Shown here piece after piece: positions 1-64,000 of a stretch of DNA of 64,000 nucleotides (positions are counted from its first letter, which is position 1; each line of letters begins with the position of its first letter). The DNA lies in IMG/VR virus record IMGVR_UViG_3300028394_000002, positions 32,998 to 96,997 of that record; one strand, written 5' to 3'. Both the position numbers and the translations under genes were made by a program. Under the pieces are notes generated by a model. It saw nothing but the letters and a program-made list of their open reading frames with translations, had not been told where the DNA came from and did no database searches. Source of the stretch: a virus.

Positions 1-300
1 CCATTTATACTTATAGTTATTGCAGCTTTATTTGGTATAAATCCAATAGCTACATTGTTTTTAGGGATTAGCTTGTCTACAATAAACCCATTATTCCATT
101 TAGGCTATATGTTTAAAACTAGAAATAAACTAAATCCTAAGACTTACATAGAAGGATTTAAATCAACTGACATTATTTCAGATGGTAATACAGATAAAAA
201 TAAAAAATTAACAAACAAATTATTTAGTACTTACAAAAAAAGAATTAACTTTGCAATCATAAGTGTTATATTTTTAATACTTGCCTTAATATTTAAATAA
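1..300 (+). CDS. Membrane protein, 5' end outside the window
   Basis: The frame is open from base 1 to a TAA at 298-300, and the first in-frame initiator-like codon (TTG at 55) lies inside a hydrophobic stretch. The gene therefore most likely starts upstream of the window. The visible residues hold one or two hydrophobic segments at the left, a polar lysine-rich middle, and a C-terminal hydrophobic helix ending close to the stop. It is followed after 3 bases by another small membrane protein and sits next to the lysis genes, so a lysis or membrane role is possible. I do not recognise the family. Confidence 0.6.
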   Translation, partial: PFILIVIAALFGINPIATLFLGISLSTINPLFHLGYMFKTRNKLNPKTYIEGFKSTDIISDGNTDKNKKLTNKLFSTYKKRINFAIISVIFLILALIFK

Positions 301-303
301 ATT

Positions 304-618
304 ATGATACATTATTATCAAGAAGAATTAAACGCATTTGTAGAAAAAGCAGCAGAATTTTTTGGATTAACATCCGTTGGAATTTATGGGCAATTTATAG
401 TAATGCTTGGAACAATTAGTTTCCTAAATTTTGGAGAACATTCTAGTTTGTTTATAATAACACCAATAGAAAATTATCCATTTATGCAAACAGTATCATT
501 TATATTTGGAATAGCGGCTAAATTCTTTACAACCTGTGTAGGTGCTATAGCTACAATAAAATTTGTATGTAGTATAATTAAAGGAGTTAAAAATAAATTT
601 AAAAAGAAAGAAGACTAA
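304..618 (+). CDS. Small membrane protein, holin-like
   Basis: This 104-residue protein has a short amphipathic N-terminus. Hydrophobic segments lie at about residues 22-43 and 66-95, and the tail is strongly basic and lysine-rich. That layout (two membrane helices and a charged tail) is what holins and other small phage membrane proteins show, but no family motif identifies it. The stop codon overlaps the start of the next gene, which indicates one transcript with the DUF5675, holin-like and spanin-like genes downstream. A holin or holin-partner role is inferred from size, topology and neighbours only. Confidence 0.65.
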   Translation: MIHYYQEELNAFVEKAAEFFGLTSVGIYGQFIVMLGTISFLNFGEHSSLFIITPIENYPFMQTVSFIFGIAAKFFTTCVGAIATIKFVCSIIKGVKNKFKKKED

Positions 619-1004
619 TGAACTTAAAGTTAAAAAGAGAAGATTTTACAGAAGATTCTACTATAGGTAAATTATACATCAATGATGTCTTCCATTGTTT
701 TACATTAGAAGATAAAGTTAGGGACACAAAGATACAAAATATTACAGCTATACCAGCTGGTAAGTATGAGGTCATTATAAGTTATTCCAATAGGTTTAAA
801 CAAATGATGCCACTATTACTTAATGTACCTAATTTCCAAGGAGTTAGAATTCATTGGGGTAATTACTCTAAGGATACAGAAGGTTGTATATTAGTAGGTA
901 ATACTAAAAAGGTTGACTTTATTGGTAATTCTGTAGCTCAATATAAAAAATTATTTAGCCTCTTAAAAGGATGTAAAGAGAAAATATACTTAGAAATTAT
1001 ATGA
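618..1004 (+). CDS. DUF5675 family protein, possible peptidoglycan-active protein
   Basis: The 128-residue sequence matches the pattern of the phage DUF5675 family. It has a TLED segment near residue 30, AIPAGKYEV at about 44-52, RIHWGN at 78-82 and EGCILVG at 88-94. The His79/Cys90 pair in this context resembles the active-site layout of YkuD-type L,D-transpeptidases (HxxN then SxGC), so a role in peptidoglycan chemistry is plausible but unproven. It overlaps both neighbours by a few bases inside the lysis cassette. No canonical endolysin was seen in the cassette, so this gene could fill that role. Confidence 0.7.
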   Translation: MNLKLKREDFTEDSTIGKLYINDVFHCFTLEDKVRDTKIQNITAIPAGKYEVIISYSNRFKQMMPLLLNVPNFQGVRIHWGNYSKDTEGCILVGNTKKVDFIGNSVAQYKKLFSLLKGCKEKIYLEII

Positions 1005-1231
1005 GATATAAAAACTTAACTACTTACGAAAAATTTAAACTTTTAGGTTTAGTAATTAAAGCTGTATTTGGAACAATAGGAGGAGCTGTAATACTAGAAC
1101 AAAATCATCCTTACTTAGCTTTGATCATACTAGCATTAGGAGCTGGAGCCAATGAATGGGTATCCTTTTTAAAAGACAGAGAAATGACTAACATAACTAA
1201 TAAAATAGAACATGAAACTACCTTCATATAA
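1001..1231 (+). CDS. Holin-like two-helix membrane protein
   Basis: The 76-residue protein carries two hydrophobic helices, at about residues 14-32 and 38-56. A short polar turn separates them, and the C-terminal tail is polar. Size and topology fit small phage holins, which permeabilise the inner membrane at lysis. It overlaps the DUF5675 gene by four bases and the spanin-like gene by twenty, so the three are probably translated together. No sequence signature ties it to a specific holin family. The start is fixed by the ATG overlapping the previous stop. Confidence 0.7.
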   Translation: MRYKNLTTYEKFKLLGLVIKAVFGTIGGAVILEQNHPYLALIILALGAGANEWVSFLKDREMTNITNKIEHETTFI

Positions 1232-1769
1232 ACGACTTATAATTGTAATATATATATTACTAACACTTGTAGCTTTAGGTGCTTGTAATAGCTCTAAAAG
1301 GGCTACTAGACAGTTTTCTAAAGCTGTTAACAAGTTTGGACAGAAAGAATCTGCTAACTATGTAATAGCTAACTATCCTGAGTACTTTAAAACTGTAGCT
1401 AAAATAGATACTATCTTTAGTGTAGACACTATTTATGTAGCTGAAAAAGATGGTGTTGTTACAGATCCAGTTATTATGCATGACACTATTTACATTAAAA
1501 CTAAAGACTTTAGTGCTAATATAAATAAGACTACTGGTAAGGGTACATATAAGATACCTGCTGACACTGTTGTAAAACATGACACAATATCTTTTATGGT
1601 TAAAGTTCCTTGCCCTGATGCTGATTTAGTAGCTTTAAAATCTAGTAAGGAGTTTGTGTTAGAAGTAGCTAAAGCTAAACAAAACTCTAACTTCTATAAG
1701 TTACTCAGTCTTGTATTAGGCTTATTAGCAGGTTTTTTAGGTTATGCGCATTATAGAAAGGATAAATAG
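1212..1769 (+). CDS. Putative unimolecular spanin (lipoprotein with C-terminal membrane helix)
   Basis: The 185-residue protein begins with a basic stretch and a hydrophobic core ending in a lipobox-like LGAC, with Cys25 as the expected lipidation site. The middle is polar, with repeated DTIY/DTIS segments that look beta-rich. A single hydrophobic helix lies at about residues 162-180, followed by a short basic end. An outer-membrane lipoprotein anchored in the inner membrane by a C-terminal helix is the defining topology of u-spanins, which fuse inner and outer membranes at lysis of Gram-negative hosts. The position just after a holin-like gene supports this. The function is inferred from topology and context. 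Confidence 0.65.
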   Translation: MKLPSYKRLIIVIYILLTLVALGACNSSKRATRQFSKAVNKFGQKESANYVIANYPEYFKTVAKIDTIFSVDTIYVAEKDGVVTDPVIMHDTIYIKTKDFSANINKTTGKGTYKIPADTVVKHDTISFMVKVPCPDADLVALKSSKEFVLEVAKAKQNSNFYKLLSLVLGLLAGFLGYAHYRKDK

Positions 1770-1846
1770 TTATTTAATTAATAACAATTAGATGTATTCA
1801 AATACCTCTCTTATACTATATATTAGATACTTATAACCATATTAAA

Positions 1847-2005
1847 ATGAAAGAAGAAGTAAAACAATCATTAGAATTAATTATAAGAGGTTTAGAATCT
1901 CTTAGACTAACTAGGGAAGAAAGGGCTATTTTTGATAATGCCTTTAAAATCTTAACAACAGAATTAACCACTTCAGTAGAAGTTACAGAAGAACAATCAG
2001 CTTAA
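1847..2005 (+). CDS. Small protein, 52 residues, unknown
   Basis: An ATG at 1847 opens a 52-codon frame ending in TAA at 2003-2005. The product begins MKEEVKQSLELII, looks largely helical and ends in an acidic tail. It occupies most of the 307-base space between the spanin-like gene and the terminator and is preceded by an A-rich stretch typical of starts in this genome. The remaining bases (1770-1846) are AT-rich and hold no pattern I can name. I do not recognise a family. Confidence 0.55.
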   Translation: MKEEVKQSLELIIRGLESLRLTREERAIFDNAFKILTTELTTSVEVTEEQSA

Positions 2006-2036
2006 TCGTATTAAGTTTGTTATTAATCAACCTACT

Positions 2037-2067
2037 AGGCTCTTACTAAGGTAGGAGCCTTTTTTTA
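2037..2067 (+). terminator. Intrinsic terminator after the lysis cassette
   Basis: A 10-pair stem (AGGCTCTTAC at 2037-2046 with GTAGGAGCCT at 2051-2060, one G-T wobble) closes a 4-base loop and runs straight into a T tract. This is a textbook factor-independent terminator on the + strand. The next gene starts only about 10 bases after it. Confidence 0.88.
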
Positions 2068-2076
2068 TTTTATAAA

Positions 2077-2781
2077 ATGGCTACAACAACATCATTAAAT
2101 CATATAACATATCTGATTCTTAATCAGCTTAGAGGTAGGTCTGTAATAACAGATACTATTACTACAGACCAGATAGAGCAGATTATAGTTAATTTAAGAT
2201 CTCAACTTATTAAACAGGATGCTAATAAAGGCTACTCGGCTGACCCTTACATCATACAAGACCTAGGTTGTGTAGAATTGGAGGAAGTAGATGCTGGAGA
2301 ATCTTGTATTATTGAGGCAGGTTGTACATTGCTAAGAAGTGTTAAACCTATTCCTAGTACTATCGAGCTTCACAACTCTCAACTCTTTACTAGAGTAGGG
2401 CCTATAAACAAGGGGTTAGCTGGATATGATTTAGTTCAATATGAAAGAATTCCTTTTGTACTTAATAACAAGTACACTAAAGATAGAATTAGATACTATA
2501 TGCAGAATACTAATGGTTATCTGTATCTTATAGTTCCTACTAATATACTACAAGTACTTAGATTTATCAATGTTCAAGGAGTATTTGAAGACCCTAGAGA
2601 AGCTTATAACTTTGAAGACTGTAGTGGAACACCTTGTTATACAGATGATTCACCATTTCCAGTTAAAAATTGGATGGTTAATACAATAGTTAAAATGACT
2701 GTAGAGCTATTCTTAAATCAAGAATCACAAACACCTTCAGATAATACTAATAACAATAGGAATGATTACAGCCAAAACTAA
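2077..2781 (+). CDS. Virion neck/ring protein, crAss-like
   Basis: This 234-residue soluble protein heads the structural module. It has an N-terminal helical part, a mixed middle with repeated short strands, and an Asn-rich disordered C-terminus. Its size, its place directly before two more small structural genes and the giant muzzle protein, and its general look fit one of the ring proteins of crAss-like virions, which connect portal and tail. It overlaps the next gene by 20 bases. The exact ring number cannot be told from sequence alone. The start codon lies just after a terminator, with no room for a promoter. Confidence 0.6.
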   Translation: MATTTSLNHITYLILNQLRGRSVITDTITTDQIEQIIVNLRSQLIKQDANKGYSADPYIIQDLGCVELEEVDAGESCIIEAGCTLLRSVKPIPSTIELHNSQLFTRVGPINKGLAGYDLVQYERIPFVLNNKYTKDRIRYYMQNTNGYLYLIVPTNILQVLRFINVQGVFEDPREAYNFEDCSGTPCYTDDSPFPVKNWMVNTIVKMTVELFLNQESQTPSDNTNNNRNDYSQN

Positions 2782-3361
2782 TTTAAGTAATACAGATCTA
2801 GGTATTAAGGAGAGAGGTAAAAGTAAGTATCCTAATGATTATGCTATCGGTGACTACTATAAGTATTACAAAGATAACATAAGTACTAAGGAACTGCCTT
2901 TAGGTACTCCTGTTAGTAACTTATCTTATAATATCTCAGCTAAAAAGTATAGAGCTGTATTACTAGCTATCTTTAGAAAGGCTAGAGAGAAGATGATTTT
3001 AAACAATTTAGAGTATATTTTACCTTGTAAGATGGGTAAAATAACTATATGTAAGTTTAAAAAGAAGATTAAATTAGATGAGGAAGGTAATCTAGTAGCA
3101 AGATTAGCTGTTAATTACAGAGCTACAAGAGAATTATGGGCTACTGATGAGCAATCAAAACTAGCTAAAAAGATTATATTTCATTTAAACGATCACACAG
3201 AAGGTTACACTTTTAAGATTGCTTGGATTAAGAATAACTGTACAATGTACAAAAAGAAATTTTATAAACTAATACCTATTAGAGAGTTTAAGAGAGAGCT
3301 TCCTAAATTAATGGGTCAAAACCCTAATTTAGATTTTTATACTTTTAAAAATTCTGATTAA
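2762..3361 (+). CDS. Probable virion neck/tail structural protein
   Basis: The 199-residue, strongly basic protein has a central KMGKITICKFKKKIK-like stretch and many Tyr, Lys and Arg residues. It shows no membrane segment and no enzyme motif. The start ATG lies inside the end of the previous gene, so the two are probably translationally coupled. Its location among the ring-protein genes suggests a neck or tail component, possibly DNA-contacting because of its charge. I do not recognise a named family with certainty. Confidence 0.55.
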   Translation: MITAKTNLSNTDLGIKERGKSKYPNDYAIGDYYKYYKDNISTKELPLGTPVSNLSYNISAKKYRAVLLAIFRKAREKMILNNLEYILPCKMGKITICKFKKKIKLDEEGNLVARLAVNYRATRELWATDEQSKLAKKIIFHLNDHTEGYTFKIAWIKNNCTMYKKKFYKLIPIREFKRELPKLMGQNPNLDFYTFKNSD

Positions 3362-3374
3362 TAATATATACTAA

Positions 3375-4226
3375 ATGGCTTTAAACGGTAAACTCATCTC
3401 TGTTAAAGAGGTTGTTAATAATGTACTTAGAGATAATCAATACAAAACTCAAGACTTTGAGGTTGGTAGTATGATTGAATGGTCTGCTGAAGCCTGTGAT
3501 TTAATAGGTGTTCCTTATAATCTTATTAATGATTATGCTATAATCCCTATAGAAGACCATAAAGGGTTTATACCTTGTAATTTACACACACAATTACAAA
3601 CTATGACACTAACAACTAGTGGTGTAGTCTTGCCTATGCGTGAGAGTACTTCAACTACTAACCCTTTTAGTGTTAATAATGTAAATGACTATCCTTTAGT
3701 TAATCCAGTAGACCCAGTAGGATTTGATGTTAATGGCAATCCTATTATGACTTTTAATAATTATGATAGCGCTATCTCAGCTGGATTAATAAACAACTTA
3801 CCTTACTCTTTAAGAGATATTACATATAGCACAAGAGGTAATTATATCTTCACATCTTTTAAAGATGGTGCTAGTGTAGTTATGTTTTATAAAGCCTTTC
3901 CTATAGATGAAGAAGGTTATCCACTTATACCTGATGATACTAGTTACAAAATAGCTGTTCAATCTTACATTAGAATGAAGTTAGACTTCCTTTTATGGAG
4001 AAAGAATATTATAGCTAGAGATGTATTTGAATATGCAGAAAGAGAGTGGATGTGGTATGTAGGCCAAGCTAAAACTAAAGCCTTAACTCCTACTTATGAT
4101 ATGATGGAGTCATGGAAGAATAACTGGTTAACTTTAATGCCTAAGATTAATGAACAAGCTAGAAACTTTGAAGGTGTTGGACAATCTCAATATATTAACT
4201 TTGGTATGAAAAACTATAGATTCTAA
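3375..4226 (+). CDS. Putative tail adaptor/ring protein (P22 gp4-like position)
   Basis: The 283-residue protein starts with a helical segment (VKEVVNNVLRDN) and an SMIEWSAEACDLIGVP segment, a pattern seen in N-terminal helices of head-tail adaptor and tail-tube proteins of podoviruses. The rest is beta-rich, with a C-terminal helical region around residues 190-265. Its stop codon shares bases with the ATG of the giant muzzle protein gene. Adaptor or ring function is inferred from position and this pattern. Structure prediction would distinguish it from the other ring proteins. Confidence 0.6.
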   Translation: MALNGKLISVKEVVNNVLRDNQYKTQDFEVGSMIEWSAEACDLIGVPYNLINDYAIIPIEDHKGFIPCNLHTQLQTMTLTTSGVVLPMRESTSTTNPFSVNNVNDYPLVNPVDPVGFDVNGNPIMTFNNYDSAISAGLINNLPYSLRDITYSTRGNYIFTSFKDGASVVMFYKAFPIDEEGYPLIPDDTSYKIAVQSYIRMKLDFLLWRKNIIARDVFEYAEREWMWYVGQAKTKALTPTYDMMESWKNNWLTLMPKINEQARNFEGVGQSQYINFGMKNYRF

Positions 4227-7200
4227 TGGCAGAAGAAAATCAACAAGGTCGTCAAAACATACAATCAACTGGTGCTAGTATTAACTCCTTTAGTAAAGGG
4301 ATTAACCAAGATCTAGCTAAAACTGTTTATAAAGAAGGGAACTATTTAGATGCTCTAAATATTACCTTACTTACTGATAGCGGTTTAAGTACAGCTGTAA
4401 TACAAAATAAAAAAGGTAATAAACTACAAATTAAGTTTCCTGAAATTATACCAGGTGCTACTTATGAATTTGGTGGAGAATACCCTCAAGTTATACCTGC
4501 TCAAGAAAATCTTAAAGCTCTTGAAGGTATAGCAGTAACTGATGGTAATGGTGTACAAACCTTATTCTTCTTTACAAAGAGTAATGCTGTTGGAAATCTT
4601 AATGACAATGGTTATGGCCAAATATGGAGATGTAATTTCCTAGGAACTACTGATAATATATCAGGTGCTATTAATGGTTATGAACTAACCGTTAATGGTC
4701 ATATGATGTACAATAGAGATTTAAACTTTAGTTCTGTAGAAAGAATTAAAGCTCTTGTAAAGTATGAGAATCAAAACTTTTCTAGGATTTATTGGACTGA
4801 TAGTGGTGTAAATCCAGTAAGATCTATTAATACTATAGGTTCATTGTCATCAGTATTGCAAACACCTGTTAGAACTTTAAATATAGTAGCTTATGTTAAT
4901 TTAGATACTCCTGTTATTAAAAGACTAATCAAAGGAGAATTGCCTGAAGGCAGATACCAATTAGCTTATAGATTATTAAACAAATATGGCTGTTTAACCA
5001 ACTTTAGTACTTGTAGTAACTTAATAGATGTTATTGAAGGTGATGAATTCAATAGTGAGTTTGGCTATCCTATTGCTGATACTGTAGCATATAGCACAGA
5101 TGTAATGGCTGAAACAGATACTAAAGATGTTATTGATTCTAATAAAGGTATTGAGTTTTACATACCTCATATTGATAAGGATTATCAAATGATTCAGTAT
5201 GCTTTAATACACTATAGTCAACCTAACTTACCTGAAATATTTGTATATCCTTATAAGGAAATATCATTATATACTAATCAGAATGAAAGTTTTACTGATT
5301 TATATAGTGACACTACAACTCTTACAGCAGAAGAGTTTAATATAATGTATTCTCCATTTGAGAAAGCTTCAACTATTGAAATTAAAGACAACATTTTATT
5401 TGCAGCTAATACTACAAATGAAATGTTTAAAGTTAATGTAGATTACAGAGCTTATAGATTTAACAATGGAGGTGAAGCTGTTACATATGAATTAGATGGC
5501 ACTACTAATATTTTTAGTACTACTTACCCTAATAACAACTTACTAGATGTTATAAACCCTTATAATGATGAAAGCGGTAAGGTCTTTGGTTTAAATCCTA
5601 GTGGTACTACAATAGATTGGTTTAATACCCAACAATATAAATTTCATCAAGATGGAGTTACTGTAGGAGGTATAGGTCCAAATATTAGTTATACTTTTGG
5701 TACAACTGAAATGATAGTTGATACTAATCAAATAAATATAAATAGAGCTCCTTTAATTCAAACTGACATAGATAATAACAATTTAGTAGCTTCTGCACCT
5801 AATCACACAACTAATAACAATGGTAGCTTTAGCTCACTAAAATCTCCATACAAAGCTAGTTGTCAAGTATCTTGGCAGCGTGGAGAAGTATATAGATTTG
5901 GTATTACCTTCTATAATAAGAAAGGACAAGCTTCTTATGTTAATTGGGTAGCAGATATTAAGATGCCTGATTTTAATGAGGTGTATAACAATCCTATGTC
6001 TTTATTATCAAGACATGGAGATAATGGTAAACTACTAATGTATTCTACTCATATAAATTTTGATGTAACTATACCTCAAGATTTAGCTGAGGATATTACA
6101 GGTTTTAGAATGGTTTATGTTGAAAGACAAGAAAATGATAAAACTAGATTTGGAACTGCTATTACTGGTGGTTTACAATCTTTTGAAAGATTAGATATAA
6201 ATCATGGTTATAGTAGGTCTTTTATTATAACAATATTAGCAACTGTTATTTGCTATAAAGTAGGTAACTATATTGATGAGATAGATGGTGATATGGATTT
6301 ATTTAAAATCAAAGAGAATATCAGGCAAAAAATAATGGCTACTGTAGCTGCAGCTATTGTTAAAAAACTTCTTTATATGCCTTATCCAGCTGCTCAACGT
6401 GTAACTAGTTCTGAAGATTTAGCTGATTTTATAGATAGTGTTTTAGATGGGGCTACTAATAATAAAGGAGGTTTTTTAGACGGGATATTTTCTGGAGGTA
6501 ATTTATTTAAATTAATACCGCCTAAACTTGTTGACAAAATTAGAGAGTCTATTAAAGAAGATTTAAGAAAAACATTAGCTCATAAAGTAGCTGGATTACA
6601 TCCTAATGTATATAGTTTAGGTCAAAGAGGTTTAGCTTATTCACAAATAAACAGCCCTTCAGGTTCAGCTGCAATAGGTTACACTTTGTCACCTATTATT
6701 GATTTTAATAAATATACTTTTAAACAAGGAGATTATTTAAAACCTATTAATATATTTGAGCAAGATAATAAAGTTGTATATCAAGTACATAGAGATTCTA
6801 CAGTTGGATTATACAATGTATTAGATAGCTCAGCTTATTTAAGAAAATGGTACAAAGGGAGTACTATTCCTTGGAATCAAGTAGCTGATAATGATGATAG
6901 AAGAATGTACATCAGAAATCAAAAAGTACTTATTCCTGGTGAATTGTTAGGCGCTGGATTTGATAATGTATTAAGTAGTACTAATAGTAATGGAGGAAAT
7001 CTAGATTACTTAATATCTAATAGTTATATATCAACTATACCTCAAACTAATAAAAGAGGAGATATAATCAGTAATGCTAGTTTAATTATAGATGATGTTA
7101 CTGAGGCTGTAAAAAAGGGATTCGAAAATGCAGAATTTCCATATAATTACGTTCCAAATACAGATTTCTTAAAAAAAATATTAAGACCTCATACAGCATT

Positions 7201-9142
7201 AGGTATTGGAGATAAAAAACACATGATTGTTACTAACCCTATTTGGGGTGGTAATGGAGTACCTCGTGGAGTTGATTTTTCAAATGATGAGGAGGAGTCT
7301 TATTTAGAACAATTAAATACCCCTTATTTCCAATCTGAAGATGCTATTAGGTACAAAGATCATGGAGGAGATTATACTGTTACTTATTGTAGACCTATAA
7401 GTGTTACACAATATGGAGGAGTAGGATACAGTAGTAGAGCTAATAATGAATATATACCTGCAAGTGGTTTTTATTCACTAATTACTAGATTAGGTAATAA
7501 ATCATTTAGTATTAAAGCTAATCTAGGTGATACTTATTTAGGAGTGTATGATGCAGTTAACTATTGTTATTATTACAACCAAGTAAGACCTCTTGGTTAT
7601 CAAGATCCTATTAGAAGTAAGAAAGGGATGTATGAAATATTTCCTTGTGAGTCTAGTTTTAACTTTGCTTTAAGAGAAGGTAATCATCCAATTGTTAGTT
7701 TATCTCCAGATGATTTAAAAGAAAATTCTGATTTTAAAACTGAAAGCATTAGCAATCCTGATCAAAGTAAGTTTTTTAATTTTATAAAGAAACCTAAAAC
7801 AGCTAAAGTTGCGGGAGTTATAGCAGGAACAATGGTATATGGAGCTGTTCTTCCTTTAGCATTACTTAGAGGTGGAATTCATAATAGGTTTAGAAAGCGT
7901 GTACAAAAAGATGGTCCTGATACTGCTAATCTAGTATTAAGAAATGAAAGGTTTTTATTATCTGAATTTAAATACAATGATGTATTCCATCAAAAATATA
8001 ATATTCAAAAGTATTTTCCACCTAGTATGTTTTTTGCTAATGAGGTGGATCAATATACTAATAGAATATGGCATTCTAAACCTAAGATAGATGGTGAAGT
8101 AATTGATAGTTGGAGAGATTTTCAATTTGTAGATTATCTAGATGTTGAAGGTACACAAGGCCCTATTGTAGAATTAGTTGTTAATAAGAATAAAATATTC
8201 TTTTATCAAACTAATGGAATAGGTATTGCTAGTAGTAATGAAAGAGGTGCTGTCCAAGGAGCTGATGGTAGTATAGTTTTAAGTAATAATAAAGTATTAT
8301 TAAGATATGACTACATTACTAAGGAAACTGGTACATCACATCAGTATAGTGTTATTAATACTAATATGGCAATATATCATTATGATGATAGTCTTAAAAA
8401 GATATTTCAAGTAGCTGATTCTAATCCTTACCAAAATAAATCTGGATTAGAATGTATATCTGATAACTCAGGTTTATTTAGTAAATTACAAAGTGTTAAC
8501 AATAACATTAATAAATTATTTAATGGTGTTCACGGTGTATATGATACAGAATATCAAACAATATATTATACATTCTTAGATAGAGTTAATCCTGAGAATA
8601 GTTTTACATTAGGTTACAATGAAAAGATGCAAGCATTTGAAAGCTTCTATAGTTTTAAACCTAAAATATACTTTAAATTAAATACTAGAGTGTTTAGTAG
8701 TTTAGGAGATGATAAATGTTACTGGCATAATAAAGGTAACTATGGAGAGTTTTATGATGATTACTTCCCAAGTAAATTAAAGTTCTTAACTAATGAAAAT
8801 CCATTACAAACTAAAGTTTGGGATAATCAACAATATCAAACTGAAGTATATGATACTAATGGGGTATTACAAAATCTAGTTACTATTGATTTAATACAAC
8901 ATAAAACTGAGAATCAATCTACTTTGTTACAACCTTTGTATCCGCAAAGTAATATTAATAAAGTAGAAAGAGATTGGAAATTACAAATACAAAGAGATAT
9001 TACTAATGCTACTTATTCTACTTTATCTAAACCTAGATTAAGAGATATGTATTTGCAAACAGAAATAAGCTTTACTAATAGAGAGAACCAAAGATTAGTT
9101 TTGCATCCAATTATAACATTTTATAGACAATCAATACATTAA
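4226..9142 (+). CDS. Muzzle/stabilisation protein of the tail (P22 gp10-like)
   Basis: The 1638-residue protein opens with SINSFSKGINQDLAKTVYKE followed by a YLDALNITL segment. This is the N-terminal pattern of crAss-like stabilisation (muzzle) proteins, which cap the short tail. The bulk is beta-rich and repetitive, as in large tail-hub proteins. A helical and hydrophobic insertion lies around residues 670-780 (ITILATVICYKVG region), and a second glycine/alanine-rich hydrophobic segment lies near residue 1200. It is flanked by ring-protein genes and cargo genes. The family assignment is good; assembly details are inferred. Confidence 0.75.
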   Translation: MAEENQQGRQNIQSTGASINSFSKGINQDLAKTVYKEGNYLDALNITLLTDSGLSTAVIQNKKGNKLQIKFPEIIPGATYEFGGEYPQVIPAQENLKALEGIAVTDGNGVQTLFFFTKSNAVGNLNDNGYGQIWRCNFLGTTDNISGAINGYELTVNGHMMYNRDLNFSSVERIKALVKYENQNFSRIYWTDSGVNPVRSINTIGSLSSVLQTPVRTLNIVAYVNLDTPVIKRLIKGELPEGRYQLAYRLLNKYGCLTNFSTCSNLIDVIEGDEFNSEFGYPIADTVAYSTDVMAETDTKDVIDSNKGIEFYIPHIDKDYQMIQYALIHYSQPNLPEIFVYPYKEISLYTNQNESFTDLYSDTTTLTAEEFNIMYSPFEKASTIEIKDNILFAANTTNEMFKVNVDYRAYRFNNGGEAVTYELDGTTNIFSTTYPNNNLLDVINPYNDESGKVFGLNPSGTTIDWFNTQQYKFHQDGVTVGGIGPNISYTFGTTEMIVDTNQININRAPLIQTDIDNNNLVASAPNHTTNNNGSFSSLKSPYKASCQVSWQRGEVYRFGITFYNKKGQASYVNWVADIKMPDFNEVYNNPMSLLSRHGDNGKLLMYSTHINFDVTIPQDLAEDITGFRMVYVERQENDKTRFGTAITGGLQSFERLDINHGYSRSFIITILATVICYKVGNYIDEIDGDMDLFKIKENIRQKIMATVAAAIVKKLLYMPYPAAQRVTSSEDLADFIDSVLDGATNNKGGFLDGIFSGGNLFKLIPPKLVDKIRESIKEDLRKTLAHKVAGLHPNVYSLGQRGLAYSQINSPSGSAAIGYTLSPIIDFNKYTFKQGDYLKPINIFEQDNKVVYQVHRDSTVGLYNVLDSSAYLRKWYKGSTIPWNQVADNDDRRMYIRNQKVLIPGELLGAGFDNVLSSTNSNGGNLDYLISNSYISTIPQTNKRGDIISNASLIIDDVTEAVKKGFENAEFPYNYVPNTDFLKKILRPHTALGIGDKKHMIVTNPIWGGNGVPRGVDFSNDEEESYLEQLNTPYFQSEDAIRYKDHGGDYTVTYCRPISVTQYGGVGYSSRANNEYIPASGFYSLITRLGNKSFSIKANLGDTYLGVYDAVNYCYYYNQVRPLGYQDPIRSKKGMYEIFPCESSFNFALREGNHPIVSLSPDDLKENSDFKTESISNPDQSKFFNFIKKPKTAKVAGVIAGTMVYGAVLPLALLRGGIHNRFRKRVQKDGPDTANLVLRNERFLLSEFKYNDVFHQKYNIQKYFPPSMFFANEVDQYTNRIWHSKPKIDGEVIDSWRDFQFVDYLDVEGTQGPIVELVVNKNKIFFYQTNGIGIASSNERGAVQGADGSIVLSNNKVLLRYDYITKETGTSHQYSVINTNMAIYHYDDSLKKIFQVADSNPYQNKSGLECISDNSGLFSKLQSVNNNINKLFNGVHGVYDTEYQTIYYTFLDRVNPENSFTLGYNEKMQAFESFYSFKPKIYFKLNTRVFSSLGDDKCYWHNKGNYGEFYDDYFPSKLKFLTNENPLQTKVWDNQQYQTEVYDTNGVLQNLVTIDLIQHKTENQSTLLQPLYPQSNINKVERDWKLQIQRDITNATYSTLSKPRLRDMYLQTEISFTNRENQRLVLHPIITFYRQSIH

Positions 9143-9145
9143 GAT

Positions 9146-12100
9146 ATGCCTGATAAAAATAAAAAACAAAGAACTAAAGTATATAGAGATAAATTAGAAT
9201 TTGATAAAGCTAATCAAGCATATGAAGATAGTACTGCTTTAGCTAAACAAAATTTTAGTTTTTTTACTGATGAAGTAAATAAACTTAATATAGGTGATAC
9301 ACTTAAAGAATATAATGAATCTTATAATAATTATTTTACTTGGAAAAAAGATTTAAAAAAAAATGAAAAAATAAGTCCAGGAAGTCTTAATACAGAAATT
9401 AAACCTGAAAAATATTTATATGATTGGGGTGAAAATTGGGGCGTAAATCCATTGTATCATATTAAAGATAAAACTAATCGTAAAGTTATACCGACTGTAG
9501 GTGAAACAGTGGATCCATCTATTAATAAAATTAATGAAGTAAAAAAAATATTTCCTAAAGCATCTCAAGCTTTTATTGATAAAAAAATTAGTGCGAGTAA
9601 ACAAGATTCTATAGGTGTAGGATATATTATTAATAGTGGGGACTATGATGAAAACTTTAAAAAGAAAACAAATCCAGCTTCTTTAGATATAAGTATTAGT
9701 AATAATGGGCCGTATATATATCCTTATTATACTGAACCAACAACTAAGCCTGTATATAAGGACCCAAAAACTTTATATACAGGAAGCAAAGCATTAAAAA
9801 TACAAGGTAAGCCAAGTGGGTATATTAATAAAGGTAATAATACTGGAAGACAAGAGTTTAGAAAAGGTGGATGGTTAGATGGATTAGATGAGGATAATCC
9901 AATACAAGATAATACAAAAGTAAAGGCTGCTGTAATTCCAAATCAAGCATTAATTCAAAGAGCTAAGTTTCTTGAAGGTGATAATTTAGAAAAAAAAATA
10001 AATAAATCTTCTAGTTATTCAAAAGATAAAGATAAAACTGCTTTAAAAAATAAGGATAAAAGAGAAAATACTGTAACCAATGTTAAAAATTCTCAAGTAG
10101 AAAAATATACAAATAAAAATGTTGCTAATAAATTTCATACAGGTTTTAAATATAATGAAATTCAAATTTCAGATAATACAAGAGTAAGCAATCCTGTAAT
10201 TCCAAATCAAACTTTAATACAAAAAAGTAATTTAAATAAAAATAAGGGAACTTTAAAAAGTATAGATAAAATGCCTGTACAACCTCTTACAAAAGAAGAA
10301 GTTAGAAAAGGGGTAAAATTTACAACTGATGTAGCAGGTATGTTTAATCCAATAATGGCTGTTGCAGGCTCTGCTATGGACATGCACCAAGGAGATAAAA
10401 CTGGAGCAGCAATTGGATTAGTTCCTGGACTTAAAAGTTTTATAGCTAGTAAAAATATGGCTACTAAATTAGCTACAAAAATGTTTAATGCAGGAATACC
10501 TAATAAAATAGTAACTCCTATTAAAAAAGGAATTAGAGAAGCTGGTAACTATATATCAGGAACTGCTGAAGTAATTGAGGCTAAAGATGATATAGGTAAA
10601 CCTATAGTAGAAACAGTAAAATCTAAATTAAGAAACGGAGGACAGTTAGATGGTTTAGATAATAATAAGACTGAACAAGCTCCAGATGTTACTAATGCTA
10701 CAGAGTATGTAAAAGGTTGGTATAACTCACCTATGTATGACAACATATTAAGAAATCAAAATATAGATTTAGGTATAACAAATCCTAATAGATTAGAAAG
10801 ACGTGTTAAACAACATAAGAAATATTACAATGAATCAAATTATAATGTTACTCCTAGTGTAGTAGAGAACTTAAAAAACTATGGAGAAGGTTACATTGAT
10901 AATAAAGGTAATAAACAAATAAACTTAAACAAGAATTTTGTACAAAACAATCCTAAATTAGTTAATAGTTTATTTGCCCATGAATTAACTCATGATAATT
11001 TAATGACTGTTAAAGATAGAGAGTATATAAATAAAAATACTCCAGAATATAATCCCGCATTACATAAAGAAGACACATATAATAAGCTTACAGATCCTGA
11101 AGAAGTAAGATCTCAGATACATTCTATTAGACAGCTAAGTGGAGAAAATAAAATTTATGACCCACTTACCCAACCTTTTAAAAAGGAATACTTAGATAAA
11201 GTAAATGAGTCTTATAATCAAGGTACTAAAGAATCTGAAGATTACAATCAATTACAAAGATTAAGACAGTATTATTCAGATGATCAGATTACTGAGATGA
11301 TGAATACTATATCTAAATCTAATTCTAATGATGGAAAGGTTTATGCAAAGAATGGTGGACTGTTAAATAGTTTATCTAAGAAGAGGTTTGACATGGGAGG
11401 CCCTGTAAATGATGAAGAAAATAGTGATATATTACCAAGTTGGGATGCAGTAAAAGCTACTTTAAATCCTTACAATTGGGGAGTAGATGATTACACTAAA
11501 AGTGGAACAAGAGGACAAGCTTTTAATGCTGCAAGAAAAGCAGGAGAAGAAGAATTTATGTGGAATAATCAAAGATATAACACAAGAAAAGATACTGATT
11601 ATATACCATATATAGGTAGCAATCCTAATCAAAAAGAATACGATAATTTTTTAAGAAAAGAATATCCTGAATTTTTTAAAACTCTTAATAGAGGTAAAAA
11701 TGTAGGTAGTATAACTTGGAAAGGAGCTTCTGACAAAGAGCCTAATAGAGCCTCTATAAAGCCAGAACAAACAAATTCTAATATTAATGTTGGAGAAAAT
11801 CCTGAAAGTGGGCATGAGTTTATAGATAATATAATTGCAGAATCTAGTCATTTAAAAGATCCTAAATTATTTGAGAATATATTTAATCCTTATGAGTACA
11901 AAACTGCATATGAATACATACGACATGGTGAAGAAAGATACAAAATACCAGGGACTGCTGAATATGATGCCCATAGATTAAGAGAGCCAGGTATGGCAAT
12001 GATAGCTTATGGAAATTTATCTCCTAATAATATAAAACAAATACAAAAAAATTTAGGAGTAAAAGATGATGGTTATTTTGGACCAGATACATATAAAGCA

Positions 12101-14077
12101 ATGCAATCTAAATATGCAAGTAATCTTAATGTTAAAGCTGCTTTATTAGAACATAAACTAAGATATAGAGATAATGATAAAAATCCTAGCAATTTTGGAG
12201 ATGATATAAACTTAGTTAGAGCATATTTACGGGAAATAGAATCAGAAGTGCCATTTAAAAATAGTGGGCAACTTTCTAATAACTTAACAGCAAATAAAGA
12301 TTATACTGATAATGCGTTAAATAATATTATTCCTGGAAGTGGAGATTATAATGTAAAAAAATTACAAACCACTTTAGTAAATAAAGGTTATAAACTACCT
12401 AAATCTACTACTAAATATAGAACCTTAGATGGAACCTTTGATGGTATATATGGGCCTGAAACTAATAAAGCATTATTAGATTATCAATCTAAAAATGCAA
12501 AATCTAAATTAAGAAACGGTGGTTGGTTAGATGGTTTAAGTAATCCTAATAATGTTATAGAAGATAATAGAGGTCAGTGGGCTCATCCTGGTAAAGTAAC
12601 AAAAATTAACTCTAATCAAATAACAATGAAAGGAGTAAACTACCCTGTTCTTGGTGTATCAGATAGTGGCGACACTCAGATGATGAAGCCAGGTGGAGAG
12701 TATAACTTTAAAGGTAAAACAGTAACTGAGTATCCTCAAAAATTTCAATTAGGAGGGTTTAAAGGATTATCTTCTAATATACCTAAAAATAGACTTGATG
12801 CTGAAGCTAAAGAAGAAGCAAAAAGAATGAATCCAGTTTGGACTCCAGTCAATAATCCTCAAACTCAAGAGGTATATCAACAAGGTCCTAAAAAAGGAAC
12901 TGCTACTGGCAAAGGTGCTTTAGAACCATCTTATCCTGAGTTAATGTTAATGCCTGGTAGTTTACCTATTAAAGCTGCTAGTAAATTAGGTAAAGCTGCT
13001 GTAGTAGCTGCAGAGGCTTTAAATCCTATTGGAGGAATGAGAAATTTGAAAAATAATGTAATTAGTAAATCTGCAGCCGCAAGTTCTACTGTAGGTAATG
13101 TACTTAATGAAACTGCAAGACCTATTAATGGCCATATGCCAGGCACTCCAGAATGGATTAGACTTAATGATATTATAACAAGCAGTAGAGCCGCAGTAAC
13201 AGCAGCTACACCTAAAAATTCAAAACTAATTCACAAAGCTAAAGAGTTAGAAAGAAATATAACAATACCTATTTTAAATTCTAAACCAGCATTAAAAGTA
13301 AGAGAAGCAATCTTAAATAAAATTAATGAAAATTCTGTTGTTTCTAATTCAGCATTTACACCTGAAAATTTAGAAGCTTTTAAAAAATCAGGGTTAATAC
13401 ATGGGGAAGAAGGTACTTTAGTATCAAAAGAAGTTGCCTCCTTATATAGTAATGCGCCAGCAGGTCAAGGTAAATTAAGAGCTTATTTAAGAGGGTATTT
13501 AAATAATAAACAGGCTGATATTGCAGAAACAACATTTCATTCACCTAATAGATCATTTAGCAGTCATGTTAGCTTACCTTCTGATACTAATCCTGTAGGA
13601 GAATTTAAAAATTTTGGTTTTTTTAGTAAAAATCCTATTAGTGCTGGTAAAACAGCAGTAAATCTAAATAAATTAATTTCTAATATACCTGGTAAATGGG
13701 ACTTTAATCCTGGTAGTTTAAGCGGGGACTCTTATCCAATATGGGCAAAAATTGTTAATGATAAAGCTAACCCTCAATTTGAACTTATTAATAAAGGCCT
13801 TACTGGAATGAATACTTTAGGTAAACATACAAAAATATCTAAATTGCTAGAAACAAATATGAAAAATGGATATAATGATCCAGTCAAGGTAGATGAATTT
13901 CTTAAAGAGTTAGAAAAAATAGCAGGAAAAACAGCTGATAAATGGAATGTACCAAAAGAGTCATTAATGCCTGATGACACTAAAGGATTTATACCTGATT
14001 TAAGTATAAAGAAAAAATATAAAAACGGTGGTAAATTAAATAATAATAAGAGCAATTGGTTAGACAATTTAAAATAA
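9146..14077 (+). CDS. Giant virion protein with metalloprotease motif, peptidoglycan-binding repeats and NGG linkers
   Basis: The 1643-residue protein is modular. A metalloprotease zinc motif, HELTH, sits at residues 612-616 (AHELTHDNL). Two peptidoglycan_binding_1-like repeats carry GYFGPDTYKAMQ (about 970-985) and GIYGPETNKALLDYQ (about 1100-1115). A short conserved segment with NRGQWAHPGKV and MKGVNYPVLG follows at about 1140-1175. The modules are separated by a repeated linker of the form (K/R)xGGxLDGL near residues 240, 497 and 1125, with looser copies elsewhere and a related C-terminus. An amphipathic glycine/alanine stretch lies near 405-470. It is probably a virion protein that helps breach the cell wall, which is inferred from its domains. 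Confidence 0.7.
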   Translation: MPDKNKKQRTKVYRDKLEFDKANQAYEDSTALAKQNFSFFTDEVNKLNIGDTLKEYNESYNNYFTWKKDLKKNEKISPGSLNTEIKPEKYLYDWGENWGVNPLYHIKDKTNRKVIPTVGETVDPSINKINEVKKIFPKASQAFIDKKISASKQDSIGVGYIINSGDYDENFKKKTNPASLDISISNNGPYIYPYYTEPTTKPVYKDPKTLYTGSKALKIQGKPSGYINKGNNTGRQEFRKGGWLDGLDEDNPIQDNTKVKAAVIPNQALIQRAKFLEGDNLEKKINKSSSYSKDKDKTALKNKDKRENTVTNVKNSQVEKYTNKNVANKFHTGFKYNEIQISDNTRVSNPVIPNQTLIQKSNLNKNKGTLKSIDKMPVQPLTKEEVRKGVKFTTDVAGMFNPIMAVAGSAMDMHQGDKTGAAIGLVPGLKSFIASKNMATKLATKMFNAGIPNKIVTPIKKGIREAGNYISGTAEVIEAKDDIGKPIVETVKSKLRNGGQLDGLDNNKTEQAPDVTNATEYVKGWYNSPMYDNILRNQNIDLGITNPNRLERRVKQHKKYYNESNYNVTPSVVENLKNYGEGYIDNKGNKQINLNKNFVQNNPKLVNSLFAHELTHDNLMTVKDREYINKNTPEYNPALHKEDTYNKLTDPEEVRSQIHSIRQLSGENKIYDPLTQPFKKEYLDKVNESYNQGTKESEDYNQLQRLRQYYSDDQITEMMNTISKSNSNDGKVYAKNGGLLNSLSKKRFDMGGPVNDEENSDILPSWDAVKATLNPYNWGVDDYTKSGTRGQAFNAARKAGEEEFMWNNQRYNTRKDTDYIPYIGSNPNQKEYDNFLRKEYPEFFKTLNRGKNVGSITWKGASDKEPNRASIKPEQTNSNINVGENPESGHEFIDNIIAESSHLKDPKLFENIFNPYEYKTAYEYIRHGEERYKIPGTAEYDAHRLREPGMAMIAYGNLSPNNIKQIQKNLGVKDDGYFGPDTYKAMQSKYASNLNVKAALLEHKLRYRDNDKNPSNFGDDINLVRAYLREIESEVPFKNSGQLSNNLTANKDYTDNALNNIIPGSGDYNVKKLQTTLVNKGYKLPKSTTKYRTLDGTFDGIYGPETNKALLDYQSKNAKSKLRNGGWLDGLSNPNNVIEDNRGQWAHPGKVTKINSNQITMKGVNYPVLGVSDSGDTQMMKPGGEYNFKGKTVTEYPQKFQLGGFKGLSSNIPKNRLDAEAKEEAKRMNPVWTPVNNPQTQEVYQQGPKKGTATGKGALEPSYPELMLMPGSLPIKAASKLGKAAVVAAEALNPIGGMRNLKNNVISKSAAASSTVGNVLNETARPINGHMPGTPEWIRLNDIITSSRAAVTAATPKNSKLIHKAKELERNITIPILNSKPALKVREAILNKINENSVVSNSAFTPENLEAFKKSGLIHGEEGTLVSKEVASLYSNAPAGQGKLRAYLRGYLNNKQADIAETTFHSPNRSFSSHVSLPSDTNPVGEFKNFGFFSKNPISAGKTAVNLNKLISNIPGKWDFNPGSLSGDSYPIWAKIVNDKANPQFELINKGLTGMNTLGKHTKISKLLETNMKNGYNDPVKVDEFLKELEKIAGKTADKWNVPKESLMPDDTKGFIPDLSIKKKYKNGGKLNNNKSNWLDNLK
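10618..10657 (+). repeat. Direct repeat copy 1 encoding the RNGGxLDGL linker
   Basis: This 40-base stretch is nearly the same as 12500-12539: the first 20 bases are identical and the rest differs at a few positions. Both encode KSKLRNGGxLDGL in the same frame of the 1643-residue protein, so the linker has been duplicated at the DNA level. Confidence 0.75.
12500..12539 (+). repeat. Direct repeat copy 2 encoding the RNGGxLDGL linker
   Basis: This is the second copy of the linker repeat seen at 10618-10657, in the same reading frame. It follows the second peptidoglycan-binding repeat, so the repeat marks module borders. Confidence 0.75.
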
Positions 14078-14083
14078 TTAATT

Positions 14084-15916
14084 ATGACAAAGCAAGAAAT
14101 ACTTAAAACACACAAGATGACCGAGAAGGAGTTCTACGAGAAGTTTCCTACTCAAGAAGCATATAATCAATTTCAAATGGGAGGTTCTTTATCTCCTAAT
14201 CAGAAGTATCAAGGTGGTGGAAGTTTACCTCCGCTTTTACCTGCTTCTGCTGTACCTACTAGTTTAACAGATCCTGTTAAACATTTTACACCGCCTACTA
14301 CAGCACCAGCTGCTGCAGCTCCTGCTGCTGCTCCAGGAGGTTTTAAACTTCCTAATCTATCTGGACTTGGTGGAGGTCAACAAGCTCCTCAACAAGCTGG
14401 AGCGGATCCTAATGCCCCTGTTCAAAAGAATATAGGTAAAACTATAGGTAGTGTAGCAGGCGGTATTGCTGGTTCATTTATACCAATTCCTGGAGTAGGT
14501 ACTATGATAGGCGGGGCTGTAGGAGGTGCTATTGGTGGAGCTATAGATAAGAAAACTTATGAAAATAAAATGGAAGACTATAGTGCTGTTAAATCTAGCC
14601 AGCAGAATGCAATGACTTCTAACATAGCTGGTAACTTTAATCCTAGCGCACAAGGTAAGCAGTTTAAGATGGGTGGTAATTTTACAGAGTACCACGGTAA
14701 TACACATGAGAATGGCGGTATACCTATTGGTAAATCAGAAGTAGAAGGAGGAGAAACTAATCATAATGGTTATATATTTAGTGATACATTACAATTAGGT
14801 AAAAGAACTTTTGCTGATGTAAGTAAAAAGATTAATAACAAGTATTCCAGAAGACCAGATGATAAGATATCTATGGAGTCTAAAGAAAGGGAGTTAGGTA
14901 ATCTTATGAAAGTACAAGAAAGTACTGGTATGACTAATAACTCACAAAGTAAGTTTCAAATGGGCGGGCCTAATTGGATGAACAACATTAATAAGTTAAC
15001 TAATCAAGCTAATGATTTTTCTAATTATAAACCTAATGCAGCAACTGGCCCTCTTGAAATTCCAAGCCAGCAAAGTAGTGGATTCTATACTACTGATGAT
15101 ATAAATTCTAATAAAGAGGCTGTAGGTAATATAGCAAATACATTAGTAACTCAACCAACTGACAGAGGGGCTATTCAAGAAGCAATAGAAAATGAAAGAT
15201 CTAGAGTAGGTTTACAAACTACATCTCCTACATTATCTAAATCTTCTGTATCACCAACACCTGCTACTATAACAAATACTAATAAGCCATTACAAACAAA
15301 AGTTAATCCATTAGGTTACCTAGCTAGTACTATAGGCCCTGCTTATGATGTTGCACGAGGTTTAAAAGGTGGTGATCCTGTTAATTTTGATAGGATGAAT
15401 AGTAAGTATCAATATGCTGATCCTAGAGGAGCTATGGCTGCTGCTAATAAAGGATTGACATCTGCTTACAACTCAACTAAAAACGCTGCTAGAAATACTA
15501 CTACTAGTGCTGGTGAGTACCTTGCTAATATGGGTATTCTGACTAGTAAAGAAGGTATGGATAGAGCTGCTACTATGGCTGGTATTAAAAGTCAATATGA
15601 TATAGCTAATACACAAGGTTTAAATCAAACTAACTTAACTAAAGATCAGTATAATGCTCAAATTCAAATGAGAGAATCTGAAGCTAGACAGCAAGAACAA
15701 GATGCAGCTAGAAGTGCTGTAAGTCAAGGTCTACATAACTTTGGGCAAAACTCTTTAGGATATGGTCAAGATAGAGCTATGAATAAAACACAAAACACAA
15801 TGCTACCGCTACTTGCAGATGGTTATGAGTATGTTATGGATGCTGATGGTAAGGTGAGTAGTAGAAAGAAAATAAGCGCTAATGATTCTAAAACTCCAGT
15901 TACACCAATAGAATAA
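14084..15916 (+). CDS. crAss-like virion protein with glycine-zipper segment and MGG motifs
   Basis: The 610-residue protein starts with a helical EKEFYEKFPTQEAYNQFQMGG segment, then has a Pro/Ala-rich linker. A glycine-zipper, membrane-seeking stretch follows at about 120-160 (GGAVGGAIGGAI). Next comes a conserved segment with KMGGNFTEYHG and NGGIPIGKSEVEGGE (about 195-225) and a KTFADVSKKI-like helix. The C-terminal half is Asn/Gln-rich and helical. The FQMGG or KMGG motif occurs at about residues 30, 195 and 294. This pattern recurs in virion proteins of crAss-like phages. A role in membrane penetration or genome ejection is inferred from the glycine zipper. Confidence 0.65.
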   Translation: MTKQEILKTHKMTEKEFYEKFPTQEAYNQFQMGGSLSPNQKYQGGGSLPPLLPASAVPTSLTDPVKHFTPPTTAPAAAAPAAAPGGFKLPNLSGLGGGQQAPQQAGADPNAPVQKNIGKTIGSVAGGIAGSFIPIPGVGTMIGGAVGGAIGGAIDKKTYENKMEDYSAVKSSQQNAMTSNIAGNFNPSAQGKQFKMGGNFTEYHGNTHENGGIPIGKSEVEGGETNHNGYIFSDTLQLGKRTFADVSKKINNKYSRRPDDKISMESKERELGNLMKVQESTGMTNNSQSKFQMGGPNWMNNINKLTNQANDFSNYKPNAATGPLEIPSQQSSGFYTTDDINSNKEAVGNIANTLVTQPTDRGAIQEAIENERSRVGLQTTSPTLSKSSVSPTPATITNTNKPLQTKVNPLGYLASTIGPAYDVARGLKGGDPVNFDRMNSKYQYADPRGAMAAANKGLTSAYNSTKNAARNTTTSAGEYLANMGILTSKEGMDRAATMAGIKSQYDIANTQGLNQTNLTKDQYNAQIQMRESEARQQEQDAARSAVSQGLHNFGQNSLGYGQDRAMNKTQNTMLPLLADGYEYVMDADGKVSSRKKISANDSKTPVTPIE

Positions 15917-15953
15917 TCAAATTAATTGATTATATTAATATAAAAACAAAAAT

Positions 15954-17987
15954 ATGAGATTTTTTAAACCAAGTACTACAGAGTATCAATCCCAGTTTTC
16001 TCCTTTAAACCTAGATTTTATGCAAAAGAATCTAGTTCAAAAGGAAGCTAATGATGACGCTGTTGATGACTTATTAGATAAAACAAGCCAACTTCGAGTT
16101 AAAGGCGGAAATTACACAACAACTGAAGAAGAACAAAAGTATAATAACTGGCTAAAAAAAAATACTGATAATGTTAGAAATGGCTTATTAAATAATACTA
16201 TGGATTATAAAGAAGCTTCTAAAAATTTAACTAAAATTATTGAAGTTTATAATACTAATGATACTATTAAAAGAATAAATAATGATGCTGTTTATTCAAA
16301 ATTTCAAAATAAAAACTTAGTAGAGGGTAAATTAAATAGAGCTGTTGGTACTAACTTTAATTATTTAGGACAAACTCCAACTTGGAATAAAGTTAATATG
16401 TCTGAAATTACAGATGATCAGCATGCTGCTTTATATAATACTATAGCACCTACTGGTATATATGATAAAGAAAACTATCAGCATCAAATGGATAAGTTTG
16501 TTGGCGATGCTGTTAGTAATCAATTTGATTTAGCTCCTAAAAAGTATGATACACTTACTGGTGTACCTATGGTTGAAATAGGAGATCATAAATACACTAG
16601 AGAAGAACTAAAAGAAGAAAAAGTGAGAGAGTGGGCTAGAAATGTTTGGGAACAAGAAAATAGAAATAGTAACACTCCTTTTATGCAATATCAAAAACAA
16701 CTATACGGATTAAGTGGAGGAGAGTACACTCAACAACAATTTATAGAAGATGCTGCTAATGGTTTTCCTGGTTATTATAAAAGAGAAATAACTCAAGATA
16801 ATAAATCTTATCAGCAATTACCAAAAGAAGAAACTAAGAAAGTAGAAGCTACACCTTTAGCTAATAGAGCTTTAACAAAAGGGGCTCAAGTTAATGTTGC
16901 AGGTATTAAAAATATTGATAGCTTTAAAAAGCAAATGAATGAAACTTTAAAGGGTATTACTGTTAGAGAAGTACCTAATGCTTTAGGAAATACTTCACAA
17001 GGTTACACAGGCGGCCCTAGAGAAGAAGGTATATCGTTAGCAGATTGGGATGATAAAAAGTTAGATTTGTTAGAAAAATATTATAGAGCTATAAATCAAG
17101 ATGCTGTTGTTGATAATATTATAGCCCCAGCAAGAAAAGGTGGTAAAGATTATTTAAAAGCAATAACTCCTAAATTAATGCAAAAAGCTTTAGACAAGAT
17201 GGAAGGTGGTAAATCTATAACTTCACTAGAAAAAGCTTTTAAAGAAATGGTTGAAAGTGGTTATGTAGATGCAAATGCAGCTGTTACAGATTTTAATACT
17301 GAGGGTGTTACAAGTATCATAGATCCTTCAATATTAGGTATACAAGGAAAAGCGGATAAAAATATAACTTTAGAAGATATATCTGCCAGTTTCTTATCGC
17401 AAAATATATCTATTATAGATGGTAGTACTATGAAAGAATTAACTAAAGGAAATTCTTCAGCTGAATTTTTCAAAAGTTTAGGGTATACATTAGGTACCGA
17501 TAAATTAGCAGATGTTCCTGCTTCAATATATTCGGTAGATCCAGATAATAGTCTAAGAGTAGCTTCAGCAGATAAGACTTCTTGGGGTAATGCAGTAAAA
17601 ATTACTGTCCTTGCTAAAGATGGTACGTTTAAAAATTTCTTTATAAAGGATTTAAAACAAACTTCTAAGAACCCTGATCCAAATATAAGAGAGCAAGAAA
17701 ATACTCAAATAGCTTTCAAAGAAAATGTTAATAATTTAATTAATGATATTCATAGTTTACAATTTGAACCAAATGGTGAAAAAGTTTATTTAGATCCAAA
17801 CGATCCATCTAAATATGTTTATGCTATAAGAGAGAAAGATAAGCAGGGTAGATTTAAAGCTTATTGGTACCATTCAGATAATCCTAATAGAAAATATACT
17901 AACTCAGAAGCTGTTACTAGATATAGTTTAAAATTAGATGTAGATAAAGGCGATTATCTAGATAAACCTGCTGCTGGAAAAAAGTAG
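15954..17987 (+). CDS. Virion protein, short (non-frameshifted) product
   Basis: The 677-residue product begins MRFFKPSTTEYQSQFSPLNL, a start I associate with a recurring crAss-like virion protein. It is mostly helical and charged, with no membrane segment, and the first 110 residues look coiled-coil-like. Translation ends at TAG 17985-17987, directly after the heptamer A AAA AAG, which is a canonical -1 slippery site. A stem-loop follows, so a fraction of ribosomes should continue into the lysozyme-like frame and make a product of about 1220 residues. The short form is presumably the major one, as is usual for programmed frameshifts. Confidence 0.75.
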   Translation: MRFFKPSTTEYQSQFSPLNLDFMQKNLVQKEANDDAVDDLLDKTSQLRVKGGNYTTTEEEQKYNNWLKKNTDNVRNGLLNNTMDYKEASKNLTKIIEVYNTNDTIKRINNDAVYSKFQNKNLVEGKLNRAVGTNFNYLGQTPTWNKVNMSEITDDQHAALYNTIAPTGIYDKENYQHQMDKFVGDAVSNQFDLAPKKYDTLTGVPMVEIGDHKYTREELKEEKVREWARNVWEQENRNSNTPFMQYQKQLYGLSGGEYTQQQFIEDAANGFPGYYKREITQDNKSYQQLPKEETKKVEATPLANRALTKGAQVNVAGIKNIDSFKKQMNETLKGITVREVPNALGNTSQGYTGGPREEGISLADWDDKKLDLLEKYYRAINQDAVVDNIIAPARKGGKDYLKAITPKLMQKALDKMEGGKSITSLEKAFKEMVESGYVDANAAVTDFNTEGVTSIIDPSILGIQGKADKNITLEDISASFLSQNISIIDGSTMKELTKGNSSAEFFKSLGYTLGTDKLADVPASIYSVDPDNSLRVASADKTSWGNAVKITVLAKDGTFKNFFIKDLKQTSKNPDPNIREQENTQIAFKENVNNLINDIHSLQFEPNGEKVYLDPNDPSKYVYAIREKDKQGRFKAYWYHSDNPNRKYTNSEAVTRYSLKLDVDKGDYLDKPAAGKK

Positions 17988-18025
17988 AAACTTCAGTAGA
18001 AACTAAAGCTCGCCCTACTGGAGTT
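17978..18025 (+). promoter_or_regulatory. Programmed -1 ribosomal frameshift signal
   Basis: The heptamer A AAA AAG (17978-17984) is in the correct phase: zero-frame codons are AAA and AAG, followed by the stop TAG. A stem of AACTTCAGTAG (17989-17999) with CTACTGGAGTT (18015-18025) has 11 pairs including one G-U. It encloses a 15-base loop and begins 4-6 bases after the heptamer. Loop bases CTCG (18009-18012) could pair with CGAG (18027-18030) to form a small pseudoknot. The -1 frame is open and encodes a recognisable domain. An indel error in the A run is the main alternative. Confidence 0.8.
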
Positions 18026-19615
18026 ACGAGAGCAGAATTTAATAACAACCCTGGGAATTTAAAAGGGTGGGACCCTAAATTACCTAAAGATAAGGGAGGG
18101 TTTGATCAATTTACAACATTAGAAAATGGTTGGAGTGCTTTAAATAGGCAAGTTAAAAAAGATGCGCTACCTGAAAGAAAGCATACTGTTGATACATTTC
18201 TTGAAAAATATGCACCAGCTTCAGATAACAATAATCATGAAGGGTATGTAAATTACTTTACAGAGAGTGTAAATCAAGCTGCTAAACAATTAGGTAAAGT
18301 TATAAATGTTAATTCAACTACACCTTTAAAAACTATAGTAGATACTATAGGAGAGAAAGAAGTAGCTAAAATTATATCTAAAAAAGAAGATGGTAAAACT
18401 TATAAAAAGTTAGAGCAAGCTAATTTCTTTGAAACTAAACCTGTAGTTAAACCGACAGTGGCTGCTAAAAGAGATTTAAGTTTTATACCAACTAAAAAAC
18501 CTACTAAAGTACCAGTAGCTAAAACACCTGTTAAAGAAGAATCAACATTACAGGCATTTGAAAAAAGTGTGATAAGCACATCTACTGCTATAGGAAATGC
18601 TGCAGAAGATGTTACACAATGGGCTAAAAGAGCAATGGTTAAACAAGGATTAGCAAATCCTGATGTAGATATAATAAAAGCTAAAAAAGTAACTTTTACT
18701 AAACCTACTACAAAAGCAACTGATGAAGTTGAAGCTCGTTTTGAATTATTAGGTGATGTTCCTGCTCAAAAAAATTCTAAAGAAGATAAATATTTTTCAT
18801 ATTATAATAAGTTTGATAGGAACAAAGGATTTAATTATGTACCTGTAAAAAATGTAGGCGCTAGTGATGTTAATACATCATATAAAAATGTTGCAGGTAT
18901 AGCTCATTTTATTTTAGATACAGATTTAGCAAGTAATACACAACATAAATATGGTAAAGGTTATGTAGATGAAAATTTAAAAGGAAATCCAATAGCAAAG
19001 GGTTCTACAGTTACAGATCCATTTGTTGTAGAAGTAACTAAAAATGAAGATAAAGTTAATATAAAGTACAAACGATTATCTGAAGTTACAGATAAATCTA
19101 AAGTTAAAACACCTTTAAGACAATTAAGATACACAGATTTAGATTGGGATGGGAAAACCGAAGTTGTATTTACTTATGATGATAAAGGAAAAAGACATAG
19201 TTCTTTTAAAAGTTCAATTAAAAGTATACCTGTAAAAGTTCCTTATGATGTTTATAATCCTATCACAAAGAAAAATGAAAAATCTACTTCTACAGATTTT
19301 ATATTTCCTAATGTAGCTAATGGTAAAGATAGTTATAATAAATTTGGTGGAGGTTCTGTAGTATTTTTAGCTAACAATAAAAAATTTGCAATAGATTTTG
19401 CAGGATCTATTAATCAAATTAAACAAACTGCTGAACAAATTATAAAACAAGAAAATATTAAACCTGAAGATTTAATTATTGCTTATCATGATTTAGGAAG
19501 TTTTTCAGCTAAACCTAAAGCCAGAAAAAATAATACTCTAAGTTTTTATCAATGGTCTGATTTTAATAACCAAGGTTATACAGGAGGAGCATTAGCAATA
19601 CCTATTAATAAATAA
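17984..19615 (+). CDS. Frameshift-accessed extension with murein hydrolase-like domain
   Basis: Read in the -1 frame from 17984, this adds 543 residues to the upstream 677. The first part contains EFNNNPGNLKGW, then GGFDQFTTLENGWSALNRQV and a helical FLEKYAPASDNNNHEGYVNYF segment. This is the pattern of the lysozyme-like domain of phage structural proteins (P5-type virion-associated murein hydrolases). A Lys/Thr-rich linker and a beta-rich C-terminal region of about 300 residues follow, which I do not recognise. The only internal initiator (GTG at 18458) lies after the hydrolase domain and has no gene-start context. Expression by frameshifting is therefore the best explanation. Confidence 0.75.
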   Translation, partial: VETSVETKARPTGVTRAEFNNNPGNLKGWDPKLPKDKGGFDQFTTLENGWSALNRQVKKDALPERKHTVDTFLEKYAPASDNNNHEGYVNYFTESVNQAAKQLGKVINVNSTTPLKTIVDTIGEKEVAKIISKKEDGKTYKKLEQANFFETKPVVKPTVAAKRDLSFIPTKKPTKVPVAKTPVKEESTLQAFEKSVISTSTAIGNAAEDVTQWAKRAMVKQGLANPDVDIIKAKKVTFTKPTTKATDEVEARFELLGDVPAQKNSKEDKYFSYYNKFDRNKGFNYVPVKNVGASDVNTSYKNVAGIAHFILDTDLASNTQHKYGKGYVDENLKGNPIAKGSTVTDPFVVEVTKNEDKVNIKYKRLSEVTDKSKVKTPLRQLRYTDLDWDGKTEVVFTYDDKGKRHSSFKSSIKSIPVKVPYDVYNPITKKNEKSTSTDFIFPNVANGKDSYNKFGGGSVVFLANNKKFAIDFAGSINQIKQTAEQIIKQENIKPEDLIIAYHDLGSFSAKPKARKNNTLSFYQWSDFNNQGYTGGALAIPINK

Positions 19616-19620
19616 ACAAT

Positions 19621-22600
19621 ATGCCAGAAAATAATAACCCCTCATTTGATATAAATTTTTTACTAGCAAATGCGCAGAGTCAAGGAATAATAGGCTCTCC
19701 TTATAAAAATAGACAGTCGTTAATATTACCTACTGAAGAAGTTAGTCAGTATGATCAAGGGTATATGGTACCATTTGAAGGTGATCCTATGGATTCTTTT
19801 TATGAGCATAGAGCTATTAATCAGCCAGGTATTGATCAACTTGCTAATGGTGTAGTTAAAGGAGCTGGACTAGCTGTTACTACATTTGCAGATACTTTTG
19901 GAGGGACTGTATATGGAATAGGTAATATGATTGCTAAAGGTGCAGCTGGAGATATAGAATCAGGTGGAGATTTATTAAATGCTTTTGTTGACAATCCTTT
20001 TAGTAATGCTATGCAGGATTTTAATGAAGGGATGGAAAGTGCTTTTGCAAACTACAGAACTAAAGCTGAACAAGAAGGCGGATTATTAGATCAAATGTTT
20101 GATGCTGATAAAGCAGCTAACTTTTGGGGTGATATGTTTATTAAGAATCTAGGGTTTGCTGGAGGAGCTATGGCTGCTGGTATGGTTAGCGGTAATTTAT
20201 TTAGTAATTTAGGCAAAGCTTTTACTCAAAAGAAAGAAGTAGAGTTATTTAATAAAATGACTAAATCTATTGCTACTGGAGAGGCTAAAAATATAGATGA
20301 AGCTATTGCATTATTACAGCAAGCTCCTGAGTTAACTAATACAACAGCTGCTACTGTTAAAGGTATGCTTGAATCAGGCGCTAAGACTTACAGAAATTGG
20401 AATAGGGCTAATCAAATAACTTCCTCTGCTATAGCTGCAACTGGTGAAGCTAGGATAGAAGCTTTAGGTAATGGCAGACAATTCTATGATACCAACAAAA
20501 AAGCTTTAGATGAAGAATACTTTGACCCTACAACTAATAGAATTAAAGCTGGTAAGGAGCAAGAGTACGAAGAGAAGTTAAAAAGTCTTGATGAGAATGT
20601 TAAAGGATTTCAGAATGCTGAATTTCTTTGGAACTCTGTATTATTAACAGCTAGTAACTTTGCTGGGTATAGAGATATGTTTGCAAAAAACTATGCTTTA
20701 AATGCTAAGAGATTTGAAAACAGTATTAAGATGACTGCTTTAAATGAGTTAAAAGCTGGAGAGAACATAGCTACTGCTATTAAACCTAAATGGTATAGCA
20801 CTTTAGGTAAAGCTGCTATATCTTCTAATAGAGAAGGTATGGAAGAGTTTTTCCAAGGTGTAGTACAAAAGTCTGCTGAAGATTACTATTCAGGTAAATT
20901 TACAGGAGCTAAGCAAGGAGGTATTACAGATATTATTAGTAGTGTTGGCCAAGGTCTATCTAATTCTACTAATCAAGAAGGTCTTACTAATTATTTTTTA
21001 GGGGCCCTTACTGGATTAATAATGCCTGGTGCAGGACTTTACCAATCTTTTAAAGATGCTAACACTGAAAATGTAGAAGCACAAGAAAGAGCTGGTGAAA
21101 TTAATAAAGCTTTTAATGAGTACTCAGCAGAGTTAAAACAAGATCCTACTAGAACTATTATTAACTTCCAAGAGATGTTAAATAGAAGTGCTAATTTAGA
21201 TCAAGCACAACAACAAGCCTTACTAAGTAGTGATAAATATAACTATGAATCTTTAAAACATGAGAAGTTTTATAATTTAGCTAATGCTTATATCAAAGCT
21301 GGTAAATATGAAGAGCTTTCTGATATGTTAAAAGATGAAACTAAATTGTCTGCTGATGATATTAGGAATAAGTATACTATACCAGTAGACCCTAAAGATG
21401 AAACTAAAGGTAAAAAAAGTTTTTTTGATGCTAAATGGAGTGATGATGAGGTAATGACTTACATTAGAAAACAATCTAGCACTAATTTAAAAGCTGTTGA
21501 AGATTTAAAAAATGTTACTGAAGATTTAGAAGCTATGTTTGGTGAACAAATAGCTTTAGTTTCTGATGGAGATAAAACTAAACAAGTAGCTATTAAAGAT
21601 ATTTTAAATAGAAGTTTATATTTAGGTGAAACTCAGGATAAACGAATTATAGATGTTTATAATGAAGTTACTGCTACTATTATGAAGGTAACTAATAATG
21701 CTTATGTATTAGCAGATTTTAGTCAACTAAATCCAACTACTATTAAAAATTTAACCACTGAAGATTTAGATAAATTAGATGGGGCTATTGATTCTATTGC
21801 TAAATTAAATATTTCAAAAATAGAACAATTAGACTTAATAGAAAAGCTAAATGATTTAACCCAATTAATAGGGGAAAGAAAAGCAATGAACTCTGCTTGG
21901 ATTAGATTAACTAATAATAACTTTACTCAAACTTTAAATATTATAGCTAAGGCTGATAAAGAAGCTGTTGATACTAAAGCAGCTGAAGAGGCTAAACAAC
22001 TATCTGATAAAGAAAAGATTAACATAGTTAGAGAAAATTCTAAAAGAGCTGGTTGGGTAGATAAAGGAGGTAATGGAATTATTGGTAATCAATTTGTTAT
22101 GAAGGTTGCTGGTAAAAATACTGCATTTGAATTAGTGCCTATTAATATAACAGAGCTAAGAAAAGAGTTTGAAGATGAAAAAAATAAAGCGTTAGAAGGT
22201 TTAGATCCTATTACTGATAAAGAAAAGATAGCTGATATTATACAAAAGTATAATGATAAGCTACAAAGTATTATAGAGGATAGAAAGACTAAAGGATTAC
22301 TATTAAAAAATATTAAAACTGGAGAATACGTTAAAAATAAAAAAGGTGTACTACAGTTATTTAATGAGGAGTTTATAGTTAAATACTTTGATAAAATAAA
22401 TTTTGTTAATAAACAACAAACTTTAATTAATAAAGTAAAGTCTACAGCTATTAAAACTAATGCTGCTAAAATTAAAGCATTAGAAGCAGTTGCTAACACT
22501 TTAAATAAAGAGATTATAACTACTATAGAGGAAGCTAAAAAAGTATTACTTGAGCAAAATGCTTTAAAAGAAGAGTTAGCTTTTCAAAAAGAGTATTATA

Positions 22601-25600
22601 AACTTGTTGGTAATATTAAAGAGAAAGGAGCTATTAACAAATCTATAAAAGCTCTAGAACAAAGAATAGCTGAATTAGAAAAAGTTAAAGAGGATATATC
22701 TAGAGTATTTAATCAACTAGCTTCTCAAAAGAATGATTTATTATTAGTCGTTGAAGAAATGAAAGACTCTTTTAAAAAGGGCCTAGATTTTTCTTTAAAT
22801 GAGTTTTTAGAAAAGTTAGATCAAATGAACTTAGAGTCTATTGATAAGATATGGGCTAAAAAACTTTCTAAAGATTTAGAAGAGTTAGCTAATACTGATG
22901 ATATAGATTATGCTTTAAATCAACTTAGTATATTAAAAGATAATGTTACTGAACAAATTGCAGCATTAAGAAAACAAGTTGAACTATTACAAACTGCTAT
23001 AAATGAATCTGATGATTTTAAAAATTGGGTATTTGCTACTAAAATAGATGACTTACCTCAATGGTTTAAAGTTAAGTGGAAAGTTGCTGATAAATATAAT
23101 TTAACAACAGCTGAATTATTAGAAGATCCTAAAATTAGAGCTTTAGCAGATTATATATTTAAAAAGTTTGCTACTACTTATAATCTTACAATTGAAGAAG
23201 CTAGAGCTGAATTTAATAAAGATTTAGAAGAGATAAATTTAAATTTAAATTATGTAAATAGACAATCATTAGAAAATGAAGCTGTAGTTACTAAACAACA
23301 ATTAGCTGAATTAGAACAAAATTTAATTGATATTAATAATCTAATTAGATTTAATAATAATAGAAAGTTATTTGAAAATTTAAATAACGCACTACAATCT
23401 ATAAAAATAGAATATTCTACTATTCTTAATAGAGATAGAAAAGATGAAATTAGTAATTTACCTGATTCACAAAAAGCAGGTGATGAAGAATTTAATCCTA
23501 AACCTATTCATACAGAAATTGCTAGTAGAGTTTTAAATAGTAATGCTCTATCTGACCATTTATTTTATACTACTAATATGACTGTAGAGTATGAAACTAA
23601 TGCTGAAGGTAAGTTAGAAACAGTTTATGATGCAGATGGTTATCCAGTTATTAATAAAAATGAAGATTCTATAAGATGGAATAACTTCTTAGAACAAAAT
23701 ACTCCTGATATAACTAATTCTAAATATGTTTTAAGAACATATCTTTTATCTGGTGCTAAGATACCTGCTGATTTAAAAATAGATGCTTTAAAACGTATTT
23801 CTAATGGTGGAGGAATTCATGATCCAGCAAATGATATAGTTACTGTATTAGTAAATACTGCTGATGGAGAGTTTGTTAAGTCAGATGATCAAGGTGAAGT
23901 ATCTAAAACTGGTAAGTATGTGTATACATTTTTACCTAAAGCAGATACTTTAATAGATAATAAAGGTAAAAGTAAAGTTAACTTAAATGCATTAGTAAAT
24001 TTCTTTATGCGTAATGCTAGTATGGAAGTTAAAGACCCTACTAACATTCATTTAACAGATCCTACTAAGTATATTACTGTTGGAGAAAAGAAATTAACTC
24101 CTTCACAATTTAAAGAGTTAGTAACAAATTTTGCTAAAGCTAACTATAACGAGTTTATAGCAGAGTTAAAAGCTAATATGGAAGCTAATGAAACTACTTA
24201 TTTAAAAGCTCCTGGAGTTACTAATGGTATTCTTTTAACTAGAGAATCTAATAAAGATGTTGCTAAATCTCCTATGAGTTCAGTAGCTGAAGTATTAAAA
24301 AACAAAAGAGGTCTTGATTCTCAAAAACCAGAAGACTTAGAGAATATAGGTGTTTATGTAATTGATAATAGTGAGGTTTGGGAAATACCAGGTTCTGGAA
24401 TTAAAATTAAAAATGGAAAGAAAGGAGCTGTTATAGTTTATAATAAAAAAACTAAAGAGTATTTCTATGCTAACCAAAGAAAGATATCTACAGAAGATAA
24501 GAAACTTATTATATACTACTTACAACAATCTAGGACACAAACAGAAAGTAGTCTTAGTGAGAAAAAGTTAAATATTGGTAATGATGGTAAGAGTTACTAT
24601 ATAGCTGATAATATGGGTAATAATGAGAAAGTTACAGATGTACCTATATTTGGTAAAACTGGTACTTTATCATTAATGAATAATATTATATTTTGGGGAG
24701 GTTCTAAAAATCCAGGTAGTAAGAACACTATTTACTTAAAGAGTAATAAAGTATATTTCTCAAACCCTAATCAAGGTTGGGCTATTACTGCTATTGATTT
24801 AGCTAATTTAGATAACCCTAAGTATAATTTAGATTTTATGGCTTTCTTAGATACTAAAAGACATAACATATCTAAGAATATGTTTGCTACAAATAAATTT
24901 TACAAGCACCCTTATATAAATGGTAAAGGAGAATTAGCTTGGAAAACTTATCCAAATGGCTATAAAGAGTTCTTATTAAACTCTAAAGATCCAATTTTAA
25001 TTACAAATGCTGTTAGTTCTAATAGTAAATATAATGGTAATAAGATGCTATTTGCTTCTAAAAATGTTATATTAGATAGTTCTAATAATGGTAAACCTAA
25101 AATATTAAATAAACTACAAACTCAACCTGAACCTGAACCTGCTCCTAAACCAGCTTCAACTCCTGGCGCTAAACCTTCATCAGGCCCAGCTGCTGGAAAA
25201 GATGCTCCTACTGAGGTGGAATTTGATGAAAACAAAATAGTATTTGGAGGAAATCTTCCAGCAGGTTTAAGAGGTGCTAGTGCTTCTGCAACTCCTGTGC
25301 CAACAGCTAAAAATTTATTTGAAGAAGTAGTAGAAGCTCATTATGGTAGTTTTATATATCAAAGTAGTAAATTTACAGAACAAGCTGGATTAAGAGCACC
25401 TGAAATTTATGGTACTAATTTTGAAAAAGTTTTTAGAAGTATAATTAAAAACAAAGGTTTAGATTCAATTATTAGAGCTGCATTATTTAGTAGAATAGGA
25501 TTTATTTTTGAAAATAGACTTACAAATAAAACGACAGGTATTCAAGAACTAGTTGAATATATTAACAAAAGCTTTAATTTAAATATTAAAATTGATAGCA

Positions 25601-26595
25601 AAAATTACGAATCGTTAAGTAATGAGCTTGATAAATTAGATTTTAATATGATAATTAATGTAATGAGTAATGAGTCATTATCTAATGATCAAAAATTACA
25701 AAAAAGTAAAGATCTCACTTTAGATAGAAATAAGTGGCTTCAAGAAACTGTTAATATTTTAAATTCTTTACTATCTAAAATAGATTCTACTATTCCTAAA
25801 TTAGAGCCTATAAAAGCTACAAAAGAAAATACAGCAAGTATATCTAACTATAGTAATAAAGAAGTATTAGATAATTTAGTAGTTAATTTAAAAGCTAAAA
25901 ATAAAAGTAGTCATGAAAGAGTTATGACTATTCTTAATAAGTATGGCATCTCATTTGATGCTTTTATACAAAATATAGAAGATTATTATAAAGGTACTGC
26001 TGTAGTTACTACTCCTTCTAATACTATGAATGGAGAGTCTTTATTTCCTACTACATCAGAACCCGTAGTAGTACCTAGTAAAAGAGTTGAAGCAGAAAAA
26101 AAAGCTTTGCGAATTTTAAATATGTTTGCAACACCTGGTAATAAAGAAGTTGAATATCAAGGTGACGAGGGGGTGCCTGGAACTTCAGAAGATGAGGATA
26201 TTACAGGTCAAAATAATAGTACAATAGGTAAAATTATTGCTACTATAAAAAAATTACCTCCTATACCATACAATATTACATCTAGTAGTGTAGAAGAGTT
26301 TAAAGATAAGCTAACAGATGAATTAGTAGATGCTGGATTATTAAATGATATTGTTGATGTAATTTCTAATATTGATAAGTTAGTTAATGAGCAACTATCT
26401 GGTTTAAGTGAGGAAGCTCCTGAATCAGTTAAAGAAGTATCTTCTAATCAAAAAGTTAATGAAGATAAAACAGTAGATCAAGTAGCAGAAGAAATAAAAA
26501 AATGTACTGGAGTAGCATCTACTAAGAAACCAAGTGGTACTGAAACAGGTGACCTAAATAAGTTTAATGGTCAAAATAGAACTAAAAAAAAATAA
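19621..26595 (+). CDS. Giant virion cargo protein, crAss-like
   Basis: The 2324-residue protein has an N-terminal region rich in small hydrophobic residues, with GAGLAVTTFADTFGGTVYG and a second Gly/Ala stretch near residue 180. Long charged helical and coiled-coil-like regions follow (about 480-1250, many Lys/Glu heptads). A Pro/Ala linker lies near 1830-1860 (PEPEPAPKPAS) and the C-terminal third is mixed. It directly precedes the virion RNA polymerase gene, which is how crAss-like phages arrange the large proteins packaged in the capsid and ejected with DNA. A cargo or ejection role is inferred from size, order and the membrane-seeking N-terminus. No enzyme motif was seen. Confidence 0.65.
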   Translation: MPENNNPSFDINFLLANAQSQGIIGSPYKNRQSLILPTEEVSQYDQGYMVPFEGDPMDSFYEHRAINQPGIDQLANGVVKGAGLAVTTFADTFGGTVYGIGNMIAKGAAGDIESGGDLLNAFVDNPFSNAMQDFNEGMESAFANYRTKAEQEGGLLDQMFDADKAANFWGDMFIKNLGFAGGAMAAGMVSGNLFSNLGKAFTQKKEVELFNKMTKSIATGEAKNIDEAIALLQQAPELTNTTAATVKGMLESGAKTYRNWNRANQITSSAIAATGEARIEALGNGRQFYDTNKKALDEEYFDPTTNRIKAGKEQEYEEKLKSLDENVKGFQNAEFLWNSVLLTASNFAGYRDMFAKNYALNAKRFENSIKMTALNELKAGENIATAIKPKWYSTLGKAAISSNREGMEEFFQGVVQKSAEDYYSGKFTGAKQGGITDIISSVGQGLSNSTNQEGLTNYFLGALTGLIMPGAGLYQSFKDANTENVEAQERAGEINKAFNEYSAELKQDPTRTIINFQEMLNRSANLDQAQQQALLSSDKYNYESLKHEKFYNLANAYIKAGKYEELSDMLKDETKLSADDIRNKYTIPVDPKDETKGKKSFFDAKWSDDEVMTYIRKQSSTNLKAVEDLKNVTEDLEAMFGEQIALVSDGDKTKQVAIKDILNRSLYLGETQDKRIIDVYNEVTATIMKVTNNAYVLADFSQLNPTTIKNLTTEDLDKLDGAIDSIAKLNISKIEQLDLIEKLNDLTQLIGERKAMNSAWIRLTNNNFTQTLNIIAKADKEAVDTKAAEEAKQLSDKEKINIVRENSKRAGWVDKGGNGIIGNQFVMKVAGKNTAFELVPINITELRKEFEDEKNKALEGLDPITDKEKIADIIQKYNDKLQSIIEDRKTKGLLLKNIKTGEYVKNKKGVLQLFNEEFIVKYFDKINFVNKQQTLINKVKSTAIKTNAAKIKALEAVANTLNKEIITTIEEAKKVLLEQNALKEELAFQKEYYKLVGNIKEKGAINKSIKALEQRIAELEKVKEDISRVFNQLASQKNDLLLVVEEMKDSFKKGLDFSLNEFLEKLDQMNLESIDKIWAKKLSKDLEELANTDDIDYALNQLSILKDNVTEQIAALRKQVELLQTAINESDDFKNWVFATKIDDLPQWFKVKWKVADKYNLTTAELLEDPKIRALADYIFKKFATTYNLTIEEARAEFNKDLEEINLNLNYVNRQSLENEAVVTKQQLAELEQNLIDINNLIRFNNNRKLFENLNNALQSIKIEYSTILNRDRKDEISNLPDSQKAGDEEFNPKPIHTEIASRVLNSNALSDHLFYTTNMTVEYETNAEGKLETVYDADGYPVINKNEDSIRWNNFLEQNTPDITNSKYVLRTYLLSGAKIPADLKIDALKRISNGGGIHDPANDIVTVLVNTADGEFVKSDDQGEVSKTGKYVYTFLPKADTLIDNKGKSKVNLNALVNFFMRNASMEVKDPTNIHLTDPTKYITVGEKKLTPSQFKELVTNFAKANYNEFIAELKANMEANETTYLKAPGVTNGILLTRESNKDVAKSPMSSVAEVLKNKRGLDSQKPEDLENIGVYVIDNSEVWEIPGSGIKIKNGKKGAVIVYNKKTKEYFYANQRKISTEDKKLIIYYLQQSRTQTESSLSEKKLNIGNDGKSYYIADNMGNNEKVTDVPIFGKTGTLSLMNNIIFWGGSKNPGSKNTIYLKSNKVYFSNPNQGWAITAIDLANLDNPKYNLDFMAFLDTKRHNISKNMFATNKFYKHPYINGKGELAWKTYPNGYKEFLLNSKDPILITNAVSSNSKYNGNKMLFASKNVILDSSNNGKPKILNKLQTQPEPEPAPKPASTPGAKPSSGPAAGKDAPTEVEFDENKIVFGGNLPAGLRGASASATPVPTAKNLFEEVVEAHYGSFIYQSSKFTEQAGLRAPEIYGTNFEKVFRSIIKNKGLDSIIRAALFSRIGFIFENRLTNKTTGIQELVEYINKSFNLNIKIDSKNYESLSNELDKLDFNMIINVMSNESLSNDQKLQKSKDLTLDRNKWLQETVNILNSLLSKIDSTIPKLEPIKATKENTASISNYSNKEVLDNLVVNLKAKNKSSHERVMTILNKYGISFDAFIQNIEDYYKGTAVVTTPSNTMNGESLFPTTSEPVVVPSKRVEAEKKALRILNMFATPGNKEVEYQGDEGVPGTSEDEDITGQNNSTIGKIIATIKKLPPIPYNITSSSVEEFKDKLTDELVDAGLLNDIVDVISNIDKLVNEQLSGLSEEAPESVKEVSSNQKVNEDKTVDQVAEEIKKCTGVASTKKPSGTETGDLNKFNGQNRTKKK

Positions 26596-26598
26596 CGA

Positions 26599-29500
26599 AT
26601 GGCTAAAAGTTGTCCTAATCCAAAACACCCAGATTTTAAAGCATTAGTAAGTCAATATGGCGAACTTAATGCTTATAAACTTTACTATAAGAATAATAGT
26701 AAAATACCAACTACTCAAGAAGTTAAAGAGATAAAACGTCTAGACCCTAAGGTTATGACTAAGTTTATCTTTGAAGGTGTTGAGTTATCTACAAATGAAC
26801 AGTCTGAATTATTTGAAGGTTTAAAGTATTACTTTATAAAGAATTTAGTAAATAATTTAAGTAGTCTAGATGATTTTAGTAATCTATTAGATGATACTTT
26901 ATCTACTTCTAAATTCCAACAAGTTTATCAAGAAGCTTTATTAGATATGGTTAGTATGTTTGATGGTACTAATCCTAGACATATGGAAATAGCTTCTGCT
27001 ATCTCTCGTGACTTTCCTACTAGTTTTCTAGCAGACTACTTTAAATTTACCTATCCTGAAGATAGTGATCATGCTAATCTTATTTTAAATACATTTAAAG
27101 TAAAGATAGCTAACCTATTTAAATTTAAAGAAGGTGATGAAGATACTTCATTTGAATTGCAAAGTTCTATTGAAGAAGTTAGAGATAATTGGAATACTGA
27201 ATCTTTAGAGCAGAATAGAAAAGATAGTTTTTCTAGGGCCATTAAGTTACTTATATCAGGTATACCTAAGTTAAGTAAGCAAAATTTAGTAGACAATCCT
27301 ACAGGATACTCTGTAGATGATTATAATAATGCTATTTTAAGTGATAACTTAAATTTAGAATCTCCTATTGCCCAAAGTGAAGCTAATGACTTACTAATGA
27401 ATGTATTTGTTAATCAGCCTGCTGATATAAATGCTTTTATGAGAGTTATTAAAAATGAGAGAAAAACTAATCCTACTATTGAATGGTTACATCAAAAAGT
27501 ATTTTATCCTGAACAATTTATATTTGATGATAAAGGTAATGTACTATCTTTAAAAGATAATAATGAATCTAATTTACCAAGAATATCTTTAATAAATAAA
27601 TTTATATCTTCTTTTTCTAACACTAAATACGAATTTATTAACCAAGTTATTAATGGCGATGAGATAAAATCTCAAAATGCTGATACTAATAACATGCAAA
27701 ATAGAATGTTAAAAGAGTGGAGTGGGCAATTAGATATTGCTTTTACTGAAAATAAATCTAAAATAATTAACACTCTTAATGATAAGTATTCTAGCGAAGA
27801 AGAGATTTTAAAAGCTATAGGCTTTCCTTTAGCTTCTAAAGGTGTTATAACATCTAAAAAGAAAATAAAGGTCTTAGCAGGCTCTAAAACATTCTTTGAA
27901 GTTTATGCTGCTTTTCTAGGAGAATTTAAAACCTTTATAAAGAATGGTGGAAATCCTATAGATATATTCCAACAAGTAGGTAAAGAGCCTTCTACAATTA
28001 ATGTTCTAGCTACGGCTATGATAGAATTTAATGCTCCTTATAGAAATGATTATGATAATCAGCTTGCTAATGTTAGTGGTAATAACGTATCTAGTATTAA
28101 TTTAAATACTTATCAAACTTTAGTAATTAATAACTTAAATAGAGTTGTTGACTTAGTTAGAGATGAGTTAGGATATGATGGAGTAGATGCAGATACATTT
28201 AAAGATGTATATTTAAAACGATTAAATGAAATATACCCTGAGATACTTAATAGTTGGAGTTATGATAGTATTTGGTTAAATAAATATCTAGCTAAAGGTA
28301 CTAAAATAACAATGAGTTTAATTGCTGGTACTACTGCAGATAATGATGGGTTACCTACAAGTAAACTAGTAGAAAGTGATTTATGGAGTAGTTTTTTAAA
28401 TAATACTTTAGAGAATAACTTTCCTGCTATTAAACACGCTGATAGAAGTATGTTTCCTTCTTATAGTTTTGGGTATGGGGTAACTGATATATTTAGTGAT
28501 ATTGCTAGTAATTATACACCTACAAGCAATTGGAGAAGTATATTTAAAGGTTACTTACATGATTACTTTGTAAGTGAGTTAAAACGTGTTAGAAAAACTA
28601 GAGGTGATTATAAAGCTTATATAGAAAACTACGATACATTAGGACAAGAGTTTTTAGTATTTAATGGTATACTTGACACCTTTAAAAAAGATGCTAGCCA
28701 TCAAGCTAGATTAGAAGCTTTAATTAATTCAGATGAATTAGATTTTACTGGGAATAATTTTGTAAATAAACAAATGGATTCTTGGATAAATGATTACTTC
28801 GCTAAAACTAAAGCTGAATCTAGATTAGCTGGTATAAATGAATTAACTCCTGGAGCAGGCTTAAATAAAAATGTAATTAGTAATTTAACAGAATCTTTTA
28901 AATCTAAACCTGATACCTTTGAATTTTATGATGAAGCTATTGAGTTAGCCGCTGCTAAATTCTTTGTAGGAGCTGTAGAACAATCTAAGTTATTTTTAGG
29001 TGACCCTGCTTTTTATAAAATTAAAGGGTTTACTAATAACTTAAATAATGCTAGACAAGTAACTGCTGAAGAATCTATTTTAATATATGACTTTGTTAAG
29101 AGGGCTAATATGCAATCATCTACTAAGCAAGTTATGATAGTAGATAATGTAACTAATAGTTACTTAGAGAGCCTATTTAACAGTCCTAACTATAAGATAA
29201 AATTAAAAGATGGTGAAGAGTTTTTTTACAGAAAAAAATTTGATGGTACTTTAACTGAATTAGTTATTGACGATCCTAGAGTTGTAGCTCACATTAGAGA
29301 AGAACTAGCAAAGATATATCAAAATGATTTAGAATCTTTTGAAGCTTACTTTCCTAAAGGAGGGTTTGAAGAAACAGATGGTTATTCTTTAGGTAATATA
29401 TTCTTTGCTGCTGAAAGTATTTTTAGAACTGAAGGTATTAGCAGTAGTAGACTAGAAGTAGTTAAAAAAGAGTTAAAAGCTTTATCTGCTAATTCTCAAG

Positions 29501-32500
29501 AAGAGTTATATGGATTATATGAAATACCAGAGTCTTTTGATACTCCTGAGAAAATAAATAATTATATGAAGAATGTAATTAGACCTTTTACTCAGCAGAA
29601 GTATCAATATGTTGGGCCTAACTATATGATGAGTAAAGAAAACTATGCTCAACAAGATCCTGAAACTAGAACAGGTGTAATATCTAATCGTAAGAATTCT
29701 TATGGTATGCTTATACCTTCTTTAATTAGAGGTACTATTCTTGAAGATTTAAATATCTTTATGTTAAAGAATGGTATTGATACAATACATTTTGCTTCTG
29801 CTTCTAAAGTAGGAGCTCCTATTAGAGCTTCTAACACTCGTAGATTATTTTATACGCCTACAATAGTAGATGGTCAAATAGTAGGATTTGAAGGTTTTAA
29901 TAATGAACCTTTGCAACCTGGAGATATGGGTACATTAGATTATAGATATCTAGGTAAACAAAATGAAATAGCTTTTGAAATTAAACCTAAGGTAACTGAT
30001 TCTACACAAGGTAGAAAGACTATCCTTAGTGGTATTATGGAAGATGGTGAAAGACCTATTGATTTTAATGGTTCTCCTGAGCAGTGGGCTTCTTTAAGTG
30101 ACTTAGATAAATTAAACCAATCTAAACTTTGGAATAATGCTGTTGAATATGAAAATATTTATTCTGAATTAGTTGAGCAATTAACAGTAGAGTTATTAAA
30201 TGAATATAATACTACAGAAGGAACTAATTCATTAACTATTAATAATGGAGCTAAGTTTGCTAATTTAATTAGAAAAGCTGCTGTAGAAAGAGGAAGTCCT
30301 GATAATATACTAGAAGCTATTACTGATTGGGTTAACGATGAAGGAGGATTAAAGTATATTGAAAGTTTATCTAACTACCCTAAGATACAATATATCTTAA
30401 CTAGTTTAGTTACTAATAACTTACTTATCTTAAAAAGAAATGGTACTATGCTAGCTCAAGCTCCTAGTACTGGATGGGAATCTGGTAATAGAGAAGCGAG
30501 TAATGGTAAAGCTGTAGGCGGAGCTTTTTTAAAATTTTATGAATTTAGTTATGATAAAGATGGTAATATAATTGAAGTACACCCAGCTGAATGTGCACTA
30601 CCTTTTCCAATAGAAAAGCTACCTGGCCTATTTAAAAAGTACAGAACTAAAGATATTATTAAGGCTATTGATTTACTTAATGCTGATATAGAAGCTGGTT
30701 TTGTACCTCCAATTATAGTTAAAGGTTTAAGGATACCTAATCAACAGTTTAGCTCTAATGATGTACTACAAGTTAAGAAGTTTTTATATCCAATGTATAC
30801 TCAAACTATTATAGTACCTAATGAGATTATTGTAAAGACTGGAGGTGATTTTGATATAGATAAGGAAAGTTTATTCTTACCTTTCTTAGATGATAACTTT
30901 AATACTATATCTTCAGATAAGTTAGAAGGTACTAAAAAATTACAAGCTAGATTACTAGAAGTTGAAATAGAGATGTTATTAAACCCTGCTAGGATAGCTA
31001 GATTTTTAAAGCCTATTACTGGAGGAGATATACAAAAATTAGCTCAAATAGAGCAGAAGAAAACTTTAGGTACTGATAACTCTGTTAATAAACCTTTTAC
31101 TGATATATTTAAAATAGGCTCTTTAGTTAAATCAACTTTAGAATATGTAGGAGGTAAACAAGGTGTAGGTATTGTAGCTACTTGGATTACATTCCATAAG
31201 ATTATGGAAATGTATAATAAATCTTTAAAAGATGGTACTAAGTTTTCTATAACTAGTATACAAATTGGAAATTATGTACAAGAAGTAGAAGATGTATTGT
31301 CTGCTCTTATTACAAGTCAGGTAGATATTGTTAAAGATAGCTATTCAGCTGTTGTTAACATTGTACTAGATACCTTAAATCCTGTTTGTTATATGGTATT
31401 ACAAGGGTACTCTGTGTCAGATATTATCTCTGTAGTTAATTCCCCTGTTATAAGAGAATACTATAGATTAAGAAATAAAAGTAATGCTAAGTCAATTAGT
31501 GTAAAAAGAGGTCTAAATAAAAAAGAAGATATTATTAAGTATCTAAGTAAAGAGTTTCCTAATGAACAAAATGAGTTATATACATGGATAGCTATAGAAG
31601 ATTCTGCTAATAAGATAACAGATGTTAAAACTGAACTATCAGCTGATACTAAATATCAAAAAAGTCCTAGTGACGTACAAGCTCTAGAAACTCTTTATAA
31701 AGAGATTACTGGTGAAAATGGTATATTTAGTAAAGAAACTATAGATGACTTAATGAACAATAGTTTATTAACTCCTTTTATTAAATCTAGAGAGTTAATA
31801 TCTAAATGGTTTGATCAACTTTATCTTACTAAGAGTACTGAAAGAATGAGAGATCTAACAGAAGATTTAAGAGCTAAAGCTTTTGACCATATTAAAAATA
31901 AAGAAATTAATAGTAAAGCTAGACAAAGATTTGATGAAAACCTTATTAACTACTTAATTCAAAATACTAAAAATAATACACAGTTTAAAGGTAAGTTTGA
32001 TACTTTATTTAAAGGTGATAATAGTATAGCTAGAAGAATACTTAAAGCTAAAAAGAATCCAGCTTTTGAAAATAACTATTTAATTAATCAATTAGTAGCT
32101 CAATTAGATAATAAGCTAGGTATTAATGAGAATGAAAAGATAGATAACTTAAAGTTATATGCAGGTAAATTAACAGATAGCGAAGCTAATAGTTTAGCTC
32201 AAGCATTTGCAGATATTAAAAAGATAGATGAAAATTTATATGATGATTTAATAGTATTTAATATATTCCAATCTGGTATAAGTAATAGTACTTACCAACT
32301 TAATAAGGTTTTACCTTACGAAGCTCAAAAGAAAGTATTAGACTTTATAGCTACTATGGATGTTAAAGGTATTACTAATAAAGTACTCGCTGATTTCTAT
32401 GTTAAATTCTTCTTAGCTAATCCTAATCAAATTAATAAAAAACCTAAAGTAGGTAATATATTTTCTCCGTTTAAAAAGGATTTTTCTACTGGTAAGTTAG

Positions 32501-33414
32501 TTATTTTAATTAATGGTGTTAATAGTGAGAGTATCGGCCCTATAGGAGGGTTTAATGCTATTGATTATACTAGACCTTTAACTGGGGAAGTTGCTAATAA
32601 AGCTGCTGAAATTGAAGAGTACTTAAATGGTTATGAAGTTAGAAATATTATGGAAAGAATAACTGGTAAAGTTGCTGAAGTAAGTTCTAGCGGGTCTACT
32701 ACATCTACTCAACCATCTACTAGTGTTAAAGTAATTCCTCTAAATGAATCACAAAGATTTACTAGAGAATCAGCTGAAAAAGATACAGAGTATATGTATT
32801 TATTTACAGATAATGCTGGTAGAACGTCAGGCTCAGGAGTTATTGATCCTAACAGTTGGTATGCTAAAAAATATGGTGTAGATAAAAAATATGCAAGTAA
32901 AACACAAGCTGTAGCAAGAGGTCTTAAAAATGTTTATCCTATTACTACAATGGTAGATGATAAGAGAACTCAATGGACAGATGACCAATTTAATGAATAC
33001 AAGAAAATTATTGATGATGAAATAGAAACTATTAAACAGGCATCTAAGAAGTATAATGGTATTAAGTTTGGTGCAGAAATGCCTTTTGGTAAAGGTGCTA
33101 TTTCTAATATGAAAGACAGTGCTCCTAAAATATGGAATTATCTTAATACAAAACTTGCTGAAATAGGTATTGATAATACGGGAGATATACCTGTATCTAC
33201 TCAATCACAAGCTACTACTTCTACTGAAGATAAAAAAGCTGATACTTTTTATAACCTTGAAGATTTCACAAATGAGCAAAAAGTTATTATATTAGATAAT
33301 ATGATAGCTAAAAAAATGTCTGCTGATAAAAATAATGCTTTAATTCAAATAGAAGCTCAATTACTAAAAGATAGAAAATCAACTATTGAGTTTTTAAAAT
33401 CTTGTTTAACTTAA
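26599..33414 (+). CDS. Virion DNA-dependent RNA polymerase, crAss-like
   Basis: The 2271-residue protein carries GGDFDIDKES, with Asp1417, Asp1419 and Asp1421 forming the DxDxD metal-binding signature. That is the signature of the single-chain crAss-like RNA polymerase, characterised in phage phi14:2 and related to the RNA polymerases of eukaryotic RNA interference. Such enzymes travel in the virion and transcribe early genes after injection. The N-terminus (CPNPKHPDFKALV, then IPTTQEV) resembles that of the 496-residue protein downstream. A separate C-terminal domain at about 2060-2190 has TDNAGRTSG, YPITTMVDD and FGKGAISNM motifs and is not part of the polymerase core. No intein is visible. 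Confidence 0.85.
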   Translation: MAKSCPNPKHPDFKALVSQYGELNAYKLYYKNNSKIPTTQEVKEIKRLDPKVMTKFIFEGVELSTNEQSELFEGLKYYFIKNLVNNLSSLDDFSNLLDDTLSTSKFQQVYQEALLDMVSMFDGTNPRHMEIASAISRDFPTSFLADYFKFTYPEDSDHANLILNTFKVKIANLFKFKEGDEDTSFELQSSIEEVRDNWNTESLEQNRKDSFSRAIKLLISGIPKLSKQNLVDNPTGYSVDDYNNAILSDNLNLESPIAQSEANDLLMNVFVNQPADINAFMRVIKNERKTNPTIEWLHQKVFYPEQFIFDDKGNVLSLKDNNESNLPRISLINKFISSFSNTKYEFINQVINGDEIKSQNADTNNMQNRMLKEWSGQLDIAFTENKSKIINTLNDKYSSEEEILKAIGFPLASKGVITSKKKIKVLAGSKTFFEVYAAFLGEFKTFIKNGGNPIDIFQQVGKEPSTINVLATAMIEFNAPYRNDYDNQLANVSGNNVSSINLNTYQTLVINNLNRVVDLVRDELGYDGVDADTFKDVYLKRLNEIYPEILNSWSYDSIWLNKYLAKGTKITMSLIAGTTADNDGLPTSKLVESDLWSSFLNNTLENNFPAIKHADRSMFPSYSFGYGVTDIFSDIASNYTPTSNWRSIFKGYLHDYFVSELKRVRKTRGDYKAYIENYDTLGQEFLVFNGILDTFKKDASHQARLEALINSDELDFTGNNFVNKQMDSWINDYFAKTKAESRLAGINELTPGAGLNKNVISNLTESFKSKPDTFEFYDEAIELAAAKFFVGAVEQSKLFLGDPAFYKIKGFTNNLNNARQVTAEESILIYDFVKRANMQSSTKQVMIVDNVTNSYLESLFNSPNYKIKLKDGEEFFYRKKFDGTLTELVIDDPRVVAHIREELAKIYQNDLESFEAYFPKGGFEETDGYSLGNIFFAAESIFRTEGISSSRLEVVKKELKALSANSQEELYGLYEIPESFDTPEKINNYMKNVIRPFTQQKYQYVGPNYMMSKENYAQQDPETRTGVISNRKNSYGMLIPSLIRGTILEDLNIFMLKNGIDTIHFASASKVGAPIRASNTRRLFYTPTIVDGQIVGFEGFNNEPLQPGDMGTLDYRYLGKQNEIAFEIKPKVTDSTQGRKTILSGIMEDGERPIDFNGSPEQWASLSDLDKLNQSKLWNNAVEYENIYSELVEQLTVELLNEYNTTEGTNSLTINNGAKFANLIRKAAVERGSPDNILEAITDWVNDEGGLKYIESLSNYPKIQYILTSLVTNNLLILKRNGTMLAQAPSTGWESGNREASNGKAVGGAFLKFYEFSYDKDGNIIEVHPAECALPFPIEKLPGLFKKYRTKDIIKAIDLLNADIEAGFVPPIIVKGLRIPNQQFSSNDVLQVKKFLYPMYTQTIIVPNEIIVKTGGDFDIDKESLFLPFLDDNFNTISSDKLEGTKKLQARLLEVEIEMLLNPARIARFLKPITGGDIQKLAQIEQKKTLGTDNSVNKPFTDIFKIGSLVKSTLEYVGGKQGVGIVATWITFHKIMEMYNKSLKDGTKFSITSIQIGNYVQEVEDVLSALITSQVDIVKDSYSAVVNIVLDTLNPVCYMVLQGYSVSDIISVVNSPVIREYYRLRNKSNAKSISVKRGLNKKEDIIKYLSKEFPNEQNELYTWIAIEDSANKITDVKTELSADTKYQKSPSDVQALETLYKEITGENGIFSKETIDDLMNNSLLTPFIKSRELISKWFDQLYLTKSTERMRDLTEDLRAKAFDHIKNKEINSKARQRFDENLINYLIQNTKNNTQFKGKFDTLFKGDNSIARRILKAKKNPAFENNYLINQLVAQLDNKLGINENEKIDNLKLYAGKLTDSEANSLAQAFADIKKIDENLYDDLIVFNIFQSGISNSTYQLNKVLPYEAQKKVLDFIATMDVKGITNKVLADFYVKFFLANPNQINKKPKVGNIFSPFKKDFSTGKLVILINGVNSESIGPIGGFNAIDYTRPLTGEVANKAAEIEEYLNGYEVRNIMERITGKVAEVSSSGSTTSTQPSTSVKVIPLNESQRFTRESAEKDTEYMYLFTDNAGRTSGSGVIDPNSWYAKKYGVDKKYASKTQAVARGLKNVYPITTMVDDKRTQWTDDQFNEYKKIIDDEIETIKQASKKYNGIKFGAEMPFGKGAISNMKDSAPKIWNYLNTKLAEIGIDNTGDIPVSTQSQATTSTEDKKADTFYNLEDFTNEQKVIILDNMIAKKMSADKNNALIQIEAQLLKDRKSTIEFLKSCLT

Positions 33415-33425
33415 AATAAAATAAA

Positions 33426-33836
33426 ATGTTACCTAAATTAAAAGGAAGTCAAATGGAACCTAGCGGATCAACTAAAATGGCTGTACAAGCTATATCACAA
33501 TGCTTATTTGAAGCTGAAATTCAAATGCATATAGTACATCTACAAGCAAGAGATAAATCATTTGCAATGCATGAGGCACTTGGTGCATTCTACTCATCAT
33601 TAGCTGATTTAAATGATGATTTAGTAGAGAAAAGTTTTGTTAAAACTGGTCTTATGTTAAACTATTCATCAATGATGATTACTAATAATGTAGAGCCTAT
33701 CTCTTATATTAAGAAAGAGATGGCTAAGATTGAGGCTATGAGAGCTAGAGTTACTGAAGGATATATAGAGCAAATGATTGATAATATATTAGAACAATTT
33801 GCTCACGTAATTTATAAATTAGAAAACTTACACTAA
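33426..33836 (+). CDS. Small ferritin-like/Dps-like protein (DUF5856-like)
   Basis: The 136-residue, almost fully helical protein contains EIQMHIVHLQARDKSFAMHE and ALGAFYSSLADLNDDLVEK. These resemble the first two helices of Dps/ferritin-like phage proteins of the DUF5856 type. The metal-ligand pattern is not complete by eye, so iron binding is uncertain. It sits between the polymerase and the 496-residue protein, and its last base overlaps the next start codon, so it is made together with virion cargo. It could be a small virion or DNA-associated protein. The family call is moderate. Confidence 0.6.
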   Translation: MLPKLKGSQMEPSGSTKMAVQAISQCLFEAEIQMHIVHLQARDKSFAMHEALGAFYSSLADLNDDLVEKSFVKTGLMLNYSSMMITNNVEPISYIKKEMAKIEAMRARVTEGYIEQMIDNILEQFAHVIYKLENLH

Positions 33837-35326
33837 TGGCTACATTCTGTATAACTTCTAGTAACCCAGAATTCCAAAAGTTATTAGCTGAAAGTAAAAA
33901 GCAGCCATTAGAATTTGAAATGATGGTTTCTAAATGGATGACTGAATCTGGAATACACAATAGATACCCGACTTTACAAGAGTTGGGTATTACTACTATG
34001 GAGAGTGTTAAACCAGAAGTAGATAATAATTCTTTTTTTCAACTTGATAAATCAAAACTTCCTGCGGCTGAAAAAAAACTTGATGACCAGCTTCTTTTAT
34101 TTCTTAATGAATTTGGGGTAACAACTAAAGAATTAAATGACTTTAAAAAAAGATTTGGTGTAGATGCTTTAGGGGCTACAGATGTTATACAAAAGCTTAT
34201 ATATTTATCATCTAAAAGAAACATAACTACAGTACCTGAAGAAGCTGCTCATATGATAGTTATGCTTATGGGTAAAAACCATCCATTAATTAAAGAGGCT
34301 TTTACAAATATAGAAAGTTGGTCAGGATATAATAGTGTTAAAAAACAATATATGCCAATTTATAAAGATGAAAATAAAGTTAAAATAGAAGCTTTAGGAC
34401 ATCTTATAAGAGATGCAATTGTTAATCAATACACATCTAAAAATCCTGTTGAAAAAACATTATTACAAAAAATTAAAGCTTTAATTGATGAGTTCTTTAA
34501 ATCTATCCGTAGTAAATTTAATATTAAAAAAAATAATCGTATAGTCTATGATAAACAAGCTGTTGTAAAAATAGCTGAAGGAATGCTAGCTGGAGATAAA
34601 TCATTAGTAACATCTCAAAAATCATTTGCTTACTCAAATGTAGATTATAATAAGGCTTTAGATCAAGACCTTCTTTCAAAACAAATAGTTAATGAGTACA
34701 CAGAAAATCTTCCATTTAAACTTGCTGGCAGTCTAGCTATTGCTAAACAAACAAATATAGAAAGATGGAGAGGTGAGCAGATTCATGATCTTGATTTTAA
34801 AGTATCTCAAAAATGGTTAGATGAAAATGGGCAAGAAGCTTTTGATAAGTTAATGGATAAACCAAATATTGTTAAATTAAGAGAAATAAAAAATGAGTCT
34901 AATAATTATATTACAAAAAGTTATTTACAAGCTTCAAAAGGATATAGAATAGAAACTAAAAGAAAAATTAATCCTAGTGCTCCAATGTTTGATATAAATG
35001 TTTATGGTCCAAATAATAATTTATTGCCTATATTAGAAGGAGCTAAAAAAATTAAAACTTTAGATTTTTTTATTGGTGGTAATGAGGAAGAATCTTTTGA
35101 AAATGTAGCATCATGGCAAGATATTTTTGAAGGTAAACTTAGTTTATCCCCATTAGGACAAAAAGAGTTAATGTTTGATAGACCTAAAGATCAGACTGAC
35201 TACATAAATGTATTACCTGTTAATTTACAAGAAAGTAAATACAAAAATTTATATTACCAAACTAGTAACGAAGATATTATAGAAGAATTAGTACAAGAAA
35301 ATAAATTAGAAAGAAAATGCCAGTAA
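33836..35326 (+). CDS. Virion-module protein with nucleotidyltransferase-like motif
   Basis: The 496-residue protein starts with CITSSNPEFQKLL and YPTLQEL, an N-terminal module also seen at the start of the RNA polymerase. A TVPEEAAHMIVMLM segment near residue 135 looks like a degenerate zinc-protease helix. At about 296-318, LAGSLAIAKQ followed about 15 residues later by IHDLDF matches the GS...DxD pattern of minimal nucleotidyltransferase folds. The gene overlaps the next by ten bases and lies between polymerase and nuclease-containing cargo genes. Activity is not established; the motif match is a hypothesis. Confidence 0.6.
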   Translation: MATFCITSSNPEFQKLLAESKKQPLEFEMMVSKWMTESGIHNRYPTLQELGITTMESVKPEVDNNSFFQLDKSKLPAAEKKLDDQLLLFLNEFGVTTKELNDFKKRFGVDALGATDVIQKLIYLSSKRNITTVPEEAAHMIVMLMGKNHPLIKEAFTNIESWSGYNSVKKQYMPIYKDENKVKIEALGHLIRDAIVNQYTSKNPVEKTLLQKIKALIDEFFKSIRSKFNIKKNNRIVYDKQAVVKIAEGMLAGDKSLVTSQKSFAYSNVDYNKALDQDLLSKQIVNEYTENLPFKLAGSLAIAKQTNIERWRGEQIHDLDFKVSQKWLDENGQEAFDKLMDKPNIVKLREIKNESNNYITKSYLQASKGYRIETKRKINPSAPMFDINVYGPNNNLLPILEGAKKIKTLDFFIGGNEEESFENVASWQDIFEGKLSLSPLGQKELMFDRPKDQTDYINVLPVNLQESKYKNLYYQTSNEDIIEELVQENKLERKCQ

Positions 35327-38300
35327 ATTGTCCAATAGACCCAAGTAAGTTTGATATTCAAACTGTTAGAGATTTAGTTAACCAAAAGAAATTTGAATTC
35401 TTAAAAGGAAATCCTAATGATACAGTTGAAGATGTTATAGCTAGAAGAAAGATACTACAAGGATTATTTACAACTGAGCTTGTAGACAATAGTAAACTTA
35501 CTAAAGGCTTACATTTAGATGGCTCAGGTAAGACTTCTAGATATGTTTGGATAGATACTAAAGAGTTAGCTGTTCAAGGTCGTGTAACAGATAAAAACAA
35601 AGCTGCTTTTGTTAAAAGACGAGGTAAAGAAGCTTCTGATGAGCTATCTAACTTACCTGATAATGAAGTAAAAAGAAATGGAGGTACTAAGTTTCATAAA
35701 GCTGCTCAAGATTTAACTAATATTTTTAAGAATAAGTATGCTAAATTTATAGAAAACCCTCCTAGTAAGGAAGAATTAAAAACTGTTCAAGAAATTAGTG
35801 ATGAGTTAGGATTAAATCCTCAAGACTTTGAAGCTTTGTTTTTTGAGATAGAAAAGTTAGTTAAATTAGGTATTGATATACAAAAAGATATAGACCCTAC
35901 TAAAAAGGTATTTATTCAAGCTGAAGATTTTAATTTAGATACTGATGGTTCTAAAGGGGGTACAGCTGACTTATTTTTTCTTTTTAGTGATAAATCTGGT
36001 GGGGTACTTGATTATAAAACTATGACTCCTCATTATAGTAAGCTAGATGCTAATGGTAATATAGTTAAAGATGATTGGATTCCTGGTTACAAGATAGAAG
36101 AATTTAATGTGCAATTACCTACTCTTATGGATATGTATAAGAAGACAGGAGTTAAAAATTTTAGGTTTGCTAGAATTATGCCTGTTCAAATAGGATTTGT
36201 TGAGAAGAAAAAAGCTGATCCTACTAAAAAAGAAGGTGCTAGGCTAACTGATGTTATTACTACTATTAAAATGGGAGAGGATTCTGATAAAAAGAAATTT
36301 CTTACTCCTATTCCTATTACTTTAGAAAGTACTGGGGTAGCTGGATTAGATGAAGCTTTATCAAAAGCTAATAAATTAAAGCATAACTTAACTAAAAGGT
36401 TAGAAAGATTAGCTGATGAAACAGCTGAAGCTTTTAAACTTAGAGGTAGAATTAAGAAGTTAAATTCTTTGATTAACTCTATTATGTTAAAGAAAGATAT
36501 TAAAGGGTTTACTGAACTTTATAATGGTCTTATACAAGGCTATTTAGATATTAATAGAACGCTTAAATCCGATTACCTAGAAGAAGGTAACACTTTGTAC
36601 TTAAACCTATCTAAGATTGATGATTTAATGTCGGATTTACAACTCTTTAAAGCTATTGCTAATAGTACCCCTGACTTTATTAAAAGTATTCCTGAGGATA
36701 AAGCTAATGCTTTAGATAGAGCTGCATATTTTGCTAACTTAGATACTATTGCAGGTGTTGCTAATAATCTAGAAGAGGCTTTAAAACAAAGAACAATAGA
36801 TTTAACTTTAAATTTAGATGACAGAGCTGCTATGCTCGGAGATAAAAACTTAACTTGGTTTGATAAATTGCTCCGTAGATTTAGTAATATTAACAATACT
36901 ATATTTAAAAAAGCTAGAACTATTATTGAAGGTGCTAACACTAAAACAAGATTAGATTTAATAAAGTTTACTGATAAATTAGATAAACTTAATAAAGAAC
37001 TTCAAGTTTGGGGTGCTGCTAATGGATTAGGTGGTTTTAAAGTTTATGATTTACTTATTAACAAGAAGTCAGGTAATTTACATACTAAGTTTAAAAGTGA
37101 GTTATATGATGAATTAGAAGAAGCTAGAAGAGAGAAAGATGACAAAACTTTAGATAGTATGGTAAAACTTAAAGAAGACTATAAAGAGCTTTATCAAGCA
37201 GCTTTACAAAAACACATGATTATAAATTCTTATACTATGGGTGATATACAAACTAATAAGGATTTAATTGAATGGATTAATGAGAACAATCCAGATTTAA
37301 AATCTTCTACTAGTAAATATAGTGATTATTGGTATAAGTATTATGAAATAGATCCTTCTAAAGTAAGTGAAAATTTACTTAATCCTGAATATGCTAAGAT
37401 TAGAAGTACTCCAGCTTTGTTAAATTACTATAATTTCTGGGAAGAAAGTATGGAGCAATTTAGAAGCTTGCTTGATATACAGTATACTAAAGTACCTAAT
37501 AACTTTATACCTTGGATAAAAGGTAATACTATGGAGCAGTTTATGAATGGCTCTACTGTATTTTCTAAAGAAAACTTTATGAACATAATGAGTGTTCAAG
37601 AAAACAATACTATTCTTTATAAAGAAGGTTATATAACATTAAGAGGAGAAATAGACCCAGCTACTGGATTACAAAAAAGAGAGATACCTAAATACTTTAT
37701 TAATCCTTTAGTTAATAACCAAGGTGATATAGATAATACTTTAAAGTCTTTTGATTTGTCTTCTAGCTTAGCTGTATTTGCTCAAATGGCTTTTAGTTAT
37801 AATAACTTAAAACATACTGAGAGTACTATTGAAGCTTTAAAAGATATACTTGCTGAAAAAGGTGTTAACCAAACTACAGCCGATGGTAAAGAAGTTAGAA
37901 TTAACAATGATCAAAAAGCTCAAACAGAAGAAGGTCCTCAAACTGAGGAGTCTAGGTTATTTGAAGATATGGTTAACTATCACTTATACGGAGTATTCTA
38001 TAAAGATAAACCTAGTAAGCTTAAACAAGGCCTTTTAAAAATTAAGCAGTATCAACAAATAAAAGAACTTGCTATTTCTCCTATATCTAATCTAGTTAAC
38101 TTAATGGGGGCTAGAACTAATGCTTTCTTTGAGGGTGATAAAGGATATTTCTATACTAAAACTATGTGGGGTAAGTCTTTAAAAGATAGATACTCTAATG
38201 AAAAAAAGCCTTTATACTTTGCTCTAGCTAATTTTATACAGCCTTATGCAGGTAAACCTGAAGATCGTAAATCTATGCCTTGGCTAGATAAGGTAGCTAA

Positions 38301-39486
38301 AATGGGGAAAAATAATTTAGCTCAAAATATAAATTATAATACTTTATTTGCTGGATTTAGAGTAGGTGATGAACATATAGATGAGCAAGTAATGTATTCT
38401 ATGTTACAAAACTATGGGCTAGATAAAAATAATAATTTAGTTAGACTTAATGCTAAGCGTTTAGAAGAGGGTTTAAAGTCTTTACTAGATAATAGTAAGA
38501 TAGAAGGAGAAGCTCTTATTGTGGAGGGTTTAATTGATAAAGAAGGTAATGTTAATGCTGAGTTATATTCTCAATTAAGAAACCTTGTATTAAATACTAC
38601 TACAACTATTAAAGGAGGTCTGAACTCTGAAGATATGAATGCCGCTAACATGACTGTTATGGGTAAGCTATTTATGAGTTTTAGAAACTGGTTACCTGCT
38701 TTAGCTGAAGAGAGATTTAGAGGAGTAGATAATATACTATCACAACAATCTTTAAGATACAATCCACAAACTAATACAGTTACTGAAGCTAGATATACTG
38801 CTTTATTAAGTGACGTAGTAGATCCTGAAGCTGTTGGAATATTAAATTTAGTTAAATATGTAGGATTAGCTAGTGCTAAATTAGCTGCTAATATGCTACC
38901 TTTTGTTAAAAATAGTAAGTTTGCTCAAGTTAATGAAAATAGAGCTAGAGTTTTATATGATAATTTTTTAAAAGAGAATGAACATCTACCTGCTGTTAAA
39001 AATGGTAGCCTTACATTTGAAGATTTTTTAGAATATAAGCAAGGTCAGATTAGAGCTTTAGCAACTGAAATAACTTATATTTTAACTTTATTAGTATTAC
39101 TTGGAATACTTGGCGGAGGGTTTGATGATGACGATAAGTTCGCTAAAAAAAATTGGGCAACGCGCCAGTCTTATAGAATTCTTAATAGGTATCGTAGAGA
39201 GCTTATGGGAATAGTTAATCCTGGAGATTGGATAACATTACTTAATAATCCTTTACCTATACTAGGACTAGTAATTAATGCTACTAAAACTATACAAAAT
39301 ACTTTTGATGAGGGGTTTGATGAAATTTTTGGAGAGGCCGAAGGTAGAAGTCTAGTTAACATTATGGGTAACAAGAAGATAAAAGATAAAAAAGAAAAAC
39401 TCTATTATCTTTATAAATGGATACCAGGTTATAAGTTTATAAACTTATTTGAGCCTACAAAAACAACTCAATCTAGTAAATACTAA
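35317..39486 (+). CDS. Giant virion protein with RecB-like PD-(D/E)XK nuclease domain
   Basis: The 1389-residue protein has, near its N-terminus, GGTKFHKAA (His127), GGTADLFFLF (Asp218), LDYKT (Asp232, Lys234) and NVQLPTLMDMY (Gln266, Tyr274). These are the ordered motifs of RecB/Cas4-type PD-(D/E)XK nucleases. Long helical regions follow. A hydrophobic segment at about 1250-1268 (YILTLLVLLGILGGGF) precedes an acidic FDDDDKF patch and a basic C-terminus. It is the last gene of the + strand module and ends just before the bidirectional terminator. A packaged nuclease or ejection protein is inferred. The N-terminus (MPVNCPID) shares a Cys at position 5 with two neighbours. Confidence 0.7.
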   Translation: MPVNCPIDPSKFDIQTVRDLVNQKKFEFLKGNPNDTVEDVIARRKILQGLFTTELVDNSKLTKGLHLDGSGKTSRYVWIDTKELAVQGRVTDKNKAAFVKRRGKEASDELSNLPDNEVKRNGGTKFHKAAQDLTNIFKNKYAKFIENPPSKEELKTVQEISDELGLNPQDFEALFFEIEKLVKLGIDIQKDIDPTKKVFIQAEDFNLDTDGSKGGTADLFFLFSDKSGGVLDYKTMTPHYSKLDANGNIVKDDWIPGYKIEEFNVQLPTLMDMYKKTGVKNFRFARIMPVQIGFVEKKKADPTKKEGARLTDVITTIKMGEDSDKKKFLTPIPITLESTGVAGLDEALSKANKLKHNLTKRLERLADETAEAFKLRGRIKKLNSLINSIMLKKDIKGFTELYNGLIQGYLDINRTLKSDYLEEGNTLYLNLSKIDDLMSDLQLFKAIANSTPDFIKSIPEDKANALDRAAYFANLDTIAGVANNLEEALKQRTIDLTLNLDDRAAMLGDKNLTWFDKLLRRFSNINNTIFKKARTIIEGANTKTRLDLIKFTDKLDKLNKELQVWGAANGLGGFKVYDLLINKKSGNLHTKFKSELYDELEEARREKDDKTLDSMVKLKEDYKELYQAALQKHMIINSYTMGDIQTNKDLIEWINENNPDLKSSTSKYSDYWYKYYEIDPSKVSENLLNPEYAKIRSTPALLNYYNFWEESMEQFRSLLDIQYTKVPNNFIPWIKGNTMEQFMNGSTVFSKENFMNIMSVQENNTILYKEGYITLRGEIDPATGLQKREIPKYFINPLVNNQGDIDNTLKSFDLSSSLAVFAQMAFSYNNLKHTESTIEALKDILAEKGVNQTTADGKEVRINNDQKAQTEEGPQTEESRLFEDMVNYHLYGVFYKDKPSKLKQGLLKIKQYQQIKELAISPISNLVNLMGARTNAFFEGDKGYFYTKTMWGKSLKDRYSNEKKPLYFALANFIQPYAGKPEDRKSMPWLDKVAKMGKNNLAQNINYNTLFAGFRVGDEHIDEQVMYSMLQNYGLDKNNNLVRLNAKRLEEGLKSLLDNSKIEGEALIVEGLIDKEGNVNAELYSQLRNLVLNTTTTIKGGLNSEDMNAANMTVMGKLFMSFRNWLPALAEERFRGVDNILSQQSLRYNPQTNTVTEARYTALLSDVVDPEAVGILNLVKYVGLASAKLAANMLPFVKNSKFAQVNENRARVLYDNFLKENEHLPAVKNGSLTFEDFLEYKQGQIRALATEITYILTLLVLLGILGGGFDDDDKFAKKNWATRQSYRILNRYRRELMGIVNPGDWITLLNNPLPILGLVINATKTIQNTFDEGFDEIFGEAEGRSLVNIMGNKKIKDKKEKLYYLYKWIPGYKFINLFEPTKTTQSSKY

Positions 39487-39494
39487 ATAAAAAT

Positions 39495-39526
39495 AAAAAG
39501 GAGAGGCTGTTAAACCTCTCCTTTTT
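39495..39526. terminator. Bidirectional terminator between convergent modules
   Basis: AAAAAGGAGAGG (39495-39506) pairs with CCTCTCCTTTTT (39515-39526) around an 8-base loop. The T-run on the right side serves the + strand genes and the A-run on the left serves the - strand genes. It occupies the 44 bases between two converging stop codons. Confidence 0.92.
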
Positions 39527-39530
39527 TTAT

Positions 39531-39770
39531 TTACTTAATAGCTTCTTTAATAGCTTTCTTAGCTTTGTTAATACTTGCAAAACTACCTAAATAAACTCTC
39601 TCACCGTTTAAAGTAGGACGAGCCATATAAGTAGGATTAGCAATATTCTTATTACTTACATATACTCCTTTAGGTAATACATCTCCTGTACTAGTAACTC
39701 GTTTACCTTTAATAGTTTTAGTAGTTACACATTTAACTTTACCTTTTGTTGTTTTAGTCTTTCCTTTCAT
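39531..39770 (-). CDS. Small basic protein, AP2/integrase-arm-like DNA-binding fold
   Basis: The 79-residue protein is very rich in Lys and Thr at the N-terminus. It ends with YMARPTLNGERVYLGSFASINKAKKAIKEA. The three-strand-plus-helix pattern (xxARxxxNGxRxYLGSFxxxxxAxxA) is that of AP2-like and integrase arm-type DNA-binding domains. A DNA-binding or regulatory role is likely but the target is unknown. It is the last gene of the - strand module, right next to the terminator. Confidence 0.6.
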   Translation of the reverse strand: MKGKTKTTKGKVKCVTTKTIKGKRVTSTGDVLPKGVYVSNKNIANPTYMARPTLNGERVYLGSFASINKAKKAIKEAIK

Positions 39771-39772
39771 TC

Positions 39773-40003
39773 TTACCCTTTTAAAATTTTATTAATATTA
39801 TCTTTAATTACTACATTCTTGTAATATACTTTACTTTGATCTCGTATAGTATCTTGAATAGCCTTAATTTGCTCTTCTTTTAATCTATTACTCGCAGAAA
39901 TTTCCTCATTCATCTTATCTAATTGTATTACTGTGTTAGTAAATACCGCTAAGATTTTATTAGTACGAGATTCAAAATTACCTTTTTTAAATATAGTTAC
40001 CAT
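39773..40003 (-). CDS. Small helical protein, unknown
   Basis: The 76-residue protein is predicted mostly helical, with a coiled-coil-like stretch (LDKMNEEISASNRLKEEQIK). It has no membrane segment or enzyme motif. It sits two bases upstream of the AP2-like gene and directly after the phosphoesterase gene in a tight operon. I do not recognise a family. Confidence 0.6.
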   Translation of the reverse strand: MVTIFKKGNFESRTNKILAVFTNTVIQLDKMNEEISASNRLKEEQIKAIQDTIRDQSKVYYKNVVIKDNINKILKG

Positions 40004-40693
40004 CTAAATTGTTATTAAATTACCATTATTACTAGGCCCTTTATCAAACTCTCCATCTGTTACTACACTACCATTACTAAAAATAGTAGGTAAAGTTCCT
40101 AGTTGTCTAATACCTGAATTTAAGTTATCTTCATTATCATGAATATGTCCAAAACAAACTAACTTAGGTTTAATTTGAAATACTTTTTTTAATAAAGCAC
40201 CGCATCCACAATACTCTAATAACCACTTATTATCTATTTTATGATAAGCTAAGTCCATAATCCCTTTAGGAGGACCATGAGTTATTATAATATCAGTATC
40301 ATCAGGTATAGTAGCCCACAAATCATGTAATTTTTCACGCTTCTTATTGTAAGCCCAACCTATTCCAAAACTAGGAGTATATGGACTACCCCATATCTTT
40401 AAACCTTCTATTTCAATTGAGCTGTTTTCTAAGTAAGTAATTCCTACTGATTCAAAATTATCTTTTGTTAAATACCCAGCTTCAATAGAAGTGTCATGAT
40501 TACCTGCTACAAATATTTTATATTTCATAGGAAGATTTACAAACCAAGTTATAAAATCTCTTACTTGCACTTTATTAATAGAAGGCTCTCTAGGGTTACT
40601 ACAATCACCGCTAAATATTACAATATCACAATCTTTAGGAGGATTAAGATATTCATGTTTAGTATGTGTATCGCTAATGTGCCAAATCTTCAT
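40004..40693 (-). CDS. Calcineurin-like metallophosphoesterase
   Basis: The 229-residue protein shows the full metallophosphoesterase motif set. Asp8 and His10 sit in HISDTH, Asp30 in FSGDC, and GNHD at 64-67 follows, then a later ITHGPPKG and CFGHIHDN. Such enzymes hydrolyse phosphomono- or phosphodiester bonds using two metal ions. The substrate is not readable from sequence; phage members act on nucleotides, RNA ends or DNA ends. Start and end overlap or abut neighbours in the early operon. The family assignment is secure. Confidence 0.9.
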   Translation of the reverse strand: MKIWHISDTHTKHEYLNPPKDCDIVIFSGDCSNPREPSINKVQVRDFITWFVNLPMKYKIFVAGNHDTSIEAGYLTKDNFESVGITYLENSSIEIEGLKIWGSPYTPSFGIGWAYNKKREKLHDLWATIPDDTDIIITHGPPKGIMDLAYHKIDNKWLLEYCGCGALLKKVFQIKPKLVCFGHIHDNEDNLNSGIRQLGTLPTIFSNGSVVTDGEFDKGPSNNGNLITI

Positions 40694-40862
40694 CTTGTTT
40701 TATTTTATGTTGTTTAAGAGCCTCTTCTAGTAATATGATAGGTAATACAACTATACCATATTCACCATCAGAAGTATCAAAAGTAACATTATCATCTACT
40801 AGTTTTAGTAGTCCAAATCTACCATAATTTACTTCTTGTTCATATACTATTGTTTTTATCAT
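40674..40862 (-). CDS. Small protein, unknown
   Basis: The 62-residue acidic protein has a beta-rich first half and a helical C-terminus (LPIILLEEALKQHKIKQ). Its end overlaps the start of the phosphoesterase gene by 20 bases, and it lies 8 bases from the PhoH-like gene. The coupling suggests a real gene. No family is recognised. Confidence 0.55.
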   Translation of the reverse strand: MIKTIVYEQEVNYGRFGLLKLVDDNVTFDTSDGEYGIVVLPIILLEEALKQHKIKQDEDLAH

Positions 40863-40870
40863 ACCTTTAA

Positions 40871-41530
40871 TTATTTATCATACTCATATTCTAGAATTTT
40901 ACCTACTAAGTCACTTCGATGGTTAGCTTTTAATTTAATCCATTTAATACCAGGTATTTGTTTTGATAATTCAATAACATAGCTCAGACCATTATAATCA
41001 TCTTTAATGTCTTTTTGCTCGTTATCCCCATTAATAATAATCTTACCTGTTTTACCTAATCTAGTTAGAATAGCAAGCATTTCAGCTTTAGTAGTATTTT
41101 GACTCTCTTCTAAAATTAGAATATCATCAATAGTTTTACCTCTAATAAATTGAATAGGCAGAGCTTTAATTTTACCTGATTCTATTAGATTTTCTACCTC
41201 AGCCTTATTAGTACAGCATTTATTTAAGTTCTCTATAAAAGCTTCCATATAAGGGTCAAACTTTTCATCTAAAGCACCAGGAAGAAATCCTAGTGATTTA
41301 CCTACTTCAATAGCTGCTCTTGTATTCCAAATACAATTTACCTGCTTCTTCTTAAGGAAGTCTAAAGCTGCTTGAGCGCAGACTAAACTTTTACCACTAC
41401 CAGCCCTACCTGTAACCACTACAATTTGATTTGCGATGATAAGACTTTTAGCATGTTTCTGCTCATCATTTAATTGGATAGCATTGATCACCTTAATATC
41501 TCCTTTTCTCTGTCTATTAGGTTCTTTCAT
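40871..41530 (-). CDS. phoH: PhoH-like ATPase
   Basis: The 219-residue protein has a Walker A motif, TGRAGSGKS, at 40-48. A Walker B-type ILEESQN lies near 134, a NGDNEQKDI segment follows, and there is a LGFLPGALDEKF patch. These are the signatures of the PhoH family, related to the N-terminal domain of superfamily 1 helicases and common in phage genomes. It probably hydrolyses ATP or acts on RNA. The biological role in phages is unsettled. It lies seven bases from the ribonucleotide reductase gene. Confidence 0.88.
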   Translation of the reverse strand: MKEPNRQRKGDIKVINAIQLNDEQKHAKSLIIANQIVVVTGRAGSGKSLVCAQAALDFLKKKQVNCIWNTRAAIEVGKSLGFLPGALDEKFDPYMEAFIENLNKCCTNKAEVENLIESGKIKALPIQFIRGKTIDDILILEESQNTTKAEMLAILTRLGKTGKIIINGDNEQKDIKDDYNGLSYVIELSKQIPGIKWIKLKANHRSDLVGKILEYEYDK

Positions 41531-41537
41531 ATTATAA

Positions 41538-43406
41538 TTATTTTATTTCACAACCAGATGCTCCACAAGCTATTTCATCAACTAGTGTAGTATTATCATC
41601 TTCTTCGATAACTTTAGTAAGATCAATAGAATGAATATGTTTAACTAATTCTTCATACTTCTCTTTAGTTATATCTTCAAAAGGAGCTTGAATATAGCTA
41701 CCGCCATCATAAGGTAAAACACTTAACCCATTAAAAGAGGTTCTGTTATCCCACATCCAATTACCAATAGACTCCCATTCATCATCTTTTACAGATATAG
41801 TAGCAGATATGTTATGAGTATTTTCACCAGCATTATGACCTGGTTTAATCCAAGTTTCATTTAGAAATTTAACTTTTTGAAGTAACTCTAATGCTGTTTC
41901 CTTGTTTCTAATAGTAGCTCCTTCAGGTGCTTTAATAGGTATTTCTACTACAGCGCTATTAGCAATCATCTTATAGTCTTGTATAATCTCAGGATGATTA
42001 GCACTTAGATACTCATAGATAGCCTCAGATTTATTCATCTGCATTCTTCTAATATAGTAATCATTATGCCAAGCATGAATACCTGAACTTACACCTAACA
42101 CTAAACTAGTAGTACCAGATGGTTTAATACAAGTTGTTCTAGCTGCAGGATTAATACCTAAGTAATTAGCTAAGCGTTTATTAGTATCAATAACAACTTC
42201 TGTAGCTTCTTTAGGGTCATACTTAAATATCTCATTAGAAGCAATACCTGTCATTCCTATACCTATTAGAGCGTCTTTCTCAGTAGTCTTCTTCCAAATA
42301 GGTCTTAGATAATGGAAGTCAGTAAATCCTGCTTGTAATGTACCAAAGAATGAAGCAGCTTTTGCTCTTTGATTATAGTCTTCTTGTGACTCTAAATTTG
42401 ATACATTAATCTCAGATAAGTTACAGAACTGATAAGGTCTTAGAGCTATTTCACAACAAGGGTTAGTACCCCAATCTGGATTGTTAGTAAAGTAAATACC
42501 TGGTTCCCCACTATTAGATAGCTCAATCTTCTTCCACAAATCTAAGAAAAACTCTTTAGATATCTTATGTCTTACTAAGACAGCAGAGTTATTAGCCCTA
42601 CCTCTTTGAGGGTTTTCTTCCCACCAATTACCAAACTTACAAGTAAGCATAGCTTCATCATCTGCATTGAATAAGCAAATTAATGCTGCTCTACGAATGC
42701 CTCCTGCTAGTACTGAATCAGCTAAGTGACATACAATATCATGTACTTCTAGTGAGGTTAACTTCTCACCATTACTCTTTCTATCAAGAATCCTCTCTAT
42801 TTCAAATAAACACCTCATAAGTGGTTCAGGTCCTGGAGCTTTACCACCAGCTGTAATAAGTCTTTGTCCTTTAGGTCTAATATCACTAAAATCAAATTTA
42901 GGTTTAGTAGTTCTAAGTCCAAAATAACTAGCCATAAGATGTCTTACAGCATCAGCCCAACCTTCAATACTATCGCCTACAAGATACTTTTGTTCCTTAG
43001 TAGGTTTATGTATTTCAGGTAACCTATCAACATGGTTATTCTGAACAGAATAGCCTACACCTGTACCTCCTAATAGTAGAAACATAATTTCACTAAAACT
43101 TCTATAGTCATCTATAGGTAAATAACAGCAGTTATAAATTCTAGCTTCATTCTTTTCAATAGCAGCGCCAGAGAATTGCATAGCTCTCATACTAGGCAAT
43201 ACCTTTTTATCATATATAAACTTTGATTGGTAAATAATATCTTCTTTTAAAGTAGGATATTTTTTAATCATCATATTTATATACCTATCTACTACTTCAC
43301 TATAGGCTTCTCTTCTTTTTAAGATTGGGTTATACTTTGCGTACTTGTTAAAAACTACTAAGTCGCTTAACACTTGAATTGATGTTTCTGTTTTGTTTTC
43401 TATCAT
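41538..43406 (-). CDS. nrdJ: Class II (adenosylcobalamin-dependent) ribonucleoside-triphosphate reductase
   Basis: The 622-residue protein contains CC at 93-94 (IYNCCYLP) and NPCCE at 315-319, with the radical Cys317. Cys328 lies 11 residues later, as in Lactobacillus-type RTPR. The tail Cys614 and Cys619 (ACGASGCEIK) match the thioredoxin-reducible pair. LLLGGTGVGYSVQ and KPSGTTSLVLG are also typical of the class II monomeric enzyme. It makes deoxynucleotides without a separate radical-generating subunit and needs host or environmental B12. It is shorter than the roughly 740-residue reference, the loss lying between the first and second cysteine motifs. A leader hairpin precedes it. Confidence 0.88.
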   Translation of the reverse strand: MIENKTETSIQVLSDLVVFNKYAKYNPILKRREAYSEVVDRYINMMIKKYPTLKEDIIYQSKFIYDKKVLPSMRAMQFSGAAIEKNEARIYNCCYLPIDDYRSFSEIMFLLLGGTGVGYSVQNNHVDRLPEIHKPTKEQKYLVGDSIEGWADAVRHLMASYFGLRTTKPKFDFSDIRPKGQRLITAGGKAPGPEPLMRCLFEIERILDRKSNGEKLTSLEVHDIVCHLADSVLAGGIRRAALICLFNADDEAMLTCKFGNWWEENPQRGRANNSAVLVRHKISKEFFLDLWKKIELSNSGEPGIYFTNNPDWGTNPCCEIALRPYQFCNLSEINVSNLESQEDYNQRAKAASFFGTLQAGFTDFHYLRPIWKKTTEKDALIGIGMTGIASNEIFKYDPKEATEVVIDTNKRLANYLGINPAARTTCIKPSGTTSLVLGVSSGIHAWHNDYYIRRMQMNKSEAIYEYLSANHPEIIQDYKMIANSAVVEIPIKAPEGATIRNKETALELLQKVKFLNETWIKPGHNAGENTHNISATISVKDDEWESIGNWMWDNRTSFNGLSVLPYDGGSYIQAPFEDITKEKYEELVKHIHSIDLTKVIEEDDNTTLVDEIACGASGCEIK

Positions 43407-43438
43407 ATATATTATTTATCTACCACACATTATTGAAT

Positions 43439-43463
43439 GGGAGGACATACAATATATCCTCCC
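43439..43463 (-). promoter_or_regulatory. Leader hairpin upstream of the ribonucleotide reductase gene
   Basis: In the 101-base gap 43407-43507, GGGAGGACATA (43439-43449) pairs with TATATCCTCCC (43453-43463), with one mismatch and a 3-base loop. On the - strand it lies about 32 bases before the reductase start and is not followed by a T tract. It is therefore more likely an mRNA stability, processing or translation-control element than a terminator. Confidence 0.5.
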
Positions 43464-43507
43464 TAATCAATTTTTACAACTTTCTCTTATAATACATAAG
43501 ATACTAC

Positions 43508-44281
43508 CTAGTTATTTTTACTATCTTTCTTAATAGCTACAGAATGATACTTACCACAAGTTTTGCATTGATATTGTTGGGTTTGTCTTCCAGCAATACT
43601 AATTCTTATCTTATGTTTAACTATATTTGGAGAGCCACACTCCACACAGTTAATACCATTACCTTCTACTCTAATAGTTTTAGTAACTTTATTCTTTAAA
43701 TAAGGATTTAGTTTATTGAAAACTTCTTCTAAGACTTCAACATCTTGCTTACAATATGCTACCATTTTGTTTAAAGCTTGTTTGTTGTGTCTTAAAACAA
43801 CGTCATCCCATAATTCTAATCCCCCAGTTTCCATCTTACCTTCAGAACCTAAGAATTTACTAATATAATCTAACTTGTTAGAGTTAAATAAGAATAGTTT
43901 CTTAGCTTCTTTTAAAGTATCAATAGATTGAATAAAAGGAGTTAATGCTACTCCGTGATATAAGCATCTAGTTCTCAACCACTTGGTATCGAATCTATCT
44001 GAATTATGCCCTATCACTTCATCAGCTGAATTTAAAATCTCAGCAAACTTTGTTACTAACTCACTATCATCACCCTTATTCCAAGCTAAATACTTAACTT
44101 GGCTATCTCCATCCCACTTGTAAGCTACACAAATAATTGCTCTTTCTTGGATAATATCCTTATCAGTTAACCTAACTTCATAACCTATTCTCCAAGATTT
44201 AACTATATTATAAGATGTTTCAATATCATAAAATAGTCTTTTAAACTTTTTAACTGCCTCTTTCTTTCCTTTACTATTCAT
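43508..44281 (-). CDS. RNase H-like (DnaQ/YprB-type) 3'-5' exonuclease with zinc ribbon
   Basis: The 257-residue protein has FYDIETS (Asp19, Glu21), IGHNSDRFDTKWL around 97-110, and VAYCKQDVEVLEEV near 180. These are the DEDD-type exonuclease motifs. A C-terminal zinc ribbon follows (CVECGSPN ... CKTCGKYH, about 213-245). This resembles YprB-like predicted ribonuclease H fold exonucleases with an added nucleic-acid-binding ribbon. It could serve in DNA proofreading or degradation, or act on RNA. It ends in TAG and overlaps the next gene by eight bases. Confidence 0.8.
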   Translation of the reverse strand: MNSKGKKEAVKKFKRLFYDIETSYNIVKSWRIGYEVRLTDKDIIQERAIICVAYKWDGDSQVKYLAWNKGDDSELVTKFAEILNSADEVIGHNSDRFDTKWLRTRCLYHGVALTPFIQSIDTLKEAKKLFLFNSNKLDYISKFLGSEGKMETGGLELWDDVVLRHNKQALNKMVAYCKQDVEVLEEVFNKLNPYLKNKVTKTIRVEGNGINCVECGSPNIVKHKIRISIAGRQTQQYQCKTCGKYHSVAIKKDSKNN

Positions 44282-44510
44282 TCTTTAGGTATTTGTTTAT
44301 AACCAGTTTAGCTTCTTTTTCTGATTCTGAATCTTCTGATATCAAAAACTGTCTAACTGTATTAAATTCTTCTTCTGATAATTGAGGTACTAAAACATCT
44401 AACTGATCTACAGTTATTCCTAACCCATTAGCAGTTAAATGTTTCATAGTAAACTCAAAATTATTATCATCAGAACTAGGCTCCGCTGCTTCCAAATCCG
44501 CCATTTCCAC
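44274..44510 (-). CDS. Small acidic protein, unknown
   Basis: The 78-residue acidic, helical protein overlaps the dUTPase gene by 35 bases at its start. A later ATG (near 44447, at the MKHLTANG segment) would remove the overlap and may be the true start. It contains a VDQLDVLVPQLSEEEF stretch that could be a small helical domain. No family is recognised. Confidence 0.5.
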   Translation of the reverse strand: MEMADLEAAEPSSDDNNFEFTMKHLTANGLGITVDQLDVLVPQLSEEEFNTVRQFLISEDSESEKEAKLVINKYLKNE

Positions 44511-44964
44511 GTTGTGTTATAGGAAGTTCTGAAACTTCACTAAAATTAATAGTTGGTATTGGTAATATAACAAGCTGGCCAATTCTTTCGCCTGCATCAT
44601 ACAACTTAGGTAAAGTTTTGTATTTAAAGCGTAGTTTAATTTCGCCTGTATAACTAGGGTCAATTACTCCTACCGCATTAGCAAGAAATAAATCTTTTTT
44701 AGATATACTGCTTCTAGGAAATATAAAACCTCCATAACCTTCAGGTATCTTAATAGCTAACCCAGTACCATACTCATAGTAAGCAGCTTCTTCAATAGTA
44801 GCTGGTACATGATTAACTGAAGTAGCAGTTAAGTCTGCTCCTACATCTCCTATGTTAGCGTAAGTTGGAATTACAGCCTTTTCATCTAACTTCTTAAATT
44901 GTACAAATACATTTGGTTTAACCATGTCTTCTGCGTAAACTACTTGTTCTGCTTCTTTATTCAT
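44476..44964 (-). CDS. dut: dUTPase
   Basis: The 162-residue protein shows the five trimeric dUTPase motifs: DVGADL near 28, PRSSISKK near 73, NAVGVIDPSYTGEIK near 85-99, ERIGQLVILP near 112, and the C-terminal RGNGGFGSSG. It hydrolyses dUTP to dUMP and pyrophosphate. This keeps uracil out of phage DNA and supplies dUMP for thymidylate synthesis. It sits between nucleotide-pool genes and overlaps its neighbours slightly. The assignment is secure. Confidence 0.95.
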   Translation of the reverse strand: MNKEAEQVVYAEDMVKPNVFVQFKKLDEKAVIPTYANIGDVGADLTATSVNHVPATIEEAAYYEYGTGLAIKIPEGYGGFIFPRSSISKKDLFLANAVGVIDPSYTGEIKLRFKYKTLPKLYDAGERIGQLVILPIPTINFSEVSELPITQRGNGGFGSSGA

Positions 44965-45328
44965 TGAATTCTAATTTTAATTGTTGTTTTTTGTAAATAT
45001 CATTTCTATCATCATCTCCTCTTTCAAGATGTATGTTCTCTCTAAGCATCATTAGACTAGCTATTGCATGATCTATATGATTATGGGTAGACTCATCAAT
45101 ATCTTCTCCAGTCATCCAAGAACTCATATGTCTTTGAGCTGCGTCATAATAACGTAACCAATTAGTACCGTGTGAGTAGTTAAATTTGGAGTATTTATTA
45201 GCTCCATAATTAAATACTTTAGCCACACTCATTAAAGCTAATTGAGGCACATCACTTAGACAAGGTTTACCTTCATCGTATTTAATAGTTTCCTTTGCTT
45301 TCATTGTCTTCTTTTCTAAAATACTCAT
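44957..45328 (-). CDS. dATP/dGTP diphosphohydrolase-like protein (DUF5664 family)
   Basis: The product is 123 residues, or 115 if the internal Met9 codon (ending at 45304) is the start, which would shorten the overlap with the next gene. KYDEGKPCLSDVPQLALMSV, VFNYGANKYSKFNY, NWLRYYDAAQRHMSSW and ESTHNHIDHAIASLMML are the hallmark segments of the DUF5664 family. That family is named for dATP/dGTP diphosphohydrolase activity in some phages. It should act on purine dNTPs. It lies with dUTPase and ribonucleotide reductase. Known relatives are linked to altered DNA bases, but no base-modification enzyme was identified in this window. Confidence 0.8.
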   Translation of the reverse strand: MSILEKKTMKAKETIKYDEGKPCLSDVPQLALMSVAKVFNYGANKYSKFNYSHGTNWLRYYDAAQRHMSSWMTGEDIDESTHNHIDHAIASLMMLRENIHLERGDDDRNDIYKKQQLKLEFNE

Positions 45329-45875
45329 CTCTATACCTTTCTATGTCCATATTAGGAACTGAAGCCACTTCAGCATCCTTATCTATTGTAACCCCTAAAG
45401 CTTCACTTAAATGTTTTCTTGCTTCCTTTGTAGGATATAAACAAGCTTTAGTTCTACTAAAAAGAGTTTTAGTTTTATCATATCTTAATAAGATACTCAA
45501 TAAATTCTCTTTAAAGTCTTCACTCATTTGTGAATACTTACCGTTAACAAACTTATTAAAATCATTTAGGTATTGCATAGGTACATACATTTTAACAATA
45601 CACCAATCTTCAGATGTTTTGTATCCAATATAGTACTCATCTATACTTAAAGTTTCTAATATTTTATTAAATTTGGTTTGGTCTAAAATAGGTTTTTTAA
45701 ATGTTAAGTATAAAACATCTTTTTGAGTATCTCCTCCAATATAACAATTATGGAAATTCTCACCATAAAAATCAAATGAATACCCTAACATACTTCTTAC
45801 AAAAATATTTGATTTAGTAACTTTATTTACATCAAAATTACCTTTCTCACTAGTTTTCTCTATCTCCTCTATCAT
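45282..45875 (-). CDS. Hypothetical early protein, 197 residues
   Basis: The protein has a mixed alpha/beta pattern with no membrane segment. It contains FDFYGENFHNCYIGGDTQKD and DWCIVKMYVPMQYLNDFNKF segments and a charged C-terminus. No catalytic motif is evident. It lies between nucleotide-pool genes and the 5'-3' exonuclease gene. The family is not recognised; length and coding pattern argue that it is real. Confidence 0.65.
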   Translation of the reverse strand: MIEEIEKTSEKGNFDVNKVTKSNIFVRSMLGYSFDFYGENFHNCYIGGDTQKDVLYLTFKKPILDQTKFNKILETLSIDEYYIGYKTSEDWCIVKMYVPMQYLNDFNKFVNGKYSQMSEDFKENLLSILLRYDKTKTLFSRTKACLYPTKEARKHLSEALGVTIDKDAEVASVPNMDIERYRDEYFRKEDNESKGNY

Positions 45876-45904
45876 CTATCTCCTCTTACTAGTTATTATT
45901 ATTA

Positions 45905-46765
45905 TTATTGTAGATTTAAATTAGCTTCTAAATCTAACTTATCTTCTACTAAACTTGTTTGAAAAAATAGCCCTGAATTACCTAATCCTAATAACTTAAT
46001 AAGCTTATAGTTTTTAGTAAACTCTTCTATACCTTGGTATTCTCCGAATTTAGTTACATATTCATGTAATACTAAACTATGAAAAGGTGTTCCTTCTTCA
46101 TCTTCTTCAAATAGAGTTTCAGCAAACTTACTACCTTTACCTGGAATTCCTTTAATATTATCTATAGAATCACCTGTTATTACTTGTGTCCACAAGTTTA
46201 ACTGAGCGGCATCTTCACTAATATCATAAAATTCTGGTTTCTTGTAGTTATAATGATTACCTGGAATTTGATCTAAGTCTTTATCTGTATGAACAATTAA
46301 GACATTCTGCCCCAATTGTTCTTTACACATATTAACTAAATCATCTGCCTCATAACCATCTACTCTACAGAAACCTAAGGTTTCAATAGCATAAGCTGTT
46401 AATTCTTTCAAAAATCTAGGTTTTTCTAACTTCTTTCGATTAGCTTTGTATTCTGGGTAAAAACTATAACGATGAGAACCAGCTGTTAAGAAAGCTACAT
46501 ATTGAAGACAACCTGAGTCCATTAGAATCTTTAAAAAATATGTGTTAAATTCTTCAATCACATTATTTAAAGTTCTTTCAGTTTGAGCTCCAAATTGAGC
46601 TATTTGATAATCATCTTGTTTCTTATCTACACAAATAGCAAATAAAATACTATCTGCATCAATTATAGCTGTTTTAAGCCCTTCATCTTGTATTATCTTA
46701 GTATTACTTATAAAGTCTACTAAAGTTCCTCTAATCGAAGGATTAGGCACTATTTTAATCTGCAT
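45905..46765 (-). CDS. 5'-3' exonuclease (FEN/RNase H-like)
   Basis: The 286-residue protein has IIDADSILF (Asp36, Asp38), YPEYKANRKK, GYEADDLVNM and HTDKDLDQIPG. It also has GDSIDNIKGIPGKGSKFAETL, the helix-hairpin-helix segment. These match the flap endonuclease / phage 5'-3' exonuclease family such as T5 D15 and T4 RNase H. It would remove RNA primers or flaps in replication. It overlaps the next gene by 11 bases. The assignment is secure. Confidence 0.9.
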   Translation of the reverse strand: MQIKIVPNPSIRGTLVDFISNTKIIQDEGLKTAIIDADSILFAICVDKKQDDYQIAQFGAQTERTLNNVIEEFNTYFLKILMDSGCLQYVAFLTAGSHRYSFYPEYKANRKKLEKPRFLKELTAYAIETLGFCRVDGYEADDLVNMCKEQLGQNVLIVHTDKDLDQIPGNHYNYKKPEFYDISEDAAQLNLWTQVITGDSIDNIKGIPGKGSKFAETLFEEDEEGTPFHSLVLHEYVTKFGEYQGIEEFTKNYKLIKLLGLGNSGLFFQTSLVEDKLDLEANLNLQ

Positions 46766-47111
46766 AGTCCTCCTCTAACAATTCAACCTCTTCGTTATGC
46801 ATTACTGCTAACCATTGGTCATATAAAACTTTGTAGGGCTCATTTAAAGTAAACATTTGATAATATCTCCAAAGTTCTTCATCCCCTTGTTCATAAGCTA
46901 TTATAAACTCATCACTAGAAATAGTATCATTAGTTAGATACTCTTCTATCATAGGCCCTAAAGTATACCTACCATTAATAGCCGCATCATACTCATCAGA
47001 TTTAGGTCCAAATTGAGCTAAAATACCTTCTATTAATTCAGTAGGATACATATAAATAGAACCTTTATACTCCCTTTCTATTACTGAGTTAGCTTTTAAT
47101 TCCGCTTCCAT
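46755..47111 (-). CDS. Hypothetical acidic protein, 118 residues
   Basis: The protein is acidic and helical, with YPTELIEGILAQFGP and an EEVELLEEDYAD tail. It has no motif I recognise. Both ends overlap neighbours by 11-23 bases, which supports co-translation with the exonuclease gene. Confidence 0.6.
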   Translation of the reverse strand: MEAELKANSVIEREYKGSIYMYPTELIEGILAQFGPKSDEYDAAINGRYTLGPMIEEYLTNDTISSDEFIIAYEQGDEELWRYYQMFTLNEPYKVLYDQWLAVMHNEEVELLEEDYAD

Positions 47112-47361
47112 ATATATTTAAATTACTGTATTGGTTAATTAAATAATCGTTTAGATTATCAACCATTTCTTCATATTCTGCAGCTATACTTTCTTTATAG
47201 ATATAACAATCATTAACCTCATCATAATCAAAGATTAATTCAGGGTCTTTATATTTATCTTTAATAAGTACATCAGCTAAATCTGAAGCTAAAGTAAAAC
47301 TATCTAAACTAATTGTTGTATTTTTAATTTGTTTTTCAGTGGCTTTACTCATTTGTATCAT
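47089..47361 (-). CDS. Hypothetical acidic protein, 90 residues
   Basis: This small acidic protein has a polar helical start (SKATEKQIKNTT) and a C-terminal YDEVNDCYIYKESIAAEYEEMV segment. It overlaps the RusA-like gene by 17 bases and the next gene by 23. A second ATG at codon 4 is an alternative start. No family is recognised. Confidence 0.55.
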   Translation of the reverse strand: MIQMSKATEKQIKNTTISLDSFTLASDLADVLIKDKYKDPELIFDYDEVNDCYIYKESIAAEYEEMVDNLNDYLINQYSNLNIYGSGIKS

Positions 47362-47941
47362 TTATAGTATATATTGTAATAATTAATTGTCTTCTACCAT
47401 CTTCAGTAGGTATAAATCTTGTTGGTATTTCTTGAATAAATTCAGATGAGTCATCTGCACCTACAACTAGTTTTAAACAGTCTAATAATACCTTACGGTA
47501 TATTAAAGCTAGATTATCTATATCCCAGTTATTTCTATCAATACTTTTAACAAAAGTCATATCTACCCCAATTGGAAACAATTTAGGGTCTATTTTTTGT
47601 AAATCATTTAATTCATTAAGAAAGTATAATTTAACTTCTCTAGCAATTTTGGTTCTTAGATGAAAAGGTAATCCAACCCAAATATCTTGTCCAGATATCT
47701 TCTTCAACTTAGGAGTTCCAACACTTCTAACATTTTTAATTATTTTTTCACTACTTTCTTTATTAATTAATATACCTTCTTTGTTAAAACCATAGTCTTC
47801 TTTCTTATACTTCTTAGGTATAGGGACTCCGCGTTTATAAAAAGTAGGTCTTCTTTTGTTGCTAAGTGTAACATATTCTATATAGTTGTCTAAAACTTTT
47901 TGATATATTATACTTTTATCATCTATTTGGTAACCTCTCAT
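47345..47941 (-). CDS. RusA-like Holliday junction resolvase
   Basis: In the 198-residue protein the segment NWDIDNLALIYRKVLLDCL (Asp140, Asp142) is followed by VGADDSSEF (Asp163, Asp164). It ends in strands with GRRQLIITIY. That order (DxDN, K, LLD, then DD) is the active-site pattern of RusA-type endonucleases. The first 120 residues, with several Lys-rich patches, look like an added N-terminal region. Function in resolving recombination intermediates is a family-based inference; the neighbours (primase, annealing protein, exonuclease) agree. Confidence 0.7.
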   Translation of the reverse strand: MRGYQIDDKSIIYQKVLDNYIEYVTLSNKRRPTFYKRGVPIPKKYKKEDYGFNKEGILINKESSEKIIKNVRSVGTPKLKKISGQDIWVGLPFHLRTKIAREVKLYFLNELNDLQKIDPKLFPIGVDMTFVKSIDRNNWDIDNLALIYRKVLLDCLKLVVGADDSSEFIQEIPTRFIPTEDGRRQLIITIYTINDTNE

Positions 47942-47976
47942 ATACTTTCCTCATACTTTAATTAAGTATTATTGTA

Positions 47977-49026
47977 TTAGAGTAGGCTATCAATCAACAC
48001 TTTTGCTTCTCTTAATCCGAACTTTGCAGTATAATCACTAATATCTTTAGCTCCATATTCATCTGGTATGTATAAAGGTATAAAATCAGGAAAAGCTGAT
48101 ACTATTTCATTAGTACCAGCAATTCCAGCTTTATCATTATCATAAAAAGAATAGAAGTTTTTTAATCCAAGATTTTTTAGTTTCAAATATAACTCAAAAG
48201 TAAAAGGATTAGTTTCACCTTGTAAACTTATAGCTTGATAACCCAATTTGTATAGACACATAACATCTTTTAGACTCTTGGTTACTATAATAGTATCAAA
48301 TGTAGATTTCTCATAATTTGATATTTCTTGACTGAACACGTTGGTCACTAGAACATTATATCCTTCTATATCATTTTGATTACCAGAAAACAGCCATTTA
48401 GTTTTCTTGTTTTTAGTTAAAGGGCAATAGATTTTATAAGTTTTATCAAATTGATAAGCATACACAGGGTTTTTATTGTTATAAATTCTGCATAAACTAC
48501 CATTTAACCAAACATATTTACAACTCTTTACATTAAATAATTTTAAAGTATTTTCATCTATACCATATAGACTCCAATAATCTAAATCTACTTTAGTAAA
48601 AGGTTGCTCTTCTATTGTAATGACATTCTTCTTAGGTTTGATCAGATGTGTTATTTCTGTTACAGGTTGACTTTGATGTAAAGTATTGCTGGTAGTAATA
48701 GGTTTTTCTGACTTACTAATAAGATTAAAATCATTAGAAATTATCCTTAAAGCTTCTTGGAAGTTACAATTATATAATTTTTCTACTATATTGAAACAAT
48801 CAAATATTTCTTTAGTACCAAAATCTTTAGCTGTAAATTTACTTCCATTATATTTTATTCCAAAACTTGGATTTTTATCCTCTCTAAAAGGACTAGATAT
48901 TAAGTTACTATACGCTAATTTAATATTAAGATAGTACTCAATAATTTGTTGATCTGATAGCCTACTTAATACAAAATCTTTAGTTATGTAGGAGTCTTCA
49001 GAATTTATCATTGAAAAATCGAACAT
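47977..49026 (-). CDS. DnaG-like primase / Toprim-domain protein with altered motifs
   Basis: In the 349-residue protein, SPFREDKNPSFGIKYNGSKF (45-64) matches the zinc-binding CHC2 domain of primases but lacks the metal cysteines. A Toprim-like part has IIVTKSLKDVMCLYKLG (about 245-262) and FYDNDKAGI (about 293-301). The DxD motif is there, while the usual catalytic Glu of the first Toprim motif is replaced by Lys/Ser. It lies next to SSB-like, annealing and helicase genes, so a replication primase role is likely. The motif changes raise a question about activity. Confidence 0.72.
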   Translation of the reverse strand: MFDFSMINSEDSYITKDFVLSRLSDQQIIEYYLNIKLAYSNLISSPFREDKNPSFGIKYNGSKFTAKDFGTKEIFDCFNIVEKLYNCNFQEALRIISNDFNLISKSEKPITTSNTLHQSQPVTEITHLIKPKKNVITIEEQPFTKVDLDYWSLYGIDENTLKLFNVKSCKYVWLNGSLCRIYNNKNPVYAYQFDKTYKIYCPLTKNKKTKWLFSGNQNDIEGYNVLVTNVFSQEISNYEKSTFDTIIVTKSLKDVMCLYKLGYQAISLQGETNPFTFELYLKLKNLGLKNFYSFYDNDKAGIAGTNEIVSAFPDFIPLYIPDEYGAKDISDYTAKFGLREAKVLIDSLL

Positions 49027-49060
49027 AACTAAGATTTTATTTGTTATTAATTAATTAAAT

Positions 49061-49606
49061 TTAGAATGGTAAGTCATCTGTTTTAGCTAATTGAGGTGCA
49101 TTACCATCAATAGTTGCTTGGTTAACTTTCTTTAGGTCATACTGATTATTAGTATCATAAACTAAAGCACTCATTTCTTTAGAGGTAGTCATTGCTTCTG
49201 CAAAGTTAGGTAAACCTAGTACAGTTTTTACGTATACTTTACCATCTCTACTAGAAACAAATTCTTCACCTGTAAATTTAATTCTTAAAGTTTGACCTTT
49301 AAGTATTTTGTTAACATCGTCAATTGAAGTTGCTGCATTAACTACATCTTCTGATGCAGATTTAGTCATTAAATGCTTTAGTTTTCGCATTGTATACTGA
49401 GGTGCCCCTCCTTCCATTGACATGTCAATTGTTAACTCTGCACCATCAGCACTAGTAAAAGGTACTCGAATTACCTTCTTACCTTTATCTGTAGTAGTTT
49501 CAGTTACTGACCCAATAGTAACATTTTCATTTACTCCTGGACGGATTACTGGTTTTACTTCTTTTGATGATTGTACTTCTGCAAAGTTAAATGTTGTTTC
49601 GCTCAT
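49061..49606 (-). CDS. Single-stranded DNA-binding protein-like
   Basis: In the 181-residue protein, strands in the first two-thirds (GVNENVTIGSVTE, VIRVPFTSADG, LRIKFTGEEF) fit an OB-like fold. A polar linker follows and the end is KTDDLPF, the acidic tip with terminal Phe used by bacterial and phage SSBs to recruit partners. It is adjacent to the primase-like and RecT-like genes. The 71-base gap 49607-49677 upstream is AT-rich, and I see no clear promoter in it. The call rests mainly on tail and context. Confidence 0.7.
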   Translation of the reverse strand: MSETTFNFAEVQSSKEVKPVIRPGVNENVTIGSVTETTTDKGKKVIRVPFTSADGAELTIDMSMEGGAPQYTMRKLKHLMTKSASEDVVNAATSIDDVNKILKGQTLRIKFTGEEFVSSRDGKVYVKTVLGLPNFAEAMTTSKEMSALVYDTNNQYDLKKVNQATIDGNAPQLAKTDDLPF

Positions 49607-49677
49607 ATATTTATCGTATTATGTTTGTTGTGGTTAAAGGAATATGTTTATTATTTGTAATCTTGTATATAGTAAAG

Positions 49678-50289
49678 TTATTGTATAACAATAGCATCAC
49701 CATCTTCTGTAATTTCTATCTGAGGGGAATTAGGAGTAAAACTCGCTAATTCTTCAGTTGTATAAAGGCCATTAATTAAATCAGGGGCAACTCTATTAGC
49801 ACCTTTAGAATAACACCTCCAATACTGCATAACAGCAGGCTGCTTTTTCCAATTGTCCTTATTAGTTAATCCTAATCTCTCAGCATCTCTATAGGTATAA
49901 GATACATCTTCTTCTATCCCATCTCGATAGAATCTAATAGTTGTAATATAATCAACTTTAGCTCCTTTCTCGTCTAAGATAGGTTCAAAATCTTTTATAG
50001 TTTTGGTTCTTACACCTCCCTTTCTGATAAGGCTAGCCATACCTTTTGGTTTTAATGCTGGCTTACCCATTATCACATCTATGAGCTCAAAAGAAGCCAT
50101 AGTTTCAAGTCCTAATTCCTTACCTTTCAAAGCTATAACAACAGCTTGTTCTGGCTTCTTAATTGAACTTGGTAATAACCCGCTTGCAATCCATGTTTCA
50201 GCTTTTACTAATAAGTCAGCTTGTGCTGATTCATCATACTTTTGTAAACTTGCTGTAACCCCATTTTTTTCTTTTTCTTCTTCTTGCAT
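49678..50289 (-). CDS. RecT-like single-strand annealing protein
   Basis: The 203-residue protein has ASGLLPSSIKKPEQAVVIAL, then KGKELGLETMASFELIDVI, MGKPALKPKGMASLIRKGG and a later WKKQPAVMQYWRCYSKGANR. This is the pattern of RecT-family annealing proteins of phages. It would pair complementary single strands in recombination-dependent replication. It lies between SSB-like and DnaB-like genes. It is shorter than typical RecT (about 270), and its last residues are acidic. I am fairly confident of the family. Confidence 0.75.
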   Translation of the reverse strand: MQEEEKEKNGVTASLQKYDESAQADLLVKAETWIASGLLPSSIKKPEQAVVIALKGKELGLETMASFELIDVIMGKPALKPKGMASLIRKGGVRTKTIKDFEPILDEKGAKVDYITTIRFYRDGIEEDVSYTYRDAERLGLTNKDNWKKQPAVMQYWRCYSKGANRVAPDLINGLYTTEELASFTPNSPQIEITEDGDAIVIQ

Positions 50290-50293
50290 CTAG

Positions 50294-51346
50294 TTATTTT
50301 AATTTGTTTAAATACTCTTTGTATAGGTCTTCGGTCATTTCAGCAGCTTTAGGTAATTCTATAAATGTGCCAGCTTTAGGATTAAAAAGAGTTCCTATTG
50401 CTATATTATCAACAGATAATCTGTTTTTAATAATCTTTAACATCACAAAATTACTTTTAAAGTCATTTAGTTTGTAATTAAGACTCTCTCTCATATCAAG
50501 TTTCCAAGGATTTAGAAGTCCTATAACAACATCACTATCGTCATAAGGATTCCTAGTATTTTTGAAATCTGATTGTTGCGGAGATAAATCTACACCTTTA
50601 AACTTACTCCTTTCTACACTAGATAGTGAGTCATTAAACTGACTAATGTTAAAGAAACTAATACCAAATTGGTTACTTAGTTGTACGCAGTACTCAGACC
50701 ACTTATCAATATTTTCTTTTACAGAGAAACCCCTTTCAAGACTTAATAAAGATATATGATCTACTATTACTAAACATTGCCAATCTGGGTTAGTTGGTTT
50801 AAAACTAACTATTTTTTTCTTAACATTTCCTTCAGAATCTGTGTAATTTTCATAAGTAAATTTACCATGATCTGCGCCAAATTTCCATAAAGTATGATAC
50901 ATACCTGTTGGATTCTCTGGTTTAAAATAGAAATTTATCTTACTAAACATTTCTTCCATATAAGGAATTTCAGCATTAACTAGTCCTAACTCATAAGAAT
51001 TTAACCTATTTTGACCTAAACCTTTTATCCTCTCAGGAGGAATAGTAACACCATACTTATTAAATATAATAGTACTTAACCAGTTACACTGCTTAGTTAC
51101 TTTGTCTATTTCATAAGAATAGTAAAATACATCTAGTTCTATATTTTTAGCTTTTGCATCTTGTATTGCATTACTAACCATATAATCACATAATGTTGTT
51201 TTACCTGTACCACTATTCCCTCCTATAAGAGTTTTACACTTTCTTTGTACACCAAAGATGTAGTTATTTAGCCTATTAAAGCCATTAGATAACCCTTCAT
51301 ACTTCCCATCTAAACCCTCGTCTATCCGTAACTTTAAATCGCTCAT
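50294..51346 (-). CDS. DnaB-like RecA-fold ATPase / replicative helicase
   Basis: The 350-residue protein shows a Walker A, GGNSGTGKTTL, at 42-52. YYSYEIDK lies near 85, a Walker B, CLVIVDHISLL, follows, then a sensor-type FFNISQFNDS and a C-terminal VMLKIIKNR. These are DnaB/RadA-type RecA-fold helicase motifs. The N-terminal DnaB domain is missing, so this may be a core-only helicase. It lies between the annealing protein and a putative loader-like gene. Replication function is inferred from family and context. Confidence 0.82.
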   Translation of the reverse strand: MSDLKLRIDEGLDGKYEGLSNGFNRLNNYIFGVQRKCKTLIGGNSGTGKTTLCDYMVSNAIQDAKAKNIELDVFYYSYEIDKVTKQCNWLSTIIFNKYGVTIPPERIKGLGQNRLNSYELGLVNAEIPYMEEMFSKINFYFKPENPTGMYHTLWKFGADHGKFTYENYTDSEGNVKKKIVSFKPTNPDWQCLVIVDHISLLSLERGFSVKENIDKWSEYCVQLSNQFGISFFNISQFNDSLSSVERSKFKGVDLSPQQSDFKNTRNPYDDSDVVIGLLNPWKLDMRESLNYKLNDFKSNFVMLKIIKNRLSVDNIAIGTLFNPKAGTFIELPKAAEMTEDLYKEYLNKLK

Positions 51347-51350
51347 CTAA

Positions 51351-51989
51351 CTATATTCCAGTTAATTCATTAGTTGAATAAGTATCTTGATTATTGTTTA
51401 CACCTTGGACATAGGCTTCACAAGCTCCGCTCAACATACTTATTCCATCTTTATAGATAAAATTAGGCGCAAGTTTCATCATTGAATAATTCTTACTTTT
51501 CATATCCTCAATATAGTTCTTGGTGGCTTCAAGAATTATATCTTTGGTAAATTCAGAATTATCTACTAAAAACTTGTACATCTTTTTATCACAATCTTTT
51601 ATAGAGGTTCTAACATAGTAGCCTCCTGATTTAATACCTTTAGGAAATAAATCATACCAATCTTCTATCCAAAGTATTTTGTACTTAGGTAAAATAGATT
51701 CATTACTAGGAGTACTAGTAGACTCTTTAAAGAATCTTTCAATACCTAATTTAGTAATAAATAAATTATCATTAGTAAAATCTGTATATCTACTAGTACC
51801 TTCAAGTAGCTCAACTCTAGCTAAAAACCCTAGATGAATTAATTTTTGAATACCTTGATGACTATCATAAATTTCTACTTTATTATATTCTTCAGCATAT
51901 TGTTTATCTCCATGAAATAAACTATATAGAAGAATATATTGAGAGAAATCTATATCATTATCTCTTAGTTTTTTTAAAAGTTCTTTCAT
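51351..51989 (-). CDS. Putative replication-associated protein, winged-helix-like start
   Basis: The first 90 residues of this 212-residue protein look like a winged helix (helix, helix, LIHLGFLARVELLEG strand pair, TKLGIERFF). A helical C-terminal half follows (FTKDIILEATKNYIEDM). This arrangement, next to a DnaB-like gene, suggests a helicase loader or initiation factor like DnaD. No named signature is present. The gene is certain and the role is speculative. Confidence 0.6.
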   Translation of the reverse strand: MKELLKKLRDNDIDFSQYILLYSLFHGDKQYAEEYNKVEIYDSHQGIQKLIHLGFLARVELLEGTSRYTDFTNDNLFITKLGIERFFKESTSTPSNESILPKYKILWIEDWYDLFPKGIKSGGYYVRTSIKDCDKKMYKFLVDNSEFTKDIILEATKNYIEDMKSKNYSMMKLAPNFIYKDGISMLSGACEAYVQGVNNNQDTYSTNELTGI

Positions 51990-51993
51990 TTAA

Positions 51994-53148
51994 TTAAAGA
52001 CCTCTAAACATTACTATTTGATCAGAACTCTCTTCACTCATTAAATCTTGGCCTAATAGACTATCTAACTTTTCTAAAGTAATAGTATCTAAATCATAAG
52101 AATCCCCATTAAAATCAAAATATACCCCATTGTCATAGTCTATATAATCTTCATATGTAGTAGATTCAAGTGAACTTATATTAAAATCATCATCGTTTAA
52201 GAAAAACTCAGGAAGAGGAGGTGTTGTATAATTTCCATAAAGATTACTTCCAATTGTTCTATAATTTTCTGTAGTAACTTTAGGCTTACTAGTATTTTCT
52301 AAGAATGTATTAAATAACCTAACACGCTGCCATTTAAACTTATCTCTATTCTTTTCTATTAAGTCATCAGGTAATACCCCACTTTCAAGTTTATAGATTT
52401 TATCATTTAAATCTATAATCTTACTTTTAATTAGATCCAAATTAATAATAGCCTTGTTTCTATCATACACCATTTTATGATATTCTGGATTAGTTTTAAC
52501 TAGATTATCTAAAGTGTCACTAACCTGCTCTATCTCCATATCCAGGTCTTTAAAACTATCTAAAATCTCTTTTCTAGCAGCTTTGTAATTCTGAGTACTA
52601 CTATTTAATTCTAAATAGATATGATCTTTATCATAGTACATATTTGTTTGATCTGAATCTAAACTAGGTAGGAAAAATGATACATACATCCTAAATCCTA
52701 ACTTTGCTCTAATAGCACTATCAATAGCATGGCCACTATGATTATATGCCATTAGATTTAAATTAGTTATATTAACTATTTTAATAGGTACTATAATAAC
52801 ATTGTTATTTAAAGCTTTTATAAATGAGTTTATAAAATCTTCATTAAAAATAGATTTTTTATATAACTCTATATTAGTTAAAACTTCAAAGGGTAAGCCA
52901 CTAGTATTAGTAACATACCAAACTAATTTAAATAATTCACCTAATAAACTACCATCTGATTTATTTTTAATAGAGCCTTTTGTTGGTTTTTTTTCAGGCT
53001 CCTCTTTTATAGAAAATCTTTCTGCTATACCTAGACTAGTAGCAGCACTTGTCCATTTATGAAGTCGCTCCATATTACCAGCTAATATCTGATCAGCCAT
53101 TTGATCTACGTTATTTGACACATATTTTTTTACTTTTTCTTCGCTCAT
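51994..53148 (-). CDS. Hypothetical protein with coiled coil, 384 residues
   Basis: The protein has a charged N-terminal helix, a mixed central domain (about 65-185) and a coiled-coil-like region (about 185-260). The C-terminal third is acidic and probably disordered, with many Asp, Tyr and Glu residues. No enzyme motif is visible. It sits between the loader-like gene and a small unknown gene, within the replication operon. The family is unknown. Confidence 0.65.
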   Translation of the reverse strand: MSEEKVKKYVSNNVDQMADQILAGNMERLHKWTSAATSLGIAERFSIKEEPEKKPTKGSIKNKSDGSLLGELFKLVWYVTNTSGLPFEVLTNIELYKKSIFNEDFINSFIKALNNNVIIVPIKIVNITNLNLMAYNHSGHAIDSAIRAKLGFRMYVSFFLPSLDSDQTNMYYDKDHIYLELNSSTQNYKAARKEILDSFKDLDMEIEQVSDTLDNLVKTNPEYHKMVYDRNKAIINLDLIKSKIIDLNDKIYKLESGVLPDDLIEKNRDKFKWQRVRLFNTFLENTSKPKVTTENYRTIGSNLYGNYTTPPLPEFFLNDDDFNISSLESTTYEDYIDYDNGVYFDFNGDSYDLDTITLEKLDSLLGQDLMSEESSDQIVMFRGL

Positions 53149-53152
53149 ATTA

Positions 53153-53566
53153 TTATCCCTCCATTAATTCAAGATCCCTTGTATTTATAATATTTAAATA
53201 TTCTTCTAACTCAGTATTAGTTTCATAAACCCCTATAAAATAATCATCTTCAATTATAGTAATTAATTTATGTGTATCATAATATAAACTTGGAGTTTTA
53301 ATTAAAACACTACTAATTATAAGTAACAACTCTTTTTTAGTTAGAGCCTCATAATTTCTACCCATGTGATAGGAATTAGATAACTCTTGGTCAAGCTTTT
53401 CTAATGTATTATAATAACTTATAGGCATGTAAGTTACTGTAGGTTTATATTCATCATCTGTAGAAGTTAAAACTTCTTCAATTGTAAAATCAAAAGAAGT
53501 TTTAACTATCTTAGAAACGTCTATACTACCTTTTAAAGCATCTTTTTTTGTTGTATTTATTACCAT
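53153..53566 (-). CDS. Hypothetical protein, 137 residues
   Basis: The protein is mixed, with YMPISYYNTLEKLDQELSN, a helical KKELLLIISSVLIK segment and a strand-rich end (TIIEDDYFIGVYETN). No family is recognised. It lies two bases after the first amidotransferase-like gene of the island and may belong to either block. Confidence 0.6.
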   Translation of the reverse strand: MVINTTKKDALKGSIDVSKIVKTSFDFTIEEVLTSTDDEYKPTVTYMPISYYNTLEKLDQELSNSYHMGRNYEALTKKELLLIISSVLIKTPSLYYDTHKLITIIEDDYFIGVYETNTELEEYLNIINTRDLELMEG

Positions 53567-53568
53567 AA

Positions 53569-55311
53569 TTAGTCCATTATTCTAGCTAAATGATTATCAA
53601 TAAGAGTGTAAGGTTCATCAAATAAAGATTCTTTAGGACCTGCTAAGTTTAATTTTTTATTAGCTTTAGCATCTAAAATATCTTTTACAAAGTTATTATA
53701 AAATTCAACTAGAGCTATACCATTATAATGATTCTTAACAAAATTATAAGCTTTATCTGTTGCATAACCTTTTAAAGATTTTTCTTTATTTACTTGTGTT
53801 TGAATGCTAAATGTAAGATTTTTAAGAGTCTTACTTTTATTTAAAGAAATCTCAATTCCAAATCTTTCAACTAGCTTCATATAATCTCTGTAAACAGGAA
53901 TCATAGAATGTTTAGGCCTAATTTTAAAATTATTACCAATTTGATCATGAGTTCTAATTACATACTCAGTATAATCATCATCACTAATGTTAGACTCTCC
54001 ATAAATAGTACCTCTTATATATACATTATCTAAAGTTACTGTACCTACAGTAAATTGAGTATCAGGAGGAAATATTAAATTATTTCTAGCCTCTTCCTGT
54101 ATATTAACAAGTGTAAAATGCTTACAGTTTTCATTAGTTAACTTAATAGGTAAACTAAAATCAGCTGCAATAGCATACTTACTATTTAAAGCTACATCAT
54201 CTTTAGAGGTTACTTTAATAACCTTATCTAACGGGCCTAAATTTAAGTTGTGACGCTTATTATACTTAGTATTAAAGTACTCAGCTTTATTAGAATGTCT
54301 ACCAATAGGTATAACTTTAACTTCTATTTTAGGTAGCTTTAATTCGTACTCAAAACTAGAGTTAACTAATTTCCTAACTACAGCTACTTGTGCTTTAGAG
54401 ATAATTTCTAATTCTTCAACAACAGGTTCAGAATCTGTATTAATACTAGTTCTTTCTAGCCAATCATTAAAAAGTTTTTCATCATCAGTTTCAGAACCAA
54501 GATTAAAATTCGTTTGTTGATCGCTTAAATTAAACCCTGTGTTAATACCGCAAAAACTAGGAAAATTTTCTTCTTCCTCATCTTCAATATCAACAAGATT
54601 ATGAAATTTATTACGAAGTAAGTTTGATTCAGAGCCTCTATTAGAGCTACCTCCTCTATCTTCAGTATAACTTTTATACCCACTATTAGAGAATAGATAA
54701 CCTTCATCATTTATAAAGGTACCTAAAATAATCATCTCTCTATCAGGAAACATAAAACAAACTTTCTCACCTTTTAATGAGTTAGCTAATGTTAAATTAG
54801 TAGCTATAAGTGCATGAGGAGCATTTTTTAGAGCTTCAATTTGTTTATCTGATCTAAAATAACTTAATCCCCAATTATAAGTATCACTTAAACCCTCATC
54901 AAAACATTCATACTCATATCCAGAAAATATACCATTATGAGCAAATATACCTGTTTTTACATCATCATCTTCTGTAGTTAATTCAGAAACTATGCCTATT
55001 CTACTCATAGTACTCTTTTCTCCTAGTATATATGGATGTTGATTATATATGGTTCTAGAACCGTTTGTACCCCATCTTAAATGAACTAATACTTCATCTT
55101 CAGCTTGTATGTCTTGACTCTTTAACCATCTGTAAAAATCCTGTTTACTGTGGTTATAATGCCCTTTACTCATTCTAAGTATATGAGAGGAGCTTTTTCT
55201 TACAGCTCCTCCTATACCATCTCTGTTAGTAACAATACCAGATTCAATTGCACTAAGCATGAATTTATGGTCATAAGCTACTCCAGAGGGTTTCATCATT
55301 AATAAACACAT
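53569..55311 (-). CDS. Class II glutamine amidotransferase-like protein
   Basis: The 580-residue protein begins MCLL, so Cys2 becomes the N-terminal nucleophile after Met removal, as in Ntn-type amidotransferases. HLRWGTNG (near 78-85) supplies the arginine/glycine loop and FAHNG (near 122) the oxyanion site. The later TDTE motif is replaced by SDTYNW, and the C-terminal half (about 290-580) is unknown. It should hydrolyse glutamine or a related amide and pass ammonia or act directly. Its last base overlaps the adjacent amidoligase start region, and the next three genes continue the theme. Confidence 0.75.
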   Translation of the reverse strand: MCLLMMKPSGVAYDHKFMLSAIESGIVTNRDGIGGAVRKSSSHILRMSKGHYNHSKQDFYRWLKSQDIQAEDEVLVHLRWGTNGSRTIYNQHPYILGEKSTMSRIGIVSELTTEDDDVKTGIFAHNGIFSGYEYECFDEGLSDTYNWGLSYFRSDKQIEALKNAPHALIATNLTLANSLKGEKVCFMFPDREMIILGTFINDEGYLFSNSGYKSYTEDRGGSSNRGSESNLLRNKFHNLVDIEDEEEENFPSFCGINTGFNLSDQQTNFNLGSETDDEKLFNDWLERTSINTDSEPVVEELEIISKAQVAVVRKLVNSSFEYELKLPKIEVKVIPIGRHSNKAEYFNTKYNKRHNLNLGPLDKVIKVTSKDDVALNSKYAIAADFSLPIKLTNENCKHFTLVNIQEEARNNLIFPPDTQFTVGTVTLDNVYIRGTIYGESNISDDDYTEYVIRTHDQIGNNFKIRPKHSMIPVYRDYMKLVERFGIEISLNKSKTLKNLTFSIQTQVNKEKSLKGYATDKAYNFVKNHYNGIALVEFYNNFVKDILDAKANKKLNLAGPKESLFDEPYTLIDNHLARIMD

Positions 55312-57134
55312 TATATTAGTTGTTTAAGTTTTAGATTAACATTAACTTCATTTTCATTTTTAATATCCTCTAAATCTACATCTTTGAATAATTCTGTCCT
55401 AATATCAATAAATTCATTAATAATTCTATATGATTTAGGATATACCTTATTCATAATATTTTTTAATGTTAGAGGCAATACTTCACCTTTTAAAGTTACT
55501 GTATTACTCATTATATCACTATGACAGTTTTCAGCAAAGCTTACTAACGCCATACAAATCTTTAACCAATTTTTAATTTTGATAAAGTTAGTACTAGCAT
55601 TGAAGCATCTAAATTCAATTGTGTTAGATGGAGGATTAGTCAATCTTGTATTAAATAGTGCAGGTATAAAATTAGCCCAGCAATATCTAATATTAGTTTG
55701 ATCGTAATTTACTTTAGCCCCTTTAGGATGATTTTTGGTTTTATTCAATTTATCACTTGGAGGGGAATCAGCAGCTTTAGTAAAAAGTTCAGTATAATAG
55801 TTATCTACTCTAATTTTCATATCCATAATGGTGTTACAACCATCAAAATTAAAATCTAGATTAGGTAATCTTCTACAATACTTGTTTTCTCTTCTACTTT
55901 TAGGTAACATATTGAAGATATCCTCTTCTAAATGTTTTAGCAGCTTAAATAATAGCACTATATTTGTACTATTGAAATCAGCGGAACCTATGTGAGTGTG
56001 TATACCACATGTGTGATTTACTTCACCCTTATTAGCTAACTCATTACAAAGAGCTTGTAAATGAGCAAATCCATGATCACCTTTTAATACCCCAGTTATA
56101 ATTTCAGGACCGTATTTCTCACCTCTAGAGTTTGTAATACTACCATCTTTCTCAACCATAATATTATAATCTTGCATCATAGTAGGAGTAAAGGTACAAT
56201 CAGCCATCTCAATTTCCACACCAAAAGTATATTTCAAGCCTTCAGTTATTAAATTAGTTGGAGAATCTAATCCAAATTTGTAATTAAAATCTTTATTAAA
56301 AGGGTTATGTCTTTTAAAGTTTTTAAACTCAGGAAAGTAATAACCATTATCATATTGACGATATCCATCACTCTTTAGCTTAGATTTAAGAATTAATTGC
56401 CCAGATCTAGGACCAATAATAAATTTATCAGAATGATCTTTTAATATTTCATCACCATTTAATAAATAAACTATTTCAGAACTATAAGCACTGCTAAGAA
56501 CTTTAAGATTACAACTAATAAGCTTTTCTTTAGCGCCTCTATTAACTGGAACATTCTCTGCTGAAAATTGTGTTTCTGATATTTGAGTTACTTTAAAAGC
56601 ATACATTTTATACTCACTAACATAAAGTTGATTATCATAAAAGCACTTAAAATGATTTGTATGGGCTAATTCAGTATTTAAAACCCATTTAAAAGAATTT
56701 TCTTGGTTATTAATTAGAATTTTAGTACATAAAGATTTAATTACAAGTTTCTTATCAGCTAAAATCATATCTTGAATATAACCTTTATTACCGAAATGAT
56801 CTGTTACTAACTGATCTTCTTTAGCTTCAAATACTCTAGGACAACCTCTATGAACATATTTTTTTATATCTTTTTTATAATAAAAAGATTTAATAGATTC
56901 AACTCTAAATAATCCTATCCCCTCTTTACGATTAAAACATGTAATTGCTATGTCACCTCCCAAACCATGCATAAAACTAACTATTTCATACTTTTTAGGT
57001 TTATTATTTGACTCTTCTAAATCACCAACTAATTCTACAAAATCTCCGATAAAGTATTTTTCCTTACCTCTTTTTAGATATTTAAATCCATTAATTTGTT
57101 CTAAGCTAGCAAGGACTCTTTCTTTTTCTTCCAT
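55311..57134 (-). CDS. Amidoligase-family protein (PF12224-like)
   Basis: In the C-terminal part of this 607-residue protein, TFGVEIEMADC (about 303-313), a MVEKDGSI segment and CGIHTHIG (about 378) are the signature of the putative amidoligase enzymes of the glutamine-synthetase-like fold. NTIEFRCFNAS follows near 500. The first 290 residues hold several small beta-barrel-like segments (YFIGDFVELVGD and similar). Such enzymes join a carboxylate to an amine using ATP. It overlaps the second amidotransferase gene by 34 bases. The substrate is unknown. Confidence 0.78.
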   Translation of the reverse strand: MEEKERVLASLEQINGFKYLKRGKEKYFIGDFVELVGDLEESNNKPKKYEIVSFMHGLGGDIAITCFNRKEGIGLFRVESIKSFYYKKDIKKYVHRGCPRVFEAKEDQLVTDHFGNKGYIQDMILADKKLVIKSLCTKILINNQENSFKWVLNTELAHTNHFKCFYDNQLYVSEYKMYAFKVTQISETQFSAENVPVNRGAKEKLISCNLKVLSSAYSSEIVYLLNGDEILKDHSDKFIIGPRSGQLILKSKLKSDGYRQYDNGYYFPEFKNFKRHNPFNKDFNYKFGLDSPTNLITEGLKYTFGVEIEMADCTFTPTMMQDYNIMVEKDGSITNSRGEKYGPEIITGVLKGDHGFAHLQALCNELANKGEVNHTCGIHTHIGSADFNSTNIVLLFKLLKHLEEDIFNMLPKSRRENKYCRRLPNLDFNFDGCNTIMDMKIRVDNYYTELFTKAADSPPSDKLNKTKNHPKGAKVNYDQTNIRYCWANFIPALFNTRLTNPPSNTIEFRCFNASTNFIKIKNWLKICMALVSFAENCHSDIMSNTVTLKGEVLPLTLKNIMNKVYPKSYRIINEFIDIRTELFKDVDLEDIKNENEVNVNLKLKQLI

Positions 57135-58678
57135 AATTCAACAGTTTTAATATAAGTTTCACACACTTTTTCTTTCATTGTATCAAATTCATCTTTAAAA
57201 CATCTTAATGTCATTAAATCTAAATCACTTTCATGTTCTTCTATTACTCCATATAAGTCATCAAAAGAAATCATATTATCTTCACATAAATCAAAGATTT
57301 CAGATACTATTTTACTATCATCAGTAGCTTTAATAATATCATCAACACTTAAATTTTTAAGTAAGTTATTTTCTACCATAAATTGAGCTAAATAAGATTC
57401 TTCTATTTTACTAGTACTTAAAATTTCTGACTCAATAACAGGAGGATCTGTTTTTGGAGGTAATAAAGCAATATGTTTAGCATTATTAATTATATTTGAA
57501 AGATGGCGCTCATTAATCATGCAAGCTCTAACAAACTCTTTCTTTAATTCATAAACTACACCATCTACTAAACTAGTAGCACTAATACAAGAAGCTCCTT
57601 TAATAGTAGTTTCTTTTTGTTGAATATCCACTACATCTCCTTTAAAGAATACAAATTCAGAAGGTTTATCAGTTTTATGAATATTAGTCATTACAACAAC
57701 TTTAGTATTAGGCGCTAAAGGATTAATAGGTAGAAGTTTTTGATTGTAATAAAACTGAGCAAAGCCTAAAGTTAACTTGTTACCATCAATATTTTCAACA
57801 ACTAATTTACAATCAGCAACTTTAATTTCCCTTAATAAAAACCAATCATCTATTTCATACTTAATAGGATCTGTTGCTAAACTTGCTCTATCTGTTTGTA
57901 TCCAACCATTTAAATATTTAGCCCAATAAGCAGGAGCAGAGCCGCTACCAGCATACACATTACTACCGTAATTTGAGTGGTTAATAACTTTATTTTTAAG
58001 GGCTCTACTGGGTATAGCCACATCATTAATTATCCCTCCTTCAAATATAGTATATAAAATATTAGTACTAAACTCTGTAATTTCTGTACATCCAATAGCT
58101 TCTAAGCCTTCTTTTAAGCTGCTAATATACATACCTTCATTACTCATACCAAAATATAAAGGCCTTTGATTATTTAATCTAAAAGCTAATAAAAAGCTAT
58201 TTTCCTGACCTTTTTTTAATTTAATATTTTTATCAGCTACTAATAAACTAGCTGTACCATCAATCTGACTAAATATTTTAGCCCCAAAGTTACTATCCAT
58301 AATTTTATGCAGTAACTCTGTGTCAGTACCTGGATTAGTAGTATTATATTCTGTAGTTAAAGCCTCTGTATTATCTAATGTACCATTATGAGCTAACACA
58401 CAATTATCACCTTCAAAAGGATGTGCTGCAGATACAAAAGTTTTATAAGTTGAACCTGCTCTAACATGTCCTATTAAAGAACAATCAGGTATTATCTTAT
58501 TAAAATCTTTAGTAAGAAATTTAGAAGCCGCGTCTACTGATTTAACTACACCTGTTTGAGGAGTCCAGAAACCAGAAGCATCTTTACCCCTTTCTTGATT
58601 ATACATAAATAAGATCTTGACCTTATTAACATCAAATTTTTGTCCCTTATGACCACTAAAACCTATTAGTCCACACAT
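57101..58678 (-). CDS. Class II glutamine amidotransferase-like protein, complete motif set
   Basis: The 525-residue protein starts MCGLIGFSG with nucleophile Cys2. It has GHVRAGSTYKT (about 70), CVLAHNGTLDN (about 92-102), NPGTDTELLHKI (about 114-125) and DGTASLLVADK. These match the GlmS/AsnB-type glutaminase domain. No synthase or isomerase domain follows. Instead there are beta-rich segments resembling SH3-like barrels (about 270-380) and a helical C-terminus. It could supply ammonia or a transferred glutamyl group to the neighbouring ligases. The glutaminase call is strong; the pathway is inferred. Confidence 0.85.
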   Translation of the reverse strand: MCGLIGFSGHKGQKFDVNKVKILFMYNQERGKDASGFWTPQTGVVKSVDAASKFLTKDFNKIIPDCSLIGHVRAGSTYKTFVSAAHPFEGDNCVLAHNGTLDNTEALTTEYNTTNPGTDTELLHKIMDSNFGAKIFSQIDGTASLLVADKNIKLKKGQENSFLLAFRLNNQRPLYFGMSNEGMYISSLKEGLEAIGCTEITEFSTNILYTIFEGGIINDVAIPSRALKNKVINHSNYGSNVYAGSGSAPAYWAKYLNGWIQTDRASLATDPIKYEIDDWFLLREIKVADCKLVVENIDGNKLTLGFAQFYYNQKLLPINPLAPNTKVVVMTNIHKTDKPSEFVFFKGDVVDIQQKETTIKGASCISATSLVDGVVYELKKEFVRACMINERHLSNIINNAKHIALLPPKTDPPVIESEILSTSKIEESYLAQFMVENNLLKNLSVDDIIKATDDSKIVSEIFDLCEDNMISFDDLYGVIEEHESDLDLMTLRCFKDEFDTMKEKVCETYIKTVELWKKKKESLLA

Positions 58679-58689
58679 ATATTATTATT

Positions 58690-59601
58690 TTAGATAGCTT
58701 CTTCAACAGAAGCTGATTTTTTAATAGATTTATTTTCTTGCTTTTCAATAGTATAGTTGATATTATACTTATCACATAGGTATTTAGCTACATCAGAGTC
58801 ATTGTTATTAACACAATTAATGATAGCTAAGCAGTCATCCATATGCTCATCCATAACAAACTTCTCGTTATTAATTTTATCAATAGCTGCAAAAGTATTA
58901 TCAAATACAAATTTAGTATGTTCTTTACTTTGAAACCAATTAATACCTAAAGTACGTAATTCAGCTGTAACACTACCAATACGATGCTCACCCGCTTTAC
59001 CATAAAGTTTTCTACGTAAAGCCCCATTAGGATTCATTATAATACTAGGTACAGTTAGATACAAGTCTAGTACACGAAGTAAATTAATATCTGTTTCATA
59101 ACCTCTTTCTTTATAAGAAACATGAAGATGCTTACCAATTGATCTTAAATTACCATCAGTAGCTTTAGGAGATTCATTCATTTCTAAATTCCAGAAATTA
59201 AAGCTTGCTGAACATCCAAACAATCTAGCAGCATCAGTATCTAGCTCTTTATCAGAAAAGCTAATAGCATCAGCACTATCGTCATTTAAAACTATTAACC
59301 CTTTGCTTTCTATCTCTTTATTTATTTTATCTAGTATCCACTGACAATCATTATACATTTTAATATATGAATTTGTAGGTGGTAAAGTAAGCTCTAAGGC
59401 GACATTATCTTCTTGTACTCCATAACCAAGCTTTAGGAATCTAGGAAGGTCTTTCGACCCTCCTATTAATCCTACAGCACTTACATGTTCTCCAGTATTT
59501 ATATCAACTATGAAAAACTCTGGATCACTCCCTAATCTAACATTAGTAATTGGATTTAAATTATCTGGATTTAGTTTTTCTACTGTTATTTTATTATTCA
59601 T
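58690..59601 (-). CDS. COOH-NH2 ligase type 2 (phage phiEco32-type amidoligase)
   Basis: The 303-residue protein contains LGSDPEFFIV (Glu28), QEDNVALE (63-70) and ARLFGCSASFNFW (Cys130). GKHLHVSY (His158, His160), RRKLYGKAGEHR (197-207) and VTAELRTLG (Glu214) follow. This is the ordered motif set of the phage COOH-NH2 ligase type 2 family described with phiEco32-like phages. Family members are predicted to form amide bonds between carboxyl and amino groups. It lies between a class II and a class I amidotransferase gene. Substrate is not known. Confidence 0.85.
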   Translation of the reverse strand: MNNKITVEKLNPDNLNPITNVRLGSDPEFFIVDINTGEHVSAVGLIGGSKDLPRFLKLGYGVQEDNVALELTLPPTNSYIKMYNDCQWILDKINKEIESKGLIVLNDDSADAISFSDKELDTDAARLFGCSASFNFWNLEMNESPKATDGNLRSIGKHLHVSYKERGYETDINLLRVLDLYLTVPSIIMNPNGALRRKLYGKAGEHRIGSVTAELRTLGINWFQSKEHTKFVFDNTFAAIDKINNEKFVMDEHMDDCLAIINCVNNNDSDVAKYLCDKYNINYTIEKQENKSIKKSASVEEAI

Positions 59602-59602
59602 T

Positions 59603-60364
59603 TTAAGCTAATATTGATTTTTCTATTTTAATTAATTTTTGTAATCTAGGGCTTCTAGCTATTAGACTATCCACTAAAATGTCAGACAAATCGCAAGAAC
59701 TAGCTTTCTCAGGATGAAACTGAACACCAATAATAGGTAATTTTGCATGTGCAAAACCTTCTAAAATATTGTGAGCTCCGTTTTGTCTATCCCAAGAAAC
59801 AGCTTTTTCCCATAATAAAGGTATTAACTCAGTATTATGTTCTAAAGCTTGTTTACTAATTCCTTGATGATGGAAAGTATTTACAGTTGTAGTAGCATAT
59901 GTCCAAGAAGGATGAATATTTTCTTGCATATATTTTGCATTAACTACACATTTGTTAATTTCTTTATCACCATCTTCAGAATAACCATGATATGGTGTTA
60001 TGTTTTGAATAAGAGGTATACCAAAATATATTGCTAATTGTTGATATCCTAAACAAATACCAAATACAGGAGTTCCCACTTCAATATATTTAGGTAAATT
60101 ATTCTTAAAAAAGTAATCCTTAAAAGGGTCACTTGAGCCATTCATAAAGCCTGGTACAGCATTATAATGAGTGGTTTGAACATCTTGTCCACCTGGCAAT
60201 ACAACTAAATCTAAATCTTCTCTAATGTCTTCGTTTGGTGTAAGCATTTCTACTTGACCAAACTTAGCAAAATATTCAAGATAAGTTTTTTGTATTCCAA
60301 ATGAATTCTCACCTAGGCTCCAAGCTGGAATACCTATTACTGGTTTCTTAGTTTTATTTGACAT
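59603..60364 (-). CDS. Class I glutamine amidotransferase / gamma-glutamyl hydrolase-like (peptidase C26)
   Basis: In the 253-residue protein, VVLPGGQDV (54-62), FGICLGYQQLA with nucleophile Cys104, NTFHHQG and VGVQFHPE-like GVQFHPEKAS (His217, Glu219) form the class I amidotransferase triad. The overall pattern is that of PuuD/gamma-glutamyl hydrolase relatives (GIPAWSLG at the start). It should cleave gamma-glutamyl amide bonds. One gene away from two ligases, it could remove or recycle glutamyl groups. The family is secure and the substrate unknown. Confidence 0.85.
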   Translation of the reverse strand: MSNKTKKPVIGIPAWSLGENSFGIQKTYLEYFAKFGQVEMLTPNEDIREDLDLVVLPGGQDVQTTHYNAVPGFMNGSSDPFKDYFFKNNLPKYIEVGTPVFGICLGYQQLAIYFGIPLIQNITPYHGYSEDGDKEINKCVVNAKYMQENIHPSWTYATTTVNTFHHQGISKQALEHNTELIPLLWEKAVSWDRQNGAHNILEGFAHAKLPIIGVQFHPEKASSCDLSDILVDSLIARSPRLQKLIKIEKSILA

Positions 60365-60369
60365 TTTAA

Positions 60370-61179
60370 TTATTGTAAATAAGTTTTTAATTTTTCTATT
60401 TTATTACCATACTCATCAATAGAATTTAAATCTTTTTGAGCTGATTCTTTTGTAGCATCATAATACCAAACTCTTTTATTAATTGTAGAACAATAAGAAG
60501 TTCTAAAACCACTTGGCATAATTGTAGGTAAGTAATTTAATAAAATATTATATACTTGACTTAAAGTACAAGTTGGATAATAGTATCTACAAATCATAAA
60601 GATATCTCCAACACTACGTCTTTTACCTGCGGCTGTTTGAACATCTCTATTATCTACAAAGATAGTATCTTTATTTGTATTATAATCAGTAAAGAAAGCC
60701 CTCAAGAAACCTGATAAGCTTTGAGTTTTTCTATTTCTTAACAAACCTGGTAATCTAATTGAACTAGGGTTAGCTTCAATAATTTGATATTGAATATCTA
60801 AAAATAAATCGGCTTTTACTTCATCACTTAAAGCTGGTTCAACAACAGGTTCTACATATATTTGCGCGTCATTTAAAGTAATTGGTGTAGTTTGTGTATT
60901 AAGATATATAAGTACATTACCATTATCTATTATTATATACACAATTTTTCCTGTATTTCCATTTGAAGTAACTAAAATATCACCGTCTTTAAATTCTTTA
61001 TTATCAGATAACCTTTTAACACCGCCAATACTGAAATTTGCATTACATATAAAATCTGCTAAAGGTTTAGAAATAACTATATCATTAACAGTATTTACAT
61101 AATTATTTTTAGATTTTAAAATGTACTCTAAATTTGTTGATCTTGACTTAAATTTTGTAATTAAATAGTTTGTAGGCAT
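60370..61179 (-). CDS. Hypothetical island protein, 269 residues
   Basis: After a short N-terminal helix, residues about 55-115 look like a small beta barrel (FKDGDILVTSNGNTGKIVYI). Helical regions follow, with RKTQSLSGFLRAFFTDYN and AAGKRRSVGDIFMICRYYYP. No catalytic motif is recognised. The barrel resembles segments in neighbouring ligase and amidotransferase proteins, so it may be an accessory or substrate-binding subunit. It overlaps the next gene by 19 bases. Confidence 0.6.
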   Translation of the reverse strand: MPTNYLITKFKSRSTNLEYILKSKNNYVNTVNDIVISKPLADFICNANFSIGGVKRLSDNKEFKDGDILVTSNGNTGKIVYIIIDNGNVLIYLNTQTTPITLNDAQIYVEPVVEPALSDEVKADLFLDIQYQIIEANPSSIRLPGLLRNRKTQSLSGFLRAFFTDYNTNKDTIFVDNRDVQTAAGKRRSVGDIFMICRYYYPTCTLSQVYNILLNYLPTIMPSGFRTSYCSTINKRVWYYDATKESAQKDLNSIDEYGNKIEKLKTYLQ

Positions 61180-62117
61180 GGGGTTTGTTTTTTAGTTAAT
61201 TGTTTATTTTTTAAAATTGATTTTTCTATATTAGTCCAAAGTTCTGTTTTAGTAGTACTTTCAACTAATCTATTGTATTGATTTTCATATTCTTCTCTAG
61301 TAAAAGTTATACCTAAAGTAAGAGGAGTTAATTGTAAAGCTTTAGTTAATTCTAGCTGATTCTTTAAATGCTCTCTAAAATTAGTAACATTTAAATCTGG
61401 ATTTAAAGTTTGTACTAAAATATTCCAAGCACTAGGACTTCCTGAAGGTATATAGTTAAATACTGGATTACCATTACTTACTGCATAATTAGTAGTTGAT
61501 GTAGTAATAGCTTCATAAGGAGTTAATCTATAAGCTACTTGTAATAATACTAGTAAATCTTTATCTGGATACAATTCAACTAGTTCTATAAATCTAGCTG
61601 GAACATGTGAACAAAAATCAACATGGAGATTTCTAATTGTTTGCCAACTAAGTTTTAAAAGAGCTTCTTCATTCCAATCTATTTTAGAGTAATCTATAAC
61701 TATACATAATTTAGTAGCAGTTATTGAAGATATTTCACAAATAAGGCCTATTTTTTGTAATAATCTAACATATAATTCTATATATTCTAGTTTAGAATAT
61801 TTATCTTTTAAAGGATTTACAAAATCAGTTAGGCTAATAGTCATTTCAGCGTAACAATTTTTAAATTGTACATTTTCTCCTGAAATACATTTATAGAATA
61901 ACCCGACTTTTTTTTGAAATTTACCTTCAAATAATACATCTCCAGATTTTTGGAAATCTACAAATATAGCTTGGCAACAGCCTTTTATTACTTTAATAAT
62001 CTCTTCTTTAGGCTCTCTTGTATCTAAACGATGGTAAACTTTAACTTTACCTCTTTCATAATCAAATAAGCCTTTTTTTATTAATTGTCTTAATACAGGT
62101 TTAGTTTTATCTTCCAT
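61161..62117 (-). CDS. Hypothetical island protein, 318 residues
   Basis: The mixed alpha/beta protein has GLFYKCISGENVQFKNCYAE, KLCIVIDYSKIDWNEEAL and HVDFCSHVPARFIELVELYP. It has no membrane segment. I cannot match it to a known family. Its overlaps with the ATP-grasp gene (11 bases) and the 269-residue gene place it firmly in the amidoligase operon, so it may be a substrate or partner of the pathway. Confidence 0.6.
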   Translation of the reverse strand: MEDKTKPVLRQLIKKGLFDYERGKVKVYHRLDTREPKEEIIKVIKGCCQAIFVDFQKSGDVLFEGKFQKKVGLFYKCISGENVQFKNCYAEMTISLTDFVNPLKDKYSKLEYIELYVRLLQKIGLICEISSITATKLCIVIDYSKIDWNEEALLKLSWQTIRNLHVDFCSHVPARFIELVELYPDKDLLVLLQVAYRLTPYEAITTSTTNYAVSNGNPVFNYIPSGSPSAWNILVQTLNPDLNVTNFREHLKNQLELTKALQLTPLTLGITFTREEYENQYNRLVESTTKTELWTNIEKSILKNKQLTKKQTPCLQTI

Positions 62118-62961
62118 TTTTACTATTAATTATTTTAGGTATTTCTATTAAATATTTTTGCAATGTGATATCACCAAAACTTGGAGCACTAGCTGATTCT
62201 ACAATTAACCAATCTGAGTTATTCTCTTTATTAGGTAAAGATACTATAACATCAAATGCGCAAATATCTAATCCTAGTGATTTTTGAGCTTTTACACAAT
62301 CTGCTACAATATCATTCCAATTGTTAGGCTTCTTAAAGCTTGGATTACTCTCTAAAGCCCAAGTAACTACATCATCATGATACTGCCAAGTATTTTCTGG
62401 GGCATCACTCTTTAGTAACTTTCTACAAGCATAGAAACAACCAAACTTACTTATATGTAATCTATACTCTCTACCAAGTGGTTGAAATTTCTCAAAGATA
62501 TAATTACTTAAATTTTTACCCACCATCCATTGTTCTAATGCTTGTTGATTATCTAGTTTATAATTACCTGTACCTCTACTACCAAATTGATGTTTAGCAA
62601 TAATAGGATAAGGTAAATTATCATAATCAATAAGATCTTCATGAATATTTATAAATGCTTGTACACCTTCTGCTTTTGTAAACCAATTAGCTGTTTTAAC
62701 ACCAGCTCTAGTAAAACATTGTTTCATCAATAACTTACTAGCACTATTCTTAATACCTTGTACACTATTAACCTCTGTTCTAACTTTACCATCATTTAGC
62801 GAGGTTGTACTACCTAACCTTACAACGCTCCTACCTTTACATAACTGTAATTGTTTTCTGAGTGGTTTATGGCTAGGATGCCTAGTTAGTACAAGAGTCC
62901 TAAAAAATGTAATAATCTTTTTAGCTTGTTTTAAGCTACTTTTTTTCTTCTTTAATATCAT
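62107..62961 (-). CDS. ATP-grasp ligase
   Basis: The 284-residue protein contains VVRLGSTTS (47-54) and YPIIAKHQFGSRGTGNY, with Lys123 and a glycine-rich loop at 127-132. NYIFEKFQ (Glu157), GREYRLHI, CAFDVIV (Asp237) and WLIVESASAPSFG (Glu255) complete the ATP-binding and metal-binding order of ATP-grasp ligases of the RimK-like type. These join carboxylates to amines through an acyl phosphate. In phage islands such as those of phiEco32-like phages this fold accompanies COOH-NH2 ligases and amidotransferases. Substrate is unknown. Confidence 0.83.
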   Translation of the reverse strand: MILKKKKSSLKQAKKIITFFRTLVLTRHPSHKPLRKQLQLCKGRSVVRLGSTTSLNDGKVRTEVNSVQGIKNSASKLLMKQCFTRAGVKTANWFTKAEGVQAFINIHEDLIDYDNLPYPIIAKHQFGSRGTGNYKLDNQQALEQWMVGKNLSNYIFEKFQPLGREYRLHISKFGCFYACRKLLKSDAPENTWQYHDDVVTWALESNPSFKKPNNWNDIVADCVKAQKSLGLDICAFDVIVSLPNKENNSDWLIVESASAPSFGDITLQKYLIEIPKIINSKNGR

Positions 62962-63692
62962 ATAGCTTTTTCTACTTTAAATTGTTTGTAATCTAATTTA
63001 TAAGACACTATACCTAAATTATGAGTACTTGTATCACCTTTTAAAGTACTAAAATCTTGAGGTATTGGTCCATATTTAAGTATTTCTTCTATTTTAGTAA
63101 TACTTGATCTAACTAGACTTACATCAGGTTGATAAATTTTATCACTTTTTAAGAATTTTATAGGATTAATACTTGTATCATCATAAGTTTGTCCAGCTCT
63201 TAATAACAAACTGTATAGACTTATCATATAAGTACTTTCTGCCCATATTTTAGGTAGCTCAACTAAATATAAATTATCAGATACTTCACTAATTATTGTA
63301 TTAGACTTAATATCTATATCAAGTAATTCCTCAAAATAATTAATAAAGTATTCTAAATGTTTATGATATTTAGCTAATCTATCTTTTTCAACAATAAAGT
63401 CTTTCTCATTGTAAGTATGATTATACTTGTAAGGACATATAGAGATAGCCATATATACTAGTTCACTTTCAAGTATCCCTTGTTTGCCTTTTAAATGTAA
63501 TCCATGAGCATAAATAGATTTATCAGTATTTTCAGCAAATATTACATCATTTAAATAATCTTTACAGGGACTAATAGGTTGAATAGTTTCATACTCATTT
63601 TCATTAACTATTTTACAGAAAGCGAATCCCATATTATTAGACCTACCTTCTGATAAAATGTTTCTGTTTTGGGTGTTTGTAATTTTTATCAT
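62958..63692 (-). CDS. Hypothetical island protein, 244 residues
   Basis: The mixed protein has SEGRSNNMGFAFCKIVNEN at the start, GLHLKGKQGILESELVYMAI, and a long helical middle (about 100-150). Its start overlaps nothing, but its end overlaps the ATP-grasp gene by four bases. No family is recognised. The conserved-looking SxxMGFAFC segment and the position suggest a partner of the ATP-grasp enzyme. Confidence 0.6.
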   Translation of the reverse strand: MIKITNTQNRNILSEGRSNNMGFAFCKIVNENEYETIQPISPCKDYLNDVIFAENTDKSIYAHGLHLKGKQGILESELVYMAISICPYKYNHTYNEKDFIVEKDRLAKYHKHLEYFINYFEELLDIDIKSNTIISEVSDNLYLVELPKIWAESTYMISLYSLLLRAGQTYDDTSINPIKFLKSDKIYQPDVSLVRSSITKIEEILKYGPIPQDFSTLKGDTSTHNLGIVSYKLDYKQFKVEKAI

Positions 63693-64000
63693 TTAAATAG
63701 TAATTTTTTTAACATTTTTCATATAAGTAGGCTCTATTCTACCTGTTCTTAAATTCTTCAAATAGACTACATCAAGAGGGCTATTTTTAGTATTCTTAAT
63801 GGTATACTTGTTGTTAATACTAGCAGTTATTTTAATAACTTGACATTTAGCATTTCTTTCAAAAGGTAACTTTTTGTTATTAATTAATCTAACTGTGTCA
63901 TCAACTTTAACTGTTAAATCTTTACCAAACTTTTGTAGAAAAATAACTGGTAATACTATTGTTAATGTAACATCACTATAAAGCCAACAACCTGAGCTTC
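63693..64000 (-). CDS. Hypothetical protein with SH3-like region, 5' end outside the window
   Basis: Read on the - strand, the frame is open from base 64000 down to a TAA at 63695-63693, with no start codon that is clearly the gene start. About 101 C-terminal residues are visible. They are beta-rich, with VKVDDTVRLINNKK, CQVIKITASINNKYTI and VVYLKNLRTGRIEPT, and end in a Lys-rich tail. The pattern resembles an SH3-like barrel similar to those in the neighbouring ligase and amidotransferase proteins. The gene continues outside the window. Confidence 0.6.
   Translation of the reverse strand, partial: SSGCWLYSDVTLTIVLPVIFLQKFGKDLTVKVDDTVRLINNKKLPFERNAKCQVIKITASINNKYTIKNTKNSPLDVVYLKNLRTGRIEPTYMKNVKKITI

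Follow-up and report, generated by a model that had tools for sequence, protein, structure and literature searches.

The C2-position gene and the frame behind it

The window (the whole 64 kb stretch analysed here, with a GC content of 29%) comes from a viral record of 97 kb and represents the late region of a crAss-like phage. One of its late genes is followed by a long reading frame in the −1 frame, and the genes around this junction are listed below.

4226-9142: muzzle gene (Pfam crAss_MUZ match, 2e-142)
14084-15916, + strand: C1 (gp45) candidate cargo protein with a glycine zipper (Pfam crAss_CARG1, 3e-8)
15954-17987, + strand: zero-frame ORF of 677 aa, putative cargo protein at the C2/gp46 position (from relatives and gene order)
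17984-19615, + strand: extension in the −1 frame, 543 codons, the first 158 without a start of their own
19621-26595, + strand: large gene at the gp47 position, starting 5 nt past the stop of the extension

The order of genes after the muzzle in PhicrAss001 is gp45 (C1), gp46 (C2) and gp47, and the window has the identical order. By its position in the late cluster, between C1 (gp45) and a gp47-like gene, the 677-codon ORF fits C2, and from this gene order we infer that it encodes cargo protein C2; it occupies the same slot as PhicrAss001 gp46 and is of similar size (PMC10172136). Its description as a virion protein in the first-pass annotation is supported by the same gene order, as gp46 was detected by mass spectrometry in PhicrAss001 virions, which by estimate have room for as many as 12 copies, and has been proposed to take part in the ejection channel (PMC10172136). 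The two differ in that crAss001 gp46 stops directly ahead of gp47 and has no extension. An hhalign comparison of the C2-position protein (as a two-sequence profile) with crAss001 gp46 and phi14:2 g068 gave no similarity. The 677-aa protein and its DNA gave no matches when used directly as queries, and relatives were reached via the extension, then via C1 and then with a three-sequence C2 profile. These relatives are in G001 (IMGVR_UViG_3300008259_000098), G003 and G004 (IMGVR_UViG_3300042509_001112), and more weakly in G005; G001 and G004 are the two crAss-like contigs in which the extension is also present.

Between the muzzle gene and C1 lies a gene of 1643 aa (9146-14077) with a match (1e-8) to PG_binding_1, a peptidoglycan-binding domain. 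The corresponding genes of relatives encode 724, 1226 and 1122 aa, and two of them do not match PG_binding_1.

Slippery heptamer and probable downstream stem

The elements of the signal are, in order along the window:

17963-17965, + strand: −1 frame TAA that bounds the overlap on its upstream side, at the same position in all three phages
17978-17984, + strand: slippery heptamer A AAA AAG, read in phase by the 677-codon ORF and identical in G001 and G004
17985-17987, + strand: zero-frame stop TAG, immediately 3′ of the heptamer
17991-17999, + strand: 5′ arm of the 9-pair core stem, 6 nt past the heptamer (the window adds 2 pairs, to 17989)
18008-18011, + strand: GCUC in the loop, candidate pseudoknot partner of 18030-18033, which pairs in all three phages and never varies
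18015-18023, + strand: 3′ arm of the core stem (extended in the window to 18025)
18030-18033, + strand: GAGC, candidate pseudoknot partner of 18008-18011

The first-pass annotation had placed the heptamer in phase and directly before the stop, had read the −1 frame as open for 543 codons with no start codon in its first segment, and had put the fusion at about 1220 residues. All of this holds on inspection: the ORF ends in GGA AAA AAG TAG, its six A's occupying 17978-17983, followed by G (17984) and the TAG (17985-17987); the −1 frame begins at 17984 and reaches its stop at 19615; no ATG, GTG, TTG or CTG is found in the window before extension codon 159; and 677 + 543 gives 1220. Upstream of its GTA codon the −1 frame extends for just 6 codons before it is closed by the TAA at 17963. 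Any shift must therefore take place in a stretch of about 20 nt, where the heptamer is the sole slippery site. A_AAA_AAG is highly shift-prone in E. coli, where it is the dnaX site (PMC5009743), though the host here may differ.

The C2-position genes of G001 and G004 likewise end in GGA AAA AAG TAG, and their −1 extensions have 517 and 514 codons, respectively. At the level of sequence the signal is conserved in the three phages, which have in common the heptamer, the TAG, the core stem, the six-codon overlap and the 6-nt spacer. A comparison with related crAss-like genomes had been proposed earlier; both other carriers of the extension have the identical heptamer and core stem, and a single continuous frame is found in 0 of the 3 extension-bearing phages. 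The first ATG of the G004 extension is codon 31, within the hydrolase domain described below. At codon 218 of the extension (window position 18635) the window and G001 both have an in-frame ATG, from which a separate C-terminal product could be made in these two phages.

We scanned for any in-phase slippery heptamer that lies at most 45 nt from a stop and is followed by 80 or more codons of open −1 frame. The window, G001 and G004 each gave exactly one site, in every case this heptamer, and the retrieved parts of G003 and G005 gave none. With a minimum of 60 codons, a comparable scan of nine named crassvirus-related phages (crAss001, cr85_1, phi14:2, DAC15, cr108_1, Fpv3, cr60_1, ProJPt-Bp1 and cr116_1) gave no site in their late regions. 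In-phase A_AAA_AAG is seen 3 times in 10,552 late-gene codons, as against about 6 expected. Recoding of the TAG was also considered as a route into the extension and rejected. A ribosome reading through it in the zero frame would reach another in-frame TAG after three codons, then a third stop some 20 codons later, and would never enter the extension; TAG also terminates other genes.

The window stem (AACUUCAGUAG/CUACUGGAGUU) has the 11 pairs counted in the first-pass annotation, with a folding energy of −12.9 kcal/mol and a z value of −2.1 against dinucleotide shuffles, but the pairing common to the three phages is limited to the inner 9 pairs, with a spacer of 6 nt and a loop of 15 nt. Two of the core pairs vary on one side with pairing kept (U-G to C-G and U-A to U-G), and no two-sided compensatory change was found in the core stem among the three related sequences. 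Codon third positions are invariant across both arms, whereas loop codons 6, 8 and 10 and codons 15 and 17 just downstream vary. Random synonymous recoding of the three sequences gave the full core in 4.0, 7.3 and 4.6% of trials, values that cannot simply be multiplied because the sequences are related. Conservation of the stem is not fully independent either, as there are three sequences with related cassettes, and we regard the core stem as probable rather than proven. The four-pair pseudoknot also suggested earlier remains ambiguous. CUCG/CGAG forms in the window only, is not kept in G001 and G004, and was rejected, while GCUC/GAGC can pair in all three phages and is a possible pseudoknot there; with both of its arms invariant, it displays no covariation.

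The extension, its relatives and its exchange

The extension can be divided as follows.

18026-18418, + strand: murein-hydrolase-like domain of the Enc34/PHA02564 type, extension residues about 15-145 (profile matches)
18386-18388, + strand: candidate catalytic Glu, extension residue 135
18536-19612, + strand: C-terminal part, alike in G001 and divergent in G004

For residues about 15-145 (TRAEFNNNPGNL...), the PHROG matches are to endolysin and tape-measure families, with values of 1e-9 to 1e-13. Among solved structures the domain matches the phage protein Gp29 (9vvp, E 7e-7) and the Enc34 endolysin (7q47, E 2e-4), the latter over most but not all of its length. These profile matches agree with the earlier reading of a lysozyme-type domain and point to a murein hydrolase. 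No Ig-like match was found in the extension in Pfam or PHROG, where the hydrolase match was obtained instead. The Enc34 domain is muralytic, and its groove holds Glu131, Trp79 and Tyr95 (PMC8943055). Tyr76, Tyr88 and Glu135 of the extension align plausibly with these groove residues and are likely their counterparts, the Glu being mapped only via 9vvp and the phage contig L005. An AlphaFold model of the domain reached a pLDDT of 56, too poor to establish a permuted lysozyme fold, and the lack of a Foldseek match to it carries no weight; for the C-terminal part the structure model was of no value. In L005, a GC-rich contig of an unrelated phage, the same hydrolase domain opens a stand-alone gene with its own ATG (7998-9371).

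Over extension codons 1-170 dN/dS is 0.17 between the window and G001, 0.30 between the window and G004, and 0.34 between G001 and G004. Since these values indicate purifying selection, the hydrolase part would be translated and selected, and such selection on a frame without a start is not expected unless that frame is reached from the one upstream. The sister lineages do not have the extension. The relative of the upstream gene in G003 has 701 aa, stops with TAA and is followed by the next gene 6 nt on, and that in G005 has 988 aa; no hydrolase match was found anywhere in these two records, which may be incomplete. As G003 and G005 have the same gene with no extension, the 677-aa product appears complete by itself. 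A search for the extension in bacterial genomes gave no match.

The upstream proteins of the window and G001 are 31% identical across the first 290 residues, with little similarity beyond, whereas their extensions are 81% identical. Correspondingly, dS between the two phages is 0.92 for the upstream gene, 0.22 for the extension and 0.83 for the gene downstream; the majority of the other genes compared fall at 0.57-1.57. Ungapped nucleotide identity rises from ~0.3 to 0.9 in the last ~15 nt before the heptamer. The upstream protein of G004 is 61% identical to that of G001, and its extension is 82% identical to that of the window over the first 164 residues, with a divergent C-terminal part. Because the similarity sets in some 15 nt ahead of the heptamer, the signal travelled with the extension as a single cassette; on the evidence of these alignments, heptamer, stem and extension have evidently been exchanged between these phages as one unit. 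The simplest history would be an ancestral zero-frame protein, with heptamer, stem and extension inserted before the next gene and since exchanged. We give even odds to the wider proposal that a self-contained frameshift cassette brings its own dosage control, placing a minority extension on a divergent acceptor whose stop and majority product are kept.

Elsewhere in the window, on the − strand, a metallophosphatase gene (40004-40693) has a dS of 0.10 to G001, far under the genome-typical 0.6-1.5, and the product of a ribonucleotide-reductase-like gene (41538-43406) is 92% identical in amino acids to that of G001. These two genes are apparently a second stretch recently exchanged between the window phage and G001.

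Interpretation and rival explanations

We interpret the locus as a programmed −1 ribosomal frameshift of the X_XXY_YYZ type, by which a minority of the copies of a putative ejected cargo protein would gain a predicted murein hydrolase, and place the probability of this reading at roughly 0.8. Ribosomes on the C2-position gene would reach A_AAA_AAG, and most would halt at the adjacent TAG to give the 677-residue protein. A fraction, stalled by the stem 6 nt downstream, would slip back by one base, AAA AAG now pairing as AAA AAA, and read 543 more codons, giving a 1220-residue fusion of the cargo portion, the Enc34-type murein-hydrolase domain and the variable C-terminal part. Through its cargo portion the fusion should enter the virion and leave it again alongside other C2 copies, so that a few copies of the enzyme could open peptidoglycan locally while DNA and protein are ejected. 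Slippage and its rate, incorporation into virions and the enzymatic role at entry are what we infer here.

The same fusion might be made, or seem to be made, in other ways. The frames differ by one homopolymer base, and a seventh A would fuse them, so that one continuous gene could have been split by a mistake in sequencing or assembly, or by an indel that arose recently in the A run. Yet six A's and the same core stem are found in three contigs from separate records with diverged flanking proteins, and sister genes end here with no extension at all; error is thereby refuted unless the identical one arose three times, and we give it next to no weight. Slippage of a phage or host RNA polymerase, adding an A in the A6 run, would yield minority mRNAs that encode the very same fusion; the homopolymeric run is present and crAss-like phages carry their own RNA polymerase. 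This remains improbable, as the run is held at six within an in-phase heptamer that ends in G and is shift-prone in E. coli (PMC5009743), and transcriptional slippage has no need of the conserved stem downstream at ribosomal spacing.

It is also conceivable that the extension is made as a separate protein, from an internal start or by reinitiation after the TAG, and the ATG at codon 218 would allow this for a C-terminal protein. The start-less first 158 codons of the window are, however, the most conserved and under purifying selection, and the earliest ATG of G004 falls inside the hydrolase domain, which leaves separate synthesis very improbable. A further alternative accepts frameshifting but places the action of the fusion in the infected cell (e.g. 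in lysis) and not among the virion cargo, in line with the match to the endolysin 7q47 besides phage Gp29. We consider this unlikely, given that the domain is fused to a gene in the slot of a virion cargo protein, that its PHROG relatives are filed as head/packaging and tape measure, and that the gene sits in the late structural cluster.

For the proposed frameshift, the closest match in mechanism is dnaX of E. coli, with which the first-pass annotation had compared the site. The likeness is borne out by the same in-phase heptamer and a downstream stem at similar spacing (9-pair core and 6-nt spacer in 3 of 3 phages, inside the 5-9 nt range for such signals), and the two products predicted here would likewise have a common N-terminus. 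The frameshift in dnaX shortens its product, whereas here it would add 543 residues. Also, dnaX has an upstream Shine-Dalgarno stimulator (PMC5009743), and no Shine-Dalgarno-like element is present upstream of the heptamer in the window.

The nearest known kind is that of mobile Ig-like domains appended by frameshifting to phage structural proteins, as in the T3 capsid, A2 and Listeria phages (PMC5009743). There, as predicted here, an optional mobile domain is placed at the 3′ end on a minority of a virion protein, and the window extension is likewise optional on a putative structural protein, sporadic among relatives and horizontally exchanged. The differences are that the module here is a predicted murein hydrolase, that the acceptor is the C2-position cargo protein, and that the cassette takes its own signal along in exchange. 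With the Enc34 endolysin (PHA02564; 7q47; PMC8943055) the domain has in common the NNNPGN motif and the domain sequence (E 2e-4), and probably also the aromatic residues and the C-terminal Glu in corresponding positions, but the Enc34 endolysin comes from a separate lysis gene with a membrane anchor, while here the domain would be reached by frameshift only.

Virion-borne murein hydrolases are known from T7, where gp16 has this activity. Another is the tape measure of mycobacteriophage TM4 (PMC1796659). Both resemble the predicted window fusion in having a wall-degrading domain on a virion protein for use at entry. Their domains are encoded in one frame, and thus every copy carries the domain, unlike in the window fusion.

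In a limited literature search combining Crassvirales with ribosomal frameshifting, we found no report of frameshifting in this group. Gene callers would give a 677-aa gene and a truncated ORF of 326-385 aa, missing the hydrolase domain, and similar cases may therefore be hidden. The arrangement suggests a low-risk way of acquiring a domain, since the old protein remains a product when the acquired piece sits behind a frameshift. Passage of crAss-like phages through peptidoglycan is little described, and the text of the PhicrAss001 structural paper mentions neither peptidoglycan nor lysozyme (PMC10172136). The window fusion would be a concrete candidate for this step, with copy-number control built in.
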